This document shows positions 1 through 64,000 of a DNA stretch of 64,000 bases, one piece after another (the first letter of the stretch is position 1; each line of letters starts with the position of its first letter). Source of the stretch: Draconibacterium mangrovi. GTDB lineage: Bacteria; Bacteroidota; Bacteroidia; Bacteroidales; Prolixibacteraceae. The position numbers and the translations under genes are program-made. The DNA lies in assembly GCF_010586825.1 (NCBI RefSeq), contig NZ_JAAAGB010000014.1, positions 19,548 through 83,547 of the forward strand, read 5' to 3'. Below the pieces are notes generated by a model, which did not search any database, was not told the origin of the DNA, and worked only from the letters and a program-made list of their open reading frames with translations.

Positions 1-2365
1 GATATAAACCGGGAAGTAGGAATTTTAGCGCAAGAAAATCACCTACAGCTCCCACAAGAAGCAATATGTAGAAAAATGAAATCAAATTGGGGAGGCTGGT
101 TCTTTTCTTAAGAAACAGAACAATAAGAAAAATTGAAAATGTAAGTTGAAACACATTGAAAATTAATTCTCCTCCGAGCACATATAAAAATGCTGAGGGA
201 AGGGCTGTTTCTGCATTATATACTCCGACCCAGATATTGTGGTTAAAATAATCTTCTGTAAAGATCTGAAAAATTAGAACAAAAGGAGTAAGGCACAAGC
301 CTATTAAAGGCAAAACCATCCACCCTCCAATTGCTTTGTTCGTATCTGTTTCCTGCGGATTTGGATTGTAACGTTTGTACAGAAATACAGACAAGGCAGT
401 GGTTAAACCAACCGAAAGTAAAACAAGCAATACCGAGATCCAGCTAACTTTAAATTTGGCGCGATCAGGATCGTATGTAATGTAATAATGAAGTTCGCTT
501 TTTATATCTTCAATATGGTTTAAAAAGGTTTCGATTGAATCGCCCGGAACAGTTGACTGAAGCAACGCATAATCGTGTGTTACAGTAATTTTCGATCCAT
601 TACAATTGGTCGTATTCGAGTATTTCATGTAGTTGCCATCAACAGTAATTTCCATGTTATCTCCATTCCAGGTTTCAGGCATATTAATTTCGGTAGTTTG
701 TTCGTAAGTGAACGGATCCCCCAGATAATAAGGAAGTTTTCGGTTAGCTGCGTTTGCGTAATCGATGTAGGTTTCGAGTACAATCGGGTAAATGTCGCAA
801 TAAATAGTATTGCCCGAAGCGCCTTCTTCCCATATCTTTTTTATCGTATAGCTTTCGCGCACAACAACCTTATTTTGAGCACTGTCGTCTTCAATAATGT
901 TGACTAAGTTTGCAGTCTCAATTCGGGGATACAGGTGGCGATAGAATTCAGTATAGTCCTGTTTTATTGACTCTCTCGAGCTTGAATTAAAGTAGCTTCT
1001 GGTTGCATCGGCTTTGGAACCGGTATAGGTTGTTGTTACCCAAAAGGTGGCGTTCCCGTTAATGGAATCTAAGGTTATTATTTCTTTTACTTTGATACTC
1101 GGATTCGTTGAAGGTGCAATGGCTGTCAGTTTTGTTTCGTTTGGTTTAATCAATAGCCCGTAGGTGTAATCAGGCACCGATAAATTCTCCAGATCTCCTT
1201 CCTGATCAGAGATAGTAGGATCGACAAAATAAGTTTTGCCCTCGAAGTTGAAATTTACAATGCAGTGGTTAAATGCATTTATTGAAGGAAGCTCGCTTAA
1301 TACAGAATCCTTTAAATAAGAATTTATCAGGCACGGATAAGCTTCAACGCCGATATTTCGAAGCAGCGAAACCAAGAGCAGCGATTTATCCTTACAATCT
1401 CCAAATCTCTGGTTAAAAACCTTTTCAGGAGTGTGCGGCCTGAATGCATTGATTCCGTCTTCGAATCCAAGGTATCGGATTTTATTTTGAACAAACCGGA
1501 TATATGACGTAATTGCATCTTTTGTGTCTTTCTTTTGCGGAATCGAACGTGCTATTTCTTTTACTGATTCCTTAGGGTAGGTATATAAGGGTAGTGCCCA
1601 GTTTACAACTTCTTCCCAGTTTCTTATGGTTGTGAACGATACTTTTTTGTGAATGTCGATCCATGGCGGAGAATTATTCTCATACAGTTTAAAATCCAGC
1701 GCATTCACATTCCATACGTATTCGCGAATACCAGAATGTTCTTTAATTTCCGGGTTACTTGCATCGTTATACAATTTAAAATCGAAATGATCATGTTTAT
1801 CTGTTAGCAAACGTGTATAAATGTGATTAACCGGAATTGCATATTGGTAGTAAACAGTACCGGAAACTTTTCCATTGTAAATCGGGTTGAATCCTTTTGT
1901 TGTGTATGAATATTCAACAATGTCGTTTTCTCTTACATCAGTAAGGTTTAATAATGCAGTTAAGGAACCGTCATACAACGATCTGTCGAGACTGGTTTCT
2001 CTTTGAATGATTTGAAAGTTGTTGAGATTTAGTTTATCAATAACCTCTCCGTTTCGGATGATTTGCAACGAATGGAAATATATTTTTTGATACGAGGGAT
2101 CGAACACAACCGTAATGTCAGAGTTCGATTGAATTCCATTTGAATTAATCAGTTTTATTGCAATATGTTTATAGGAAGCCTCCTCCGGGAAATTGTCCTG
2201 ATAGTCGAGCAGAAGGTATTGAAATCCACCATTTTCAGAATTTACGTCTTTATCCTCGAACGAAATAGGAGTAACCCAAGTTGGGGTGGCTGATTTATTA
2301 ATTTGGTTTTGTGAAAAAACAAAATGGAACGACAGTAGAAACAGAATAAAAAAGCTGGTGCGCAT
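1..2365 (-). CDS. DUF3857/transglutaminase-like protein with C-terminal DUF2569-like membrane domain (partial, runs off the left edge)
   Basis: An open frame of about 788 residues runs from an ATG at 2365 off the left edge with no stop. It begins with a signal peptide (MRTSFFILFLLSFHFVFSQ). The N-terminal third looks like the DUF3857 beta-rich domain. A transglutaminase-like core follows, with Cys323 in GDCKDK, His367 in FNHC and Asp382 in FVDPT forming a complete triad. From about residue 630 hydrophobic segments appear, with GGWMVLPLIGLCLTPF, which resembles DUF2569. The family is common in Bacteroidota as exported envelope proteins; the substrate is unknown. The triad suggests peptidase or transglutaminase chemistry outside the cytoplasm, anchored by the C-terminal membrane part. 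It lies upstream of nothing else visible on its strand and 112 bp downstream of recX. The combination of domains is read from motifs, not from a profile search. Confidence 0.85.
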   Translation of the reverse strand, partial: MRTSFFILFLLSFHFVFSQNQINKSATPTWVTPISFEDKDVNSENGGFQYLLLDYQDNFPEEASYKHIAIKLINSNGIQSNSDITVVFDPSYQKIYFHSLQIIRNGEVIDKLNLNNFQIIQRETSLDRSLYDGSLTALLNLTDVRENDIVEYSYTTKGFNPIYNGKVSGTVYYQYAIPVNHIYTRLLTDKHDHFDFKLYNDASNPEIKEHSGIREYVWNVNALDFKLYENNSPPWIDIHKKVSFTTIRNWEEVVNWALPLYTYPKESVKEIARSIPQKKDTKDAITSYIRFVQNKIRYLGFEDGINAFRPHTPEKVFNQRFGDCKDKSLLLVSLLRNIGVEAYPCLINSYLKDSVLSELPSINAFNHCIVNFNFEGKTYFVDPTISDQEGDLENLSVPDYTYGLLIKPNETKLTAIAPSTNPSIKVKEIITLDSINGNATFWVTTTYTGSKADATRSYFNSSSRESIKQDYTEFYRHLYPRIETANLVNIIEDDSAQNKVVVRESYTIKKIWEEGASGNTIYCDIYPIVLETYIDYANAANRKLPYYLGDPFTYEQTTEINMPETWNGDNMEITVDGNYMKYSNTTNCNGSKITVTHDYALLQSTVPGDSIETFLNHIEDIKSELHYYITYDPDRAKFKVSWISVLLVLLSVGLTTALSVFLYKRYNPNPQETDTNKAIGGWMVLPLIGLCLTPFVLIFQIFTEDYFNHNIWVGVYNAETALPSAFLYVLGGELIFNVFQLTFSIFLIVLFLKKRTSLPNLISFFYILLLVGAVGDFLALKFLLPGLY

Positions 2366-2477
2366 GTTAGTCGGATTTATGCAAAGTATTATTTAGAGAA
2401 AAATGAATTAAACGGGAGTAATATTAGTTATTCGAAAGGTAAAATTAATGTGAAAATGTATGTTTAACAATATACTT

Positions 2478-2948
2478 TTATTCCAAAACTTCATTCATGT
2501 AGCGGTGAATTAATTCAGGTTCAAAACCACGTCCCTGAGTGTAGCGGATAATCTGCCCCATTTTTGTGAATTTGTCTTTCTTCTTAATGGTTTTGGCTTT
2601 GTCTTTCATGGTTTTTACCAGCACTTTTATGTATTTCTCTTCATCAATTTTTTCAAGGCCTTTTTCAATGGTGGCATCCGAAAGCCCTTTTTGGCGCAGG
2701 TAAAAGCGCATTTTTACGCGGCCCCATTTGTTAAATTTGAATTTGTCGTTCACATAGGCTCTGGCAAATCGTTCGTCGTCGATGTACTTTTCAGCGATCA
2801 GTTTTTCGATGATCTCGTCTACAATTTCATCTACAATTTCGTAAGTCAGTATTTTTTTACGGATATCTGCAGAGCATTGCTCCGAACGGCTGCAGAGTTG
2901 TGCCATTTTAGAATAGGCCTGTTCAATTTGCTGATCGTGATTTTCCAT
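2478..2948 (-). CDS. recX: RecX family regulatory protein
   Basis: This 156-residue protein has the usual RecX length and the three-helix repeat pattern, with ADIRKKIL in the first repeat, then YIDDERFARAYVNDKF and WGRVKMRFYLRQKGLSDATIEKGLEKI in the second, and a weaker third repeat at the C-terminus. RecX proteins bind RecA filaments and limit recombinase activity in the cytoplasm. The gene is not next to recA here, which is normal in Bacteroidota. The basic stretch KDKAKTIKKKDKF near residue 120 fits a nucleoprotein-filament binding role. The start at 2948 gives MENHDQQ and leaves 137 bp to the downstream end of the ABC ATPase gene. Confidence 0.9.
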   Translation of the reverse strand: MENHDQQIEQAYSKMAQLCSRSEQCSADIRKKILTYEIVDEIVDEIIEKLIAEKYIDDERFARAYVNDKFKFNKWGRVKMRFYLRQKGLSDATIEKGLEKIDEEKYIKVLVKTMKDKAKTIKKKDKFTKMGQIIRYTQGRGFEPELIHRYMNEVLE

Positions 2949-3085
2949 TCGTTCAAAACCATTTTTAAAGGAAAATAAAAATAGTGAAAAATCTAACTTA
3001 ATCCTATTCTCCTATTGTACAGCATATAATATATGGTGAGTGGGGGTATTTTCTGGTGTTGTGTCTTTTTTGAAATGACACAACA

Positions 3086-3808
3086 CTAGTCGGCCAGCGA
3101 TTCTTCTTTGCGTACTCCGGTAAAGAATTCTTCCAAATCGGCCAGTGTCGATTCCGTTTTTTCCACATCGCGAACCACTTCGCCTTTGTCCAGAATAACA
3201 ATACGCGAACACACATCGGCAACATGATCGAGGTCGTGGCTCGAAATCAGCAATGTTTTTTCCTTTTGTTTCGAATACTCTTTAATGATATTCCGAAGCT
3301 GGTATTGCGACGACGGGTCGAGGTTCGCAAATGGTTCGTCTAAAATTATTACCTCCGGATTTCCGAGCAGGGCACCAACTACGCCAACTTTCTTTTGGTT
3401 TCCTTTCGACAGGTCGCGGATAAATTTCTTTTTACCCAAAATTTCATCCTTAAAAAAGTCGGTGTAATCTTCCAGAAAATTGGAAACGTCTTTGGCATTC
3501 AAACCACGTAATTCGCCAATAAATTCGAAATACTCGTCGGGGGTGAGGTAGCCGATCGTAAAACTTTCGTCGATGTAGGCAGCTACCAGTTCTTTCCATT
3601 CTTCGGTTTTCGACACCTGAATTCCGTTAATGATTACCTCGCCTTTATTCGCTCTTATCAGGTCAAGCACCAAGGAAAAGAAAGTTGTTTTTCCGGCACC
3701 GTTATTACCAACCAACCCAAATACTTCGCCTTTGGCAATGTTTAATTCTTCGAGATTCAGAACAGTAGTTCCGTTGTATATTTTTTGTAAGTTTTTTACT
3801 TGTATCAT
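3086..3808 (-). CDS. ABC transporter ATP-binding protein
   Basis: The 240-residue ATPase has Walker A (GNNGAGKTT, about residue 34), an ABC signature (LSKGNQKKV, about 134), Walker B (VIILDEPF) and the switch histidine in LISSHDLDHV. Such single-domain ATPases power an ABC-2 type exporter. The permease gene lies directly upstream on the same strand (3983-5449) with a 174-bp gap, so the two most likely form one exporter in the inner membrane. The substrate cannot be told from sequence; related Bacteroidota pairs are annotated only as ABC-2 exporters. The gap is longer than in most such operons and contains an inverted repeat. Confidence 0.9.
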   Translation of the reverse strand: MIQVKNLQKIYNGTTVLNLEELNIAKGEVFGLVGNNGAGKTTFFSLVLDLIRANKGEVIINGIQVSKTEEWKELVAAYIDESFTIGYLTPDEYFEFIGELRGLNAKDVSNFLEDYTDFFKDEILGKKKFIRDLSKGNQKKVGVVGALLGNPEVIILDEPFANLDPSSQYQLRNIIKEYSKQKEKTLLISSHDLDHVADVCSRIVILDKGEVVRDVEKTESTLADLEEFFTGVRKEESLAD

Positions 3809-3911
3809 GATTTAAAAAGTTTGAAGCTGGAAGAACGAAGTTTGATGATTCGTGCTTCCGGCATATGGTTAAATTTTTATTTTATTTCTAATTCTGATTA
3901 TTTTCTCGTGG

Positions 3912-3972
3912 ATTGCGCGGATGGACGCAGATTAAATTTTATAGTTTTTGCGAAATCAGCGCTATCTGCGAG
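3912..3972. repeat. Imperfect inverted repeat of the CGCAGAT/ATCTGCG type
   Basis: In the gap between the permease and ATPase genes, CGCAGAT at 3926-3932 pairs with ATCTGCG at 3964-3970, with further GCGC pairing outside and inside. It resembles short dispersed palindromic repeats found between genes in Bacteroidota. No transposase is nearby. It may stabilise or attenuate the permease-ATPase transcript. Confidence 0.4.
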
Positions 3973-3982
3973 CAATTATTCG

Positions 3983-5449
3983 TTATGTTGATTTGTAGTT
4001 GTAAATCATTTTGTGTTTTCGCTTGAGGTATTGCCTGGAGAAATAGTCGATTAAACGTGGGTGAAGGATGATTCCGATAAAGCCCAAAGATCCAAAAACG
4101 ACATACGCAGCGATATTTCCGAAAGCCCATGAAAGCAATCCGAAAAGGGCCACCGGGCCAAAAATAACAGGGAAACTCATCAGCCATTGTGTGGCGCCTA
4201 CGCCCTGGTAGTTAAACGCTGCACGCTGGTTTAATTCAATTGCTTTTTTACTGTTTAGCCCAAGCGCAAAAATAACCCACGAGTTAACACCCACGTTGTA
4301 AAGCATTACCACTAAATGAATGTACAGCACTTTTGGTGTAATGTACATATAGCCCAACGAAAGAAGGTAAAAAACAACGTTGGTTACTGCCATCAGGAAA
4401 AAGGCCGATTGAATGACTTGTTTCATTCGTACGTTTTGAGCCATAAGCAAAGGATAGTATTTGCCGTGCCATGCCGGGAAAAACTGTCCGTACATCATAC
4501 TGAAAACTCCAGTCATAAACATCCCTCCAAGAACGAGGATGAACTCCGGTACCTCTTCTCCACCATTGGTTTTGTAGATCAGCAGTCCGTAAAAAAGGAA
4601 CAACACCGACATCATGGCTGTATTTTTCGGGCGTTTGTTACGCATAATCATTTTCACCTCCAGCGACAGCATTTTTCCGTAGTCGCCAACATTGTTAAGC
4701 CACGAGAAATCGTGCGTCGAACCTTGTTTTTTCTTTTTGCTGAGTTCGTCGAGATAAAAACGACTGTTGATATACGATTGATTTAAAAAGTACAAAGCAA
4801 CAATTGCAAGAGGGAAGATTATTGCAGCGTATGGATTTGCCACAACAAAATCGAAGAGTTTTCCAAAACCTCCGGTTAGGTCAACTATATTGAAATATTC
4901 GATTGCAGTTAAGCCGGCGGCTAATCCCAGGAAACTGTAGAATAGGACGTCCGATTCGTTGGTTCGCCATTTAATATACAGTGCCAGAAAGTGGTTAACG
5001 AAGATCATAAAAAACAGCGCTGCCAGCCAGGCCCAGAAAACAGGGGGAGCCAGTGTTGGTGCTGCAATGCGGAGAACAAATGGGAGCCCCAATATTATGG
5101 GCAGAACATTAAAAAAATGCAGCAACGATTTGTTGAGCATGTAACGCGCAATACGTTTGCGTTTTACCGGTAAAAGTAAGAACGGCTGAAAACCAAAGGT
5201 GGGCAGGTTTTGGATCATAATTCGCAACACAAGCTCGTAGCCAAAATAAATCAGCAGCATCGCATTAAATGCCTGCACCGGGTTTTCAAGGTCTTTTAAA
5301 TTTTCGGTAAGCTGGAAGCCCATAAAAAAAGCAACCAGCGAAAAGTAAATGGCAAAAAAGATGAGCACACCTTTGGTGGCCATGTTTTTGTTTTTCGATG
5401 CCGAACGCAGAAATTCACGCCAGGCAAAGTAGAAGAAGTTTCGTTTCAT
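3983..5449 (-). CDS. ABC-2 type exporter permease, DUF5687-like
   Basis: This 488-residue protein is almost entirely hydrophobic, with about ten or more membrane segments, and a cytosolic N-terminus (MKRNFFYFAWREFLRSASKNKN) that matches the start of the Bacteroidota DUF5687 permease family as I remember it. Charged loops occur at about residues 230-260, including LDELSKKKKQG. The ATPase for it is the next gene on the strand. The likely function is export across the inner membrane; the cargo is unknown. The start at 5449 follows an AT-rich leader and is the only reasonable Met before the conserved region. Confidence 0.8.
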   Translation of the reverse strand: MKRNFFYFAWREFLRSASKNKNMATKGVLIFFAIYFSLVAFFMGFQLTENLKDLENPVQAFNAMLLIYFGYELVLRIMIQNLPTFGFQPFLLLPVKRKRIARYMLNKSLLHFFNVLPIILGLPFVLRIAAPTLAPPVFWAWLAALFFMIFVNHFLALYIKWRTNESDVLFYSFLGLAAGLTAIEYFNIVDLTGGFGKLFDFVVANPYAAIIFPLAIVALYFLNQSYINSRFYLDELSKKKKQGSTHDFSWLNNVGDYGKMLSLEVKMIMRNKRPKNTAMMSVLFLFYGLLIYKTNGGEEVPEFILVLGGMFMTGVFSMMYGQFFPAWHGKYYPLLMAQNVRMKQVIQSAFFLMAVTNVVFYLLSLGYMYITPKVLYIHLVVMLYNVGVNSWVIFALGLNSKKAIELNQRAAFNYQGVGATQWLMSFPVIFGPVALFGLLSWAFGNIAAYVVFGSLGFIGIILHPRLIDYFSRQYLKRKHKMIYNYKST

Positions 5450-5522
5450 TTTAATAATGAGGTTATTGTTTTTTGTTTTTCTTATTTGTTGGTCAGCCGG
5501 AACTTGAAAAAGTTACAGATTA

Positions 5523-6962
5523 TTATTCAAATCGGTCGGTTAAAACTACTCCATCTTTAAAACGCTCAACGGTTCCGTCGGTATTAAAAACTTCAACCAT
5601 AACAATATAGGGGCCAATTGGCAAGCGGTTTCCAGCTTCATCTTCTCCGTTCCACGATATTTGTTCGTGTGTTCCCAAAACAGCGTTATCTGCAAGTTTG
5701 CATTGGCGGCGCCCGACGGAATCGAATACCAGAATATTGCAAATATATCCGGGGCTGTCCATCGAAAGGTCGATTGAGTAATTGTCGTTGTAACCATCGT
5801 TATTAGGCGAAAATGCTTCAGGTTGAAAAGTTACCGTTATTTTTTGTGCTTCCTCATTCATAAATTGAGAGTTCTGATAACCTGGTGTGCCATAACCCGA
5901 TTGTGTGGATGCTGAATGCCAGTTCTGTGGGTCGTTTGTTGGTGCCGAAAAGGAAATACGTTCAAGAGCAATACCCTCGCGGTCGTAAAAAATTGGCAAA
6001 TGCATTTTTTCGTAGTAGTAAAATTCATCGATGATTTCCATTTCATTGTTTAGCAAAACCACGTAATCTTCATCGTTATTAAACGACGGGAACTTTTCCA
6101 TTTGCAGAAAACACTCGGGACTAGAAATGTTAAACCACGGAAAAACACCAAGCGTATCTTTTGTTAATGCGAGGTATTCGTTAGGTAGTAATTTCTGTTT
6201 ATCGCCTGAAAGTGCATAAACCTGCGTAAGTTCCATATCGCCGTCGCGCGAGGCGAGGTAAAGTTTATTCAGCGGGATTTCTTTTTCCGAGTTGTTGTAA
6301 ATCTCTACATAATCCTCTCCATCCGGAACCGGGTTAAAAAGTACCTCATTCAAAACAATGTCGCCGGGCTCGATGATAACCGGATTCTTTTCTTCGCCCG
6401 AAACAATCACTTCATCCAAAATGACTTTGTTCGACGAATAATGATTATTCATATAAACCACGATTTGCAAATCGTTTCCTACAAGCCCGGTTTGTTCGGC
6501 AACGGCTTGCCCCCAGTTTCCCCGATTATCGCTGTTGATCTCAAAAGATTGTTCTTCACTTTGATCAAGAATATAAAATGCTTTCAAGTATTTCTGTTCT
6601 TCGTTGGTGCTGCTGCCGGTTTCGCTGGCATCAAGCTGAATGGTGATATTCTTAAAGGCGGTAATATCAATAATTTCCGAGCGCCAAACTACTTCTCCAT
6701 TAATGTCGCAGCACTCAAAACGCCCGCCGGAAGTTGTAACTGTTTTGGCGTAATCGTCTTCGGTTTCGAGGGCGACCTGGCTAAAATCGAGTGTCCATTT
6801 TGTAATGCCGATGAAGTCTGAATTGACACCAGTTCCTTCGCTATTTCCCCAAACGCCCTTGTCGGGGATAGAAAAACTTTCGTGCCAGATTTCCTGTGCA
6901 TTTATAGGGTTGAAAAACAGGATGAAAGAGTATGTTAATAATTTTAGAAGATTGGGTTTCAT
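5523..6962 (-). CDS. Secreted lamin-tail-domain protein with C-terminal gliding/FlgD-like segment
   Basis: I take the start at 6962 (MKPNLLKLLTYSFILFFNPINAQ), which gives a clean signal peptide; an upstream GTG-type start at 7004 would add 14 residues before it. The mature protein has an N-terminal beta-sandwich-like region, then a lamin-tail domain (GDIVLNEVLFNPVPDGEDYVEIYN, about 200-340), then FSPNNDGYNDNYSID and GNRLPIGPYIVMVEVFN at the C-terminus, typical of the CHU_C/FlgD-like ends of large Bacteroidota surface proteins. It is probably exported and surface-attached. Function is unknown; lamin-tail domains are often on secreted nucleases or adhesins, but no nuclease motif is visible. It is divergent from asd, sharing the 85-bp intergenic region. 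Confidence 0.75.
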   Translation of the reverse strand: MKPNLLKLLTYSFILFFNPINAQEIWHESFSIPDKGVWGNSEGTGVNSDFIGITKWTLDFSQVALETEDDYAKTVTTSGGRFECCDINGEVVWRSEIIDITAFKNITIQLDASETGSSTNEEQKYLKAFYILDQSEEQSFEINSDNRGNWGQAVAEQTGLVGNDLQIVVYMNNHYSSNKVILDEVIVSGEEKNPVIIEPGDIVLNEVLFNPVPDGEDYVEIYNNSEKEIPLNKLYLASRDGDMELTQVYALSGDKQKLLPNEYLALTKDTLGVFPWFNISSPECFLQMEKFPSFNNDEDYVVLLNNEMEIIDEFYYYEKMHLPIFYDREGIALERISFSAPTNDPQNWHSASTQSGYGTPGYQNSQFMNEEAQKITVTFQPEAFSPNNDGYNDNYSIDLSMDSPGYICNILVFDSVGRRQCKLADNAVLGTHEQISWNGEDEAGNRLPIGPYIVMVEVFNTDGTVERFKDGVVLTDRFE

Positions 6963-6988
6963 AGCATTTACAATTAGAAGCAAAATAC

Positions 6989-6996
6989 TAACTTTG
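6989..6996 (+). promoter_or_regulatory. Putative Bacteroidota -7 box for asd
   Basis: TAACTTTG fits the TAnnTTTG consensus recognised by the Bacteroidota primary sigma factor. It lies 50 bp upstream of the asd ATG. No convincing -33 element is seen. Confidence 0.5.
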
Positions 6997-7046
6997 GCGC
7001 ACATTTAGACAGAAAAAGACTTTAAATTTTTAAAAATTAAAAAAAC

Positions 7047-8054
7047 ATGAAGGTTGCAATTGTTGGAGTGAGCGGCGCTGTTGGACAGGAGTTCCTGAAA
7101 GTGCTTGCTGAAAGAGATTTCCCTATGGATGAGTTGGTAATTTTTGGATCGGCAAGAAGTGCCGGCAAAACTTACGAATTTAAGGGTAAACAGCTTACAG
7201 TAAAAGAACTCAAACACGGCGACGATTTTAAAGATATTGATATTGCTCTGACTTCGGCAGGTGCCGGCGTTTCGAAAGAATATGCTGAAACGATTACCAA
7301 ACACGGTGCAATCATGATCGACAATTCGAGCGCATTTCGTTACGATGACGACGTACCGTTGGTAGTGCCTGAAGTAAACCCTGAAGATTCGAAAAACCGT
7401 CCACGCAATATTATTGCGAACCCGAACTGTTCAACTATTCAGATGGTTGTGGCGCTGAAACCTATCGAAAATATGTCGAAGATTAAGCGTGTTCGTGTGG
7501 CTACATACCAGGCTGCAAGTGGTGCCGGTGCACAGGGAATAGCTGAATTGGAAGAGCAAAACAAAGAGGTTGTTGAAGGAAAACCGGTTACTGTAAATAA
7601 ATTTGCGCATCAGCTGGCCATGAATATTATCCCGCACATCGATGTTTTCCTTGATAATGATTACACCAAGGAAGAGATGAAGATGAACTGGGAGACTAAA
7701 AAAATTATGCATACCGAAGCTGAGGTAAGCGCAACTTGTGTGCGTATTCCGGTAGCACGTGCACACTCTGAAGCAATTTGGGTGGAAACTGAAGAACCAC
7801 TTTCTGCAGAGGCTGTAACAAAAGCTTTTGAAGAATTTGAAGGTTTAACAGTGATCGACAATCCGGCGAAAAACGAGTATCCGATGCCGTTGTTCGTTTC
7901 GGGTAAAGACGATGTGTATGTTGGGCGTATCCGCCAAGATGTTACTGATCCGAACAGCATTACTTTCTGGTGTGTTGGCGATCAGATTAAAAAAGGAGCA
8001 GCGCTTAATGCCGTTCAGATTGCTGAGTGGCTGGTAGCCAACGGAGAAGTTTAA
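7047..8054 (+). CDS. asd: Aspartate-semialdehyde dehydrogenase
   Basis: The 335-residue enzyme reduces aspartyl phosphate to aspartate semialdehyde with NADPH, the second step to lysine, threonine, methionine and diaminopimelate. The N-terminal nucleotide-binding loop is [15 protein letters not shown]. The catalytic cysteine is Cys128 in NPNCSTIQM, and the active-site histidine is in RVARAHSE-like [12 protein letters not shown]. Length and motifs match the bacterial Asd family throughout. The gene stands alone, with a TAACTTTG promoter-like box upstream and a strong hairpin downstream. A separate aspartate kinase gene is at 42625-43875, so the two first pathway steps are unlinked. Confidence 0.97.
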
Positions 8055-8097
8055 TAAGTTAAGTGATAAAAGCAGAGTACGCTGGTACTCAACATAA

Positions 8098-8133
8098 GAA
8101 AGCCCGGAAGATTTTTTCTTCCGGGCTTTTTAT
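8098..8133 (+). terminator. Intrinsic terminator after asd
   Basis: AGCCCGGAAG pairs with CTTCCGGGCT (8101-8126) followed by a T-run. The stem starts about 45 bp after the asd stop. The A-run on the left flank means it could also act for serS on the other strand. Confidence 0.9.
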
Positions 8134-8143
8134 TTCTTGGAGA

Positions 8144-8189
8144 ATTCATCGGATGATTATAAGTTGTAACGAATAGTCATCCGATGAAT
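8144..8189. repeat. 13-bp perfect inverted repeat between asd and serS
   Basis: ATTCATCGGATGA at 8144-8156 is the exact reverse complement of 8177-8189, with a 20-nt spacer. It sits between the asd terminator and the serS stop codon at 8197. There is no T-run, so it is not a standard terminator; it may protect the 3' end of the serS mRNA. Confidence 0.7.
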
Positions 8190-8196
8190 AGAGTTT

Positions 8197-9471
8197 TTAG
8201 CTGATCATATCAAAACCGGTAAACGGAACCAGAACCTCAGGGATTTTAATGCCTTCAGGTGTTTGGTTGTTTTCGAGCAAAGCCGCAACAATACGTGGTA
8301 ATGCCAGCGCACTTCCGTTAAGCGTGTGCGCGATTTGTGGTTTTTTTACACCTTCTTCGCGGAAACGTAATTTTAAGCGGTTGGCCTGGAACGATTCGAA
8401 GTTGGATACCGAACTTACTTCCAGCCATTTTTCCTGCGCTGCCGAGAACACCTCAAAATCGTAGGTTAAGGCAGACGTAAAACTAATATCGCCACCACAC
8501 AAACGAAGAATACGGTAAGGCAAACCCAATTTGGCGACCAAACCTTCAACATGCGCTACCATTCCATCCAAAATTTCGTATGATTTTTCGGGATGTGCAA
8601 TTTGCACGATTTCTACTTTATCGAACTGGTGCAGGCGGTTCAAACCGCGAACATCTTTACCGTACGAACCGGCTTCGCGACGGAAACAGGCACTGTAGGC
8701 AGTGTTTTTATAGGGCAGGTCTTTGGCATCCAAAATTACATCGCGGTAAATATTGGTTACCGGAACTTCTGCTGTTGGAATAAGGTACAGGTTGTCTTCA
8801 GTAATGTGGTACATCTGGCCCTCTTTGTCGGGCAGCTGACCGGTTCCAAAACCCGATGCTTCGTTAACTGCCAGTGGCGGCTGAATTTCTTCGTAACCCG
8901 CTTTTGAAGCTTCGGCTAAAAAGAAATTGATAAGTGCGCGTTGCAGTTGAGCTCCTTTTCCGCGGTAAACGGGGAATCCTGCACCGGTAAGTTTTACACC
9001 CAACTCAAAATCGATCAGGTTGTATTTGGCTGCCAGATCCCAGTGAGGCAGTGCTTTTTCGTCCATTGCCGGAATCTCGCCAACTTGTTTTATCACCTCG
9101 TTGTCATCTTCTCCTTTTCCAGCAGGAACCGATTCATGAGGTAGGTTGGGCAGTTGAACCTGCAAATTGTAAACCTTTTCTTCGATGGCTGCAAAATCAG
9201 CATCAAAGTTTTTAATATTTTCTTTTAGCTCCGCAGTGCGTTCTTTTGCAGCGTTGGCTTCTTCGTGTTTGCCTTCGCGGAAAAGTAATCCAATTTCTTT
9301 CGAAATCTTATTCATTTCAGCTTTTGCCGAATCGGCATCGCCCTGCAGTTTGTTTTTCTGGGTGTAAAGATCTATAATGTTTGAAACAATCTCCGAAGCA
9401 TCGAAATTCTTGCGTTTTAGTTTTTCTACTACTAACTCCGGATTGTCTTGAATAAATTTTAAGTTGAGCAT
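8197..9471 (-). CDS. serS: Seryl-tRNA synthetase
   Basis: The 424-residue class II synthetase charges tRNA-Ser with serine in the cytoplasm. The N-terminal region to about residue 110 is a long antiparallel coiled coil, rich in Lys and Glu, that contacts the tRNA. The catalytic core shows TAEVPVTNIYRD, then motif 2 (FRREAGSYGKDVRGLNRLHQFDKVE) and motif 3 (NGSALALPRIVAALLEN). Length and motif order are those of bacterial SerRS. The start at 9471 (MLNLKFIQDNPELV) is the family's usual N-terminus. It converges with asd. Confidence 0.98.
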   Translation of the reverse strand: MLNLKFIQDNPELVVEKLKRKNFDASEIVSNIIDLYTQKNKLQGDADSAKAEMNKISKEIGLLFREGKHEEANAAKERTAELKENIKNFDADFAAIEEKVYNLQVQLPNLPHESVPAGKGEDDNEVIKQVGEIPAMDEKALPHWDLAAKYNLIDFELGVKLTGAGFPVYRGKGAQLQRALINFFLAEASKAGYEEIQPPLAVNEASGFGTGQLPDKEGQMYHITEDNLYLIPTAEVPVTNIYRDVILDAKDLPYKNTAYSACFRREAGSYGKDVRGLNRLHQFDKVEIVQIAHPEKSYEILDGMVAHVEGLVAKLGLPYRILRLCGGDISFTSALTYDFEVFSAAQEKWLEVSSVSNFESFQANRLKLRFREEGVKKPQIAHTLNGSALALPRIVAALLENNQTPEGIKIPEVLVPFTGFDMIS

Positions 9472-9493
9472 GTCTTTTCCATTTATTAGGCTG

Positions 9494-9501
9494 CAAATTT
9501 A
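9494..9501 (-). promoter_or_regulatory. Putative Bacteroidota -7 box for serS
   Basis: On the minus strand the bases read TAAATTTG, a TAnnTTTG match 22 bp upstream of the serS ATG. Confidence 0.5.
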
Positions 9502-9653
9502 ATAAATGAATTGGCACTTTATGATTAAACCTATTTCTAATTTCCAATCTAATAGCATAAGTTTAAAACCCTGATTGAGAAATAAACAAATTGCCTTAAT
9601 TTTTTAGGTGTGTTCACGTAATCAGCTATTTTTATAAAACAAATAAAAAAATT

Positions 9654-10706
9654 ATGAGAAGACTATCTTTTTTCCTGTTAACAGTACTTGCATTAACAGG
9701 CTCTGTAAACGTTCTTTTTGCTCAACAAGAAAAACAAGAACGAAAAGGTATCCCCGGTATGGGAGGCCTGTTAATGCCACAAGAAATAAAACCTTGTGAT
9801 AACAGCACCAGTATTGTGCTCGAAGATATTTCGGGTGCACCCAAAATGGTTAGGGAGGTTCCTGAAAATCTTGCGCTTACTGAAAATGTGATTTTTCACG
9901 AAACCAAAAGTTCTGACGGCGAGGCAATGTCTATGAAAATGGATATTGTGAGACCGGCGAATGATCGAGACTATCCGTGCGTTATATTTCTTACCGGTGG
10001 TGGTTTTATGTTTGCTCCCAAAAACAGTAGTTTGTACAACCGCTGCGAAATTGCTAAAGCCGGATATGTTGTAGCAAGTATTGAATATCATGTGGCAAGC
10101 AACGGATTGTACAGCGATGCAGTAAAAGATACCAAAGCGGCTATTCGATTTATGCGCGCCAATGCGCAAAAATATGGTATCAATCCGGATAAAGTGGCAG
10201 TTTGGGGAGAATCGGCAGGAGGTTATTTAACCGGAATGACCGGAACTACAAATGGCGAAAAAGATTTTGAAGTGGGAGAGAACCTTGATCAAAGCAGCGA
10301 TGCACAGGCCGCTATTGTGGTATTTGGATTAAGCGACCTGACAAAAATTGGTGCCGATTACGATAAAGAAGCCGAAGTGGCACACTTTACAAAAGAAGCA
10401 CCTGAAGCCATGTTTGTGCATGGTAAAAACAGTGGTTTAACTATTCTGGATAAACCTGAAATAGTTGCCAAATCAAATCCGATAAATTATGTGGACAAAA
10501 ACGATCCGCCTTTTCTTTTAATTCATGGATCAGTTGATGCGCTGGTTTCTCCAAGCCAAAGCGTATTACTGCACAAGGCACTGCACAAAGCAGGTGTTGA
10601 ATCTACCCGCTATGCTATAGTTGGAGCAAATCATGGCGGAGGTCATTTCTCCGATCCGAAAGTGATTCAAATAATGGTTGATTTTTTGGATAAAACCCTA
10701 AAGTAG
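9654..10706 (+). CDS. Secreted alpha/beta hydrolase (BD-FAE/esterase-lipase type)
   Basis: This 350-residue protein starts with a signal peptide (MRRLSFFLLTVLALTGSVNVLFAQ). The alpha/beta-hydrolase fold is shown by an oxyanion-hole loop (VIFLTGGGFMFAP), the nucleophile elbow GESAGGYL, an acid loop (HGSVDALVSPSQS) and a C-terminal histidine region (GANHGGGHF). The layout matches the acetyl-xylan/feruloyl esterase-like BD-FAE group used by Bacteroidota on plant or algal polysaccharides. It is probably periplasmic or surface-exposed. No other carbohydrate gene is adjacent, so the substrate is open. Confidence 0.85.
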   Translation: MRRLSFFLLTVLALTGSVNVLFAQQEKQERKGIPGMGGLLMPQEIKPCDNSTSIVLEDISGAPKMVREVPENLALTENVIFHETKSSDGEAMSMKMDIVRPANDRDYPCVIFLTGGGFMFAPKNSSLYNRCEIAKAGYVVASIEYHVASNGLYSDAVKDTKAAIRFMRANAQKYGINPDKVAVWGESAGGYLTGMTGTTNGEKDFEVGENLDQSSDAQAAIVVFGLSDLTKIGADYDKEAEVAHFTKEAPEAMFVHGKNSGLTILDKPEIVAKSNPINYVDKNDPPFLLIHGSVDALVSPSQSVLLHKALHKAGVESTRYAIVGANHGGGHFSDPKVIQIMVDFLDKTLK

Positions 10707-10728
10707 AAACACGTTAATTCCCATAAAA

Positions 10729-10756
10729 AAACTCCTGCCGTTACCGACAGGAGTTT
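10729..10756. terminator. Bidirectional terminator between the esterase and rpmA genes
   Basis: AAACTCCTG pairs with CAGGAGTTT around a short loop, preceded by an A-run and followed by a T-rich stretch. It lies between two convergent genes and can serve both. Confidence 0.85.
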
Positions 10757-10803
10757 CGTATTTCCTTTGAGGGAGGTTAAACCCTCTGGTTTATCAAATA
10801 TTA

Positions 10804-11361
10804 TTAAGCTAAACCTTTAGCTTCTTCAATCCATGGTTGTGGATCTTTTGAAGCGTAGCGGCTTCCTGCAGCTTCAAGAACTTTCTGAATTGCTTCAACA
10901 GATGCTGCAGCAACTTCAGCGTAAGTTGTAAAACCACCTTCAACTAATACTTCAGCTAATTTTGGACCTACACCAGTTAATTTGGTAAGATCGTCGCCTG
11001 TAGCTTCAGCTTTAGGAGCTTCTTCTTTTACTTCTTCAACAACCGGAGCAGCTTCTTTTTTAGGAGCAGCTTTTGCAGGAGCTTCAGCAACTGCAACATC
11101 AGCATCAACAACCGGAGCTACTGAGACATATGAGCGGTTATTTCTTTTCTTTCTGAATACAACAGTTCCGTCGATCAATGCAAATAATGTATGGTCTTTA
11201 CCAATACCTACATTGTCGCCAGGAAAATGTTGAGTACCACGCTGGCGAACTAATATATTACCAGCTTTTGCAAACTGACCTCCGTAAATTTTTACTCCAA
11301 GTCGTTTACTTTCCGATTCGCGTCCGTTCTTCGAACTACCTACACCTTTTTTGTGAGCCAT
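10804..11361 (-). CDS. rpmA: Ribosomal protein bL27 fused to a C-terminal helix-hairpin-helix domain
   Basis: Residues 1 to about 84 are a complete L27 ([21 protein letters not shown] at the start; [19 protein letters not shown] in the middle). The family normally ends there. Here the protein runs to 185 residues: a linker rich in Ala, Pro, Lys and Glu (about 85-125) is followed by a helix-hairpin-helix domain with [16 protein letters not shown] and a second helix pair. The frame is unbroken and the codon use is like the L27 part, so I read it as one protein. L27 lies at the peptidyl transferase centre of the 50S subunit; the extra domain should project outward and may bind RNA or DNA. It follows rplU by 19 bp, the standard L21-L27 operon. 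Confidence 0.93.
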
Positions 11362-11380
11362 GGTAAATTTCTTTTATTCG

Positions 11381-11692
11381 TTATCCAACTATGGTTTCTA
11401 CTTGAATTTGAGTAAATTGCTGACGGTGACCATTCATTTTCTGATAACTCTTACGACGTTTCTTTTTGAATACGATCACTTTTTCGCCTTTCACATGTTC
11501 CAGCACTTTGGCTGTTACTTTAGCACCTGCTACGGTTGGAGTTCCAACGGCTACTTTACCGTCGTTGTCAACCAACAATACTTTATCGAAATCAACCGAT
11601 GCACCTTCTTCTGCATCCAGGTGATGTACGAAAAGTTTCTTGTCTTTTTCTACTTTGAATTGCTGTCCTGCAATTTCAACAATCGCGTACAT
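11381..11692 (-). CDS. rplU: Ribosomal protein bL21
   Basis: I take the start at 11692 ([21 protein letters not shown]), the universal L21 N-terminus; an upstream in-frame start at 11734 would add 14 non-conserved residues. The 103-residue protein has the family length and the basic segment [23 protein letters not shown] that binds 23S rRNA. It is the first gene of the rplU-rpmA operon. In some Flavobacteria it is L21, not L27, that carries an added helix-hairpin-helix domain; here L21 is plain. Confidence 0.97.
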
Positions 11693-11830
11693 AATTTCAC
11701 TTTTAATGTTTACACCGTCAGGCGGATATCGCAACGGATTTCACTTATTCTAGCCTGATCGATTCAAAATTCGGACTGCAAAAGTAGTTATTTTTAGATA
11801 ATTAGCAAATAAAAGCCAATAAATTGAGGA

Positions 11831-12016
11831 CTAATTTACAAGCTTTTCAATTATCAGCAGAAAATCGACTTTCGCCGTGGCTCCCATGGGCCTGAAGATT
11901 GGCTTAACATTGGGTACAATCGACACCACTTCGCCGCGTATATTATTTAAAAATTGCTCCAGCATTTGCTGATCTTCGTTCATGTTTATTTTTAGTTTAT
12001 GCACTTTGTAATTCAT
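11831..12016 (-). CDS. Small conserved-looking protein of unknown function
   Basis: This 61-residue protein (start MNYKVHKLKINMNEDQQ at 12016) has one amphipathic helix with EQFLNNIRGEVVSIVPN and a short beta-rich end (KVDFLLIIEKLVN). I take the start just after the stop of the transglutaminase gene, 10 bp downstream, so the two are probably co-transcribed. The composition is like that of small cytosolic proteins in Bacteroidota that handle signalling or stress, but I do not recognise the family. An upstream start at 12037 would overlap the preceding gene. Confidence 0.6.
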   Translation of the reverse strand: MNYKVHKLKINMNEDQQMLEQFLNNIRGEVVSIVPNVKPIFRPMGATAKVDFLLIIEKLVN

Positions 12017-12026
12017 GGCAGTTGTT

Positions 12027-14048
12027 TTAAAGTTCAATTTGTTTTTTCAAATAAATATTAACGTACACGAGCATTCGAACAACTTCGTTGACTTCGTTTC
12101 TTTCAAACTCAACTTGGTTAGTTCCCGATTCATCTTTCCATAAACCAGATTCAGTATGTTCCGGTAGTTTTATGGTTTCATTTGATAATGGATTTATAAA
12201 AGCCAGAATTCCGTTTTCGTGAATCACTTTAAAATCGGCCCGGGCCTGTGCAAACCAGTAATTCCCTACCAGTGGCCTGATTTCTTGAGGTACTTCGGCA
12301 GAAATGCTGTCTTGCTCAAATTTTTTACCCAACGTAATTAGCTGTTGCAATTTCATGGTTGCAATATTTCCGTAAATGTCGTTTTGGAAAGAAAAATTCA
12401 GCTGTCTGGTAACTGTTGGATAAAACACTCCATTTTCATCGGGCGGATTAAGAGCCAGTACCTGGGAGTTAGGAATGTCAACAGCCAGGCTTCCATCTTG
12501 AAACAAAATTTTAAAAATGCTGTTCCGTTCTTCAAACAAATAATTGCCTAGGTATTTTTTGTATACATCGGGAACGGTATTGTCAATCGATCCGTTCTCT
12601 GTCTGATAATCCAGCAGTGTCATATTCTTCGGATTAAAGGATGCTTTTTCTCCCAGGCGGATATGTCCAGCATCTACAAAATCGTACTCATGCGCAGTAG
12701 CGTCAACGGGTACCCAGCCGGCATCGCCCATATAAACTTCGGTCCAGGCGTGTTGGTAAAAGCAACCTCCAGCATACGAAATGTACATGCAACCAATGGA
12801 AAGACGTGCCGGGATGCCAACTGCCCGGCAAAATGCGGTCAATAATCGCGAGTGGGAGCCGCATTCGCCTTCGCGTGTGTTATAAGTATTTATTGCTGAT
12901 GTACCACCAGGAATGGCGCCCATAATATTTTCTCCAACCCATGTGCTGAGTTTTACTGTAGCTTCCCACGCATCTTTTGCATCTTGTGTAATTCGTTCCG
13001 CCTCTTTTATCAAAACGGGATGATCCGATTCAATCAGTCTTTCCGGTTCAAGGTATTTCGTTAATTTTTCATCTAAAAAATTGGGTGGAAAAGGTGGAGC
13101 ATTTTCACCGGTATAATGCTGCAGCTGAACTTCAAATACACCTTCAATTAAATTATTGCTTACAGTTCCTTCGAATTTCTGCCCTGCAAAATTAAGGCTC
13201 TCAGCGGTAATTATTTCACCCTCTGATTGTATGGCCGCTTCAATTCTCATTGAAGAAATGGCGTGAACATTCGCAATAACTTTACCAACTCGGGCAAAAA
13301 GCAAATTGTCGACATCAACAACTTGTATACTCTTTTTCAAGGATTCGTCGGCCAGGTAAATTAGACGGTTTGAGGTGCTTATTTTTAAAGCGTGACTGTT
13401 TTCGTTATCCAGCCAGAGTTTTGTACTAATGCCGGCTTGGTGATTGAATTCCGCTAATACTGTTGTATTATAAATGGCTCCTTTCAGTTCGAGTTGTTCT
13501 TCTCCAATCCGAGTGTAAGTTTTTCTTATAATCTCTCCATTCTGAACATCGAAAACTTTGTATTCTTTTTCTTTTGCTTCTCCCCGGATAAAGTCGGTCA
13601 TCAAATGCGGATAAGAAAGAGTATTCTCCAGAATAACATCATCGGGCAACTGAATTGCCCGTGGTTCGCCACCTTCTACGGAAGTAAAATACGCAACTCT
13701 ATTATCAAAACTGGCACAAGAGTACACTTCTGCATTGGTTTTAAAACGCTGTTCAACCAAAACCGGAAGTTCGGTTTCGGGAGAAATTAAGGCAGACTCA
13801 GTAATAGTTAACTCCACATCTCCACCCAGGGCACGTTGTTTTACCAGTGCCTCAGTATTTACATTCAGTAATTTTTGGTCATCTTTTTCAATGGTAGTTA
13901 TGGTCGACTCGGAATAGCCGCAAAGTACACCGCTGATTTCAACAGCGTAAGTCATTTTTTTTGGCAGGTCTTTTAAGGTCTGCCCGGCCGCTGCTACCCA
14001 TAAAAAAGTAGATAGCAATAGCCAGCTTCTGGTTTTTATTGTTTTCAT
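12027..14048 (-). CDS. Secreted transglutaminase-like domain protein
   Basis: A signal peptide (MKTIKTRSWLLLSTFLWVAAAGQ) leads a 673-residue protein. The central transglutaminase core has the full triad: Cys396 in GECGSHSRLL, His433 in YQHAWTEVY and Asp449 in PVDATAHEY. N-terminal beta-rich segments and a C-terminal region with repeated beta strands flank it. The family includes exported peptidases and protein cross-linkers; the reaction here is not known. It lies 51 bp downstream of the sigma factor's membrane partner and may belong to the same transcript, which would make it a candidate effector of that stress response. Confidence 0.85.
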   Translation of the reverse strand: MKTIKTRSWLLLSTFLWVAAAGQTLKDLPKKMTYAVEISGVLCGYSESTITTIEKDDQKLLNVNTEALVKQRALGGDVELTITESALISPETELPVLVEQRFKTNAEVYSCASFDNRVAYFTSVEGGEPRAIQLPDDVILENTLSYPHLMTDFIRGEAKEKEYKVFDVQNGEIIRKTYTRIGEEQLELKGAIYNTTVLAEFNHQAGISTKLWLDNENSHALKISTSNRLIYLADESLKKSIQVVDVDNLLFARVGKVIANVHAISSMRIEAAIQSEGEIITAESLNFAGQKFEGTVSNNLIEGVFEVQLQHYTGENAPPFPPNFLDEKLTKYLEPERLIESDHPVLIKEAERITQDAKDAWEATVKLSTWVGENIMGAIPGGTSAINTYNTREGECGSHSRLLTAFCRAVGIPARLSIGCMYISYAGGCFYQHAWTEVYMGDAGWVPVDATAHEYDFVDAGHIRLGEKASFNPKNMTLLDYQTENGSIDNTVPDVYKKYLGNYLFEERNSIFKILFQDGSLAVDIPNSQVLALNPPDENGVFYPTVTRQLNFSFQNDIYGNIATMKLQQLITLGKKFEQDSISAEVPQEIRPLVGNYWFAQARADFKVIHENGILAFINPLSNETIKLPEHTESGLWKDESGTNQVEFERNEVNEVVRMLVYVNIYLKKQIEL

Positions 14049-14099
14049 GGCAGTAAATTTTTGGTTGATGAACAGTTCTTTTGCTGTTCAATGATCGGT

Positions 14100-14840
14100 T
14101 TATTTCACGATAAAACCGATGTTTTTAAATACGATAATAAGCAATAAAATTCCGAGAACGAGGACCAGTGCCAGCAATATTTTGTTCGATCGGTCTCGTT
14201 TTCGTTGCAGCTCAATGTTTTCAGAAACCAGTTCCAGGTTTTTGTCATTCAGATCGTTTAAACAGGTTTCGAGGTGTTTAATTTGGTATTTTACTTGGCC
14301 TTGATTTACCACGAAATTGAGGCCAATCCCAATAAGAATGAACGTTATGAATACCACAATGTCTATCCCGTCGAGCGGGCGTACCTGACCGTAAACTATG
14401 TAGAAATAAACCAACGATCCGGCAATAAAGCCGAACAGGTAGGTGCTCGCCACGGAAAGTAAAGTGGTAAAGAACTTTGTTTTCAGATAGATAAGCATTG
14501 AGGCCAGTTTGTTACGGGTTGTTTGTCCGTAGTCGGCCGCTTCTGAAAAGCGGTTCAGCAATTTGTTTTGCATAAAAATTAGTGGAATAAGTATTGCCAC
14601 TCCTGCAACAGTAACCGCCATTATGTTAGCGGTGCCAAAATAAAGAACGAAATCTACTGCCAAGGCACATACTGCCAGCGCTTTCAGCACGAGGTCGAAA
14701 ATGATCATGGTCTTTATTTTTTTTGTAGTATCATTCGTGCGTCCCGAAATAAATTGTTCGATGGACGAGCTTTCGTAATCCGAAGCTCCCAACAGGGTTT
14801 CTGCTTTGTTCCACATGTCTTTTAATTTTTTGTCGTTCAT
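14100..14840 (-). CDS. Membrane partner of ECF sigma factor (putative anti-sigma function)
   Basis: This 246-residue protein has a soluble N-terminal region (MNDKKLKDMWNKAETLLG) followed by two pairs of membrane segments, a coiled-coil stretch with LKHLETCLNDLNDKNLELVSENIEL, and a last membrane helix. It starts 5 bp after the sigma gene, so translation is probably coupled. I infer a sigma-controlling role from this coupling; no ZAS-type zinc motif is present. A paralogous protein with the same layout lies at 59227-59904, also coupled to an ECF sigma. Confidence 0.75.
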   Translation of the reverse strand: MNDKKLKDMWNKAETLLGASDYESSSIEQFISGRTNDTTKKIKTMIIFDLVLKALAVCALAVDFVLYFGTANIMAVTVAGVAILIPLIFMQNKLLNRFSEAADYGQTTRNKLASMLIYLKTKFFTTLLSVASTYLFGFIAGSLVYFYIVYGQVRPLDGIDIVVFITFILIGIGLNFVVNQGQVKYQIKHLETCLNDLNDKNLELVSENIELQRKRDRSNKILLALVLVLGILLLIIVFKNIGFIVK

Positions 14841-14845
14841 GGCTT

Positions 14846-15358
14846 TTACTCTTGTGTGAAAATCATTTCTTCTAATTTTCGCTTAATCCGGACCAGTTTT
14901 ACGCTTACGTTCGTTTTCGAGATTCCGAGTATCGATGCTATTTCTTCGTAACTTTTTTCGTCGAGCCAAAGCAGAATCAGCGCTTTGTCAATCTGGTTCA
15001 ATTTTGAGATAGCCCGGTAGAGCAGTTGAATTTGTTCCTTCTCGTCAGAAGGTTCTGTTTCCATACGATCGTTGTCGAGCAGCTGTTCAAAATGAATATC
15101 CCTGTTCTTTTTTCGCACGTTGCTAATTGCTGTATTCAGCGCTACTCTGTACATCCAGGTACTGAATTTTGCTTCCTCCCTGAAATTTGGATACGATCTC
15201 CACAGCTGCAGGCAGATTTCCTGAAAAAGGTCTTCACGGTCGGCCGGTCCATTGGTATAAACCATTGTTACTTTATGAATGATCGCCTGGTGTTTTTCGA
15301 TCATTTCACTGAACTCCTTTTTCTTCGATCTCAGCACTTTCATCTTTTTTTCTTTCAC
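14846..15358 (-). CDS. ECF-type RNA polymerase sigma factor
   Basis: Region 2 shows DREDLFQEICLQLWRSYPNF and FSTWMYRVALNTAISNVRKK; region 4 shows the helix-turn-helix KSYEEIASILGISKTNVSVKLVRIKRKL. The 170-residue length is normal for this group. It would direct RNA polymerase to a small set of stress or envelope genes. The next gene, 5 bp on, encodes a membrane protein likely to control it. A close paralogue is at 59906-60397 with very similar region 2 (LFQEI-QLW-SYPNFR and STWMYRVALNTAI). Confidence 0.93.
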   Translation of the reverse strand: MKEKKMKVLRSKKKEFSEMIEKHQAIIHKVTMVYTNGPADREDLFQEICLQLWRSYPNFREEAKFSTWMYRVALNTAISNVRKKNRDIHFEQLLDNDRMETEPSDEKEQIQLLYRAISKLNQIDKALILLWLDEKSYEEIASILGISKTNVSVKLVRIKRKLEEMIFTQE

Positions 15359-15439
15359 CTTGTTGGTCGCTACGAAACAAGAAAAACTACATTCCTTTGA
15401 GAAAAAGTTTAGAACGCCGGGAAATTTTCAACTTATTTC

Positions 15440-16057
15440 TCAGCCAATAACTTCAATAACTTTGTATTGAATGAGATCTTCAACCAGGTCTTTGATTTCG
15501 GGCATGTGTTCCGGTTCAACTCCGGCTTTTACCCGAATCTCTTCAAGAGACAGATGTTCACCATCAGGGAATGGCAAATTATAGAGGAACTTCCCCTGTG
15601 CAGTAGTAAGATTGATTTTCTTTTCAGACCGTTCGCGCCCTTTCCCAACCCAAATGGCAAGGTTGCTAAAATACTGTCCGCTGCGGGCCATTGAAAAACG
15701 CACGCCGGCATTTCTTTTTTCACGTATTTTCGACTGCTCCAAATTACTGTCGCCGGAATTTCGTAATTCTTCCAGCAGGTCGATTTCAAATGCTATTTTT
15801 TGTTTTTCGAGGGTGTAACGGAAATACGGGCGTTTACGTTCTGTAACTTCTTTTCTCGAAAGGATTCCCAAGTCGGCCATGGCTTCCAGAAAATCCTGAA
15901 CAGTTTGTATGTGCATGCTTAGTCGCGACGCAGCTTCCGATGCTGAAATGTCGCGGTAATTGTTCAAAAGCCTGAAAATATCTTTCGAATAGTTTTTCGA
16001 TATGTATGTGCCAAATCTGGCAGCGTCTTCAAAGTTCATGTTATGAAAATATTCCAA
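15440..16057 (-). CDS. Winged-helix DNA-binding protein
   Basis: Residues about 18-90 form a winged helix with DISASEAASRLSMHIQTVQDFLEAM as the recognition part and KRPYFRYTLEKQKIAFEI as the wing. This resembles ArsR/MarR-like transcription factors but lacks visible metal ligands. A second region (VRFSMARSGQYFSNLAIWVGKG and a helical C-terminus) is specific to the protein. The gene overlaps the membrane-protein gene upstream by 17 bp, so the two are translated together. I infer a regulator whose signal may come from that membrane protein. Confidence 0.7.
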   Translation of the reverse strand: MEYFHNMNFEDAARFGTYISKNYSKDIFRLLNNYRDISASEAASRLSMHIQTVQDFLEAMADLGILSRKEVTERKRPYFRYTLEKQKIAFEIDLLEELRNSGDSNLEQSKIREKRNAGVRFSMARSGQYFSNLAIWVGKGRERSEKKINLTTAQGKFLYNLPFPDGEHLSLEEIRVKAGVEPEHMPEIKDLVEDLIQYKVIEVIG

Positions 16058-16862
16058 GTTTAACCGAATTCAAACGGTCTAAAATTCTTACTTTATCGCC
16101 CCGCATGTAAAAATCGGCAAAGGTGATAAACAACTTTCCCATCGATTCGCAAAGGTGATCGAATGCCAGATCTTCTTTGTAATTGAGGTAATCTTTTCGC
16201 GAAATATGTACCGATACCTGTCCATCGAAATTGAAAGCGATCCAGGTTTTTTCAAGGTAATTGAAATTAGGATTGTACAACGCACCCCATTCGTGTCCAT
16301 ACTTAATCGGAACTATCACCACCCTGTTTTCTTCCTGATAGGTCATTCCAATCATTATACGTCTCAGGTAGTTGGTGAAATCAATAATATCGTATTTCGA
16401 ATAATCGACTACTCCTGCAGGTCTGGGCCGCTCTGTATATGATTCAGGGCCTTCGTCTACATCCCATGCTGCCAATTCCAGCACTTCACGCCCCCGGTAA
16501 TTAAATCGTTTCGTTATCATTCCATAGATTAACCAAAACAACAAAAGATAAAAGAATACCAGAACAACTTTGAATTCATTGGGGAGCTGGGGGACCGGTG
16601 CATTTAGACTTCCAGGTACTTTCATCAATAACATTACCCCGCCTAACGATAGCAGGTAAAAAGCGCTCACCAGCATATAATAATTGCCTGTTTTATAAAA
16701 CGACCAGAATCCGAATGCCAGTGAATAACAAAGAATCAGGATCCCCAGTGCTGTAAAAGCTACTCTGAGATCGAAAAAAATGAAACATAAGAAGAAGATT
16801 ACAAGTGAGATGATAGCCGGAACCAATCCTTGTATGCCTCTGTCTGTTTTTAACTTTCTCAT
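16041..16862 (-). CDS. Membrane protein of unknown function, coupled to the winged-helix gene
   Basis: The 273-residue protein has four membrane helices in the first 125 residues (LVPAIISLVIFFLCFIFFDL, then pairs to about 117), followed by a soluble domain of about 150 residues with DYSKYDIIDFTNYLRRIM and KYGHEWGALYNPNFNYLEKTW. I do not recognise the family. The 17-bp overlap with the winged-helix gene suggests a joint function such as membrane sensing and transcriptional output. A TAACTTTG box on its strand lies 48 bp upstream of its start. Confidence 0.7.
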   Translation of the reverse strand: MRKLKTDRGIQGLVPAIISLVIFFLCFIFFDLRVAFTALGILILCYSLAFGFWSFYKTGNYYMLVSAFYLLSLGGVMLLMKVPGSLNAPVPQLPNEFKVVLVFFYLLLFWLIYGMITKRFNYRGREVLELAAWDVDEGPESYTERPRPAGVVDYSKYDIIDFTNYLRRIMIGMTYQEENRVVIVPIKYGHEWGALYNPNFNYLEKTWIAFNFDGQVSVHISRKDYLNYKEDLAFDHLCESMGKLFITFADFYMRGDKVRILDRLNSVKLGIFS

Positions 16863-16909
16863 GGCTTGAATACTTTAGTTAATAAAAACTACAAAAAATA
16901 TGAACTATA

Positions 16910-16917
16910 CAAAGTTA
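16910..16917 (-). promoter_or_regulatory. Putative Bacteroidota -7 box for the membrane/winged-helix pair
   Basis: The minus strand reads TAACTTTG, a full TAnnTTTG match, 48 bp upstream of the ATG at 16862. Confidence 0.5.
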
Positions 16918-17022
16918 GTACCTTTTGCCCCTGTTTGTCAATATTTACAACGATGTTGTTCAGCATGATTAGTGCTCGAGTAAATCCTTTTTAATAATTA
17001 CCGACATAACCAAAATGATTGT

Positions 17023-17030
17023 TATATTTG
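17023..17030 (+). promoter_or_regulatory. Putative Bacteroidota -7 box for the BFN gene
   Basis: TATATTTG, a full TAnnTTTG match, lies 37 bp upstream of the chosen ATG at 17067. If real it excludes an in-frame start at 17019. Confidence 0.5.
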
Positions 17031-17066
17031 TTTTCGTCGAAAAAAAGATACAGGGCAAACGTTAGC

Positions 17067-17657
17067 ATGCAAAAAATACGCTTAAACATTTTAGGATTAT
17101 CGGTAAGCCAAACCCAATCGGGAGCTTACGCGTTGGTGTTGGCAGAAGAAGATGGTGAACGCAGAATTCCTATAATTATCGGACCGGTTGAAGCACAGGC
17201 AATTGCCATTCAGCTGGAGGGCTTAAAACCCCCACGGCCACTTACTCACGATTTAATAAAAAACATTGCTTTGGCGTTTGATATCGCGTTGCTTGAAGTT
17301 ACCATATATAAATTGGAAGAAGGCATTTTTTATTCGGAGCTTTTGTGCGAGATGAACGGCAAAGAGATCCGGATCGATTCAAGAACATCGGATGCGGTGG
17401 CTCTGGCATTACGTTTCAGGTGCCCGATTTATACCTCGGAAGAAATTTTACAAAAAGCCGGAATTGTTTTGGAATCGGATGATGAAAATTCTCCGGTGCG
17501 CAGTATGATGGATGAGGAAGAGCTTGAAACAACCGGTTCTTCATATGCGCAATATTCAACCAGCGATTTGCAGGAATTGCTGAATGAGGCCATCGAAGAC
17601 GAGGATTATGAAAAGGCATCGATTATTCGCGATGAATTAAATAAACGAGAGAAGTAA
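17067..17657 (+). CDS. Bifunctional nuclease (BFN/DUF151) family protein with UVR motif
   Basis: I take the start at 17067 (MQKIRLNILGLSVSQTQSG); the upstream in-frame start at 17019 precedes the promoter-like box. Residues 1-130 are the BFN/DUF151 domain, with RRIPIIIGPVEAQAIAIQLEG and DSRTSDAVALALRFRCPIY. The C-terminal 35 residues carry a UVR motif (LQELLNEAIEDEDYEKASIIRDEL), known from UvrB/UvrC and McsA. The family is linked to nuclease activity on DNA and RNA in a few members; the biological role in Bacteroidota is not settled. It is 114 bp upstream of a nucleoside transporter and may be co-transcribed. Confidence 0.9.
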   Translation: MQKIRLNILGLSVSQTQSGAYALVLAEEDGERRIPIIIGPVEAQAIAIQLEGLKPPRPLTHDLIKNIALAFDIALLEVTIYKLEEGIFYSELLCEMNGKEIRIDSRTSDAVALALRFRCPIYTSEEILQKAGIVLESDDENSPVRSMMDEEELETTGSSYAQYSTSDLQELLNEAIEDEDYEKASIIRDELNKREK

Positions 17658-17680
17658 AACGATTATAGTAAGTTCAAAAA

Positions 17681-17750
17681 TCACCCCTGTCGCCCCTTGG
17701 GCTCCTGTCCCCTTGAGGGGACAATCGCTGCGAAGCAGGGATAGGGGTGA
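17681..17750. repeat. 70-bp palindromic intergenic repeat
   Basis: The ends TCACCCCT and AGGGGTGA pair, and the core TGTCCCCTTGAGGGGACA (17706-17723) is a 7-bp stem with a 4-nt loop. A related core occurs at 54361-54410. It lies between the BFN and nucleoside transporter genes. Confidence 0.7.
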
Positions 17751-17771
17751 AAACAGAAGAAATATATTTAT

Positions 17772-19223
17772 ATGAAACGCATGATAATGTTGCTGGTAGT
17801 AATTACCGGCATTTTCTTTTTGCAACCAGTAGCGGCACATGCCGGCGAAACAATGCTTGCGGCTGCCGACGCAGCGGCGCAACAAACCGATACTTCAAAT
17901 ATTCTTCTGGCAAAAGAACGTCAAACGCCATTCTCGATTATGACCATTTTTCGGGGATTGTTAGGAATGGTTGTGTTGGTTTTTGTCGGTTATATTTTTA
18001 GTTCCGATCGCCGTAATATTCCATGGCGAACAGTAGGAATTGGTTTGGCCATGCAAATTATACTGGCGCTTGGTGTTTTGTATGTGCCCATTGTACAAAC
18101 CGGCTTTGAGTTTTTCGGAAAAATATTCGTCAAGGTGCTCGACTTTACCAAAGAGGGAAGTATCTTTCTTTTGGGAGACTTGATGGATGCCGATACTTAT
18201 GGTTATATTTTTCTTTTCCAGGTGTTGCCAACAATTATCTTTTTTTCGGCTTTAACCAGTTTGTTATTCTACTGGGGAATTATCCAGAAGATTGTATACG
18301 GATTGGCGTGGGTGTTTACCAAAACCCTCAGGATTTCGGGAGCAGAAGCGCTTTCGGTAGCCGGGAATATTTTTCTTGGGCAAACCGAATCGCCACTGAT
18401 GATTAAAGCCTATCTCGATAAAATGAGTAAATCAGAGATTCTTTTGGTAATGACCGGTGGAATGGCAACGCTTGCAGGAGGTGTTTTGGCGGCCTACATT
18501 GCGTTGCTTGGTGGCGACGATCCGCAACTTCGGCTGGAATTTGCCAAACACCTGCTTACCGCATCGGTTATGGCGGCTCCGGCAGCTATAGTTTTTTCAA
18601 AAATGCTTGTTCCTCCAACCGACGCGATTAATAAAACCATTGATGTAAGCCGCGATAAAATTGGAAGCAACGTGCTGGATGCCATTACAAACGGAACAAC
18701 AGAAGGCGTAAAGCTTGCTGTAAACGTGGCCGCAATGCTTTTGGCTTTTATTGCTTTTATTGCCATGTTCAATTTTATATTTACCAAAGTGGGCGCCATC
18801 ACACATTTAAATGATGTTATTGCGAACATTACCGATGGAAAATACGATGAGTTGTCGCTGCAGTTTATATTGGGTTATACCTTTTCACCCATAATGTGGC
18901 TGATTGGTGTTTGCCCGGAAGATATTGCTGTGGTTGGTCGTTTGCTGGGCGAGAAGCTGATTCTGACCGAATTTATAGGATACGTTTCGTTGGCCGACCT
19001 AAAAGCCGCCGGGGCGTTTGCCGAGACCAAATCGATTATTATGGCAACTTATATATTGTGTGGTTTTGCCAATTTTTCATCCATTGGTATACAGATCGGC
19101 GGCATTGGTGCGCTGGCACCAAAACGCCGCGTACTGCTTTCGCAATACGGAATGCGCGCACTTTTGGCCGGAACTTTGGCCTCGTTGATGAGTGCAACTA
19201 TTATTGGGATGATTCTTGGTTAA
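17772..19223 (+). CDS. Concentrative nucleoside transporter (CNT/NupC family)
   Basis: The 483-residue protein has CNT motifs, including GNIFLGQTESPLMIKAYLDKM (about 213-233) and the late segment ICGFANFSSIGIQIGG-like CGFANFSSIGIQIGGIGAL. CNT proteins import nucleosides with Na+ or H+ across the inner membrane. The first 60 residues look like a signal peptide plus a short linker (MKRMIMLLVVITGIFFLQPVAAHA), an N-terminal extension beyond the NupC core. The nearby BFN/UVR gene upstream could provide a nucleic-acid link, but this is only suggested by position. Confidence 0.92.
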   Translation: MKRMIMLLVVITGIFFLQPVAAHAGETMLAAADAAAQQTDTSNILLAKERQTPFSIMTIFRGLLGMVVLVFVGYIFSSDRRNIPWRTVGIGLAMQIILALGVLYVPIVQTGFEFFGKIFVKVLDFTKEGSIFLLGDLMDADTYGYIFLFQVLPTIIFFSALTSLLFYWGIIQKIVYGLAWVFTKTLRISGAEALSVAGNIFLGQTESPLMIKAYLDKMSKSEILLVMTGGMATLAGGVLAAYIALLGGDDPQLRLEFAKHLLTASVMAAPAAIVFSKMLVPPTDAINKTIDVSRDKIGSNVLDAITNGTTEGVKLAVNVAAMLLAFIAFIAMFNFIFTKVGAITHLNDVIANITDGKYDELSLQFILGYTFSPIMWLIGVCPEDIAVVGRLLGEKLILTEFIGYVSLADLKAAGAFAETKSIIMATYILCGFANFSSIGIQIGGIGALAPKRRVLLSQYGMRALLAGTLASLMSATIIGMILG

Positions 19224-19993
19224 TAGTAGAGATTATTCGTCGAACAAAGAGAAAAAGTAATTGATGTAATTTTATCTCATTAATATTCTTATATCCTTAT
19301 CAGATCATCTATATATTACCTCAAATTTAAATTCCAGTTGTAGGCCTTTCCTATCCATGAAATCCGGTAGTATCTCTTTTGTATAGTAGGGGGTAAAAGG
19401 TTTCAATTTATTCATCTCTTCAGTAGCAGTGGCAAATAAGCTTCGGACAGAAATTAGGAGAATCCTCCTATTGGGAGTTTCTTAATTGTATTTTTCCCTG
19501 CATTACAAGTAGTTGCAAACAAAAAGAATGTCATCGGGTAATGCAAAAACGGGTAAGATTTGTAACGTTTTTCTTCATTTTTTGTATCTTGTTGCTTAGT
19601 TGTATTTCCATTAACTACAGTGTATTCATATTTGAGATTAAAAATATAAACATAGGGTAAGCAATGGCTCACAATATCATACAAGTGTTCGTTTGTAGCA
19701 AAAAATTAAATCGAAATTATTTTATGATAAAATGCAAACTTTGTTTAAGGGTAAAAAGTCATAGTATTGTCTAATAAATGTGAGCCGATATGAGTGAGAA
19801 AAGATACAATCGAGTATGATCGTAAATAGTGACTGTGGTTGAATCGGATGATTCAAATGTGGGTATGAAAATAATACCGTGGGCTCATAAATTGAAACCA
19901 AAAACTATTAATGCTGTACAATTATTTCTATTGTGAATGTGCACATAATTGTGCGATACTAATTTAATCATTAATCTATCAAATTTATTTTCA
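19224..19993. other. Long AT-rich leader region before susC
   Basis: About 770 bp without a convincing gene. A short reverse open frame at 19454-19684 has no recognisable features and unusual composition. A TAGGAG/CTCCTA inverted repeat is at about 19456-19471. No clear TAnnTTTG box is seen close to susC, so its promoter may use another sigma factor or lie further up. Confidence 0.5.
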
Positions 19994-22900
19994 ATGAAAA
20001 AACTGACGCTATTTCTTATTTGTGCTCTTATAGTAGGTGTACAAATAGCAAGTGCACAGGTTAGGAGTGTTTCCGGAACCGTATTAAATTCTGAAGACAA
20101 CACTCCAATACCGGGTGTATCAGTAAGTGTAAAAGGAACCACCGTTGGTACAGTTACCAATATAGATGGTGTTTATTCCTTCGACATTCCAACAGATGCT
20201 CAAACAATTGTGTTTTCATTTGTTGGGATGAAAACAGTTGAAATGCCGGCAACAGGTTCTGTAATTAATGTTAACCTTGAGTCGGATGTTTTAGGTCTTG
20301 ATGAAGTGATAGTAACTGCGTATGGTACATCAACAAAACAGGCATTTACCGGTTCTGCTGATGTAGTGGGGGCTGAAGAACTATCGGCACGAAATGTTAC
20401 TTCTCCGATTGCAGCAATTGAGGGAAGAGCAACAGGGGTGCAGTTTACCTCAGCATCCGGGCAACCAGGTTCTTCGCCTGATATTGTTATTCGCGGTGTA
20501 GGAACACTTAATGGAAGTTCTGATCCATTGTATATTGTGGATGGTATACAGTATGAAGGTTCGTTAAGTGCAATTAATCAGGAAGATATCGAATCTTTTA
20601 CAATCCTTAAAGATGCCGCTTCAACGTCGTTATATGGCTCAAGAGCTGCTAATGGTGTAGTTTTAATTACCACTAAAAATGGTACTAAAGGTGATATAAA
20701 AACTTCTGTATCTGCTCAGGTAGGTATTGTTAGCCGGAGTATTCCGAGCTATGATGAAGTTTCTCCGGGGCAGTATTATGAAATGATGTGGCAGGCTTTA
20801 AAGAATTCGAGCGCTGGTGGCGGAGATGCGGCATATGCTTCCGCAAATATTTACAATAGTTTAGGGTATAACCCATTTAATGTGGCAAATAACCAAATTG
20901 TTGGAACTGACGGAATGCTAAACCCGAACGCAAGCGTAATTTATAAAAGCTTAGACTGGTACGATGAAATGGAACAAACTGGCTTGAGAACAAATTACAA
21001 TGTGAATGTAGCCGGAGGAGGCGACAGGCATAAAGTATTCTTTTCTGCTTCATACCTGGATGAAGAAGGATATGTGGTTACAACCAATTTTAATCGTATT
21101 ACTTCACGTTTAAATGCCGAATTCGATGCCACCGATTGGTTAAAACTCGGAGGTAGTGCAAACATTACTATTACTGAATCTGCAGGTCCAACTTCTGCCG
21201 GAACAAGTAGTATTGTGAACCCTTTCGGATTTGCTAAAAACATCGGCTCAATTTACCCGGTATATGTAAATGACTTAGATGGAAACATCGTATTAGATGC
21301 GGGAGGAAATCCTGTTTTTGATAACGGTGAAGGTTATTCTGAATACAATATCGGTTCAAGGCCAATAAATCAAGGTCGTCATGCTCTTCAGGAATTGATG
21401 TTAAATGATGAAACTACAAGAAATAATACCTACGGAGTTCGATTCTTTGCCGACTTCGAAATAATTGAGGGGCTTAATCTTAGGTTGAATTATGGTAGAG
21501 ATATAAATGAAGGTCTTGAAAAAGAATATGAAAACCATATTATTGGTGATGCTCAACCAACCGGAAGATATGGAGAAGACAGATACCGGAGAGATGTTGA
21601 AAACTTCAATCAGATTTTAACATTCAAAAAATATTTTAATGAGGTTCACAGTGTAGATATAACTGCAGGTCATGAAAGTTTCCAAAGAATTTATTCAGGT
21701 ATCGATGGTACGTCGATTAAACAGGTTGCTACAGGTATCTATGAATTTGACAATTTTGCAGAGCCAATTAGTTTAGGCGGTTCTACTACTGAAAAAACTA
21801 TTGAAGGTTATTTCTTAAGGGCAAACTATAATTTCGACGGTAAATATTATATCAGTGCTTCAGTAAGAAGAGATGCTTCTTCTGTTTTTGATGAAAAATC
21901 ACGATGGGGTAATTTCTATTCAGTGGGTGCTTCCTGGAGAATAGATCAGGAAACCTTCATGAAAAGTGTAAGTTGGGTGAATCATTTAAAACTCCGCGCT
22001 TCATATGGCCAGGTTGGTAACGATGATTTGGGCGACTTCTTCTTGTCTCAACCAAGATACGGACTAACATCAAACGCTGGCAATCCCGCTATTTATTGGT
22101 CAGAAATTGGAAATGCTGACTTACAATGGGAAACGGTTGGTAGTTTCGACGTAGCCCTGGAGTTTGGTTTATTCAATAACCTTATTGATGGTTCTGTTGA
22201 ATATTACAAGAAAAACTCAACAGATCTGCTTTATGATTTACCCATTCCTTTAAGTAATGGTTTAAATACTGTTCCTTCAAACATTGCCGATCTGTATAAT
22301 TCAGGAATTGAAATAGGATTGACCGGACATATCATTAATAAGGGGGAATTAAAATGGGATATGACACTACAGGCATCGACGTTTAAAAATGAAATAACAA
22401 AAATTCCTGATCCTTTTATAGATGGTTCAAAAAGATGGGCAGAAGGTAAATCAATCTATGATTTTTATATACTTCAAACTGCAGGTGTAGATCCTGACAC
22501 AGGAGATCAATTGTTCTGGATGTTTGAATTTGATGAAGATGGTAATAGTGTACCGGTTTTGGATGATAATGGAGATCAGGAAACCACAAATGATTGGGAA
22601 GCAACGGAAAGAGCATACACCGGAGACAACTCCATCCCGGATGTTCTGGGATCAGTATCGAATTATTTTGGTTATAAAGGATTCGACCTGAATGTTTTAG
22701 TGACATATGGTATTGGTGGAAAATTTTTAGACTATGGATATGCTGCTATGATGCATAGTGGTACTTATGGCCGATCACTTCATCCTGATATTCTGGATGC
22801 ATGGAGAAATCCGGGCGATATAACCAGTGTGCCGAGAATGGAAAATGGAAATGTTGATTTAGTGCAAACACAGTCTTCCCGTTTTTTAACAGATGCGTCT

Positions 22901-23122
22901 TTCTGGGCATTAAAAAATATTAGCTTAGGCTACACTTTTGACGGTGCTATTGTAGATAAATTAGGTGTTGATGATTTAAGATTATCACTTACCGGAGAGA
23001 ATCTATATCTAAAAAGTAAGCGAACAGGACTCGATCCTCAATACAATTTAGCTGGAACACCTGAGGGTAATGATTTTAACCCATCGAGAGTATTCTCGAT
23101 TGGATTAAATGTTACATTTTAA
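19994..23122 (+). CDS. SusC/RagA family TonB-linked outer membrane protein
   Basis: I take the start at 19994, giving a signal peptide (MKKLTLFLICALIVGVQIASAQ) and 1042 residues. An N-terminal carboxypeptidase-regulatory-like domain (VSGTVLNSEDNTPIPGVSVSV) is followed by the plug domain (LGLDEVIVTAYGT; then VDGIQYEGSLSAINQEDIE with GSRAANGVVLITTK), then a beta-barrel to the C-terminal FSIGLNVTF. No STN domain is present, so signalling to an anti-sigma factor is unlikely. SusC proteins import oligosaccharides or peptides with TonB energy. SusD follows 23 bp on. No enzymes or sensor are linked, so the substrate is unknown. Confidence 0.96.
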   Translation: MKKLTLFLICALIVGVQIASAQVRSVSGTVLNSEDNTPIPGVSVSVKGTTVGTVTNIDGVYSFDIPTDAQTIVFSFVGMKTVEMPATGSVINVNLESDVLGLDEVIVTAYGTSTKQAFTGSADVVGAEELSARNVTSPIAAIEGRATGVQFTSASGQPGSSPDIVIRGVGTLNGSSDPLYIVDGIQYEGSLSAINQEDIESFTILKDAASTSLYGSRAANGVVLITTKNGTKGDIKTSVSAQVGIVSRSIPSYDEVSPGQYYEMMWQALKNSSAGGGDAAYASANIYNSLGYNPFNVANNQIVGTDGMLNPNASVIYKSLDWYDEMEQTGLRTNYNVNVAGGGDRHKVFFSASYLDEEGYVVTTNFNRITSRLNAEFDATDWLKLGGSANITITESAGPTSAGTSSIVNPFGFAKNIGSIYPVYVNDLDGNIVLDAGGNPVFDNGEGYSEYNIGSRPINQGRHALQELMLNDETTRNNTYGVRFFADFEIIEGLNLRLNYGRDINEGLEKEYENHIIGDAQPTGRYGEDRYRRDVENFNQILTFKKYFNEVHSVDITAGHESFQRIYSGIDGTSIKQVATGIYEFDNFAEPISLGGSTTEKTIEGYFLRANYNFDGKYYISASVRRDASSVFDEKSRWGNFYSVGASWRIDQETFMKSVSWVNHLKLRASYGQVGNDDLGDFFLSQPRYGLTSNAGNPAIYWSEIGNADLQWETVGSFDVALEFGLFNNLIDGSVEYYKKNSTDLLYDLPIPLSNGLNTVPSNIADLYNSGIEIGLTGHIINKGELKWDMTLQASTFKNEITKIPDPFIDGSKRWAEGKSIYDFYILQTAGVDPDTGDQLFWMFEFDEDGNSVPVLDDNGDQETTNDWEATERAYTGDNSIPDVLGSVSNYFGYKGFDLNVLVTYGIGGKFLDYGYAAMMHSGTYGRSLHPDILDAWRNPGDITSVPRMENGNVDLVQTQSSRFLTDASFWALKNISLGYTFDGAIVDKLGVDDLRLSLTGENLYLKSKRTGLDPQYNLAGTPEGNDFNPSRVFSIGLNVTF

Positions 23123-23145
23123 TCATAAAAAATAATTAAAACATA

Positions 23146-24798
23146 ATGACTATGTTTAAAAAGATAATCATGTTACTTGTAATAGTAGCTATTGCAACAA
23201 CATCGTGCGACAAAGACTTTTTGGAGACAAAACCAACAGATGCTATTTCTTCTGGTGACGCATTGGCATCTGCTGAAAATATGGCACTAATTCTAAATGG
23301 CCTGCATCGTTTATTATATGCTCAGCCACAAACTATGCTTTCCGGAGGTGATAGCCAAAGGTCTGGAAATCATTACTGGGTTCCATTAGGAGATAATTTG
23401 GCAGGAGGCGTAATTCACAGTGCCAGGGCAAACAATTTGGGCTGGCAAGACGATACACAATGGATTTCTCATAATCAGGAAACATCTTTAACAACTAAAC
23501 AGTTGTGGTATCAACGTTATCATATCATTGCCAGTGCCAATGCAATTATTAATAAAGCTGCTGAAGGTACTATTCCTGAAGATGCAAAATTTAAAGAAAT
23601 TATAGGACAGGCTTATACTTACAGAGCCTATGCCTATCTTTCATTGGTTCAGCATTACGCCAAAGGCTATCTGATTGGCAACCCGGCCACAGATCCCGGT
23701 GTACCTTTATTATTTGCTTCTGAAGCACCTTTTACAAGTGCGCCCAGATCTACGGTAAAAGAAATTTATGACCAGTGTATGTCAGATATTAATAGTGCTA
23801 TAAGTTATTTTGATGGTGCAACTGCAAGGCCAACCGGCAATGCATCCGACAAATCACAACTAAATATTGACGTTGCGTATGGGTTAAAAGCTCGCATAGC
23901 ATTAAACATGGGGGAATGGAGAACAGCAGCGGATGCAGCGGCGATGGCACGTCAGGATTATCCGATTATGGATAAGGATGATTATTATTCAGGTTTTAAT
24001 TCAACCTTACTTCCTGAAGTTATTTGGGGAAGTAATGTAATTAGTACTGAAACAACTTTTTTCCGTTCGTATTTTTATTTAATGTGTAATACATTTAATG
24101 GAAGCCAGAATCGTAATAATCCTAAAATTATGGATAAGAGGTTATACGCTCAAATTCCTGATACTGACTACAGAAAAGGTTTATTCTTAAAAGATGCTCC
24201 AAACTCAAATACTTCTGCGGCTAACGGAATGGGTGGCTGGGCTAATAATACCAACCCATTATATACAACAGAAGAAGAATTTGATGCAGAAGTTGACAGA
24301 CTTGCCAGTGTATATGGATGGACTTCCGCTCATAATACACATCCTTATATGCACGTAAAAATGAGACAAAAATCGCCCGGAACTACAGATCCGGATGATA
24401 TTATTTTAATGCGTTCTTCTGAAATGTATTTGATAGAAGCAGAAGCAGAAGCCATGTTAGGCAATATTGAAGCTGCACAAAATGCGTTAAAACCATTAGG
24501 CGAAGAACGCGACAGCGCTTATGATGTTACCATGTATGATACTAAAGAAAAATTAATGGAACATATTAAGTTCCAGAGAGCTTTAGAATTATGGGGAGAA
24601 GGATTTCTTTACACGGATAAGATACGTTGGGACGAAGGAATTGACCATGCAGCAGATGGTGGTTCCGGTGCTTCTGCCGGTTTGTACCAAAGCGGATACC
24701 AGCAAGATAAACCATCAATTAATGATGAGTGGGTATTTAAAATTCCTCAAGAAGAAATTGATGCGAATCCAAATTTAGGTCCTGGCGATCAAAATTAA
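23146..24798 (+). CDS. SusD/RagB family outer membrane lipoprotein
   Basis: The 550-residue protein starts with a lipoprotein signal (MTMFKKIIMLLVIVAIATTSC); the lipidated Cys is followed by DKDFLETKPTDA, a typical SusD start. TPR-like helices are indicated by IGQAYTYRAYAYLSLVQHYA and YLIEAEAEAMLGNIEAAQ, and the C-terminal part has FQRALELWGEGFLYTDKIRW. It caps the SusC barrel on the cell surface and binds the substrate. The gene ends at a strong terminator (24835-24866), so this is a two-gene nutrient uptake unit. Confidence 0.95.
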   Translation: MTMFKKIIMLLVIVAIATTSCDKDFLETKPTDAISSGDALASAENMALILNGLHRLLYAQPQTMLSGGDSQRSGNHYWVPLGDNLAGGVIHSARANNLGWQDDTQWISHNQETSLTTKQLWYQRYHIIASANAIINKAAEGTIPEDAKFKEIIGQAYTYRAYAYLSLVQHYAKGYLIGNPATDPGVPLLFASEAPFTSAPRSTVKEIYDQCMSDINSAISYFDGATARPTGNASDKSQLNIDVAYGLKARIALNMGEWRTAADAAAMARQDYPIMDKDDYYSGFNSTLLPEVIWGSNVISTETTFFRSYFYLMCNTFNGSQNRNNPKIMDKRLYAQIPDTDYRKGLFLKDAPNSNTSAANGMGGWANNTNPLYTTEEEFDAEVDRLASVYGWTSAHNTHPYMHVKMRQKSPGTTDPDDIILMRSSEMYLIEAEAEAMLGNIEAAQNALKPLGEERDSAYDVTMYDTKEKLMEHIKFQRALELWGEGFLYTDKIRWDEGIDHAADGGSGASAGLYQSGYQQDKPSINDEWVFKIPQEEIDANPNLGPGDQN

Positions 24799-24834
24799 AA
24801 TTATAGGTTAGAATAGGATAGAATTCCTCATGAA

Positions 24835-24866
24835 AAAAGGTGGCCGATTGTTCGGCCACCTTTTTC
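24835..24866. terminator. Bidirectional terminator after susD
   Basis: AAAGGTGGCCGA pairs with TCGGCCACCTTT around a short loop, with A- and T-runs on the flanks. It lies between convergent susD and the giant secreted protein gene. Confidence 0.9.
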
Positions 24867-24885
24867 TATTTCAAAACAAACACTG

Positions 24886-27800
24886 CTATTTCTTTAACAG
24901 AATCAGTTTTTTCGTCTCTACGAAATCATTTGTTTTAAGTGTACAATAATAAATACCATCAGCCAGGCCACCCGCATCGAACACATAACTATAGTGCCCT
25001 GCGATTTGTTCCACATCGACAATACGCCTGATTTCTCTGCCAACAGAATTTGTTACTGTAAGCATAACGTGCGTGTCTTCAGGAATGGTGTACTGAATAG
25101 TGGTATTACTTCGGAAAGGATTTGGATAGTTATTAAAGTTGTACTGTCCTTCATCCTCAGGAAGTAGTTCGTCTTCAGCTATTGAAAGAATAACCGGGTT
25201 ATCAACCGTACCATTAATTTTATCAATGGTAAAGTTTAGCTCAGGCGAAACCAGCTTAATTTGTTTCTGGTTGTATTCATCCCACAACACTGTTTTAACC
25301 GTTTCGCCAATGTCTGAACGATCGCCGTAAACCATAGCAAATGCCATATACTCGTCTATCGGATTAAGGTACGAAAGCGGAACATCGCCACGCAGCTGAT
25401 CGTTGATATAGGTTTGAATCCTGTATCTGTCGGAAGACGGAAATTCCCCAAAATCAACAATCGCTGTCAGGGTCATGTTATACTCGTGTTTCAGGAAGAG
25501 CTCATCTGTATTACCCGATTTCATTATTGTTATGTTGTCGCTATTGCCAACAAACAACTTATAACCCAGCCCCGGTTGGAAAAATTTCAGATCGCCAACC
25601 CACGAATCGGTGCTTTGGTTGTATTCGCCATATTCGTACTGGCTTTTAATAACATCTCCCGGTCCTGCCGAAAGCAGCTCCAACACATCGTCAATAGGTA
25701 AAATCTCTGATTTTGGATAGCCGATCCAGTTCCACTTCGGATTTAACGGAATACTTACATCTGTATCAGGTTCATTTCCAATCAGGCTCAGGGTGTCGCC
25801 ATGGGCACTCAGGAATATCATATAACCTGTTTTGATATCAACATCGGAGAGTGTTCCCTGCCAGCCAGTCATCTGACTAAACTGCGAATATCCCGTTTGT
25901 GATTTCAGTGTAAGATCGTTTAACGAAGTTGGCGGAGTAAGACTCTCAAACACTTTGCCTACACTCATGTCGTTGCTTTCTTTATTTACCGAAATCCAGT
26001 TCCATCCTTTTGCCAGCATTCGTTGCTGAATACCGCCTGCCGGATGTAAAATGAAAGGCTCTTCAACGTTTCCAACCACTCCGTCGTTAAAGAAGGTCAG
26101 TTCTTCAATGGCGCCATATTCAATGCCGTTTAAACCATCCCACATTCTGAATTTGATGATTTCAGTTGTATGCTGATTCCGAACATGATACTCGGGGAAA
26201 TTAATCCAGTCGAGATCGAATTCAGCACTGTTCGACTGAATGCGCAGTGTATGTTCACCGGCCGGAACCTCGAATTGAGCGGTATATATTGCATAGGAAT
26301 TTCCGGTAGCCGGGATTGTAAAGCTTGTCGCCAGATTCCCGTCAACATAAACATCTACATCGCCGGCTTTACTTCCGGCAGCCTTAAATTCGGCAGTGAA
26401 AATGCCTGGTTTTGTTGCATAAATATCAAAGTCGATCCAGTTGTTTTTCTTAAAACGTGTGGCTTCATACGTTTTGCCATCTTCGGTAAAAGTAATGTCC
26501 TGTACACTCAGGTCGTCCACGTAATCTTCGGCTTCGAGCAAACTTCCGTTTTCGCCTGCCAGATTTCCGGATATAGTAATAAATGCGGCGTATTTGCTGA
26601 GTTCAGGAACATACATGATGTTACCAACACCGCGCAATTCGCCATCAACATAAGCCGCAATCTTATCGCGTAATCCGGTCGACAGGTTTTCATCGCCATC
26701 ATCAGAACTAAACTGAGCCACAAGGTTCATATTGTACTGGAAATCGGGGTGGTTTACACTCCAGTCGATCTCTTCGGCATACAGCTCAAGCGATACCATG
26801 AGTACTTCAGGCGAACCGTCGATTATGGCAGTTACTTCTCCTTCATAAAATCCGGGTAACAAATCTTCAACAACTAAGAATTGAACGGTAAAACTATTTC
26901 CTCCCAATACCGAAGCAGAAGTTACCGAAGGCACCAGCCAGTCGGGGTACTCTTCAATGGTAAACGATTTGCTTATGTTGGCGCTGTTGTCAAGATTTGC
27001 ACTCAGAACCACCAGTTCTGTTTCTTCTGCTGTTAGATGGACCTCTTCAGGATTCCACGACACCGGGCTAACATTCACCAGGAATGACCACTCGGTTTTG
27101 TATTTCTGTATATTTCCAGAAATATCCTGAACTCCTTCCACTACTGCATAAACACGTTTTCCTTCAAGCGATGGTTGTGCAAAAAGATCGTCGTTGGGAG
27201 CAAGAATAATCCCATCTTCGTTTTGTGAACACTGAACCGTTATCGGAATTTCAGTGGAATCTTCAAGGAAAAGGCGGATATTAGGTGCTGCTCCTGAATA
27301 ACTTTCAAAATTACAATTGATGTCCTTGTCGAAAACGACACTTATTTCTTGCCCGTAACGCAGGTAGCCATCGGCTGGCGAAGGAGTTCCGTACGGAGCA
27401 ATTGATGAGCGGTCGATAATTCCCGACTGCTCGGAAGAATAAGAAATACCACCTTCTATTCCGCAGAAAGCTTTCGCACGCAAACTGTAGTTGCCATCGG
27501 TAAGGCCGGATACATCGAACTCGTAATCGAAAAAGTTTTCCAACAGTAATTCTTTGTCAATGATCACATCATCAACCCAGCCTTCACCCTGACGTTTATA
27601 CTGAAGGGTTATACTTTGCAGGCTTTCGTTGTTCCGGTCGTAGCCCGTAAAAGCCACATCCAGTTTGTTATTATTGTTGCTGTTCACCAGCCAGTTATTG
27701 CCCGGCAGATGCAAGGCCACATTTGAACACTCGCTTTGGAAATCGACAAAAATCCAGGCTGTGTCGGCGCTTGTAACACTGCCGCCATCCTCCCACAGTG

Positions 27801-30800
27801 AATATTCACACGGCGGATACATCATAATACCAATCGAATCGTATGTAGACGCCATCGGTCCGCGTTCAACGGTAAGTGCAATGTTTGCCGTTTGGTTGTA
27901 TTGCAGAAAATAGGAAGCTCCACTATTAGTGATTGATGTGCCACCTAATTTTACAACGGCACCATCGGGATTTGTGGTAGAAACTACTTTCACGTGGTAT
28001 TCGCGGGTTTCCCGACTCTGGCTTTCGTTTAACAAATTGGCAGTAAACACCGCTTGTCCACCGATTGGTACATTGTTAATTTGTGGTGGATACACAGTGA
28101 TACGTGCATCATCGCGCGGTTGTGTTCCGGGTTCGTGCGGACAACTTGAAGTTCCCAGTTTCAGATTGAAAGCAGGTACACCATAGGCTTTATCCTCAAG
28201 GATATCGACACTAAAGAAATCGCCAATATCGTTGTCGGAAAGAATATATCCAACGGTTCGGGAATAAGTTGTATCGTTCCCCTGATTAAAGGTGTTTGCC
28301 CATCTGAACTTTGCCATAACTCCGATCTCGCTATCGAACCAGGCTCCGGATTCATTATCCAGTTTTATTCCTGCTGCTAATTCTGTATTTATAAATGCAG
28401 TGTATTCATACGATGCAGAATTTGTTGTGTCGGTGGTATATTCGTTGGTATACGGGGCACCGGCACTAAATGAGATATTCTCTTTAAATACAGCATCTTC
28501 ACCTCTGTTTAAATCGTTTTGTGCCAACACATCCTCCCAGTGCAAACTATCAGCCAGTAACTGGTTAGCCTGCATTTTTTCCTCTGGTAAGAGCAGACTG
28601 GTATCGCGACCGGCAATCAATGCGCTACGCAGTACTCCGAGAGTTGGAAGTAAGGTGTTCTTAATGTGTGTTTCGGTATAAACAAAAGTCGTCGCAAAAC
28701 CGGTTACATCAATAGTCGGAACAGTTTTTATTTCTGCCTGACATGTTGCTGTATTATAGGTCAGCTCGTCGGCCAGTGCATATTCCTGGTTAAACGATGC
28801 ACCAATGTATACATCACCATCATCTCCGGTAAGGTTTTCCATATCGGAAGTTGAAAAAGTTTCATTGAAGGTGATTGTGGTTTCAACACCGTTGCGGTTA
28901 AAATTATCCCTTCCGGCTACTGCGCTAAATTTAATTTGTGTTCCAAATCCATTACTTGAAAAAGGAGTGAGTACTTTAGCTCCAATCAACAGGTTCGCAT
29001 AAACTCCTGCTTCTCCACCCACAAGCATCTCGAATGTATTAAAGCTTTTGTAGGATTTGCCTTCCTGAACGTACGAATAACTGTTGTCTCCGGGAGGGTC
29101 GTGTAATACCAGCATTGGCATTTCGGGAGATTTTGTAATAAATGAAGGCGCCTGTGTTTTAACACCTTCAACCATAATCCAGTATTCCTGCGGTGTGGCA
29201 TCTAAAAATCCCACTTCAGGAACCACATACAACAGTTTTTCATGATTGTGCTCGGCACTCTCAGCAATTTCTGGTAATCCGGCTTGTGTGGTATAAACTG
29301 CAAAACCGTTTACAATAGGCACCTCTATTGGCACATCTCCGCGGTCGGCAACAAAGTCAAATATGCGCAAATGTCCTTCATTTACCGGGCAGTCGCCCAT
29401 TGACTCATTCACTTCAAAAACCAGGGTATAAACGTCATTTTGCTGCATTAACGTTATATCTCCGTTGCTACAGGAAACTACCTGTGCGCCTGCATCGGTA
29501 AAATCAACCTGAATATCAAGTGGTGAATGGTAAATAAAATCAGCCTCGGGAACCACTTCGCCCCGTGTTGTGTCGGAAACCGTAACAATTGTAGTGTCGG
29601 CTGGAGTGATACTTGTTGTTCCGTTGGGCAGGAAGATGGTATCTGCCGGCGTGATATCAAAGCTGTCGCGCTCAGCAATCATATCCGCCGTATCCCGCAC
29701 GGTAAGGTCAATGCGAATAGGTTTATTACCAATTTGGTCAAATATGTTCGAATTCACCGGATCAAGTTCAACCACCTGCACATCGTATTCGCGTGCCGGA
29801 AGATCAGGAATGGTAAGCAAACCATTTGCATCGGTATAATAAGTAGTATTAAAACAGTTGCCCGGCGAAGAAAGTTGTATTTTCACTGAATCGGCCACCG
29901 GAGTTTCGCACCCCGTTTGTACTTTTACAAAAATCGTATCGGTTTGTGTATCGGTGAAATTGATATTCAACGAATCGCCGGCTACAAAAAATGAGGTAGA
30001 AGGTTGTCCTGATGGATTCTCAAAAGTATGATGCAAAAACTCGGGAGTAAATGTATAATCTCCTTCTTCCTGGATGGCATAACTCCAATCGCCGTTGGCA
30101 TCGGTAAAAATTCCCCGGCTTTCTCCGTTAATCAGAATTTCAACCTCAGGCACGCCACATTCGGCTGCGGTTGATTTTGGATACACAACTCTACCGGCCA
30201 TAGAGAAAACACTCTCATCGGTAAAGTTAGCTCCTGAACTTAGTTTCGAATTCAGATCGAGTACACGGGTTATGGTATCGGGCGTAAAAATATGTGGTCC
30301 GTTTGGTCCGTCTTTGAAGGGAACCACAATAAATTCGGCTTCATCGTAATAGTAAATGTTGCGTATTTCGTAGTAGCCGTCAACATCGGTAGTTGTACAA
30401 TATCCTCCTGAAGGAACAGACAATGCTCCGGCCGGTAAATTTGGTGTTACGGGAATCGCACAAACACTCACGCCTTCTACTCCAACACTTAACACCGACT
30501 TAACCGTACCTTTAATGGTTCCGTTTGGTTTCGAGTATCCATCGTCGTTAAGAGTAGGGAAGGTGCGTGTTGCGTGAATTGGTGTTACATAATAGGTGTG
30601 TTTGTAACCAGGAATGGCACCATCGTCGCTGTATGCCTGGGCGTTTTTGCTTAAAATCGCCAGCTCTTCCTTTTGGCTGCTTTCCGGTACACTGCGCTCA
30701 ATACGCAATTCCTCTGCAAAATCCGACAAGTCGTCCCATTCTACTTTAACACGGTTAGTATACGTTCCGTCGGATGCGTTAACGTTAAAAGTTTTTGCTT

Positions 30801-31581
30801 TTCCAAGTACGGCATTAGAACTATTTCTTGGTGATTCATGATTTCCCCAATCGTCGGTAAAGGTGGTCACCCAGTAATAATATACATCGTTTGGAACAAT
30901 TGTTTCATCGGTCCAGGTGCGAACATCTCCTGCAACCTGGGCAATTAATGTTCCGTTGCTGGTCGTCGTTCCCCTGTAAATATTGTAACCGGTATTAGCA
31001 TCCGGAATATCGGTTCCTTTCGACCAGCCCAAAATAATCTTTTCAAAATATTCCTGATTAGAGGCAGTTATTCCGGTAGGAGATTTTATTGGGGCGGTAG
31101 CTGCGTATGTTAACACACTATATCCGGTACCTCTGTCTCCTGAACTGTTTGCTCTGGGATAACCACTCCACACCCATTCCACACAGTTACACCAGGCCAA
31201 ACTGCAGTCTTCTGATTCCTGATAACGTAAGCCCCAGTTTCCTGAATTATTTGGACCTGCCACATAAGTAATGGTACCGCTGGATTTACTGCCGCTACCA
31301 CTAATAGTTTTTGAACTGTTGCTATCAGAGTTTTTATAGATATCAAACCTGTGAACAATAGCTTCAGTACAACTTACAACTCCAGCACCGCTATAGGTGA
31401 AGGTGAGTGCATAGTCTGATCCGCCCGATGAAATCTGAACCGACATATCGGGATAGATCCTCTCTGCGCTTGCCCAAACAGGCAGCAGAAAAATAAAAGC
31501 CAGCAACAAAGCAATAGTGCTGCCGGCTTTCCTGATTAAATGGTTGGGAAGTATTACTTCCGGATAAGTAAATGTTTTCAT
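24886..31581 (-). CDS. Giant multidomain secreted protein with T9SS type A sorting domain
   Basis: This 2231-residue protein begins with a long signal region (hydrophobic core STIALLLAFIFLLPVWASA). Two fibronectin type III-like domains lie at about 165-355 (YNIYRGTT; WDDLSDFAEELRIER). Carboxypeptidase-regulatory-like beta repeats follow at about 355-600 (GTIKGTVKSV, then AGRVVYP). Next is a large region of unknown fold, a bacterial Ig-like domain (GTPSPADGYLRYGQEISVVFD), a CBM6-like sandwich (WIDFDIYATKPGIFTAEFKAAG), two repeats around GWNWISVN/KWNWIGYP, and a C-terminal sorting domain (NYPNPFRSNTTIQYTIPED to the end). It is exported, crosses the outer membrane by type IX secretion and is attached or released. 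No catalytic motif is visible; it looks like an adhesin or matrix protein. It is convergent with susD and has no operon partner. Confidence 0.9.
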   Translation of the reverse strand: MKTFTYPEVILPNHLIRKAGSTIALLLAFIFLLPVWASAERIYPDMSVQISSGGSDYALTFTYSGAGVVSCTEAIVHRFDIYKNSDSNSSKTISGSGSKSSGTITYVAGPNNSGNWGLRYQESEDCSLAWCNCVEWVWSGYPRANSSGDRGTGYSVLTYAATAPIKSPTGITASNQEYFEKIILGWSKGTDIPDANTGYNIYRGTTTSNGTLIAQVAGDVRTWTDETIVPNDVYYYWVTTFTDDWGNHESPRNSSNAVLGKAKTFNVNASDGTYTNRVKVEWDDLSDFAEELRIERSVPESSQKEELAILSKNAQAYSDDGAIPGYKHTYYVTPIHATRTFPTLNDDGYSKPNGTIKGTVKSVLSVGVEGVSVCAIPVTPNLPAGALSVPSGGYCTTTDVDGYYEIRNIYYYDEAEFIVVPFKDGPNGPHIFTPDTITRVLDLNSKLSSGANFTDESVFSMAGRVVYPKSTAAECGVPEVEILINGESRGIFTDANGDWSYAIQEEGDYTFTPEFLHHTFENPSGQPSTSFFVAGDSLNINFTDTQTDTIFVKVQTGCETPVADSVKIQLSSPGNCFNTTYYTDANGLLTIPDLPAREYDVQVVELDPVNSNIFDQIGNKPIRIDLTVRDTADMIAERDSFDITPADTIFLPNGTTSITPADTTIVTVSDTTRGEVVPEADFIYHSPLDIQVDFTDAGAQVVSCSNGDITLMQQNDVYTLVFEVNESMGDCPVNEGHLRIFDFVADRGDVPIEVPIVNGFAVYTTQAGLPEIAESAEHNHEKLLYVVPEVGFLDATPQEYWIMVEGVKTQAPSFITKSPEMPMLVLHDPPGDNSYSYVQEGKSYKSFNTFEMLVGGEAGVYANLLIGAKVLTPFSSNGFGTQIKFSAVAGRDNFNRNGVETTITFNETFSTSDMENLTGDDGDVYIGASFNQEYALADELTYNTATCQAEIKTVPTIDVTGFATTFVYTETHIKNTLLPTLGVLRSALIAGRDTSLLLPEEKMQANQLLADSLHWEDVLAQNDLNRGEDAVFKENISFSAGAPYTNEYTTDTTNSASYEYTAFINTELAAGIKLDNESGAWFDSEIGVMAKFRWANTFNQGNDTTYSRTVGYILSDNDIGDFFSVDILEDKAYGVPAFNLKLGTSSCPHEPGTQPRDDARITVYPPQINNVPIGGQAVFTANLLNESQSRETREYHVKVVSTTNPDGAVVKLGGTSITNSGASYFLQYNQTANIALTVERGPMASTYDSIGIMMYPPCEYSLWEDGGSVTSADTAWIFVDFQSECSNVALHLPGNNWLVNSNNNNKLDVAFTGYDRNNESLQSITLQYKRQGEGWVDDVIIDKELLLENFFDYEFDVSGLTDGNYSLRAKAFCGIEGGISYSSEQSGIIDRSSIAPYGTPSPADGYLRYGQEISVVFDKDINCNFESYSGAAPNIRLFLEDSTEIPITVQCSQNEDGIILAPNDDLFAQPSLEGKRVYAVVEGVQDISGNIQKYKTEWSFLVNVSPVSWNPEEVHLTAEETELVVLSANLDNSANISKSFTIEEYPDWLVPSVTSASVLGGNSFTVQFLVVEDLLPGFYEGEVTAIIDGSPEVLMVSLELYAEEIDWSVNHPDFQYNMNLVAQFSSDDGDENLSTGLRDKIAAYVDGELRGVGNIMYVPELSKYAAFITISGNLAGENGSLLEAEDYVDDLSVQDITFTEDGKTYEATRFKKNNWIDFDIYATKPGIFTAEFKAAGSKAGDVDVYVDGNLATSFTIPATGNSYAIYTAQFEVPAGEHTLRIQSNSAEFDLDWINFPEYHVRNQHTTEIIKFRMWDGLNGIEYGAIEELTFFNDGVVGNVEEPFILHPAGGIQQRMLAKGWNWISVNKESNDMSVGKVFESLTPPTSLNDLTLKSQTGYSQFSQMTGWQGTLSDVDIKTGYMIFLSAHGDTLSLIGNEPDTDVSIPLNPKWNWIGYPKSEILPIDDVLELLSAGPGDVIKSQYEYGEYNQSTDSWVGDLKFFQPGLGYKLFVGNSDNITIMKSGNTDELFLKHEYNMTLTAIVDFGEFPSSDRYRIQTYINDQLRGDVPLSYLNPIDEYMAFAMVYGDRSDIGETVKTVLWDEYNQKQIKLVSPELNFTIDKINGTVDNPVILSIAEDELLPEDEGQYNFNNYPNPFRSNTTIQYTIPEDTHVMLTVTNSVGREIRRIVDVEQIAGHYSYVFDAGGLADGIYYCTLKTNDFVETKKLILLKK

Positions 31582-32445
31582 AATGGATTATATTAAGTGT
31601 TTATAGAATTTGCCCTGTGTATTAGTAGATTAATACAAGGGCTTTTAGTGATGATATATATATTTAAGAATTGTGTTGTTAAATGCGTCCGGTGTGAAAT
31701 ACATAGTTAAATAGAGTTTGTGTTTAATGGATAAGAATTCGGAATGGTTTGATTTAATGGTATTTCTTTCCTTTAAACTGTGTTTATCGTTAACAAGTTA
31801 TGGAAAAAATAAATAAGATAAAAGAGTATTAAAATCTCCAGAATGATTTTTTTCATAAAAATGGAGTTTAAACACTAGCTGTGCAGGGATATTAAATTTT
31901 TGAATTTGTCATATTCCCCAGATAGGGGGCGGCTGAAAGGAATATTCCAACATAAGTTTTTCGGTTTCTACGTTTTAGTAAATTTATTTTTAATCTGCAG
32001 AGTAATTTTTAGCCATACAGAAATAGTAGCGACGTTTCTGCGCGTTAACCGATATAAATCCGGCTAATATTAATTCAAGTTTAACTGGCAGTAATTTAGA
32101 GTGAGTATAAAAAAGGTGAGATTTGTCATTATTTTCACTGCTTTTTCTTGTTTCTCCTTTTTTCTGGATTTGATTTTAACCCCATTCAATTTCAAATTTT
32201 GCAGCTATTTTTTGTTCGATAAAAAATTCACCCCGTCCAAAGTTTAAAAATCCGGGTTGAAAATGAATCGTTCGAAACCTGAACCCTGTTTTAATGAGTT
32301 GTTGTAAAATGTATTTGCGGGCTTTTGAAATGTCAGAAAAATGTGCGAAAAAGTAAATAAATGATTTTCGGGAAGCTTTAAAACTGTCAAATTATTAAAG
32401 TCATATTCTATTTTTGATGACCGAAATCAAAAAAGAATTAAGAAT
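31582..32445. other. Long AT-rich intergenic region between the giant protein and amt genes
   Basis: About 860 bp holds divergent promoters for both genes. I see no open frame with gene-like features. A GGAATAT/ATATTCC inverted repeat lies at 31911-31945 around a G-rich centre. A promoter-like box for amt is at 32409-32416. Nothing else is clear. Confidence 0.5.
32409..32416 (+). promoter_or_regulatory. Putative Bacteroidota -7 box for amt
   Basis: TATTTTTG, a TAnnTTTG match, lies 30 bp upstream of the amt start. Confidence 0.45.
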
Positions 32446-33681
32446 ATGATGTTTGACAAAGGGCTGACTACCTTTATGATTGTGGCTACCAGTTTGGTGA
32501 TGTTAATGACTCCCGGACTGGCTTTCTTTTACGGCGGTTTGGGCTGTAAAAAAAATATCCTGAGTATTATGATGCAGAGTTTTGTGTCGTTAGGTATAAC
32601 AACTATTCTGTGGATAAGCTTTGGCTACTCTATGTGTTTTAGTGGAACCCTGGCCGACGGAAATGATTTTTTCGGCATCATTGGAAATTTCGATAAAGCT
32701 TTTCTGAACGGAGTTACATCAAGTACGCCCTTGTCGGCCGATCGTAATTTCCCGGAATATATTTTTGTGGCTTACCAAATGATGTTTGCCATTATTACTC
32801 CAGCACTGATTACGGGTGCTTTTATCAACAGGGTAACCTTTAAAGCGTATTTTATTTTCCTGGTTCTTTGGCAAATATTTGTTTACTATCCCTTTGTACA
32901 CATGGTTTGGGGAGGCGGAATCCTTGCCGAGTGGGGAGTGCTTGATTTTGCCGGTGGAATTACGGTGCACGCAACGGCAGGTTTTGCTGCTTTGGCATCG
33001 GTATTTTTTGTTGGTGCACGCGCCGAAAAGAGCAGCGGCCCAAACAATATTCCGCTGGTGGCTATCGGAACCAGTTTACTGTGGTTCGGTTGGTACGGTT
33101 TTAACGCCGGAAGCGAGCTGGACGTGGATGCTGTTACCGCACAGGCCTTTTTAAATACCGATGTGGCGGCTTCGGTGGCAGCTATTACCTGGCTGGGAAT
33201 TGAATGGACCACCGGCAAAAAACGGCCTACTTTTATAGGGTTAATGACCGGTGCTGTGGCCGGACTGGCAACAATTACTCCTGCTGCAGGTTACGTTACG
33301 CTCGGAACAGCTATGTTTATTGGACTGTGCGCCGGAATGGTGTGCTACCAGGCAGTTAAATTTGTTGAGCGCCAACGCTGGGACGATGCCCTTGATGTTT
33401 GGGGCGTGCACGGAATTGGAGGTGTACTTGGAACCATTCTTCTGGGCTTATTCGGAACTACAGCTGTTAACGCCAATGGTGCCGACGGTTTGTTTTTTGG
33501 AGGCGGATTTAGCTTCTTCCTGAAACAGATTACGGCAATAGTTTTTGCTTCGGCCTGGGGTTTTGTATTTACCTGGGGCATGTTAAAAACAATTAACCGC
33601 TTTGTGCCTGTAAAAGTAGGGCGCATGGACGAAAAGAAAGGCCTCGACCTGGGCTACCATGGCGAGGTTGCCCGTCAATAA
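32446..33681 (+). CDS. amt: Ammonium transporter (Amt family)
   Basis: The 411-residue membrane protein has the Amt/Rh fold of eleven helices. It shows MLMTPGLAFFYGGL near the N-terminus, DFAGGITVHATAGFAALASVF with the conserved histidine of the pore, and WGVHGIGGVLGTILLGLFGTTA with the second pore histidine. It conducts ammonium or ammonia across the inner membrane. A PII regulator (glnK) usually lies next to amt, but none is present here. Two Met codons in tandem start the frame; either could be used. Confidence 0.95.
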   Translation: MMFDKGLTTFMIVATSLVMLMTPGLAFFYGGLGCKKNILSIMMQSFVSLGITTILWISFGYSMCFSGTLADGNDFFGIIGNFDKAFLNGVTSSTPLSADRNFPEYIFVAYQMMFAIITPALITGAFINRVTFKAYFIFLVLWQIFVYYPFVHMVWGGGILAEWGVLDFAGGITVHATAGFAALASVFFVGARAEKSSGPNNIPLVAIGTSLLWFGWYGFNAGSELDVDAVTAQAFLNTDVAASVAAITWLGIEWTTGKKRPTFIGLMTGAVAGLATITPAAGYVTLGTAMFIGLCAGMVCYQAVKFVERQRWDDALDVWGVHGIGGVLGTILLGLFGTTAVNANGADGLFFGGGFSFFLKQITAIVFASAWGFVFTWGMLKTINRFVPVKVGRMDEKKGLDLGYHGEVARQ

Positions 33682-33754
33682 GAAAAACCGATAACATATA
33701 TAATTCAGCCACGGACGGTGTAATAGAAACTACTCTGTTCGTGGTTTTTTGTTT

Positions 33755-33975
33755 CCTGCAGGTTTTATCGCCGTCCTGTTAGCTTTATGGGTGTCCTGTA
33801 GCACTTTTATGCTTTCCTGTTACTTTTTTTCTCGTCCTGTTACATTTTTGGTCGCCCTGTACCACTTTTTTACAATCCTGTTAGGTTTTTGGTCGTCCTG
33901 TTGGATAATCAGCTGTTCCTGTTTAACAGGGAGGGTAAAAAACCTTACAGGACGGGTGCAATCTTAACAGGACGC
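33755..33975. repeat. Phased 20-21-bp degenerate tandem array (array 1) with inverted boxes at its end
   Basis: CCTG boxes start at 33755, 33775, 33795, 33816, 33836, 33856, 33877, 33897 and 33918, giving intervals 20, 20, 21, 20, 20, 21, 20, 21. The common form is TCCTGTTA followed by a T-rich run. The array then inverts: AACAGG at about 33925, ACAGGAC at about 33947 and TAACAGGAC at about 33965. CCTGTT-T-AACAGG at 33918-33930 is a small hairpin. It lies between amt and valS. Units are contiguous with no spacers, so it is not CRISPR. It shares words with array 2 at 52022-52378. Confidence 0.85.
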
Positions 33976-34170
33976 TATATGTCAATGACTTGCGGTCTGT
34001 AGTGTGATGAAGATTGCATCGTACTTTAGTGCGGTTTATAGTGCTGAAAAAAGAAAAGGCTAATAGGCGTTCGATGAATCTAACAGAGGGTTAACCACAG
34101 TATATTTTAATTCTCAACCTTCAGAACCTAAACTCTTCCTGTTGAACATTGAACTCTAAACTTTTAATTG

Positions 34171-34178
34171 TACTTTTG
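34171..34178 (+). promoter_or_regulatory. Putative Bacteroidota promoter for valS
   Basis: TACTTTTG matches the TAnnTTTG -7 consensus, with a TTG at 34149-34151 giving a 19-nt spacer, the expected -33/-7 distance. The ATG is 38 bp downstream. An in-frame start at 34149 lies upstream of this box and is therefore unlikely. Confidence 0.6.
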
Positions 34179-34208
34179 CACCTCAAATTTTTAGCTAGAT
34201 ATTTCAAG

Positions 34209-36845
34209 ATGAGTCAGATGGAAATTCCGAGCAAGTACAACCCGGTCGAGGTTGAAGATAAATGGTACAAATACTGGATGGATAACAAATATTTCCATTC
34301 CAGACCCGACGAGCGCGAACCTTACACGATTGTAATTCCGCCGCCAAACGTAACCGGCGTGTTGCACATGGGGCACATGCTTAACAATACCATTCAGGAT
34401 ATTCTGGTCCGCCGCGCGCGAATGACCGGTAAAAACGCCTGCTGGGTGCCGGGTACCGACCATGCATCGATTGCTACCGAAGCCAAAGTGGTAAACAAAC
34501 TAAACGCTGAAGGAATTGACAAGTACGATCTTTCGCGCGACGAATTCTTGAAACATGCCTGGGAATGGACCGATAAACACGGTGGAATTATCCTCGAGCA
34601 GCTGAAAAAACTGGGTGCTTCGTGCGACTGGGATCGTACAGCTTTTACCATGGACGAAGCCCGCAGCGAATCGGTAATCAAAGTTTTTGTCGACCTGTTT
34701 AACAAAGGAATGATTTACCGCGGCGTACGTATGGTAAACTGGGATCCGGCAGCAAAAACTGCACTTTCTGATGAGGAAGTGATCTACAAAGAAATGCAGG
34801 GTAAACTTTATTACCTTAACTATAAAATTGAAGGTGAAGAAGGTTTCGTAACCATTGCAACTACACGCCCTGAAACGATTCTGGGTGATACTGCCGTTTG
34901 CGTAAACCCGAACGACGAACGTTTTGCGCATCTGAAAGGAAAACGTGTTTTGGTACCGTTGATCAACCGTTCAATACCGATCATCGAGGATGAATATGTT
35001 GACATGGAATTTGGTACCGGATGCTTGAAAATCACACCGGCCCACGATATTAATGACTACGAAATTGGTCTGAGATATAATCTGCCATCAATCGACATTT
35101 TTAACGACAACGGAACACTTAACGAAAAAGCTGAGTTGTTTGTTGGCGAAGACCGTTTTGTTGTTCGCGATAAAATTGTTCCTGAACTGGAGAAAGCAGG
35201 AAACCTGGCTAAAATAGAAGACTACACCAATAAGGTAGGATTCTCAGAGCGCACCGATGTGATCATCGAGCCAAAATTGTCGGCGCAATGGTTCCTGAAA
35301 ATGGAAGAACTGGTAAAACCGGCTTTGGAGAATGTGATGAACGATACCATCAGCTTCCATCCGCCGAAATTTAAAAATACCTACAAGCACTGGATGGGCA
35401 ACATCAAAGACTGGTGTATTAGCCGCCAGTTGTGGTGGGGACACCAAATTCCGGTGTACTACCTGCCCGACGGAAATTATGTTTGTGCCGAATCAGCAGA
35501 AGAAGCGCTGGAGTTAGCAAAAGAAAAATCGGGAAATGCAGAATTGACTGCTGCCGATTTGAAACAAGACGAAGATGCGTTGGATACCTGGTTCTCAAGC
35601 TGGTTGTGGCCAATTTCGGTTTTCGACGGAGTTCGCGAGCCGGAGAACGAGGAAGTGAACTACTACTATCCAAGTTCGGATTTGGTAACTGCACCTGATA
35701 TTATTTTCTTCTGGGTGGCCCGAATGATTATTGCCGGTTACGAGTATCGCGATGATTTCCCGTTCAAGAATGTATATTTTACCGGAATGGTGCGCGATGC
35801 ACAACGTCGAAAGATGTCGAAATCGCTGGGTAACTCTCCTGATCCGCTGGATTTGATTGCCAAATACGGTGCCGACGGTGTTCGTGTTGGAATGTTGCTT
35901 TGTTCTCCTGCCGGTGGCGATTTATTGTTCGACGAAGGCCTGCCACAACAGGGAGCAGGTTTCTCAACCAAAATATGGAATGCTTTCCGACTGGTGAAAA
36001 ACTGGGAGGTTTCAAGTGAAATCGAACAACCGGAACATTCAAAACTGGCCATCGAGTGGTTTAAAAATAAACTGGCTCAGGTTGTTGAGACTTTAAATGC
36101 ACAGTTCGACAGTTTCCGTATTTCGGAAGCTTTGATGACCGTATATACTACCGTTCGCGACGAATTCTCGGGATGGTTGCTTGAAATGGTAAAACCTGCC
36201 TATCAACAACCGATCGATGCAAAAACATATGCTGAGATTCTTGAACTGTTCGACCAGATGTTGCGACTGATGCATCCTTTTATGCCATTTATTACAGAAG
36301 AGATCTGGCAGTTACTTGAAGAGCGTGAACAAGGCGAAAGTATAATGATCAGTCAGTTGCCGGCAAATACCAGCTACGATGCTGCATTGCTTGCGGCTTT
36401 CGAGGATGTAAAAGAAGCGGTTTCAGGAATTCGTAAAATCCGTAAAGACAAAAATATTGCCTTTAAAGATGCTATCGATTTTTCGGTGCAAAAAGGCGAC
36501 AAAGGTTTTGATGCCAAATTCAACAGCATTCTCATCAAATTGGGTAATCTTACTGAACTCACTGTTGTTGACGAAGAAGTTAAAGGAGCAGCTTCGTTCC
36601 GTGTAAAATCAACCAGTTTCTATATTCCGCTTGATGGATTTATTGATGTGGAAGAAGAATTGGAAAAACTGGAAGAAGAGTTGAAATACGCCAAAGGATT
36701 CCTGAATTCGGTAATGAAAAAACTGAGTAACGAAAGCTTTGTAAATAACGCGCCCGAAGCGGTAGTTGCCAAAGAAAAAGCAAAACAAGCCGATGCCGAA
36801 ACCAATATTAAAGTGTTGGAAGAGCGTATCGCTTCAATGAAGTAA
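34209..36845 (+). CDS. valS: Valyl-tRNA synthetase
   Basis: The 878-residue class I synthetase charges tRNA-Val. I take the start at 34209 ([20 protein letters not shown]), since the longer frame from 34149 passes through the promoter. The HIGH motif is HMGH at residues 53-56, and KMSKS is at 535-539. The editing domain lies between, with [18 protein letters not shown]. The C-terminal coiled coil ([22 protein letters not shown]) is the tRNA-contacting arm typical of ValRS. A 31-nt hairpin follows the stop by 9 bp. Confidence 0.97.
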
Positions 36846-36854
36846 TTCAATATA

Positions 36855-36885
36855 GTCATAGTATGACTCCAAGTCATGCTATGAC
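36855..36885 (+). repeat. 31-nt hairpin element, copy 1 (3' of valS)
   Basis: Fourteen base pairs with a 3-nt loop, including one T-G wobble that fits RNA on the plus strand. A second copy is at 49075-49105; the two differ by one loop base and one base pair (C-G against G-C at stem position 3), a compensatory change. There is no strong T-run, so it is either a weak terminator or a transcript-end stabiliser. Confidence 0.75.
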
Positions 36886-36963
36886 AATTTCCCTATATCC
36901 CCTTAACATCTGTTAAAAACCAGTTAAATAGTGTTATCTTCAAAATGGTTAAATTCTTTTGCA

Positions 36964-36971
36964 TAGATTTG
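36964..36971 (+). promoter_or_regulatory. Putative Bacteroidota -7 box
   Basis: TAGATTTG, a TAnnTTTG match, lies 25 bp upstream of the ATG at 36996. Confidence 0.5.
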
Positions 36972-36995
36972 CAAACGGAATAGAATTACGCACTT

Positions 36996-37742
36996 ATGTA
37001 TAAATATTTACTGCTGCTATTAATCGTTTTGATGAGTTTTTCAGTTTGGGCTCAGGATGAGAATTATCAGGTTGATCCGATGTTGATTGAACTGAAAGCA
37101 AAAATCCTGAGTTCTTCCGATAGTTCAGCAGTACCTTATGCCAACATAATTAATCACCGCACACACAGCGGGACAATTACCAACGGAGAGGGGATTTTTA
37201 CGCTGGAGATGCTTAATATCGATTCACTCGAAGTTACTTCTGTGGGTTACAAAACTTTTATCCTGAAAGTGCCATCCTATTACACCGGCTACGAAATGCT
37301 TACGTTTTATATGGACCCTGTACTTTATAATGTTGGCGAAGTTACCGTTGAAGGTGAAGCCCGTCAGCTGGATTATTTCGATCACGGAAATCCAACAAAC
37401 CTTGACCCAACATTGAGAGGCGATGCATTTAATGAAAGACCTCCGATCATTGCAGCGCTGGTAAGTCCTTTATCGTTTGCACAATATTACGGTAAACGCG
37501 AAAAACGCAAACGCCAGGTACGAGAGGACATGGCGATAATGAGAAACTGGGAAATGCACTCGAGAAACTACAATAAAGAAATGGTGATGAAACTTACCGG
37601 TTTGAATGAGGCTTATGCTGATACTTTTATGATGTGGTTTAACGGGCAAAATGTACTTCCGTACACAGCCACGGAATACCAGGTGAGGGAGTCGATTGTG
37701 CAGTATTCCAAATTGTTTAAGCTGGATTACGAACTCGAATAA
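36996..37742 (+). CDS. Secreted carboxypeptidase-regulatory-like domain protein
   Basis: A signal peptide (MYKYLLLLLIVLMSFSVWAQ) leads a 248-residue protein. A carboxypeptidase-regulatory-like beta sandwich covers about 30-115 (AKILSSSDSSAVPYANIINH; THSGTITNGEGIFTLEM; VTSVGYKTFILKV). The rest is a helical, charged domain with KREKRKRQVREDMAIMRNWEMH, ending in a Tyr-rich tail. This layout is common in small Bacteroidota envelope proteins of unknown function. It stands alone behind a TAGATTTG box. Confidence 0.8.
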   Translation: MYKYLLLLLIVLMSFSVWAQDENYQVDPMLIELKAKILSSSDSSAVPYANIINHRTHSGTITNGEGIFTLEMLNIDSLEVTSVGYKTFILKVPSYYTGYEMLTFYMDPVLYNVGEVTVEGEARQLDYFDHGNPTNLDPTLRGDAFNERPPIIAALVSPLSFAQYYGKREKRKRQVREDMAIMRNWEMHSRNYNKEMVMKLTGLNEAYADTFMMWFNGQNVLPYTATEYQVRESIVQYSKLFKLDYELE

Positions 37743-38026
37743 TTGAACCAAAAATTCGACAAATAATCAATGATTTGTTAATAGAATACAAATAAGTATT
37801 TAATTTACACATTCCGTAACTTTCATATTGGATATAAAAAGATACAAATATCTTTAAAATGTAATCAAAAGTGAGAAATTGCTTACAGTCTGGTTATTTG
37901 ACTGGTTTAGTGTTGGGGAAGCATCAAACGCAATGTTTTTGCTCACATTAAAAATATGTTCTTCAACATAAAATGGAGAATATGATGATTGTATTTTAGT
38001 GTCGCAATCATTTAATATTCAAAGTT

Positions 38027-38782
38027 ATGAAACAATTAATGTTTACCTTTTTGGCTGTGATTCTGGCCGTGGGAGTAGTAAGCGCAAGCGACTACAAAAT
38101 CCCCTTAATAGGATCAAAAGCTCCAAAATTTAGTGCAAACACAACAAACGGAAAAATCACTTTCCCAAATGATTTCGGGAGTAGTTGGAAAATTCTGTTT
38201 AGCCACCCGGCTGACTTTACTCCGGTATGCTCGTCTGAGTTACTCGAATTGGCACACTTGCAAAAAGAATTTAAAAAACTGGGTGTTGAGTTGGCAGTAG
38301 TTTCCACAGATGATATTGTATTACACAAAATGTGGAAAGCTCATCTTGAGGAGTTGAACTATAAACAACGCGGAACGGTTAATATCGAGTTTCCGATAAT
38401 TGAAGACCCCGACGCGAAGGTATCACGTTTGTACGGAATGTTACACGATGAGGAGAGTACTGATCGAGATGTTCGGGGAGTATTTATTATCGATGATAAA
38501 AACATTGTACGTTCGGTAAATTTCTACCCGGTAGAAGTAGGCCGAAATATGGATGAATTTGTTCGCATGATAGAAGCTTTACAGCTTACCGAATCGAAAT
38601 TTGTTTATACACCTGCTAACTGGCAAAAAGGCGACGATGTTATTGTGCCTTACTTGCCGTACTCAACCGCTGAGTTGGAAGCTAATCCTAAATTGGCAGA
38701 CAGGTATTATAGTGTAGGCAACCGAATGTGGTTCGAGCAGATAGAAGGATCAACTGCCAAGGTTGAACACAACGAGGAATAG
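38027..38782 (+). CDS. Exported 1-Cys peroxiredoxin (Prx6-like)
   Basis: The peroxiredoxin core has the peroxidatic Cys in HPADFTPVCSSELLELA and the long C-terminal domain of the Prx6 group (YTPANWQKGDDVIVPYLP). PVCS holds the only cysteine, so it is a 1-Cys enzyme. It reduces hydrogen peroxide or organic peroxides with an external reductant. The unusual part is the start: MKQLMFTFLAVILAVGVVSAS is a good signal peptide, whereas Prx6-type enzymes are normally cytosolic. It is therefore likely periplasmic. No thioredoxin-like partner is next to it. Confidence 0.88.
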   Translation: MKQLMFTFLAVILAVGVVSASDYKIPLIGSKAPKFSANTTNGKITFPNDFGSSWKILFSHPADFTPVCSSELLELAHLQKEFKKLGVELAVVSTDDIVLHKMWKAHLEELNYKQRGTVNIEFPIIEDPDAKVSRLYGMLHDEESTDRDVRGVFIIDDKNIVRSVNFYPVEVGRNMDEFVRMIEALQLTESKFVYTPANWQKGDDVIVPYLPYSTAELEANPKLADRYYSVGNRMWFEQIEGSTAKVEHNEE

Positions 38783-38825
38783 AAAAACGCAATTTTTCAT
38801 AGAAGCATGTTGAATTCAGACACTT

Positions 38826-38856
38826 AAAAAGGTATTTGCGTTGCAAGTACCTTTTT
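38826..38856 (+). terminator. Intrinsic terminator after the peroxiredoxin gene
   Basis: AAAAAGGTA pairs with TACCTTTTT, with TTGC-GTT-GCAA pairing inside, then a T-run. It is 44 bp after the stop. Confidence 0.85.
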
Positions 38857-38877
38857 TTCTCCCTATTTGATAAAAAA

Positions 38878-38927
38878 GAAAGCCCGGAGTTGACCAGGCT
38901 TTCCCAATGAAAGGGTAAACTTTCATT
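38878..38927. repeat. Two further hairpins between convergent genes
   Basis: GAAAGCC (38878-38884) pairs with GGCTTTC (38897-38903), and AATGAAAG (38906-38913) pairs with CTTTCATT (38920-38927). With the upstream terminator this makes three hairpins in about 100 bp. Confidence 0.6.
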
Positions 38928-39067
38928 AATTTTTGCAATCAAATAATAAACGCAGTTAATTAAAACGGTTCACTATTCTAATTTCTGTAAACAAGCAAGT
39001 GCTCGTTTTGTTAACTATGTTTTTAGATTTTTTTTATTGACGTTCCTTCACCGTTTAGCAAAAAGAA

Positions 39068-39724
39068 TTAATTACCAATTTCACTTTTCAGCAGCTTAAC
39101 CTGGTTGGTAAGTTTGGTAATCTGCTCGTCTTTTTCTTTTAACTGATTTTGTAACTGTTGCGTTTCCGAACGAACATTATTAAGCTGTCCCTGCAGGGTA
39201 TTAAGTTCGTTTTCGCTGGCTTTAATTTTACCCTCCAGAACTTTAGCGTCCAGGTTTAGCCTGTTTATTTCAAAGTTCTTTTGGTCGATGGCCGAGTTCT
39301 TTTCAGAAACTTCGCTTTCCAGTGTGCTTACTTCGTTTTGTAACGATTTTATCGACGCTTCTTTACTTTCCAGCGCATTGGTTAAACGTTGTTTTTCAAA
39401 ATCAAGATTAAAACTTGTTTCCTGCAACGATTCCTGTTTACTGTTGAGTTCTTCATTCAACCCGGCCACTTCTTTCTTCAGGTCGGCAATATCCTGCTCT
39501 TTTATGGCATTGCTTTCCATCAACTCGTTTTTCATGGCTTCAAAATCGGCAATCAAAGCTTTTATACGTTCGGCTTTGGCATTGTTCTCGGCATCGAGTT
39601 TTCGCGAAAGTTCTTCGGCTTTTAATCTGCCGGCTTCCATTTCAAGGTATTTCTTTTTCGATACGCACGACGTAAGTCCGATCAAAACTACACTGATAAC
39701 AAGAATGATATATTTTCTACTCAT
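39068..39724 (-). CDS. Coiled-coil lipoprotein
   Basis: I take the start at 39724 (MSRKYIILVISVVLIGLTSC), giving a lipoprotein signal with lipobox LTSC; the frame extends to 39757 but those residues are not needed and cover the promoter. After the Cys almost the whole 218-residue protein is a long coiled coil with heptads (for example LKKEVAGLNEELNSKQESLQ). It is probably anchored to the outer or inner membrane and reaches across the periplasm. No enzymatic feature is visible; a structural or tethering role is the simplest inference. It is divergent from the next gene. Confidence 0.85.
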   Translation of the reverse strand: MSRKYIILVISVVLIGLTSCVSKKKYLEMEAGRLKAEELSRKLDAENNAKAERIKALIADFEAMKNELMESNAIKEQDIADLKKEVAGLNEELNSKQESLQETSFNLDFEKQRLTNALESKEASIKSLQNEVSTLESEVSEKNSAIDQKNFEINRLNLDAKVLEGKIKASENELNTLQGQLNNVRSETQQLQNQLKEKDEQITKLTNQVKLLKSEIGN

Positions 39725-39746
39725 AACGATCTTTTTATGTTCAAAA

Positions 39747-39754
39747 CAAAGATA
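39747..39754 (-). promoter_or_regulatory. Putative Bacteroidota -7 box for the coiled-coil lipoprotein
   Basis: The minus strand reads TATCTTTG, a TAnnTTTG match, 22 bp upstream of the ATG at 39724. Confidence 0.5.
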
Positions 39755-39837
39755 CACAATAATAATTGGGTATTACAACGTTTAACTAGGTAGGAATGGT
39801 ATTTATTTCTTACTTTTATTTTTTAAAATTGATAGTC

Positions 39838-40959
39838 ATGAAGAAAACAATTATATTCATTTTTACAGTTTTTGTTGCCCTTACAGCGTTGGGTCAAAGC
39901 GGATCGAAAGTGGCTCACACCATTAAAGGGAAAGTGGTAGATGCCAATACAAATCGTCCGGTTTCGTATACAAATATTGGCCTGGAAGGAACATTTTTTG
40001 GTACCGCTAGTGATAGCGAAGGAAATTTTGAGTTGAAGATTCCTGAAGAGATGGTAGATAAAGATATTTACTTTTCTGCAGTGGGTTTCACCAACAAAAA
40101 GTTTCCAGTAAAAGACCTTTTTTCGAAAGAATTTGCTGTGGTAAAACTGGAGTCTCAATCGTATGATGTGGAGAAGGTTGATGTGGCAGCACAAAATAAA
40201 GTTTTGATTCGCATTTTACGCCTGGCTTCAGAAAATATAAAATACAATTATGGTTCGGGGCCATTTAATATGCACTTTGCTTATTCAAAAGAAAAGGCGG
40301 TTAACGGGCAGGTTAAATCACCGCAAATTGCAACGGTATTACTTTACGACGAAACTGGTTACACACACAATTCGAAAGCTGATGCTTTTAAAGCACGGAA
40401 TTATTCGGTTACAAAAGAACAAAGCGACGCTGATTACAGCTTTTCAAGCGCCCAATTATATCTTGATGATTTGTTGGGATTAGACTGGGTGCGTTCGGCA
40501 TCGGGTGTTTTAAGCCCTGCTTTGCTAAACGATTATCAGCTGGCGCTGGAAAGCCAACCTGTTATCGACGGTAAAGAATACTGGGTGATTTCTTTTAGCC
40601 CGAAAGTCCCTTCACTGGCCACTACAGGCGATTATTATGCCGGTACTTTTAAAGGTAAAATCAGCATTAATAAAGAAGATTATTCGATATTAAAAATTGA
40701 AGGCGAAGCAGTGGCTCCAAAAAATAACCGTCAGGGCAGGGCGCTGGCAATAGGGCAAAACAATAGGGATTATTTTACCGATGTGCTTTACACCTTTGAA
40801 GTGGATTATGAAAACCTTCTGTTAAAACGTGTGGCGCTGAATAAAACCTATACTTACAAAGGCGAAAAAATTTCGGAGCAAGCCGTGCTGGATATGAACC
40901 GGGCGCACACGAATAACCTTACTGTTATTGATTCGCGCGATTATTTCCCCGGAGAATAA
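39838..40959 (+). CDS. Secreted carboxypeptidase-regulatory-like domain protein
   Basis: I take the start at 39838, giving a signal peptide (MKKTIIFIFTVFVALTALGQ). The beta-sandwich domain lies at about 30-110 (IKGKVVDANTNRPVSYTNIGL; GTASDSEGNFELKIPE; AVGFTNKKFPV). The remaining 260 residues form a beta-rich domain (YWVISFSPKVPSLATTGDYYAGTFKGKI; DYSILKIEGEAVAPKNN) similar to the DUF5686-type or outer-membrane assembly accessory families, but shorter; I cannot name it. It probably works in the periplasm or outer membrane. It ends in a 20-bp-stem terminator. Confidence 0.8.
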   Translation: MKKTIIFIFTVFVALTALGQSGSKVAHTIKGKVVDANTNRPVSYTNIGLEGTFFGTASDSEGNFELKIPEEMVDKDIYFSAVGFTNKKFPVKDLFSKEFAVVKLESQSYDVEKVDVAAQNKVLIRILRLASENIKYNYGSGPFNMHFAYSKEKAVNGQVKSPQIATVLLYDETGYTHNSKADAFKARNYSVTKEQSDADYSFSSAQLYLDDLLGLDWVRSASGVLSPALLNDYQLALESQPVIDGKEYWVISFSPKVPSLATTGDYYAGTFKGKISINKEDYSILKIEGEAVAPKNNRQGRALAIGQNNRDYFTDVLYTFEVDYENLLLKRVALNKTYTYKGEKISEQAVLDMNRAHTNNLTVIDSRDYFPGE

Positions 40960-40972
40960 GAGATAGAATCAT

Positions 40973-41018
40973 AAACAAAAACAGGGTTGCGATTTGATTC
41001 GCAACCCTGTTTTTGTTT
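40973..41018. terminator. Long bidirectional terminator hairpin
   Basis: A 20-bp perfect stem (40973-40992 with 40999-41018), 6-nt loop, with an A-run on the left arm and T-run on the right arm. It separates two convergent genes. Confidence 0.92.
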
Positions 41019-41031
41019 ATATAGAAATATT

Positions 41032-42345
41032 TTAATCTTCAGCTGTAAACAACTCCTCCTCATTAACCTTTTTAACCTGCATGCTGTCTTTTAACGTGCG
41101 GTTAATAATGGTGTAAGGCGCGGTAACTACTTCGTCGCCCTCCTTGATTCCTTTCAGAATTTCAATGCTGTTGTTATCCTGAATTCCGGTTTCTACCTCG
41201 GTTTTTAATACACGGCCATCGGCATACACAAAAACAACTTCCTGTTTTTCGTCACGCTGCGCAGTGTTTTCATCATCCGAAGAATTTTCCGAATCCGTAT
41301 CAACTTCTTTTGTGCCGCCGTTTTCTTTTTTAATCCGTGTTGTAACTGCCGAAATTGGCACCGAAATTACATTCTCGCGGGTTTCGGTAAGAATATCAAC
41401 AGTAGCCGACATTCCGGGGCGGAAAGGGTAGAGGTTACCATTCTCAGGATCGATCAAATCTTCGTACGAATCTTTTAGCAAAAGCACTTTTACATCGAAG
41501 TTGGTTACCTGGTCGGAACTGGTTCCGGAAACGCTTGCCGAGTTGGCAATTTCGGTAACAATGCCTTTGAATTTGCGGCTCAGGTAAGCATCAACTTCAA
41601 CCAGCGCAGTGTCGCCTTTCATTACCTTTACAATATCGTTTTCGTTAACTTCAACCTGCACCTCCATTTTGTTGAGGTCGGCAACGGTCATCATTTCCGT
41701 TCCCACCATCATGCTGGTTCCTACCACGCGTTCGCCTTTTTCAACGTTCAGTGCCGAAATGGTTCCGGTAATAGGAGCATAAATTTTTGTTTTTATTAGC
41801 TGCTCTTCAGCTTCATCAAGCGATGCCTGCGCACTCAATACTGAATATTGCGCGGCACGGGCTTCGGCCTGGGCAACTTTGTATGCTGCTTCTGCCGATT
41901 CGAATTCCGAAACCGGAATCGTACCTTTTTCATACAATTGTTTGGAGCGTTTATACGAAAGTTCGCTTTCAATTAGTTGTGCTTCGGCTTGAGCCTGTCT
42001 TGCTTTCGATGAGTTTACAGCGGCTTCCGACCGGTTTACTGCCGAAACATACATTTCGGGTTTTATAACACACAGTAATTTTCCCTGCTCAACCGCATCG
42101 CCATCTTCAACATGCAGCTCAACGATCTCACCGGCCACATCAGGGCTGATTTTTACCTCAGTCTCCGGCTGAATTTTTCCGTTGGCGGTTATAAACTCGG
42201 TAATGGTTTTACTTTCTACGGTTTCGGTTGACACTTTTACGCTAACATCGCTGCCAAGCCATCCTTGCTTTTTGCCCACGATAAGCACAATAATAATTAC
42301 AACCGCAACTCCAATTATATAAGGCAATGTCTTTTTTTGCTTCAT
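41032..42345 (-). CDS. HlyD/MacA-type efflux adaptor (periplasmic adaptor subunit)
   Basis: The 437-residue protein has one N-terminal membrane anchor (YIIGVAVVIIIVLIVGKK). The barrel-sandwich halves are at about 50-85 (TEVKISPDVAGEIVELHVEDGDAVEQGKLL) and about 190-215 (KIYAPITGTISALNVEKGERV), around a coiled-coil hairpin (about 95-175). It bridges an inner membrane pump and an outer membrane channel. MacA-like adaptors usually have an ABC ATPase/permease pair next to them. Here the next gene on the strand is absent (convergent neighbour), and upstream is lysC, so its pump is encoded elsewhere. Upstream 118-bp repeat element may separate it from lysC transcription. Confidence 0.9.
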   Translation of the reverse strand: MKQKKTLPYIIGVAVVIIIVLIVGKKQGWLGSDVSVKVSTETVESKTITEFITANGKIQPETEVKISPDVAGEIVELHVEDGDAVEQGKLLCVIKPEMYVSAVNRSEAAVNSSKARQAQAEAQLIESELSYKRSKQLYEKGTIPVSEFESAEAAYKVAQAEARAAQYSVLSAQASLDEAEEQLIKTKIYAPITGTISALNVEKGERVVGTSMMVGTEMMTVADLNKMEVQVEVNENDIVKVMKGDTALVEVDAYLSRKFKGIVTEIANSASVSGTSSDQVTNFDVKVLLLKDSYEDLIDPENGNLYPFRPGMSATVDILTETRENVISVPISAVTTRIKKENGGTKEVDTDSENSSDDENTAQRDEKQEVVFVYADGRVLKTEVETGIQDNNSIEILKGIKEGDEVVTAPYTIINRTLKDSMQVKKVNEEELFTAED

Positions 42346-42418
42346 TTCAGTTAGCTGTTTTTGTCTATAGGTAAGAAATGGGTTTCTAAAATTACAAGAA
42401 AAATCGATTCCTGTAAAT

Positions 42419-42536
42419 TATACCAATTGTATTTCAGTGTGAGCGTTAAACGAAACGGTGAAATTGCAATGATTAATGCCGGTTGAAAGTAGGAATTTAC
42501 TGAAATAGGACTCATTTTGATTTCACATCGGTATTA
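42419..42536 (+). repeat. 118-bp twin-hairpin dispersed repeat, copy A
   Basis: It aligns without gaps to the reverse complement of 57512-57629, with 22 mismatches in 118 (81 percent identity by hand count). The left half and right half each fold back on themselves with roughly 16-20-bp imperfect arms. The ends are near-inverted (TATACC at the left, GGTATTA at the right). It lies in the 280-bp gap upstream of the adaptor gene. No open frame is present. Confidence 0.85.
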
Positions 42537-42586
42537 ATTGGAATCGGATGCCAATCGCTTTTCTGAAAATGGGTGAAATTAAATGA

Positions 42587-42623
42587 AAAAGGCTACCGGA
42601 AATAACAATTTCGGTAGCCTTTT
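42587..42623 (-). terminator. Terminator after lysC
   Basis: AAAAGGCTACCG pairs with CGGTAGCCTTTT, with AAAT/ATTT pairing inside. The stem abuts the lysC stop codon at 42625. It can act in both directions. Confidence 0.88.
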
Positions 42624-42624
42624 C

Positions 42625-43875
42625 TTATTCTTTAATCAGCATCCGTGCCGTTAAGCGGCTGTGCTGTTCCAGGTAAATATCCTTTTCTTTTACCATCCAG
42701 TCGAGCACCTCTTCGGTGTAATGGCGAATGGTTACCAGTGTAAGATCGGTATTGTAGCGTATTTTATAATCGCCCGAAAGTTCGCTAAAAATATCCTCCA
42801 GGTTTTCATCCGAGGCATCGGCAACAATGTTAAGGTCGATGGCCGATTGTTGCATCAATGTAACCTTTATCAGTTTTTCCATCAGAAAATTTACCACCCG
42901 CTCAATATCGCTAATCGAGATTATTGAGAAATCGAGAGCAGAAAGGGTAATCAGCACCTGGTTTTCTTTCAGGATAAAAATTGGAGGCAGCTCAATTTTA
43001 TGATCGATTTTATGAATAACCGTGCCCGGATTTTTAGGCTCAACAAACGATTTTACCAGCAGCGGAATTCCTTGGTTGTGCAGCGGCTGCATGGTTTTTG
43101 GGTGGATTACTTTGGCACCAGAATGCGTCATCTCAACCGCCTCTTTATACGACAGTTCGTTGATCATCACCGTGTCGCTCATTTTTTTAGGGTCGGCACT
43201 TAAAACTCCCGGTACGTCTTTCCAAATCGACACGCTTTCAACCTTCAACGAACTACCGATAATGGCAGCCGTAAAATCCGAACCCTCGCGCCCCAGCGTG
43301 GTAGTGAGGTTAGTGGTTGTAGAGCCGATAAATCCCTGCGTGATGTATAAGCCTGTGTCGGAAAAGTTGAACTCCTCGCGAATTAATTCGCCGGTCCATT
43401 CCCAGTCAACATGTGCATCGCGGAAAGTATCGTCGGTTTTAAGGCAGGTGCGAATGTCGATCCATGTATTTTTATAGCCGGTGGCGGTAATGTAATCGCT
43501 AACAATGCGGGTAGAAATGAGCTCACCAAAACAGATAATCTGGTCGTATTCAAAGTTAAAATCGTACGACGGACGCGAATTTAGTTTGTGTTCCAGCTCG
43601 CTAAACAATTCATAAACACCCTGTGGCATTCCTTTTTCGCCAAACAAATCGCCGATAATTTCAATGTGATAGTTCTTAAAGTTATTGAAGATTGTCCACT
43701 TTTCGTTGTTGCTGTTATAGTAGGCTTTTATCAATGTTTCCAGCAAATCGGTACTTTTTCCCATGGCCGAAATAACCACGCTCAGGTTTCCGCTTTCGCT
43801 TTTAATAATTTCAAATACATTTTTTACTGCGGCCGCATCTTTTACCGATGCGCCTCCAAATTTATATACCTTCAT
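42625..43875 (-). CDS. lysC: Aspartate kinase
   Basis: I take the ATG at 43875 (MKVYKFGGASVKDAAAVKN); the TTG at 43878 just upstream adds one residue and is not needed. The 416-residue protein has the kinase domain with VYKFGGASV, FGELISTRIVSDY, TLGREGSDFTAAIIGSSL and KDVPGVLSADP, followed by two ACT-like domains from about 300. It phosphorylates aspartate as the first step to lysine, methionine and threonine and is usually feedback-controlled through the ACT domains. It is monofunctional (no homoserine dehydrogenase domain). Asd is 35 kb away. Confidence 0.95.
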   Translation of the reverse strand: MKVYKFGGASVKDAAAVKNVFEIIKSESGNLSVVISAMGKSTDLLETLIKAYYNSNNEKWTIFNNFKNYHIEIIGDLFGEKGMPQGVYELFSELEHKLNSRPSYDFNFEYDQIICFGELISTRIVSDYITATGYKNTWIDIRTCLKTDDTFRDAHVDWEWTGELIREEFNFSDTGLYITQGFIGSTTTNLTTTLGREGSDFTAAIIGSSLKVESVSIWKDVPGVLSADPKKMSDTVMINELSYKEAVEMTHSGAKVIHPKTMQPLHNQGIPLLVKSFVEPKNPGTVIHKIDHKIELPPIFILKENQVLITLSALDFSIISISDIERVVNFLMEKLIKVTLMQQSAIDLNIVADASDENLEDIFSELSGDYKIRYNTDLTLVTIRHYTEEVLDWMVKEKDIYLEQHSRLTARMLIKE

Positions 43876-44039
43876 CAAAAATTCATTTAAAGCTTTTGAG
43901 CAATGCGCTACGAGCTGTTTAACCTTGCAAAACTATATTTTTTTGAATTAACAATATACATGTTCATCAGGGAAATCATTCTACTAAAAATGTTAATTTA
44001 GATGCCTTCAAAAAAAACACTAAAAAAGAAGCTGCACCC

Positions 44040-46421
44040 ATGAGACATTTTATTCTTTCATTTTTTATTCTGTTTACTTTTTCAGGATTTTGCCAGGTAA
44101 GCCAACTTAATAAAAGTTCACTTTCGATCGAAACAATTATGCAGGATCCGGCCAAATGGATCGGTACTTCTCCGGACGATATAAGCTGGAGCGAAGATGG
44201 CGCAAAAATCTACTTTCAGTGGAATCCGGAGCAAGACACGCTCGAATCGTTGTTTGCTTACGATTTGGCGACCAAAGAAATAGAGAAAGTAAATTTGGAT
44301 GAAAAGAAGACATTACCCGGCCGTCGTGGCGATTACAACAGCGACAAAACAAATAAAGTATACACCCGAAACGGCAACCTCTTTCTGCTCGACTGTAAAA
44401 GCAGAGAAGAGAAACAGCTTACAGCCTGGCTGGAGCGTGTTTCGTCGCCCGAATTTGTTTTAGGCGATTCGAAAATAGCCTTTACTAAAGACAATAACCT
44501 TTTCACCATCGATCCGGAAACCGGGCTGATTACGCAGCTGACGAATTTTGTCTCGGGAAGTGAGAAAAAGGAACAGTCTTCGTCGGAGCAAGCCAAGTGG
44601 CTGGAGCAGCAACAAAAGGAATTGTTTGTGGTTTTACAGGAACGCGAAGCAAAAAATAAAGCACGCGAAAACCGCGGGGAGGCTGAAAAAGAAACCGAAC
44701 CATTAAAAATATATACCGGTAGCAAGTTTTTGAATGGCATTTCGCTGAGCCCGACCGGCGACTATATTATATACAGCTTGTACGAAAGGGCCTCTAATGC
44801 AAAAGCTACTTCGGTTACGCATCATGTTACCGAATCGGGGTACACCGAAGAAAAGAATGCCCGTTCTAAAGTAGGAAGCCCGCAGGCGTCGGTTGAAATG
44901 GGGATTTTTGATGTGAAGAACAATAAGCTGGTAACGATTGATAAAACACAAATTCCCGGCCTGAAAGATTTGCCTGATTACCTGAGCGATTACCCGGAAC
45001 GTATGCCAAAAGAGGGAGACGAGGTTGAAGACCGCGAAGTGAACCTGATGGGGCCGGTGTGGAATGAAACGGAAGACCTGGCGGTGGTTGTTGCGCTGTC
45101 GCATGACAATAAAGACCGCTGGATTTTACTGCTCGATCCTGCGACCGGTGATTTGGAATTACTCGATCGTCAGCGCGACGAAGCGTGGATTGGCGGCCCC
45201 GGAATTGGCGGCTGGGGAATGTCGACAGGAGATATAGGCTGGATGCCTGATGGTGAATCGGTGTGGTTTCATTCCGAGGAGTCGGGCTATTCACATTTGT
45301 ATGCCGTTAATTGCAAAACAAAAAAGAAAACAACGCTTACCAGCGGCGACTTTGAAGTTTCGGAAGCATCTATTTCGAACGATAAAAAAAGTTTTTATTT
45401 CATCGCCAACAAAGTGCACCCGGGTGTGACGCATTTCTACAAAATGCCGGTTTGGGGTGGTAAGCTAACACAGATCACATCGATGGAAGGTGGAAACGAA
45501 GTAACGCTTTCTCCTGATGAGAAATATCTGGCTATCCGTCATTCGGAGGCCAACAAACCCTGGGAACTTTATTTGCAGGAAAATAAAGCCGGAGCTGAAG
45601 CCGAAAAGCTGACAAATTCAACCACCGATGCTTTTAACAAATACAACTGGCGAATTCCTGAGTTCATTACTTTTAATGCTGCCGACGGTGCCGAAGTGCA
45701 TGCCCGTCTGTATCGCCCTGAGTCGCCGGAGCAAAATGGCCCCGCCGTAATTTTTGTGCACGGTGCCGGTTACCTGCAAAATGCGCACAAATGGTGGAGT
45801 AGCTATTTTCGGGAGTACCAATTCCACAATATTTTAGTCGACAATGGTTATACAGTACTGGATATCGATTACCGCGGAAGTGCCGGTTATGGCCGCGACT
45901 GGCGTACCGGAATCTACCGTTGGATGGGTGGCCTCGATCTGTCGGACCAGGTGGATGGTGCAAAATTGTTGACGGATAAATATGATGTTTCGCCGGAGCG
46001 AATTGGAATTTACGGAGGCTCATACGGAGGATTTATCACGCTGATGGCTTTGTTTAATGAGCCGGAAACTTTTACTGCCGGTGCAGCTTTGCGTTCAGTT
46101 ACCGACTGGGCACATTACAATCACGGTTATACTGCCAATATTCTGAATACACCGGTGCAGGACAGCATTGCCTATGCAAAAAGTTCACCTTTAAATTTTG
46201 CCGATGGACTGGAAGGTAACTTACTGATGTGCCATGGCATGGTTGATGACAATGTACAGTTTCAGGATATCGTTCGCCTTACGCAACGCCTTATCGAGCT
46301 GGGAAAAGAAAACTGGGAGCTGGCGGTTTATCCCGTGGAAGCGCATGGTTTTGTTGAACCCAGCAGTTGGACGGACGAATACAAACGTATTTTTAAACTG
46401 TTTGAAGAGAATCTGAAATAA
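44040..46421 (+). CDS. S9 family peptidase (prolyl oligopeptidase/DPP IV-like), secreted
   Basis: A signal peptide (MRHFILSFFILFTFSGFCQ) leads a 793-residue protein. The N-terminal two thirds form a beta-propeller with WD-like repeats (SPTGDYIIYSLYERASN; GGWGMSTGDIGWMPDGESVWFHS). The C-terminal alpha/beta-hydrolase domain has the nucleophile Ser661 in GGSYGGFITLMAL, the acid in HGMVDDNVQFQD and the histidine in VEAHGF. It would cut dipeptides or short peptides in the periplasm. It has no operon partner and ends at a strong terminator. Confidence 0.95.
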   Translation: MRHFILSFFILFTFSGFCQVSQLNKSSLSIETIMQDPAKWIGTSPDDISWSEDGAKIYFQWNPEQDTLESLFAYDLATKEIEKVNLDEKKTLPGRRGDYNSDKTNKVYTRNGNLFLLDCKSREEKQLTAWLERVSSPEFVLGDSKIAFTKDNNLFTIDPETGLITQLTNFVSGSEKKEQSSSEQAKWLEQQQKELFVVLQEREAKNKARENRGEAEKETEPLKIYTGSKFLNGISLSPTGDYIIYSLYERASNAKATSVTHHVTESGYTEEKNARSKVGSPQASVEMGIFDVKNNKLVTIDKTQIPGLKDLPDYLSDYPERMPKEGDEVEDREVNLMGPVWNETEDLAVVVALSHDNKDRWILLLDPATGDLELLDRQRDEAWIGGPGIGGWGMSTGDIGWMPDGESVWFHSEESGYSHLYAVNCKTKKKTTLTSGDFEVSEASISNDKKSFYFIANKVHPGVTHFYKMPVWGGKLTQITSMEGGNEVTLSPDEKYLAIRHSEANKPWELYLQENKAGAEAEKLTNSTTDAFNKYNWRIPEFITFNAADGAEVHARLYRPESPEQNGPAVIFVHGAGYLQNAHKWWSSYFREYQFHNILVDNGYTVLDIDYRGSAGYGRDWRTGIYRWMGGLDLSDQVDGAKLLTDKYDVSPERIGIYGGSYGGFITLMALFNEPETFTAGAALRSVTDWAHYNHGYTANILNTPVQDSIAYAKSSPLNFADGLEGNLLMCHGMVDDNVQFQDIVRLTQRLIELGKENWELAVYPVEAHGFVEPSSWTDEYKRIFKLFEENLK

Positions 46422-46430
46422 CACCATAGA

Positions 46431-46467
46431 AGCGGGAGCCTGACCTGAAATCAGGCTCCCGCTTTTG
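46431..46467 (+). terminator. Intrinsic terminator after the S9 peptidase
   Basis: A 13-bp perfect stem (AGCGGGAGCCTGA with TCAGGCTCCCGCT), 7-nt loop, followed by TTTT. Confidence 0.92.
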
Positions 46468-46531
46468 AAATAGTGAAAATTTGCCGAACATCTACTATCT
46501 GTTATTCGTTTAAATAGACGGAACATAAACA

Positions 46532-47554
46532 ATGGAGAGTAGATCGATGAATACCCGGCAGAAAGAAACATCCCCAAATAATCCCTGGCAAAACTTTATA
46601 AAAAATTCGGCTTCCTATCAAAAGCCTGATACCTTAAAAAGCGTATGGCAAATCATAAACACTTTTATTCCGTATGTTGGCGTATGGATATTGTTGGTTT
46701 ATAGTTTGTCGGTTTCGTTGTGGCTCACTGCATTTCTGCTCATTATTGCCGCCGGTTTACTGGTTCGTTTGTTTATAATCTTTCACGATTGCGGCCACGG
46801 CTCTTTCTTCAAATCATACAAAGCCAATCGGTATATCGGAATGTTGTTTGGTATTTTGGCTTTCACTCCCTTCGATAAATGGCACAGTTTACACGGGAAA
46901 CACCATGCTACTGTTGGTAATCTCGATAAACGTGGCGATGGCGATATCTGGACGATGACAAAGGAAGAATACCTGGCCAGTTCGAAAAAAAGGAGGCTTT
47001 ATTACCGGGTTTACAGGAATCCGGTAGTGATGTTTGGCTTTGGCTCGCTTTATATATTTCTTTTTCAAAACAGATTGACGAAAGTATGGATGACGCAAAA
47101 GCAGAAGAACAATGTTTATGTCACCAATATTGCGTTGGTTATCCTGTTTGCGGGAATGAGTGTTGCCATTGGTTTTTTCACCTATCTTATTCTTCAGCTG
47201 ATTATATTGTACCTGGCTGGCATGGCCGGACTGTGGTTGTTTTATCTGCAACATCAGTATGAAGACGTATCGTGGGTTCGGAGCGATGACTGGAACTACA
47301 CAAAACTGGCACTCGAAGGAAGTTCATTTGTCAAATTTCCAAAGTTGCTTCAATGGTTCTCCGGCAATATCGGTTTTCATCATATTCATCACATTAATGC
47401 GCGAATACCCAACTACAATTTACCAAAATGTTACGCCGAAAATAAAATTTTCAGAGAGGTGAAGCCGGTAACGTTTCGCTCAAGCCTCAAAACTTTGCGT
47501 TTACGTTTATGGGACGAAAAACTGCAGAAACTAATCGGATTTCAGGATATATAA
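46532..47554 (+). CDS. Fatty acid desaturase (membrane di-iron)
   Basis: The 340-residue membrane protein has the three histidine boxes of type 1 desaturases: HDCGHGSF, HGKHH in WHSLHGKHHATVG, and HHIHH in IGFHHIHHINARIPNYNL. Four membrane segments lie between them. It inserts a double bond into acyl chains and so tunes membrane fluidity. A second in-frame Met five codons on could also be the start. The small lipoprotein and DoxD-like genes follow on the same strand but with a promoter-like box of their own. Confidence 0.93.
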   Translation: MESRSMNTRQKETSPNNPWQNFIKNSASYQKPDTLKSVWQIINTFIPYVGVWILLVYSLSVSLWLTAFLLIIAAGLLVRLFIIFHDCGHGSFFKSYKANRYIGMLFGILAFTPFDKWHSLHGKHHATVGNLDKRGDGDIWTMTKEEYLASSKKRRLYYRVYRNPVVMFGFGSLYIFLFQNRLTKVWMTQKQKNNVYVTNIALVILFAGMSVAIGFFTYLILQLIILYLAGMAGLWLFYLQHQYEDVSWVRSDDWNYTKLALEGSSFVKFPKLLQWFSGNIGFHHIHHINARIPNYNLPKCYAENKIFREVKPVTFRSSLKTLRLRLWDEKLQKLIGFQDI

Positions 47555-47591
47555 CCGGGCAAGCCAGGCAGGGCACCAAACAATTTATACT

Positions 47592-47599
47592 TAGCTTTG
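47592..47599 (+). promoter_or_regulatory. Putative Bacteroidota -7 box
   Basis: TAGCTTTG, a TAnnTTTG match, lies 12 bp upstream of the small lipoprotein ATG at 47612. This is close, so the leader would be very short. Confidence 0.4.
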
Positions 47600-47611
47600 T
47601 TTTTGGAATTA

Positions 47612-47986
47612 ATGGATCGCATTCAACAATATTTTAGGTGGTTAAAACAGGCATTGCTGGTAGTAATTGCGTTGTTTTCGCTTGCATCGTGCTCGGTAAA
47701 AGAGCCGTTGTTTAAGGCCATTGGTGCCGAATATCAGCGTCCGTTAAATAAAACAAAAACCACCCCGAACTTCGATCATCACTGCCAAACTTCGCCCGAT
47801 GATTTTCGGATCAGCAGTAATTTTCACAACTCCGATCAGAATCTTTTAGGAACTGCAGTTGAGCGTGATGAGTTGCTTTTACAGTCAACATCTTTTTCTG
47901 AATATTCATTTCTGCAACCGGAAATTGTTGCAGAAAACACCCGGCTGTACATTCTCTATAAACGGTTAAAATTCGACATGGTGTAA
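47612..47986 (+). CDS. Small putative lipoprotein of unknown function
   Basis: I take the start at 47612 (MDRIQQYFRWLKQALLVVIAL), giving a lipoprotein signal with lipobox SLASC and a mature part of about 98 residues. The mature part is hydrophilic with no motif I recognise (NFDHHCQTSPDDFRISSNF holds two His and one Cys). It lies 57 bp before the DoxD-like gene, so co-transcription is likely and a role near that membrane protein can be guessed. Confidence 0.6.
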   Translation: MDRIQQYFRWLKQALLVVIALFSLASCSVKEPLFKAIGAEYQRPLNKTKTTPNFDHHCQTSPDDFRISSNFHNSDQNLLGTAVERDELLLQSTSFSEYSFLQPEIVAENTRLYILYKRLKFDMV

Positions 47987-48043
47987 TCGCTTTTCCCGTA
48001 CACCCAATATTGTCAATTTTAATAACCGTTAATACATTTTTAC

Positions 48044-49060
48044 ATGAATAAATCTGCGAATAATTCGGCAAACCTGGCCGGACTTTTCACCTTATCTCTC
48101 CGGCTGGTAGTTGGCTGGACTTACTTTTCTGCCTTTTGGCGCCGTGTTGTACTTGTTGATAAACTTGCTCCGGAAGGCGTTGGTTACATCGGCGAAAAAT
48201 TTAATCATTTCCTGCCCAACGCTTTGGGAATAAAACCGATAATCGAGCACCTGGTTACGCATCCCGAGCAGTTGTGGATGGCCATGGTAGTTTTTACTAT
48301 CGTTGAAGCTGTTGTCGGGCTGTTTATTATGCTGGGGCTTTTTACACGATTAATGAGCGTTGGCGTCTTTGGCCTCGCCGCCGGAATTCTGTTGGGCTCG
48401 GGTTGGATCGGAACAACCTGCCTCGATGAATGGCAAATCGGTGTGCTGGGAATTGCAGCCGGATTCACCCTGTTTTTTAGCGGCAGTGGCGCATATTCGC
48501 TCGATCAGTTGCTGCTGAATAAGAGACACAGCTTCACACAAAATCGTTGTTTTGTCTGGCTGGGATCGGGCGAACTTCCGATAAGAAATTTGAAGCCGGC
48601 TGTGTTTGTTGGCTCATTGGGAATTTTGTTTCTAACACTGTTTACCAACCAGGTTTTTCATGGCGGAGTTTATGGTAAACTGCACAACAAATCGGTGAAA
48701 CCTAAAATTGAAATCAGCGATGCCTCCATCGAAAACAATATCCTACAGTTTGAAATATACCGAACCGAAGGCGTTGATGTGTATGGATCGTTCCTGATCG
48801 GGATTCAATTGCTGGATTCGGAAGGAAATATTTTGCTCGAAAAAAAGGGAGAAGATCTGGCTAAGTTTCCGGTCGACCAAATATCCAATCACTATGTAAC
48901 GCACGTAAAACCGGGGAAACACAGTTTGATTGTTCCTTTGGGTGCAAAAGCCGATTTGGCTATTGACTTGCGCACAATTGATTTACAACGCGCAAATGAA
49001 TTCACGCTGAAACTGATTGATATTAGCGGACTGGAATGGGAAAGCAAAGTTAAAATCTAG
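48044..49060 (+). CDS. DoxD-DoxA-like membrane protein (TQO family)
   Basis: Residues 1 to about 165 form a DoxD/DoxX-like four-helix membrane domain, with GWIGTTCLDEWQIGVLG, a motif known from DoxD. Another membrane helix (LKPAVFVGSLGILFLTLFTNQ) leads to a soluble domain from about 215 to 338 (ISDASIENNILQFEIYRTEGVDVYGSF) that fits DoxA. In Acidianus DoxD and DoxA are the two subunits of thiosulfate:quinone oxidoreductase; here they are one polypeptide, as in other Bacteroidota. Actual substrate in this host is unproven. A 31-nt hairpin follows the stop. Confidence 0.85.
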   Translation: MNKSANNSANLAGLFTLSLRLVVGWTYFSAFWRRVVLVDKLAPEGVGYIGEKFNHFLPNALGIKPIIEHLVTHPEQLWMAMVVFTIVEAVVGLFIMLGLFTRLMSVGVFGLAAGILLGSGWIGTTCLDEWQIGVLGIAAGFTLFFSGSGAYSLDQLLLNKRHSFTQNRCFVWLGSGELPIRNLKPAVFVGSLGILFLTLFTNQVFHGGVYGKLHNKSVKPKIEISDASIENNILQFEIYRTEGVDVYGSFLIGIQLLDSEGNILLEKKGEDLAKFPVDQISNHYVTHVKPGKHSLIVPLGAKADLAIDLRTIDLQRANEFTLKLIDISGLEWESKVKI

Positions 49061-49074
49061 CCTGTTTTGGTGTA

Positions 49075-49105
49075 GTGATAGTATGACTCTAAGTCATGCT
49101 ATCAC
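49075..49105 (+). repeat. 31-nt hairpin element, copy 2 (3' of the DoxD-like gene)
   Basis: Same 14-bp stem and 3-nt loop as 36855-36885, same strand relative to the upstream gene, 15 bp after the stop. The third pair is G-C where copy 1 has C-G, and the loop differs by one base. Confidence 0.75.
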
Positions 49106-49154
49106 TGTTTAGCCTACATTTTTATTACTTTTAACACCAAGCAATCAAGTTACA

Positions 49155-50333
49155 ATGACCGAAAAATCTGTCTTTCACAATAAAAATCTCTATTTCATTT
49201 TTGGGGTAACGCTTATCGCTATGATGGGTGTGGCAAGCATTACACCCGCTTTCCCCGATATTATCCGTTATTTCGGTATCAGTCCGCAACAAGTGGGATG
49301 GCTGATTGTTGCCTTTACGCTGCCCGGTATTTTTCTTACGCCCTTTACCGGCATTTTGGCCGATCGTTATGGCCGGAAAGTGGTGTTGGTGCCCTCCTTG
49401 TTTCTCTTCGGAATTGCCGGTTTTGCCTGTATGTTTGCGCCCGGATTTTATTGGTTGCTGGCCCTTCGTTTTGTTCAGGGAGTTGGAGCCAGTTCATTAT
49501 CGAGTATGAATATTACCCTGGTGGGCGATCTTTTCGAAGGGAAACGACGCACGGCAGTAATGGGCTACAATGCCAGTGTGCTGAGTATTGCCACAGCATC
49601 GTACCCGGCACTTGGTGGTGTGATCGCTATTTTTGGCTGGCAGTATATTTTTGCTTTGCCCATTCTGGCTATTCCGCTGGGCATTTGGGTAATGAAAGGG
49701 CTGAATAACCCCGAGCCAAAGAACAAGGCGAAACTACGGTCGTATTTTGGGCGCGTTTGGAAAACCATTAACCAACGCACGGTTTGGGGACTTTTCGCCG
49801 TCAACTTTATCCTCTTCCTGATACTTTACGGTTCGTACCTTACCTACTTTCCGCTGATGATGGAAAAGCGCCTGGGCGCCGATTCTTCGCGCATTGGTTT
49901 AATGATGTCGCTGATGTCGGTAACTACCGCCATTATGAGCTCGCAACTGGCGCGCCTTAACCGCTTGCTGGGGCAAAAGCGGCAGCTGATTATTGGTAGC
50001 GCATTTTACATGCTCGCTTCGCTGCTTATGCTGGGTGCCAATTCGTATTTAATGTTGGGCGTGGCGGTCATCGTATTTGGTTTTGGGCATGGCATTACCA
50101 TTCCATCCATTCAAAATATGCTGGTAGGCTATGCGGCAATAAACGAGCGGGCAGCTTTTATGTCGCTAAACTCCATGGTGCTGCGTGGCGGGCAAACCTT
50201 TGGCCCCTTGCTGGTAGGCGTGTTTTATGCACTTGGCGGCCTGGAAGCCAGTTTCCTGTCGGGCGCAGTTATGGCTGTGTTTATGATGATCATCATTTTT
50301 GCTATGGTGCATGTGAAAAAGCAACGTGGTTGA
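49155..50333 (+). CDS. Major facilitator superfamily transporter
   Basis: The 392-residue protein has about twelve membrane helices and the MFS motif A in the first cytosolic loop (GILADRYGRKVVLVPSL). The layout of two six-helix halves is clear, with a basic central loop (NNPEPKNKAKLRSYFGR). It resembles drug:H+ antiporter-like MFS proteins, but the substrate is not readable. It is the last gene before the repeat-rich island. Confidence 0.9.
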   Translation: MTEKSVFHNKNLYFIFGVTLIAMMGVASITPAFPDIIRYFGISPQQVGWLIVAFTLPGIFLTPFTGILADRYGRKVVLVPSLFLFGIAGFACMFAPGFYWLLALRFVQGVGASSLSSMNITLVGDLFEGKRRTAVMGYNASVLSIATASYPALGGVIAIFGWQYIFALPILAIPLGIWVMKGLNNPEPKNKAKLRSYFGRVWKTINQRTVWGLFAVNFILFLILYGSYLTYFPLMMEKRLGADSSRIGLMMSLMSVTTAIMSSQLARLNRLLGQKRQLIIGSAFYMLASLLMLGANSYLMLGVAVIVFGFGHGITIPSIQNMLVGYAAINERAAFMSLNSMVLRGGQTFGPLLVGVFYALGGLEASFLSGAVMAVFMMIIIFAMVHVKKQRG

Positions 50334-50585
50334 ACCCACAAACTCATCCATTAAACAATCCAAACCTTTTTCCACTGGCCAATGACTAATTCCCTCTTTA
50401 CCGGCAGCCGGGCTTTCCGCTAAAGTTGCCACACCTTTTGCCGGTTCCACCACAGGCATTTGGGTAGCTCCCTCTGGTCGCTCCCAATAGCCTGGTGTCA
50501 CAAAGCAAAAGCTGCGGCAAGCTACCGCTGCAATCCCTGCCGGGGGCCTGTGGCGCTGATTGGGGGCAATTGTTTTTTGCTATTG
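50334..50585. other. Left flank of the repeat-rich island, no gene seen
   Basis: About 250 bp after the MFS stop shows no gene-like frame. It carries fragments related to dispersed intergenic repeats (for example CCAATGACTAATTCCC, similar to 53500-53545). Confidence 0.5.
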
Positions 50586-50970
50586 CACCGTGGCTTTAGC
50601 CCGGTGATAAAATTGCAGTTCCGCAAAAGGGCTTTAGCCATTAATATCCTTTTAAAGGCTAAAACCTGTGGGCTATGATCCTATCTAAAATCACCGCCCT
50701 AAAGGACGGTGCAAAACATTCGCTACCGTGCCCCCGAAGTTTCGGGGCTTCGCGTGGCTTTCATGAAGGGCAGAAGAGAATCTTAAGCTCTTTCAGAGCG
50801 ATGAGTGAATTCGCTTAAATACACAGGGTGTTACCCTGTGTTGTTGCTTTAGCACCGTTGGTGCTGCTTACAAGGCAACTGTATTTTTAAATAGCCCAAA
50901 GGGCTATAAGCATTAGCACAGGGCAGCGCCCTGTGCTATAAAATAAATTTAAACATCGCCCTGAAAGGGC
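50586..50970. repeat. Cluster of short palindromes with mostly 3-nt loops (left of the DUF6261 gene)
   Basis: Hairpins in order: CACCG/CGGTG with GGC/GCC inside (50586-50606); CACCG-C-CC/GGACGGTG (50692-50711); CCCCGAA/TTCGGGG (about 50733-50748); ACACAGGG/CCCTGTGT (50821-50841); AGCACC-GTT-GGTGCT (50851-50865); ATAGCCC-AAA-GGGCTAT (50891-50907); an 11-bp perfect stem with loop AGC (50914-50938); GCCCT-GAA-AGGGC (50958-50970). They follow each other with short spacers. No RAYT or other transposase gene is in the window. This looks like a REP/BIME-type cluster. Confidence 0.85.
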
Positions 50971-51026
50971 AGTAGTATTTCCTCACTTCGCTACCGTGCG
51001 AATCCTTTCGGGGGCTAAGCTCAGCA

Positions 51027-51058
51027 AAAAAGCACCCAACACAACGGAAGGATGCTTT
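51027..51058 (-). terminator. Terminator after the DUF6261-like gene
   Basis: AAAGCA pairs with TGCTTT and CC with GG, with one mismatch, and the A-run on the plus strand gives a T-run on the minus transcript. It is about 30 bp after the stop. Confidence 0.7.
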
Positions 51059-51084
51059 CTGATACACATACACGGTTTTTGTTT

Positions 51085-51837
51085 TTATTCTTCCACGGTA
51101 GCTTCAGCCGATTCTTCTTCTCCGCTGGCAGATTGCCCCTGACGGGCGGCAAGCTGAATCTCAAGATTTGTAATCTTCTGATTTACCTCTAATATAAAAT
51201 TTTCGATTTCGGGAGTTGCCATGCGTAAAGTAACCAGGGCATTAATACGGTTTACCAATGCCTTGTATACCCCTTCGAAAGCCAAACGCACCTCTTTTAC
51301 CTTAGCTGAGTTAAGATTTGCTTTTTCGCTGTCGCGTTGGTTTTGCAGATCGTTAACGGTATTGTTTTCGGTTTCGTGCGCCAAAACCCACGGCATAATA
51401 CCAATGGTTTGGCAATGCACTGCCATATCCCGGTCTTTCAGGTCGTTATTCAGGTTGGTTGCTGCTGCAGTTTGTTCCTTCAACGACAGGTATCTGATGT
51501 TTCCATACAGATTAAAAACCCGTTCGATGTGTTTGGCAGCCTCAACTTCTTCTGGTATTGGGCTAAAAAGCGTAGCTTTTACCCGCTCGTTTAGTGCAGT
51601 CCAGGTAGTATCGCGCCTGTGGTCGGCATCCTGAACTTTTTCGGTCAGTACACTTCCCCGGTCAACATTTATTGCTTCGTCGAGTTCGGTAAAACTATTG
51701 TTGAAGTCTACCGATTCTTCCTCCACATTAAGTGCTGCAGGGGTGGCCTGCGCAATCAAACTTTTTACATCAGCCATAAACTGAAAGTAATCGTTGTTGC
51801 GCAAGCGCGTTAAAGGGATTGATTTTATAAAATTCAT
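51085..51837 (-). CDS. DUF6261-like protein of unknown function
   Basis: The 250-residue protein is predicted mostly helical and cytosolic, with no signal peptide or membrane helix. Its start (MNFIKSIPLTRLRNNDYFQFM) and overall length match my memory of the Bacteroidota-only DUF6261 family; this is recall, not a search. Central helices are rich in Asn, Lys and Glu (NLNNDLKDRDMAVHCQTIGIMPWVLAHE), and the C-terminus is an acidic tail (GEEESAEATVEE). No catalytic motif is seen. Its context is striking: a 184-bp leader, then a 357-bp array of 21-bp units directly upstream, and palindrome clusters on both sides. I infer a functional link to the array. A terminator follows the gene. Confidence 0.75.
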   Translation of the reverse strand: MNFIKSIPLTRLRNNDYFQFMADVKSLIAQATPAALNVEEESVDFNNSFTELDEAINVDRGSVLTEKVQDADHRRDTTWTALNERVKATLFSPIPEEVEAAKHIERVFNLYGNIRYLSLKEQTAAATNLNNDLKDRDMAVHCQTIGIMPWVLAHETENNTVNDLQNQRDSEKANLNSAKVKEVRLAFEGVYKALVNRINALVTLRMATPEIENFILEVNQKITNLEIQLAARQGQSASGEEESAEATVEE

Positions 51838-52021
51838 AATAGTTAAAATTTAAGAATGTATGGGTGTATGTGTATTTTGTTGATTATTTGGTGTGTGCAT
51901 GGTGCTTATTAATGTGTAAAGTTCTTGCAAATTAGAACATAAGCTTACCAAAGTCAATAGTAGAGCTTGTGTTGTTTAGCATAAGCATTAAATTGACAAC
52001 TAAACAATTAGCGTTGAAGAA
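51838..52021. other. Leader between the array and the DUF6261-like gene
   Basis: A 184-bp AT-rich stretch. On the minus strand a near-match to the -7 box (TAATTTG, one base short) lies at 51928-51934. If used, the gene would be transcribed independently of the array. Confidence 0.35.
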
Positions 52022-52378
52022 CGATGGTTTGCCGTTAGGGTTTTTAGTCCTGTTGTTCGATTTTGACAGGCCCGGAGTGATGGCTAAAGTCCCATTGCAA
52101 GGCAACGACAGCAGTAAATTGGTGACTAAACCCTCTTTGTACAGCTACGAAAGGGGTTTAATGCCCACTAAAGTACTGTTGCAGCACTACGAAAGTAGTT
52201 TTGTGATGACAAAAGTGCCGTTGTAGCACTACGAAAGGACTTTTGTGAAGACGGAGAAGCTTTCAAACACCTACGAAAGCACTAAATTGAATAATTTGAC
52301 GGTAGCAAAGCGATACGAAACGACCAAATTGGTGACTTTGAAGCTTTCGCAGGGATGCGAAAACACCAAATTAGTGGC
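52022..52378. repeat. Seventeen contiguous 21-bp degenerate units (array 2) with a 42-bp A/B super-period
   Basis: I tiled 52022-52378 by hand into 17 units of exactly 21 bp with no insertions or deletions. Odd units (A type) tend to start CGAAAG and end GGTGAC or GATGAC; even units (B type) tend to start TAAAG or TTTGA and end CACTA or CGATA. Neighbouring same-type units share about half to three quarters of their bases. Because 21 is divisible by 3, a plus-strand frame shows a 14-residue periodic peptide (YES/YET at each A start, KLVT later) from 51969, broken by one TAG at 52224 and ending at a TAA near 52392. It is not CRISPR: there are no unique spacers. It lies immediately upstream of the DUF6261-like gene. 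Confidence 0.9.
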
Positions 52379-52439
52379 GGGGGAGTTCTTGTAATCAGTT
52401 AGTTAGGTGGTTTTGTGTTGTCGTAGTCTTTCGGAAACC

Positions 52440-52604
52440 CGCCTACACCAAGGCTTAAGGGCTAAAGCCCGGTGCCGATGGGCTTTGCTTAACCCCGGGC
52501 TACCCCTCGTTTGTAACGAGGGGTAAAATCTCCTGGCATTTATAATGCCATTCATAAGGTCGTTACAAACGACAAAACAAGAACCCCTCGTTGCAAACGA
52601 GGGG
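52440..52604. repeat. Second cluster of palindromes (right of the array)
   Basis: GGGCTAAAGCCCGGTG-type repeats at about 52468-52500 are followed by ACCCCTCGTT-TGT-AACGAGGGGT (52502-52524), TGGCATT-TAT-AATGCCA (52534-52550), GTCGT/ACGAC (52559-52573) and CCCCTCGTT-GCA-AACGAGGGG (52584-52604). The first and last stems are the same sequence with different loops. The GGCTTTAGCCC word is shared with the left cluster at 50592-50602. Confidence 0.85.
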
Positions 52605-52805
52605 CAGAAGAGCTATTTCTAAACCGCTGTTGTTTTATTTTTTTATTATGCTAACTTTAAACTCCGAATAAAAACCAAAATGCTTTGAATACCTGCCCAC
52701 AAATAATAAAGTAAATAATAAACACTCGAACAATCCAATTTATTCGATTCAGGCGAATTCCTATTTCACATGTAATGTTATTTCAATGAATTAAATACTA
52801 AAATT
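52605..52805. other. AT-rich region before the beta-barrel gene
   Basis: About 200 bp with no gene-like frame and no clear TAnnTTTG box. Confidence 0.4.
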
Positions 52806-53417
52806 ATGAAAAAGACACTTGTACTAATTGCCGTCTTGATAATTGGCGGAGCCAATGTTTTTGCACAAACACAAAAGGGAGATTTTTTATTAGGAGCTGG
52901 AACAAGTCTAGATTTTAGCTTCTTAAGCAGTCAGGTTTCAACAGACAGCTATGAAACTGATAAAGTAAAAAACAACAGTTTTGAATTCATGCCACGCATT
53001 GGTTATTTCCTAGCTAACAATTTGGTTGTCGGTATTGATTTTTTAACTTCAACTGCAACGGAAAAAGATGATGGAGATAAATATAAATCAAGCACATTTG
53101 CTGTTGGTCCTTTTGCCCGGGTGTATTTGGGTAATACTACAGTAAAACCTTTTTTTCATGCTGGTTTAGGTTTTGGAAAAAATACGGAAGAATACAATTC
53201 TTCATATGCTGGTTATCCTGACAACGAAGTAAAGTCTAATCTTACAACTTATGATGTGGGAGGCGGAGTTAGTTTTTTCCTGACACCTAAAGTAGCATTA
53301 GAAGTAGGTATATCCTATGGAAATGCCAGCTCGAAGTTTACGAACTATTATAACGAAGATGCAACGAATAAGGTGAAGGGGATCGCTTCAAGTATTGGCT
53401 TTTCAATTCACTTATGA
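52806..53417 (+). CDS. Outer membrane beta-barrel protein
   Basis: A signal peptide (MKKTLVLIAVLIIGGANVFAQ) leads a 203-residue protein with alternating hydrophobic strands typical of the OmpA/OmpW-like porin family: FEFMPRIGYFLANNLVVGIDFL, FAVGPFARVYLGNTTVKPFFHAGLGFG, YDVGGGVSFFLTPKVALEVGISYG. The C-terminal strand ends in an aromatic-rich GFSIHL, near the usual barrel assembly signal. An eight-strand barrel fits its length. The role is not known; such small barrels are abundant and often stress-induced. Confidence 0.9.
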   Translation: MKKTLVLIAVLIIGGANVFAQTQKGDFLLGAGTSLDFSFLSSQVSTDSYETDKVKNNSFEFMPRIGYFLANNLVVGIDFLTSTATEKDDGDKYKSSTFAVGPFARVYLGNTTVKPFFHAGLGFGKNTEEYNSSYAGYPDNEVKSNLTTYDVGGGVSFFLTPKVALEVGISYGNASSKFTNYYNEDATNKVKGIASSIGFSIHL

Positions 53418-53442
53418 ACACTCGCTGTCGCGCGAATAATAT

Positions 53443-53492
53443 AAAAGGATCCGATCTGTATCTACGTTAATTTATACAGATTGGATCCTTTT
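53443..53492 (+). terminator. Long hairpin terminator after the beta-barrel gene
   Basis: AAAAGGATCC pairs with GGATCCTTTT, with ATCTGTAT/ATACAGAT pairing inside, giving a stem of about 18 pairs with one mismatch. Confidence 0.88.
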
Positions 53493-53499
53493 CATAATG

Positions 53500-53545
53500 T
53501 CAAATGACGAATGGCTAATGACCAATGACCAATGACCAGTGACGA
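53500..53545. repeat. Short 7-bp tandem repeat
   Basis: ATGACCA is repeated three times in a row with flanking variants (ATGACGA, ATGGCTA, GTGACGA). It is just downstream of the queuosine-precursor transporter stop. Confidence 0.6.
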
Positions 53546-53551
53546 ACCTGT

Positions 53552-54256
53552 CTATTCCATCCAAAAGCGGTTGCGTTTGTGAATCTTTTTACTCCAGTAT
53601 ACAAACGGTGTATCGGCGGCTGCAACAATCCATTTCAGGAAATAAGTGGTAAGCAGAATTTCAATCAACACCGGCCATTCGTAAACGCCCCAAAAGGCAA
53701 TGGCAACAAATACCACGCTGTCTATTAGTTGCGAAACCATTGTACTGAGGTTGTTACGCAGCCAGATCTGGTGGTCTTTCGAAAAACGTTTTTTCCAGAA
53801 ATGATAAGCCCAAACATCATGGCGCTGCGACAATAGATAAGCTGCTAAACTGGCAATGGCAATACGCGGCATCAGGCTAAAAATCGTGCTGGTAGCTTCA
53901 TGGCTTATTCCTGCAAATTCGTCACCTTCCAGTGGCAGAAATTCCAGTGCCAGGTTCATCAGCAAAGTCATTGATATCAAACTGAAGAATCCGATCCATA
54001 CAGCTTTTTTCGCTTCCTCCTTTCCGTAGTTCTCCGACAGAATATCGGTAACCAAAAACGATGTGGCGTAAACTATGTTACCAAGCGTAGCAACCAGCCC
54101 AAACAACTCAACGGTTTGTATTACCTGAATGTTGGCCACAATTACCGAGATGGGAATCCACATTACAAGTCCCCATTTACCGAATAAACGGTAGGCTAAA
54201 ATAATTAGCAGAAAATTTGCCAGCAACATGGCCAGCCATAAGATTTCGTTTTGCAT
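53552..54256 (-). CDS. Queuosine precursor transporter (YhhQ/VUT family)
   Basis: The 234-residue membrane protein shows the VUT family pattern, including LGNIVYATSFLVTDILSENYGKEEAKKAV and the late segment STMVSQLIDSVVFVAIAFWGV, with about six to seven helices. It imports preQ0 or preQ1, the base used to make queuosine in tRNA. The leader forms a preQ1-I-like aptamer right at the start codon, which strongly supports this function and the start at 54256. It stands alone in the window; no queuosine synthesis genes are present. Confidence 0.93.
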   Translation of the reverse strand: MQNEILWLAMLLANFLLIILAYRLFGKWGLVMWIPISVIVANIQVIQTVELFGLVATLGNIVYATSFLVTDILSENYGKEEAKKAVWIGFFSLISMTLLMNLALEFLPLEGDEFAGISHEATSTIFSLMPRIAIASLAAYLLSQRHDVWAYHFWKKRFSKDHQIWLRNNLSTMVSQLIDSVVFVAIAFWGVYEWPVLIEILLTTYFLKWIVAAADTPFVYWSKKIHKRNRFWME

Positions 54257-54293
54257 TTTTTTTATTTTTAAAGTGCAGGGTTATGCCACCTGC
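54257..54293 (-). promoter_or_regulatory. preQ1-I-like riboswitch aptamer
   Basis: On the minus strand, GCAGG at 54293-54289 pairs with CCTGC (54279-54275), enclosing the loop TGGCATAAC, followed by an A-rich tail directly before the ATG at 54256. The order (stem, loop with GGCATAA, CCC, stem, A-rich tail) is close to the known Thermoanaerobacter preQ1-I aptamer. The A-rich tail would pack into the stem when preQ1 binds and block ribosome loading, so control is likely translational. Its place before a queuosine-precursor transporter supports the call. Confidence 0.7.
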
Positions 54294-54360
54294 TCAATTA
54301 ATACTCAAAATTTTGGCCTGCAAATGTAATGGAAAAAGCTGAAAGTCAAAAAGCAAGAAT

Positions 54361-54493
54361 ATACCCCTTTGGCTGTAGCCATTTCCCCTCAAGAGGGAAA
54401 CAGCTGCAAAGCAATGCCGGAGATTTTGAATATCGCTAAAATTGATCAGCGCTAGCTCCCCTCCTGAGGGGAGCTCCCGACAGGGTGAGGGGT
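54361..54493. repeat. Palindromic intergenic repeats related to 17681-17750
   Basis: TTCCCCTC/GAGGGAA with a short loop at about 54383-54400, and CTCCCCTC/GAGGGGAG at about 54458-54475. Same base vocabulary as the 17.7-kb repeat. The 332-bp gap holds no gene-like frame. Confidence 0.65.
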
Positions 54494-54522
54494 AATGTAA
54501 ATAGTGAGTGTGTCGGAGAAAG

Positions 54523-54555
54523 ATGCGCTAAGCGGTTCTAAACCGCTTAGCGCAT
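54523..54555. terminator. Strong hairpin 3' of the GHL10-like gene
   Basis: A 14-bp perfect stem (ATGCGCTAAGCGGT with ACCGCTTAGCGCAT) and a 5-nt loop. T-rich sequence follows on the plus strand, which is the wrong strand for the GHL10-like gene; there it may act as a transcript-end stabiliser. Confidence 0.75.
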
Positions 54556-54588
54556 TTCTTTGGGCAGAACCCAATTCTTCTATGTCTC

Positions 54589-55662
54589 TTATTTAGAAGC
54601 CTTCTTCAATATCCCCAAAGTCTTTTCATCGATCTTCCCAAACAACGAAACTCCTGATGCACCATTGGCAATGGCTACACGAATTCCTTCTTCCAGCTCT
54701 TCATCCGATTTAAAATCGGGCAGGAACAGACCGGCATAAATCGGGAATTTCCCGCAAAGGAAATGCATGCCTTCCTCAACAGCATCGCCAATCCAGCTTA
54801 CTGTTTCGCGGTAGAAACCGTGGTAGATCATCGGGCAAACCGCATCAAGGTTCCAGTTCGTCCAGTCCTGACGCACAATGCGGCGCGCAATTTCCGGTGT
54901 TGGGAAAACCGCTGCAGTTATGGGTTTATTATAAGAATGCGTTATTTCGGCCAGGTGATTTACAATACCATTCACCTGCTCGTATCGGTATTTCCGCCAT
55001 GCCGGACTCTGATCGGGATGTTCCATTTCCAGCGGATCCTTACCGGTTTTCTTTTTAAAATTCTCGCGGCAGGTTTCGCAATAACAGAAATCGTACTCGG
55101 GCAACTCTTTGCTTTGGTCAATGCCGTAATTATCCCACAGGTTTACCGGCAGAATTACGTCGCAGTAACGTACATAATCCAGGTGTAGGCCATCAACATA
55201 ATCCTTTTCCAGAATTTCTTTTGAGCGTTGAGCCAGGTATTCTTTAACCTCAGGCTTTGATGGGCACAACCAACGGTAATATCCAACGTATGGAGGATTG
55301 TCAGCACACGATTTTCCATCGCGGCTAACGGCATACCATTCCGGGTGACTGGCAAGCAGCTCTTTTTCGCCACGGTTCATGGTCCACATCCAACGGTGTG
55401 TTTCCAGCCCGGCCTTTTTTGCTATCCGAAAGTGGCGTTCGCTGTCGTGCTCGAAAAACATACCGCGCACACCGGCTTCGTAATAACTACTGTATTTCTT
55501 TTGCAGGTCTTCGTCGCTCTCCTCATGATTTGGGTTTTCCCATACCCAGTGTTTCAATCCTTGTTCAGCCGCTGCCGGTTTTGCTTCGCCGGCACAGGCG
55601 CTTGCTACGGTAAGGCCCATTCCGGCCAACATTGTGGTTTTAATAAAATCTCTTTTGTTCAT
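54589..55662 (-). CDS. Putative secreted glycoside hydrolase (GHL10/DUF187-like)
   Basis: A lipoprotein-type signal (MNKRDFIKTTMLAGMGLTVASAC) leads a 357-residue TIM-barrel-like protein. The strand motif DGLHLDYVRYCD is the hallmark of the DUF187/GHL10 glycosidase-like group, with the Asp as candidate catalytic residue. A CxxC pair (CYCETCRENF) may bind metal. The family acts on polysaccharides or peptidoglycan in some members. It lies 11 bp downstream of a CBM9-like secreted protein, so the two form a small carbohydrate-processing operon. Confidence 0.85.
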   Translation of the reverse strand: MNKRDFIKTTMLAGMGLTVASACAGEAKPAAAEQGLKHWVWENPNHEESDEDLQKKYSSYYEAGVRGMFFEHDSERHFRIAKKAGLETHRWMWTMNRGEKELLASHPEWYAVSRDGKSCADNPPYVGYYRWLCPSKPEVKEYLAQRSKEILEKDYVDGLHLDYVRYCDVILPVNLWDNYGIDQSKELPEYDFCYCETCRENFKKKTGKDPLEMEHPDQSPAWRKYRYEQVNGIVNHLAEITHSYNKPITAAVFPTPEIARRIVRQDWTNWNLDAVCPMIYHGFYRETVSWIGDAVEEGMHFLCGKFPIYAGLFLPDFKSDEELEEGIRVAIANGASGVSLFGKIDEKTLGILKKASK

Positions 55663-55673
55663 CGTTAGTTTGT

Positions 55674-56783
55674 TTATTTGTCAGTATGTATGCGTAATAA
55701 GCCATCCTGATCGATAGAGATCATCAGGTTGTTGTTGGTTGTTAAGGTTGCAGTATAAGTATTTCCCGAGGTATTTAATTCCAGCGAGAAACTGGTGTCG
55801 TTTTCTTTTCCGCTTGATTGAATTCCAAGTTCAGAAAGGTCATCGCAATAGACCTTATTCTCGCGTTGATAGTCGTGTTGCGCATAAAACACATGCCACA
55901 GGTGGCGGGCCATTAATTCCGCTTCCGGAAGTGGAAAAGAAGCATGTGTTGATTTCGGAGCATCAGACGAAAACTGAATAAGCCCCCAACGTTCGGGGTA
56001 GTGCATATTTATCACTCCCTGCGGACTCCAGACCCAATTGTCTTCAGGGATCAATTTACCATTGTCGTTTGTTTTTCGCGTGTATTTCCCGTTAACAATT
56101 TCAGTTTGCCACTGCACGCGCGAGAAGTTGATTTTCCAAATAGCACCGGCTTCAGGCTGTATATAGTTGCCAACAGTGGTAAGCGATGAAAATGGAATGG
56201 CCATCTCAACGCACCATTTTTTATCCTTGTCGGTCGGGTTGTTCAACGTTCCATCCAGATAAACAGCACTTTTAAACCCTTTGGCATTCCATTCAATATC
56301 GGCTTTCCCTCCATTACGATAAGGTTTATCAAGAAAAAGGTCGAACAACGTGTTTTGGGCGTTCACTTCAAACTCGTAATAGTTGTGCGTGTCGCCATCG
56401 GGATCGATAAACACCTCAAAATCATTTTCGTGGTAAACGATCATGTCCTGCTTATCGTAGTAGGCCCAGATATTTTCTTCTTTCAGTTCGGCAAAAATGT
56501 ACAGGTTATCTATATCCCACAACATTTTAATCCGCGTAGGGTAAGTGGGGTGAGGCATATTCGCGCCCTGAATATCAATAAACTCAGAAGTCCATGCAGC
56601 ATTTTCCCATGACGGCTCGTTGGCTTGTCCGTCAATCGTAATGGCAGTGTTACTTTGTCCTGCAATATAGGTGTTTGGAGCTGTAAACAGGCGGGCATAC
56701 TTCTCCGGTACCTCTTGCGCCGATGAGCCCAGGTTGCTGATTATAAAAAGTGTGATGAGGAAGGCATTCCTGATAATTCGCAT
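55674..56783 (-). CDS. Secreted CBM9-like carbohydrate-binding protein
   Basis: A signal peptide (MRIIRNAFLITLFIISNLGSSAQ) leads a 369-residue protein whose central part is a CBM9-like beta sandwich: ITIDGQANEPSWENAAWT, TRIKMLWDIDNLYIFAELKEENIWA, ENDFEVFIDPDGDTHNYYEFEVNA and WCVEMAIPFSSL. These domains bind sugar chain ends; some stand-alone family members are surface lectins. Position before the GHL10-like gene suggests joint action on one glycan. No TonB receptor is linked. Confidence 0.88.
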   Translation of the reverse strand: MRIIRNAFLITLFIISNLGSSAQEVPEKYARLFTAPNTYIAGQSNTAITIDGQANEPSWENAAWTSEFIDIQGANMPHPTYPTRIKMLWDIDNLYIFAELKEENIWAYYDKQDMIVYHENDFEVFIDPDGDTHNYYEFEVNAQNTLFDLFLDKPYRNGGKADIEWNAKGFKSAVYLDGTLNNPTDKDKKWCVEMAIPFSSLTTVGNYIQPEAGAIWKINFSRVQWQTEIVNGKYTRKTNDNGKLIPEDNWVWSPQGVINMHYPERWGLIQFSSDAPKSTHASFPLPEAELMARHLWHVFYAQHDYQRENKVYCDDLSELGIQSSGKENDTSFSLELNTSGNTYTATLTTNNNLMISIDQDGLLRIHTDK

Positions 56784-56875
56784 AGATTAATCACTATTTA
56801 TGTCGGACAATAACGACAAAAATATTGAAAAAATTATCAAGAATGCCTGGTCTTTTTAAAAAAATTAAGAAAGGT

Positions 56876-57349
56876 TTATGCCATATTCACGTCGCGGGCA
56901 ATATATTCGCGATAATCTTTTATAATCGGGTCGTATTGCTCGTGAAATAATTCGGATGTCACCATAAAGTCGGCCGTAGAACGGTTTGAAGCTGTTGGAA
57001 TATTGTACAAAACCGTAATACGCAACAAGGCTTTTACGTCAACATCATGCGGTTGCGGTTGCATCGGATCCCAAAAGAAGATGAGCATATCGATGTTGCC
57101 TTCGCAAATCATTGCTCCCAACTGCTGGTCGCCACCCAGTGGCCCCGATTTCAGGCGGGTAACGGTTGGAGGCACGGTGCCATGTTTGTGACAGCTTTCT
57201 GCAAGTGCCTCTTCAACCATTTTTCCTGTTGTTCCGGTACAAATTAAGTCGTGTTGGGCCAGTTCTTTCCAGTTGAAAGACACCCATTCCATAATATCTT
57301 TTTTGCGGTTATCGTGTGCTACGATCGCTATATTCTTTTTTCTTTTCAT
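56876..57349 (-). CDS. mgsA: Methylglyoxal synthase
   Basis: The 157-residue protein has the MgsA fold: NIAIVAHDNRKKDIMEW at the start, TGTTGKMVEEAL for phosphate binding, SGPLGGDQQLGAMI with the catalytic Asp, and FFWDPMQPQPHDVDVKALLR. It turns dihydroxyacetone phosphate into methylglyoxal and phosphate, a bypass used when phosphate is scarce or sugar phosphates pile up. A 9-bp inverted repeat upstream may be an operator. Length matches the family. Confidence 0.96.
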   Translation of the reverse strand: MKRKKNIAIVAHDNRKKDIMEWVSFNWKELAQHDLICTGTTGKMVEEALAESCHKHGTVPPTVTRLKSGPLGGDQQLGAMICEGNIDMLIFFWDPMQPQPHDVDVKALLRITVLYNIPTASNRSTADFMVTSELFHEQYDPIIKDYREYIARDVNMA

Positions 57350-57362
57350 TATTCATGTTTTG

Positions 57363-57388
57363 TATTCAGTAAACTATTGTACTGAATA
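57363..57388. promoter_or_regulatory. Perfect 9-bp inverted repeat upstream of mgsA (possible operator)
   Basis: TATTCAGTA pairs with TACTGAATA around an 8-nt spacer, 14 bp upstream of the mgsA ATG. The spacing of the half-sites is one that a dimeric regulator could use. No regulator gene is next to it. Confidence 0.5.
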
Positions 57389-57511
57389 TTGTTTTCGGTT
57401 CAAATGTAGATCGTTTTTAAATAAGGGAATAGTTAAAACATGTTTTATAACATAAATTTAGCTAAAACTTAATTTCTACACCCAACACCAAAGGATTGCT
57501 TAACATTTGAG

Positions 57512-57629
57512 TAATACCGATGTGAAATCAGAATGAGCCTTATCTCATACAATTTCCGTTTTCAATCGGTATTAACCATTGTAATTCCAGTGTTTCACTT
57601 AAGGCTCACACTGAAAAACAATTGGTATA
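57512..57629 (-). repeat. 118-bp twin-hairpin dispersed repeat, copy B
   Basis: The reverse complement of this segment aligns without gaps to 42419-42536 (22 mismatches in 118). It lies between glmM and mgsA. Left arm ACCAATTGT...ACAATGGT and right arm TTAATACCGAT...ATCGGTATTA each fold back on themselves. Confidence 0.85.
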
Positions 57630-57646
57630 ACCTTCTGTAATGCCAA

Positions 57647-59029
57647 TTATAAAAGGCTTTTCATTTCGTCGATCATTTGCTGAGCCAGCTTATCAGCTTC
57701 AGCACTTGATTTTGCCTCGGCATAAATCCGGATGATCGGTTCGGTATTCGATTTTCGTAAATGCACCCATGAATCCACAAAATCGATTTTTACACCGTCG
57801 GTTGCAGTAACCTCTTCGTGTGCATATTTTTCCTGCATTTTTACAAGAATTCCATCCACATCTATTTCCGGAGTCAGTTCAATTTTGTTTTTAGAGATGA
57901 AATAATCGGGGTAGGTTTTACGCAGTTCCGAACATTTAAGACCCGATTTGGCCAAATGAGAAAGGAAAAGTGCAGCTCCAACCAAGGCATCGCGACCACT
58001 GTGGCTGGCCGGATAAATAATTCCGCCGTTTCCTTCGCCGCCGATAACGGCATTTGTTTCGCGCATTTTGGCCACAACATTCACTTCGCCAACCATTCCT
58101 GCCGAGTAGCTTTGGCCATGTTTCTCCGTAACATCGCGCAGTGCACGGCTCGATGAAAGATTGGAAACGGTATTTCCGGGAGTTTGGCTCAACACATAAT
58201 CGGCAACGGCTACCAGCGTGTATTCTTCGTTAAACATACTGCCATCTTCGTTGATAATCACCAGGCGGTCAACATCAGGATCGACAACAAAACCCACGTC
58301 AACTTTATTTTTGCTGATAATTTCTGCTGTTTCTACCAGGTTTTCAGGAATTGGTTCCGGGGTGTGTGCAAAATGACCGGTTGGTTCGCAGTTTATTTCA
58401 ACAATATTCTTAATGTCGAGCGCTTTAAAAAGTGCCGGCATGGCAACGCCACCAACCGAGTTAACGGCATCAACAGCTACCGAAAAGTTGGCTTTTTTAA
58501 TGGCTTCCACATCCACCAATTCGAGGTTCAGAACATGTTGCACATGAATATCGGTATAGTCTTTTTCCACCACAGTTCCCAGGTCATCCACTTCGGCAAA
58601 GCTGAAATCTTCAGCATCGGCAATTGCCAGTACTTTAGCTCCTTCTTCAGCATCAAGAAATTCACCTGCGGAATTCAGTAGTTTTAATGCATTCCATTGT
58701 TTTGGGTTATGACTGGCGGTGAGGATAATTCCGCCATCAGCTTTTTCTTCGGTAACGGCAATTTCCGTGGTTGGCGTGGTTGCCAGCCCAATGTTCACCA
58801 CGTTGCATCCCATCCCCGACAGGGTTGAAACAACGATTGATGATACCATTTCTCCCGAAATTCGTGCGTCGCGTCCAACAACTATTGTAATTTTTTCTTT
58901 GTTTGCTTTTTCTTTTGCCCAGGTGGCGTAAGCTGCAGTAAATTTTACCAGGTCGAGCGGGCTTAAACCTTCGCCCGGTTTACCTCCAATGGTACCTCGT
59001 ATTCCCGAGATCGATTTTATTAATGTCAT
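57647..59029 (-). CDS. glmM: Phosphoglucosamine mutase
   Basis: The 460-residue alpha-D-phosphohexomutase has the phosphoserine loop (TASHNPKQWNALKLL), the metal loop (DPDVDRLVIINEDG), and the sugar loop region GGEGNGGIIYP. In Bacteroidota this form is assigned as GlmM, which makes glucosamine 1-phosphate for cell-wall UDP-GlcNAc. A phosphomannomutase role cannot be excluded by sequence alone. It is monocistronic. The 118-bp element follows its stop. Confidence 0.93.
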   Translation of the reverse strand: MTLIKSISGIRGTIGGKPGEGLSPLDLVKFTAAYATWAKEKANKEKITIVVGRDARISGEMVSSIVVSTLSGMGCNVVNIGLATTPTTEIAVTEEKADGGIILTASHNPKQWNALKLLNSAGEFLDAEEGAKVLAIADAEDFSFAEVDDLGTVVEKDYTDIHVQHVLNLELVDVEAIKKANFSVAVDAVNSVGGVAMPALFKALDIKNIVEINCEPTGHFAHTPEPIPENLVETAEIISKNKVDVGFVVDPDVDRLVIINEDGSMFNEEYTLVAVADYVLSQTPGNTVSNLSSSRALRDVTEKHGQSYSAGMVGEVNVVAKMRETNAVIGGEGNGGIIYPASHSGRDALVGAALFLSHLAKSGLKCSELRKTYPDYFISKNKIELTPEIDVDGILVKMQEKYAHEEVTATDGVKIDFVDSWVHLRKSNTEPIIRIYAEAKSSAEADKLAQQMIDEMKSLL

Positions 59030-59135
59030 AATCTAATGTTCAGTTTGAGGCGTAAAGATAAAAAGTCGATCCTGAATTACGACACATAAACGATAAAACC
59101 AGCCAATATGTTGGAAGAATGTGCTTCGTTTGACA

Positions 59136-59185
59136 GATACTAGATACTGGATGCCGGATACTGGATTCTTGACGATAGATACCGG
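59136..59185. repeat. Four short direct repeats of GATACTGG type
   Basis: GATACTAG (59136), GATACTGG (59143), GATACTGG (59157) and GATACCGG (59178) lie in the glmM upstream gap. Same style of short dispersed repeat as other gaps in the window. Confidence 0.5.
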
Positions 59186-59226
59186 AAGCGCCATGCGCTT
59201 TGCCCCATGCCCGGTTTGCTATAGAA

Positions 59227-59904
59227 TTAATCCAATTCTTCCAGTTCGCGCAGTGTGGCTTTTAATTTTTTAATGTAGTTGCCATACAATTTGCGGAATC
59301 CCCAGCGAAGGAAAAAGAATATAGCACCACCGAAAACAGCTACAAGAAGCACTGTTATTCCGACCGTTAAAATAATCTGGCTTGTTTGAATATCCGATAA
59401 ATGCATCCCCTGTGCCTCTGCATTATATTCGGTTCCAATAAACATCCCCGAAATAAAAGCTGAAGCCATACTGAGTAACAATGTGGCAAGTGCCAGATAA
59501 AAAAGTCGTTGATAGAGTGTTAGTGTTTCAATTATTTTTTTGAGCGTGCCTTTTATGTCACAAGCAACATCGCATTGTTTTTTTACTCGATAATACTTAA
59601 TAACAAAATACAGAAAGGTGGTAACAATAAGCACATTACCAAAAACGGCCAAAAACAAAACCCAGTTTGGGATGGGAGTTTCGCTGTAGTATTTTTCAAT
59701 AGTTTCGGGCGAAAAAATAAAATCATCGAAAGTAAATAGCAAGATTAATCCCAACAAAACGACAAAACCTATTTTTATATTCCGGTCGATACGGTCAATA
59801 AGACTTCTGGTACGTTTACTGAGTATTGTGTGCAACTGGTTTTCGTCCAGTTCTTTGGAGGGGGTTATTTTGCTCCATGTTTTTTTCAACTCGTTTAATT
59901 CCAT
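59227..59904 (-). CDS. Membrane partner of second ECF sigma factor (putative anti-sigma function)
   Basis: The 225-residue protein starts with MELNELKKTWSKITPSKELDE, then a basic juxtamembrane stretch (RTRSLIDRIDRNIKI) and four membrane helices. The gene begins 1 bp after the sigma gene, so translation is coupled. The layout matches the protein at 14100-14840, though the paralogue has an extra coiled coil and helix at the end. No zinc-binding anti-sigma motif is visible. Confidence 0.75.
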   Translation of the reverse strand: MELNELKKTWSKITPSKELDENQLHTILSKRTRSLIDRIDRNIKIGFVVLLGLILLFTFDDFIFSPETIEKYYSETPIPNWVLFLAVFGNVLIVTTFLYFVIKYYRVKKQCDVACDIKGTLKKIIETLTLYQRLFYLALATLLLSMASAFISGMFIGTEYNAEAQGMHLSDIQTSQIILTVGITVLLVAVFGGAIFFFLRWGFRKLYGNYIKKLKATLRELEELD

Positions 59905-59905
59905 A

Positions 59906-60397
59906 CTACTCCTCCTCGTTTACCATCAGCTTCTTCAGCTTCTTTTTTATCCGGTTCATTTTTACCCGCACATAGTTTTGGGTGATTCCGGTAATCTCAG
60001 CAATTTCCTCGTATTTTTTGTTTTCGAGGAACAACAGCACAATCGATTTTTCAATTCCTGTAAGCTGCTGAATGGCTTTATGCAATACTTTTATGTTCTC
60101 TTCAGTTTCGGTATCGTACTTTTCGTCTTCAATTTGAAAATTATCGAACGTCAGGCTACTTTGGTCAGGTCTTCTTTTACTTTTTTTGAAAGTGGTAATC
60201 GCGGTATTCAGTGCCACACGATACATCCATGTAGAAACCTTTGATTCTTTCCTGAAATTGGGGTACGACTTCCAAAGCTGTACTACAATTTCCTGAAAGA
60301 GATCACTTCGGTCATCTTCCGTGTCGCAATAAATGTTGCAGACTTTGTGGATGATGCCTTGGTTCTTCTGGATTATGTGTAAGAATTCCTTTTCCAA
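59906..60397 (-). CDS. ECF-type RNA polymerase sigma factor, paralogue of 14846-15358
   Basis: Region 2 shows DRSDLFQEIVVQLWKSYPNF and VSTWMYRVALNTAITTFKKS; region 4 shows KKYEEIAEITGITQNYVRVKMNRIKKKL. The 163-residue length is typical. Region 2 is closely similar to the other sigma factor in the window, while the recognition helix differs (TQNYVRVKMN against KTNVSVKLVR), so the two could read different promoters. Coupled to the membrane protein that follows. Confidence 0.93.
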   Translation of the reverse strand: MEKEFLHIIQKNQGIIHKVCNIYCDTEDDRSDLFQEIVVQLWKSYPNFRKESKVSTWMYRVALNTAITTFKKSKRRPDQSSLTFDNFQIEDEKYDTETEENIKVLHKAIQQLTGIEKSIVLLFLENKKYEEIAEITGITQNYVRVKMNRIKKKLKKLMVNEEE

Positions 60398-60540
60398 AAT
60401 CGGTTTATTAGTAACTGGTAGTGAGAATAATTACAATTGATGGTTAACAAACAGCTATAGTTTTTATTATTGCAGGAAGTTTGAAGTCCGGAGTTCGATG
60501 AGTTTTCTTCCGACTTCGGGCTTCAGTCTTCCAACTTTTT

Positions 60541-61476
60541 TTACATCATTTTTAAAAACTTCACCTCTTTATCGGTAAGAATCCGCCATTTTCCTCGCGG
60601 CAGATTCTTTTTGGTGAGACCGGCAAAAAGTACACGGTCGAGTTTTTTTACCCGGTAACCAAAGTGCTCGAAAATACGACGTACAATACGGTTTTTTCCG
60701 GAGTGAATTTCAATGCCTACCTCGGTTTTATCTTCAGCTTTAATATAGCTAATTGCATCGGCTGCAATTGGGCCGTCTTCCAGTTCAATTCCTGCGGCAA
60801 TCATATCCATGTGTCCGCGTTCAACCGGTTTGTCGAGGGTAACCTGGTACACCTTCTTTTTGTTATGTTTTGGGTGTGTAAGTTTTTTCGAAAGGTCGCC
60901 ATCGTTGGTAAACAGTAACAATCCGGTTGTATTCCGGTCCAGGCGGCCAACCGGGTAAACGCGCTCATCGCAAGCGTCTTTTATCAGGTCCATCACAATC
61001 TTATCCGCATGCGGATCGTCGGTGGTGGTAACGTAATCTTTTGGTTTATTCAGCAAAATATACACTTTGCGCTCAGCTTCAATTTTCCGTCCGTCAAAAC
61101 GTACTTCGTCGCCCGGCAGCACACGTATTCCCAGTTCAGTAACAATCTGTCCGTTAATGGTCACCGCTCCGGCAGTAATAAAAGTGTCGGCTTCACGGCG
61201 CGAACAAACACCGGCATTGGCGATAAAACGGTTTAAGCGCATTCCTTCGGCCGAAAGCGTTTTTAGTTTTGGCCTTGGTCCTTCAGCCTCTACTTTCTTG
61301 TCAGACGGTTTGCCATATTTTTTCCGGGGCTTGAATTCTTTTTTGGGTTCCGATTTTTCAACCACCCGCGATTTTCCAACACGTTTTCCTGAAGATGACT
61401 TCACCGAACGTTTTGAAGTGTTGCCGGATGATTTACCTTGTGAACTGCCCCGGTTACTATTGTTATTCTTGCGCAT
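60541..61476 (-). CDS. rluB: 23S rRNA pseudouridine synthase (RsuA/RluB family)
   Basis: An S4 RNA-binding domain begins at about residue 79 (MRLNRFIANAGVCSRREADTF), followed by the catalytic domain with VGRLDRNTTGLLLFTNDG holding the active Asp, and GKNRIVRRIFEHFGYRV. The first 78 residues are an extension rich in Ser, Arg, Lys and Gly, common in Bacteroidota RluB, probably disordered and RNA-binding. It modifies a uridine of 23S rRNA. RluB is the best guess; RluE/RluF-like roles cannot be fully ruled out. Confidence 0.9.
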   Translation of the reverse strand: MRKNNNSNRGSSQGKSSGNTSKRSVKSSSGKRVGKSRVVEKSEPKKEFKPRKKYGKPSDKKVEAEGPRPKLKTLSAEGMRLNRFIANAGVCSRREADTFITAGAVTINGQIVTELGIRVLPGDEVRFDGRKIEAERKVYILLNKPKDYVTTTDDPHADKIVMDLIKDACDERVYPVGRLDRNTTGLLLFTNDGDLSKKLTHPKHNKKKVYQVTLDKPVERGHMDMIAAGIELEDGPIAADAISYIKAEDKTEVGIEIHSGKNRIVRRIFEHFGYRVKKLDRVLFAGLTKKNLPRGKWRILTDKEVKFLKMM

Positions 61477-61575
61477 TGCTAAATTATTTTGTGCAAAGAT
61501 CGCTAAATTTTCTGATTTGGAATTTTATTTCCCCGAATTCACTTAAATTCGGGGCTCAAACATAAAATTAGAACT

Positions 61576-62346
61576 ATGAATTCGCATGAAATTGATTATA
61601 AGATCATCGGTCACGATGTTCAGTTGGTTGAAATTGAATTAGATCCGGCCGAAACGGTAATTGCCGAAGCGGGTGCCATGTTGTATATGGAAGATGGTAT
61701 TGAGTTTCAGGCCCGCATGGGCGACGGATCGAATCCACGGGCCGGATTTTTTGATAAGGTATTATCTGCCGGATCGCGTTTGATCAGCGGCGAGTCGCTG
61801 TTTCTTACCCATTTTACCAATCAGGGATGGGGGAAAAAGCATGTGGCATTTTCGGCTCCTTACCCGGGAACTATTATTCCTCTTAACCTGCCGGATTTTG
61901 GTGGAAGAATCATCGTTCAAAAGGATGCTTTTTTGTGTGCTGCACTAGGCACAAAAATATCAATAACGTTTAACCGTAAACTGGGTGCTGGATTTTTTGG
62001 TGGCGAAGGATTTATTCTTCAACAGCTGCAAGGCGATGGAAAAGCTTTTATCCACGCCGGAGGAACTGTAATTGAGAAACAGCTGAACAACGAAACTTTG
62101 CGTGTTGACACCGGATGTATTGTTGGTTTTGAAACATCGATAGATTATAGTATTGAACAGGCCGGAGGTTTACGTTCGATGGTTTTTGGCGGCGAAGGAT
62201 TATTTCTGGCTACGTTACGGGGAACCGGAAAAGTTTGGTTGCAAAGTATGCCAATACGGAAATTAATTGCTGAGTTGTCGCCGGCAGGAGGAAACGCCCG
62301 AAAAGAAGCACGTGGCGGTTTGCTCGATAATTTACTGGAAGGATAG
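61576..62346 (+). CDS. TIGR00266/AIM24 family protein
   Basis: The 256-residue protein shows the AIM24 beta-helix-like pattern with repeated Gly-rich strands: [60 protein letters not shown] and [19 protein letters not shown]. It lacks a signal peptide. The family is widespread in bacteria and related to yeast AIM24; its function is not known. It converges with dgt across a 17-bp-stem hairpin. Confidence 0.88.
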
Positions 62347-62356
62347 ATCCAGTCTC

Positions 62357-62409
62357 CAGTATTCAGTCTCAGTAATCAGTTTTTCACTGTAAACTGAGAC
62401 TGAATACTG
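62357..62409. terminator. 17-bp perfect stem between convergent genes
   Basis: 62357-62373 is the exact reverse complement of 62393-62409, with a 19-nt loop. There is no strong T-run; it may be a terminator for both genes or a palindromic repeat. It ends 9 bp before the dgt stop codon. Confidence 0.7.
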
Positions 62410-62417
62410 TGAACTTT

Positions 62418-63740
62418 CTATACCACGCCGGGTAAACTAATTCCTTTAATTTTTCGGTACAGGTCGAGAGCAAAAATATCGGTCATTCCCGATACAAAAT
62501 CAACCACCGACTGGATTTTCAGGTACACCGAATCATCGTCGGTTTTATACTGGCCGGGTAACAGCGATAATATTTTTTGGCTGTACTTATCCTTTTTGTC
62601 GGTATTCATAATTGCATCCACAAACTCTTCCAGCAGCGTTCCGATAATTTTGTAACCTGCAATTTCAATCTCAACAACTGAACGGTGTGCATAAATTTCG
62701 CCAAACGAAATACGTTGGACTTCTTTCATTGCTGCGGCTTGTTTCTCTGGAAGCTTATCGATAAGACTACCAGCGAAAGTCCCGGCCATAATTGTTTCGT
62801 AATTGGCTTTAAAAATATTAATGCAGCGGTAAATCAACTCGCCGATAACGTTGGCGCGCAGGTAACTTATTTGTTCGTTTATATCGCTTACCTGCGTAAA
62901 GGTTTCCTCGAAACGTTCAATACGTTCTTGGGTAAAGAAGTTTTGGAAAAGTGTACGAATTCTGTCGTAGTGTAAAATGCCCAGTTTAAAAGCATCTTCC
63001 AAATCCATAATCTGGTAGCAAATATCGTCGGCTGCTTCCACCAGGTATACTAGCGGATGTCGGGCAAAACTTCCATCTTCTTTTTGCGCAATTCCCAACT
63101 CATTGGCGATGTGGTAGTAATTTTCTTTGTCCGATTGGAAAAACCCAAACTTTGGTTTGGTAGCTTTTACCGACTCATACGGGTATTTTACAATGCTGGC
63201 CAGCGTTGAGTAAGTTAAGGCAAAACCACCCTCGCGTTTACCGTTAAACTGGTGGGTGAGTGTGCGAAAAGCGTTGGCATTTCCGTCAAAACAGGTGAAG
63301 TCTTTCCATTCGCCTTCCGAAAGCTGGTCTTTAAATTTCTGGCCGCTTTTTTTGTTAAAATAGTTCGAAATGGCTGCTTCGCCCGAGTGCCCGAACGGCG
63401 GATTTCCTAAATCGTGAGCTAGGCAAGCGGTTGAAACGATTGTTCCAATTTCATGGATCAGCGGATTATTCTGGTGGATTTCCAGCAGGTATTCCGACAA
63501 CAAATTCCCCAGCGATCGGCCTACACTTGCCACCTCAAGGCTGTGCGTGAGGCGGTTGTGCACAAAAATATGTTCGGGCAGCGGGAAAACCTGCGTTTTA
63601 TTCTGCATCCGGCGAAATGGCGACGAGAAAATGATCCGGTCGTAATCGCGCTGAAATTGTGTGCGGTCTTCGTTTGTTACGGGGCCTAAAGTTCCCTTGC
63701 TGCCCAATCGTTTTGGCGAAAGAAGTGTGTTCCAATCCAT
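62418..63740 (-). CDS. dgt: Deoxyguanosinetriphosphate triphosphohydrolase (HD superfamily)
   Basis: The 440-residue protein has the HD metal site: H in FVHNRLTHSLEVASVGRSL, then HD in ACLAHDLGNPPFGHSGEAA, and a later Asp in VEAADDICYQIMDLEDAF. It hydrolyses dGTP (or other dNTPs) to the nucleoside and triphosphate, so shaping nucleotide pools. N-terminal RRMQNKTQVFPL is typical of the family. It is monocistronic and starts with MDWNTLLSPKRLGSKGT. Confidence 0.95.
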   Translation of the reverse strand: MDWNTLLSPKRLGSKGTLGPVTNEDRTQFQRDYDRIIFSSPFRRMQNKTQVFPLPEHIFVHNRLTHSLEVASVGRSLGNLLSEYLLEIHQNNPLIHEIGTIVSTACLAHDLGNPPFGHSGEAAISNYFNKKSGQKFKDQLSEGEWKDFTCFDGNANAFRTLTHQFNGKREGGFALTYSTLASIVKYPYESVKATKPKFGFFQSDKENYYHIANELGIAQKEDGSFARHPLVYLVEAADDICYQIMDLEDAFKLGILHYDRIRTLFQNFFTQERIERFEETFTQVSDINEQISYLRANVIGELIYRCINIFKANYETIMAGTFAGSLIDKLPEKQAAAMKEVQRISFGEIYAHRSVVEIEIAGYKIIGTLLEEFVDAIMNTDKKDKYSQKILSLLPGQYKTDDDSVYLKIQSVVDFVSGMTDIFALDLYRKIKGISLPGVV

Positions 63741-63864
63741 AGTCTAAAAAAATTCTTGCACGAATGTATAAGAAATTATGGTTCGCATGAAATTTTTGAA
63801 GGAGCAAGCATATAAAATGTTATCCAATTAAAAGAAACAAGTTTTTGTCTTATCAGGCGGATTT

Positions 63865-63980
63865 TACTATTTGTCTTGACACAAATAGTAAACACAAAAG
63901 TCAAGGCTGCGCCCGCTTCTCTCGGAAAAGCTACGCGATGACCGCTAAAATTCCTGAAACTTCCCGATGCTACGATCGGG
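63865..63980. repeat. Right-edge palindromic repeats
   Basis: TACTATTTGT pairs with ACAAATAGTA (63865-63890, 6-nt loop), and CCCGAT pairs with ATCGGG (63963-63979). The stretch runs to the window edge and holds no gene-like frame. Similar motifs occur between genes in other Bacteroidota. Confidence 0.6.
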
Positions 63981-64000
63981 ACAGGCAGTCGTTCCTCCTC

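Follow-up and report, generated by a model that had tools for sequence, protein, structure and literature searches.

Several known systems come close to the one described here. REP/BIME elements and RAYT (REPtron) combine families of dispersed palindromes, one copy beside the gene, with fast sequence turnover, and REP elements occur as many single elements. Type III toxin–antitoxin systems (ToxIN, CptIN and TenpIN) carry tandem repeats directly upstream of one gene, with units of about 36–48 bp. The centromere-like sopC site of the F plasmid consists of 43-bp palindrome-bearing repeats bound by SopB, and CRISPR loci also contain regular palindromic repeats.

The locus described here lies in a 64,000-nucleotide stretch of the Draconibacterium mangrovi genome, the whole of which is called the window, and it consists of a tandem array upstream of a DUF6261 gene. 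With REP/RAYT it shares dispersed intergenic palindromic repeats (11 dispersed arrays in the source genome). It differs in that the partner is DUF6261 and not a Y1 (Y1/HUH) transposase, in its strict 41/42-bp tandem phasing and in having few arrays per family. The upstream position recalls type III toxin–antitoxin systems, whereas DUF6261 has no toxin homology that we could find, its array families are dispersed without the gene, and the wobble counts give no hint of RNA structure on one strand. The arrays resemble sopC in that palindrome-bearing units, each about four helical turns long, are repeated in tandem beside the gene of a putative binder. However, these arrays are chromosomal, with many paralogous sets per genome, there is no ParB match in Pfam, and binding is a prediction. 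Unlike in CRISPR, the whole 42-bp unit repeats, without unique spacers, and no cas-like open reading frame (ORF) was recognized by eye among the ORFs of window positions 46000–58000. No system known to us from the literature unites these components. In layout it is similar to REP/RAYT or to a centromere-like array, its mechanism being a proposal. The gene that defines REP/RAYT is lacking, and a centromere-like role is an analogy.

The window array and its gene

The features of the locus are collected in Table 1. The array had been described in an earlier note as 17 contiguous 21-mers of two alternating types with no change in length, and this tiling was reproduced, as were the 184 bases between the array and the start codon of the minus-strand gene. 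The 21-bp repeat unit, by contrast, was not borne out. Autocorrelation identity is 0.594 at a shift of 42, 0.524 at 84 and at chance level (0.253) at 21, the highest value in 1,000 shuffles at any shift from 15 to 63 being 0.352; TRF also gives a period of 42. The period is thus 42 bp and a 21-bp direct repeat is ruled out; because identity peaks at 42 and not at 21, the two types of 21-mer (A and B) are not copies of each other. By symmetry, a 41–42-bp quasi-palindrome would have two dyad axes per unit, 20.5–21 bp apart, and this half-period spacing is probably the source of the 21-bp impression. By eye, the repeat is cleanest from about 52085 onward and the first three 21-mers are poor. On the minus strand, the core of the window family is CTTTCGTA-N4-TACGAAAG.

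Table 1. Features of the locus, in window coordinates
Feature	Position	Strand	Evidence
DUF6261 (PF19775) gene, 250 aa	51085..51837	-	Pfam, AlphaFold2 model, pI
Possible DUF6261 promoter, TTGAC ... TAATTTG, between array and gene	51925..51959	-	By eye; weak
Array of about eight 42-bp units, quasi-palindromic	52022..52378	.	Autocorrelation, TRF, dyads in window and dispersed relatives
Conserved 'head' at gene-distal end of array (...CACCTAACTnACTGATTACAAGAgCTCCCC)	52380..52470	-	Motif scan and homology

A reading frame, which the earlier note had offered as one constraint on spacing, is contradicted by stops in all six frames of the window array. Among 20 arrays examined, the window's included, 13 have stops in all six frames, and coding was rejected; the seven that are open in at least one frame (L007, L011, L014, L018, L019, L020 and L022) show, by eye, no constant strand or frame and no common peptide.

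A scan of 120 loci placed the head motif close to the distal end of the array in 16, two of which (L074 and L076) look like chance; the window's own copy fell outside the range of that scan and was seen separately. The head stands at 14 other gene-linked arrays of the window subfamily, whose units are in some cases unrelated, and also at L166 and L168, two dispersed arrays that lack DUF6261; homology between the window and L168 extends to about 52464. Another dispersed palindromic element, around GGGCTTTAGCCC / GGCTTTAGCCCGGTG, occurs in the window at 50561–50716 and 52459–52470. The copy at 50561–50716 has a 78% match over 157 bp adjoining L168, and the element's motif precedes the head of several arrays.

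The neighbouring gene, which the earlier note had called DUF6261-like, does encode a member of that family: its product matches PF19775 with 119.2 bits (cut-off 27, E = 2e-34), the sole family above the Pfam cut-off. AlphaFold2 models of the window protein (ten helices; mean pLDDT 91, pTM 0.60) and of the L053 protein (nine or ten helices; mean pLDDT 92, pTM 0.58) agree in being all-helical and strandless. A fold search with these two models returned no convincing match and no recognized DNA-binding fold, and no related solved sequence was found. NCBIfam, PADLOC and PHROGs gave no strong match for four members. The DUF6261 proteins scanned matched no transposase or other recombinase (Pfam, NCBIfam, PADLOC and PHROGs); no ToxN/AbiQ-type endoribonuclease was matched, either by the window protein in Pfam or by four members in NCBIfam and PADLOC, nor was ParB by the window protein (Pfam). 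The window protein is acidic (pI 4.8), as are members on average (mean pI 5.5, range 4.5–9.1, 57 sequences). A literature search that excluded most subscription papers yielded one apparently incidental mention of DUF6261, no paper devoted to the family, no mention of PF19775 and, for comparable arrays, papers on REP at most.

Promoter-like sequence at a spot similar to that in the window was seen in L005, L007 and L013, and TAGTTTTG, also promoter-like, precedes the array in L053 and L088. In a sigma-70 scan, promoter matches were no commoner than in shuffles, and motifs of the Bacteroidota −7 consensus showed no clear enrichment (13 in 17,595 bases ahead of arrays, 11 in 28,837 inside and 11 in 19,951 behind them). 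A fixed promoter distance is excluded by the spread of array-to-start-codon distances, from 2 to about 450 bp (643 at one locus without a real array).

Gene–array linkage across Bacteroidota

The D. mangrovi genome contains six DUF6261 genes, each preceded by an array whose period is 40–42 bp or twice that. Named genomes supplied 19 further loci; others came from 140 genomes belonging to its taxonomic family, 75 of which contain DUF6261, and from 392 genomes across the phylum, of which 12 gave a match (11 above the cut-off). The set comprised 19 + 57 loci and 60 more from among the places listed in the 140-genome search, 136 in all; removal of 14 duplicates left 122, and 120 with at least 500 bp upstream were testable. 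Genera seen include Draconibacterium, Maribellus, Sunxiuqinia, Prevotella and Parabacteroides. An array was scored where the best periodicity over 126 bp reached at least 0.5 identity in an open search of periods 15–99.

At this threshold, 106 of the 120 loci have an upstream array, with best periods of 42 (56 arrays), 41 (37), 40 (1) or double, 81–85 (12), and with no others. Eight further loci fall below threshold yet have their best period within 40–43 or 80–86. The remaining six show no hint of an array; among them, L069 is below the Pfam cut-off, and L029 and L037 probably have a misplaced start codon. In one-kilobase control windows, 3 of 121 reach 0.5, with periods of 61, 16 and 16. Downstream flanks reach it once in 69 (period 16), and in ten of the 69 the best period is in range with identity below 0.5, about chance level. 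Outside the taxonomic family, 15 of 21 loci are at threshold. The loci are related, so that such fractions do not count independent events, and array starts depend on taking the first ATG in the longest open frame, a choice that fails at some loci (L029, L037, L062 and L068 among them). Of 795 unit spacings, 670 are exactly 41 or 42, in a segmentation that searched within 3 bp of periods 40–44 and is thus biased towards these values. Records labelled as plasmids also carry the pair, with a 41-bp array (0.69) in Prevotella nigrescens and a double period of 83 (0.52) in Parabacteroides distasonis; two phage-labelled faecal contigs with DUF6261 have periods of 83 (0.60) and 23 (0.54).

The association is thus a general one. 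The contrary outcome named in the earlier note, in which most genes lack an array or unit lengths vary freely, is not what was found, and its choice of DUF6261 as candidate partner is supported: given linkage in 106 of 120 loci, DUF6261 is the right partner to suspect.

Unit sequence varies from locus to locus while the period stays constant. Between proteins less than 50% identical, the similarity of unit consensuses is at chance (mean 0.41–0.44). Similarity of at least 0.62 is reached by 24% of 41 pairs at 70–79% protein identity, by 69% of 42 pairs at 80–89% and by 77% of 13 pairs above that. A locus and its nearest protein relative have the same period in 85 of 103 cases. The proteins of L087 and L109 are 90% identical and their unit consensuses unrelated; their upstream flanks are alike at 87% over 283 bp, after which the units differ, and by eye the edge units still resemble each other. 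From this comparison, units may be replaced by expansion of different (edge) unit types.

Dispersed arrays and dyad symmetry

Four of the six gene-linked families in the source genome were tested for dispersal (L056 and L057 lie outside this set), and all four have further arrays without DUF6261: four for the window family, two for L053, three for L058 and two for L055. Each of these 11 arrays matches one gene-linked family, with no cross-match above noise; the arrays were found with their own family as the probe, namely the window or L055 array, the L053 dyad or the L058 dyad pair, and it is the absence of cross-matches that is informative. In 5.9 Mb there are 12 copies of the L053 dyad, TTTCCG-N6-CGGAAA, all of them within three arrays at spacings of 42 bp or a multiple, and the reversed control pattern does not occur at all; just one of these arrays adjoins a DUF6261 gene. 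In the stretches fetched, DUF6261 is encoded at none of 20 dispersed loci scanned (11 from the source genome and 9 from others). Six of nine dispersed sites in the source genome are free of ORFs of at least 90 aa, one overlaps the last 5 bp at an ORF end, and L167 and L168 lie mostly within putative ORFs, of 155 and 228 aa respectively. The earlier note, which proposed two parts, had missed this dispersal; because the array families are spread through the genome, the system has more than two.

The neighbours of dispersed arrays are ordinary genes, such as those for a Mut7-C RNase, a GH43 enzyme and a TIR-domain protein. A conserved neighbour gene was rejected as a candidate, the scanned genes being mutually unrelated. 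In L168 (1477–2205), a window-family array lies 396 bp upstream of a TIR/SEFIR-domain gene.

Dispersed arrays are also found in other genomes. One stands beside the same 401-aa ORF, by eye a uracil permease, in four genomes (G000, G040, G042 and G035). Between G000 and G040, its arms are identical at 48 of 48 positions, its centres at 16 of 24, its linkers at 64 of 72 and its flanks at 188 of 216. Some units of the G035 copy read TTTCCC...GGGAAA, a compensated change, and a gene-linked array of the same family in G035 (L048) has TTTCCCA...TGGGAAA instead of TTTCCG. The gene-linked pair L053/L088, with arms identical at 60 of 60 positions, says little, because the remainder matches nearly as closely (27/30, 134/138 and 95/102).

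Among the 140 genomes, a pair of TTTC-N10-GAAA dyads at a distance of 42 bp is present in 23 of the 75 that have DUF6261 and in 2 of the 65 that lack it (Fisher p = 1.2e-5), counts that take in gene-linked arrays. At least two such hits occur in 12 of 75 against 0 of 65, and forward hits sum to 124 against 2; the small genome G059 (2.2 Mb) accounts for 50 of the hits. In 10 of the 140 genomes the reversed control pattern scores once, so that single hits are partly chance. This dyad pattern is absent from 52 of the 75 DUF6261 genomes, as would be expected if each family used a dyad of its own. Array L193, gene-linked in G059, shares TTTCC(T/C)C dyads with the dispersed arrays L194 and L195; the other three gene-linked arrays fetched share none with dispersed arrays. 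G059 is unusually rich in paired-dyad arrays of several arm types (for example, L194, L195, L197 and L199), and L194–L199 lie outside the set scanned for DUF6261. The array of L083, in another genome, has no second copy there, and G042 and G051 have TTTCCG arrays yet no L053 relative at E ≤ 1e-30.

Dyad symmetry is common among the arrays. Of 108 arrays, 77 have a circular dyad score above that of column shuffles (p < 0.05) and 47 a best stem above it, with 60 shuffles per array that do not model descent; the 108 exclude arrays of under four units and those whose units were poorly alike. Watson–Crick pairs between the arms of a unit number 3,904, compared with 3,733 ± 23 when arms are shuffled between units; by axis, 90 of 148 go up and 34 down. 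Using a pattern that fixes TTTC and GAAA alone, we collected 87 distinct sites, a sample from 51 of the forward places listed with overlapping neighbours omitted. The three inner pairs are Watson–Crick in 82, 71 and 54 of these sites (shuffled means 40, 35 and 28), all four pair types are present in the first two, and pairing of the central four bases is not above shuffles. Mismatches over the three inner pairs are 14 G.T, 13 A.C and 27 other, of 261, on the genome strand and thus uninformative on strand preference.

DUF6261 as candidate binder and the alternatives

Linkage of gene and array, a constant period, dyad symmetry, a non-coding array, dispersed kin and arms preserved at one site are observed. 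To account for them we predict, at a confidence just short of even, that DUF6261 binds its upstream array and the matching dispersed arrays as its own DNA sites. The cassette would comprise the DUF6261 gene and an upstream array of 41–42-bp dyads about four helical turns apart. DUF6261 itself would be the binder, probably as a dimer or as a chain along one face of the DNA. The array beside the gene may let the protein set its own level, and scattered arrays may be its places of action, most likely chromosome-organizing or regulatory sites. An array family of its own would stay with every paralogue, block-copied between places, with the sequence drifting and the spacing held. Four-turn spacing, preserved arms, a free centre, the lack of a wobble preference and dispersed copies are together what would be expected of duplex-DNA sites for a symmetric protein or chain.

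For the array families seen, the one linked gene is DUF6261, and the prediction draws on this linkage and on the matched dispersed sites, not on the looks of the protein. Several findings count against it. The models are helical bundles without a recognized DNA-binding fold, and members are on average acidic. Some proteins 80–90% identical have unrelated units (L087/L109), which is odd for a reader of sequence, an objection eased by the like units of most pairs at least 80% identical. At threshold, 14 of 120 loci are arrayless, and the L083 array is single-copy. TTTCCG arrays occur in G042 and G051 without an L053 relative, and in G059 sharing was seen in one case of four. Finally, the variable array–gene distance is unlike that of a classical operator.

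A stronger form of the binding proposal, towards which we lean less, is a system of private addresses. Every paralogue would own a family of four-turn-phased dyad arrays, one beside the gene and others scattered. These would be block-copied and quickly renewed in sequence with spacing and symmetry kept, giving up to 14 sets per chromosome; it is a tentative extension. A protein family of no known function acquires a partner that can be tested, and a likely owner emerges for dispersed repeats matching no Rfam family at threshold. If the binding prediction is right, each of these Bacteroidota genomes contains several DNA-address systems in parallel, under a strict mechanical constraint of about four helical turns but with almost free sequence. 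This would be a natural case of binding specificity changing together with its many sites, and a handle on chromosome organization in these bacteria.

A less likely alternative is that the arrays are REP/MITE-like, non-autonomous mobile DNA spreading as blocks. Block copying would then hold the period, and DUF6261 would be an accessory that recognizes or tames the arrays, much as RAYT accompanies REP. Blocks do recur without common flanks: the L058 array and C21:167k are 94% identical over 223 bp, with homology stopping near the array, and the arrays C25 and C21:256k are 89% identical over 418 bp. In the window subfamily the homology continues through the head, a conserved element at one end, and the unrelated neighbours and fast unit turnover are also in keeping with mobility. 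Against it stand the lack of any transposase or recombinase match among the DUF6261 proteins scanned and the array kept beside the same ORF in four genomes with its dyads preserved. Moreover, one account of REP (PMC3733652) describes singletons, dimers and clusters, not a strict 41/42-bp phase. Mobile arrays and a DUF6261 binder share most predictions, and both may be true together.

Less probable still is a reading in which transcription of the array yields tandem RNA hairpins to which DUF6261 binds, on the model of type III toxin–antitoxin systems. The layout is that of toxI–toxN, with tandem repeats just upstream of one gene (compare PMC8860590 and PMC4627078). Best stems with four-base loops occur in 17 arrays against 1.3 in shuffles, arm changes compensate within units, the third inner pair of the 87 sites has more G.T (12) than A.C (6), and the promoter-like sequence ahead of the L053 and L088 arrays would suit transcription. 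However, loops of 0–2 bases, on which a hairpin cannot close as such, are found in the best stems of 39 arrays (7.7 in shuffles). On the gene-sense strand neither G.T (400 against 429 expected) nor A.C (434 against 454) is in excess, whereas an RNA hairpin under selection should tolerate G.U on the transcribed strand. An earlier version of the count was alike (690 against 721 and 756 against 778), and wobble preference is absent on the complementary strand too. The case against RNA rests on these gene-strand counts, because the inner-pair sites carry no array or gene strand. Since the arms covary without wobble preference, duplex DNA is favoured over RNA, and structured RNA, another of the earlier note's constraints on spacing, is unsupported on present evidence. 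Arrays also exist without the gene, and no toxin family was matched (Pfam, NCBIfam and PADLOC). Rfam at permissive settings gave eight matches at E ≤ 1 in 16 loci, none at the gathering score. Downstream of the L058 DUF6261 gene (2552–2613), a sub-threshold match to whalefall-1 RNA scores 33 bits against a gathering score of 37.

Tandem repeats arise by slippage and unequal crossing-over, and homogeneous cores with divergent edges would suit a roleless satellite that happens to grow in these intergenic regions. Such a satellite is made very improbable by the phylum-wide linkage to a single gene family, by the narrow class of periods, by dyad symmetry and by the arms preserved at a dispersed site.

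Two other tandem repeats were found in the window by TRF. A 61-bp repeat of 2.1 copies with a 20-bp subperiod lies at 33772–33902, and the 7-bp repeat AATGACC, in about six copies with a 21-bp superperiod, lies at 53495–53543, directly past the 3′ end of the minus-strand gene at 53552–54256.
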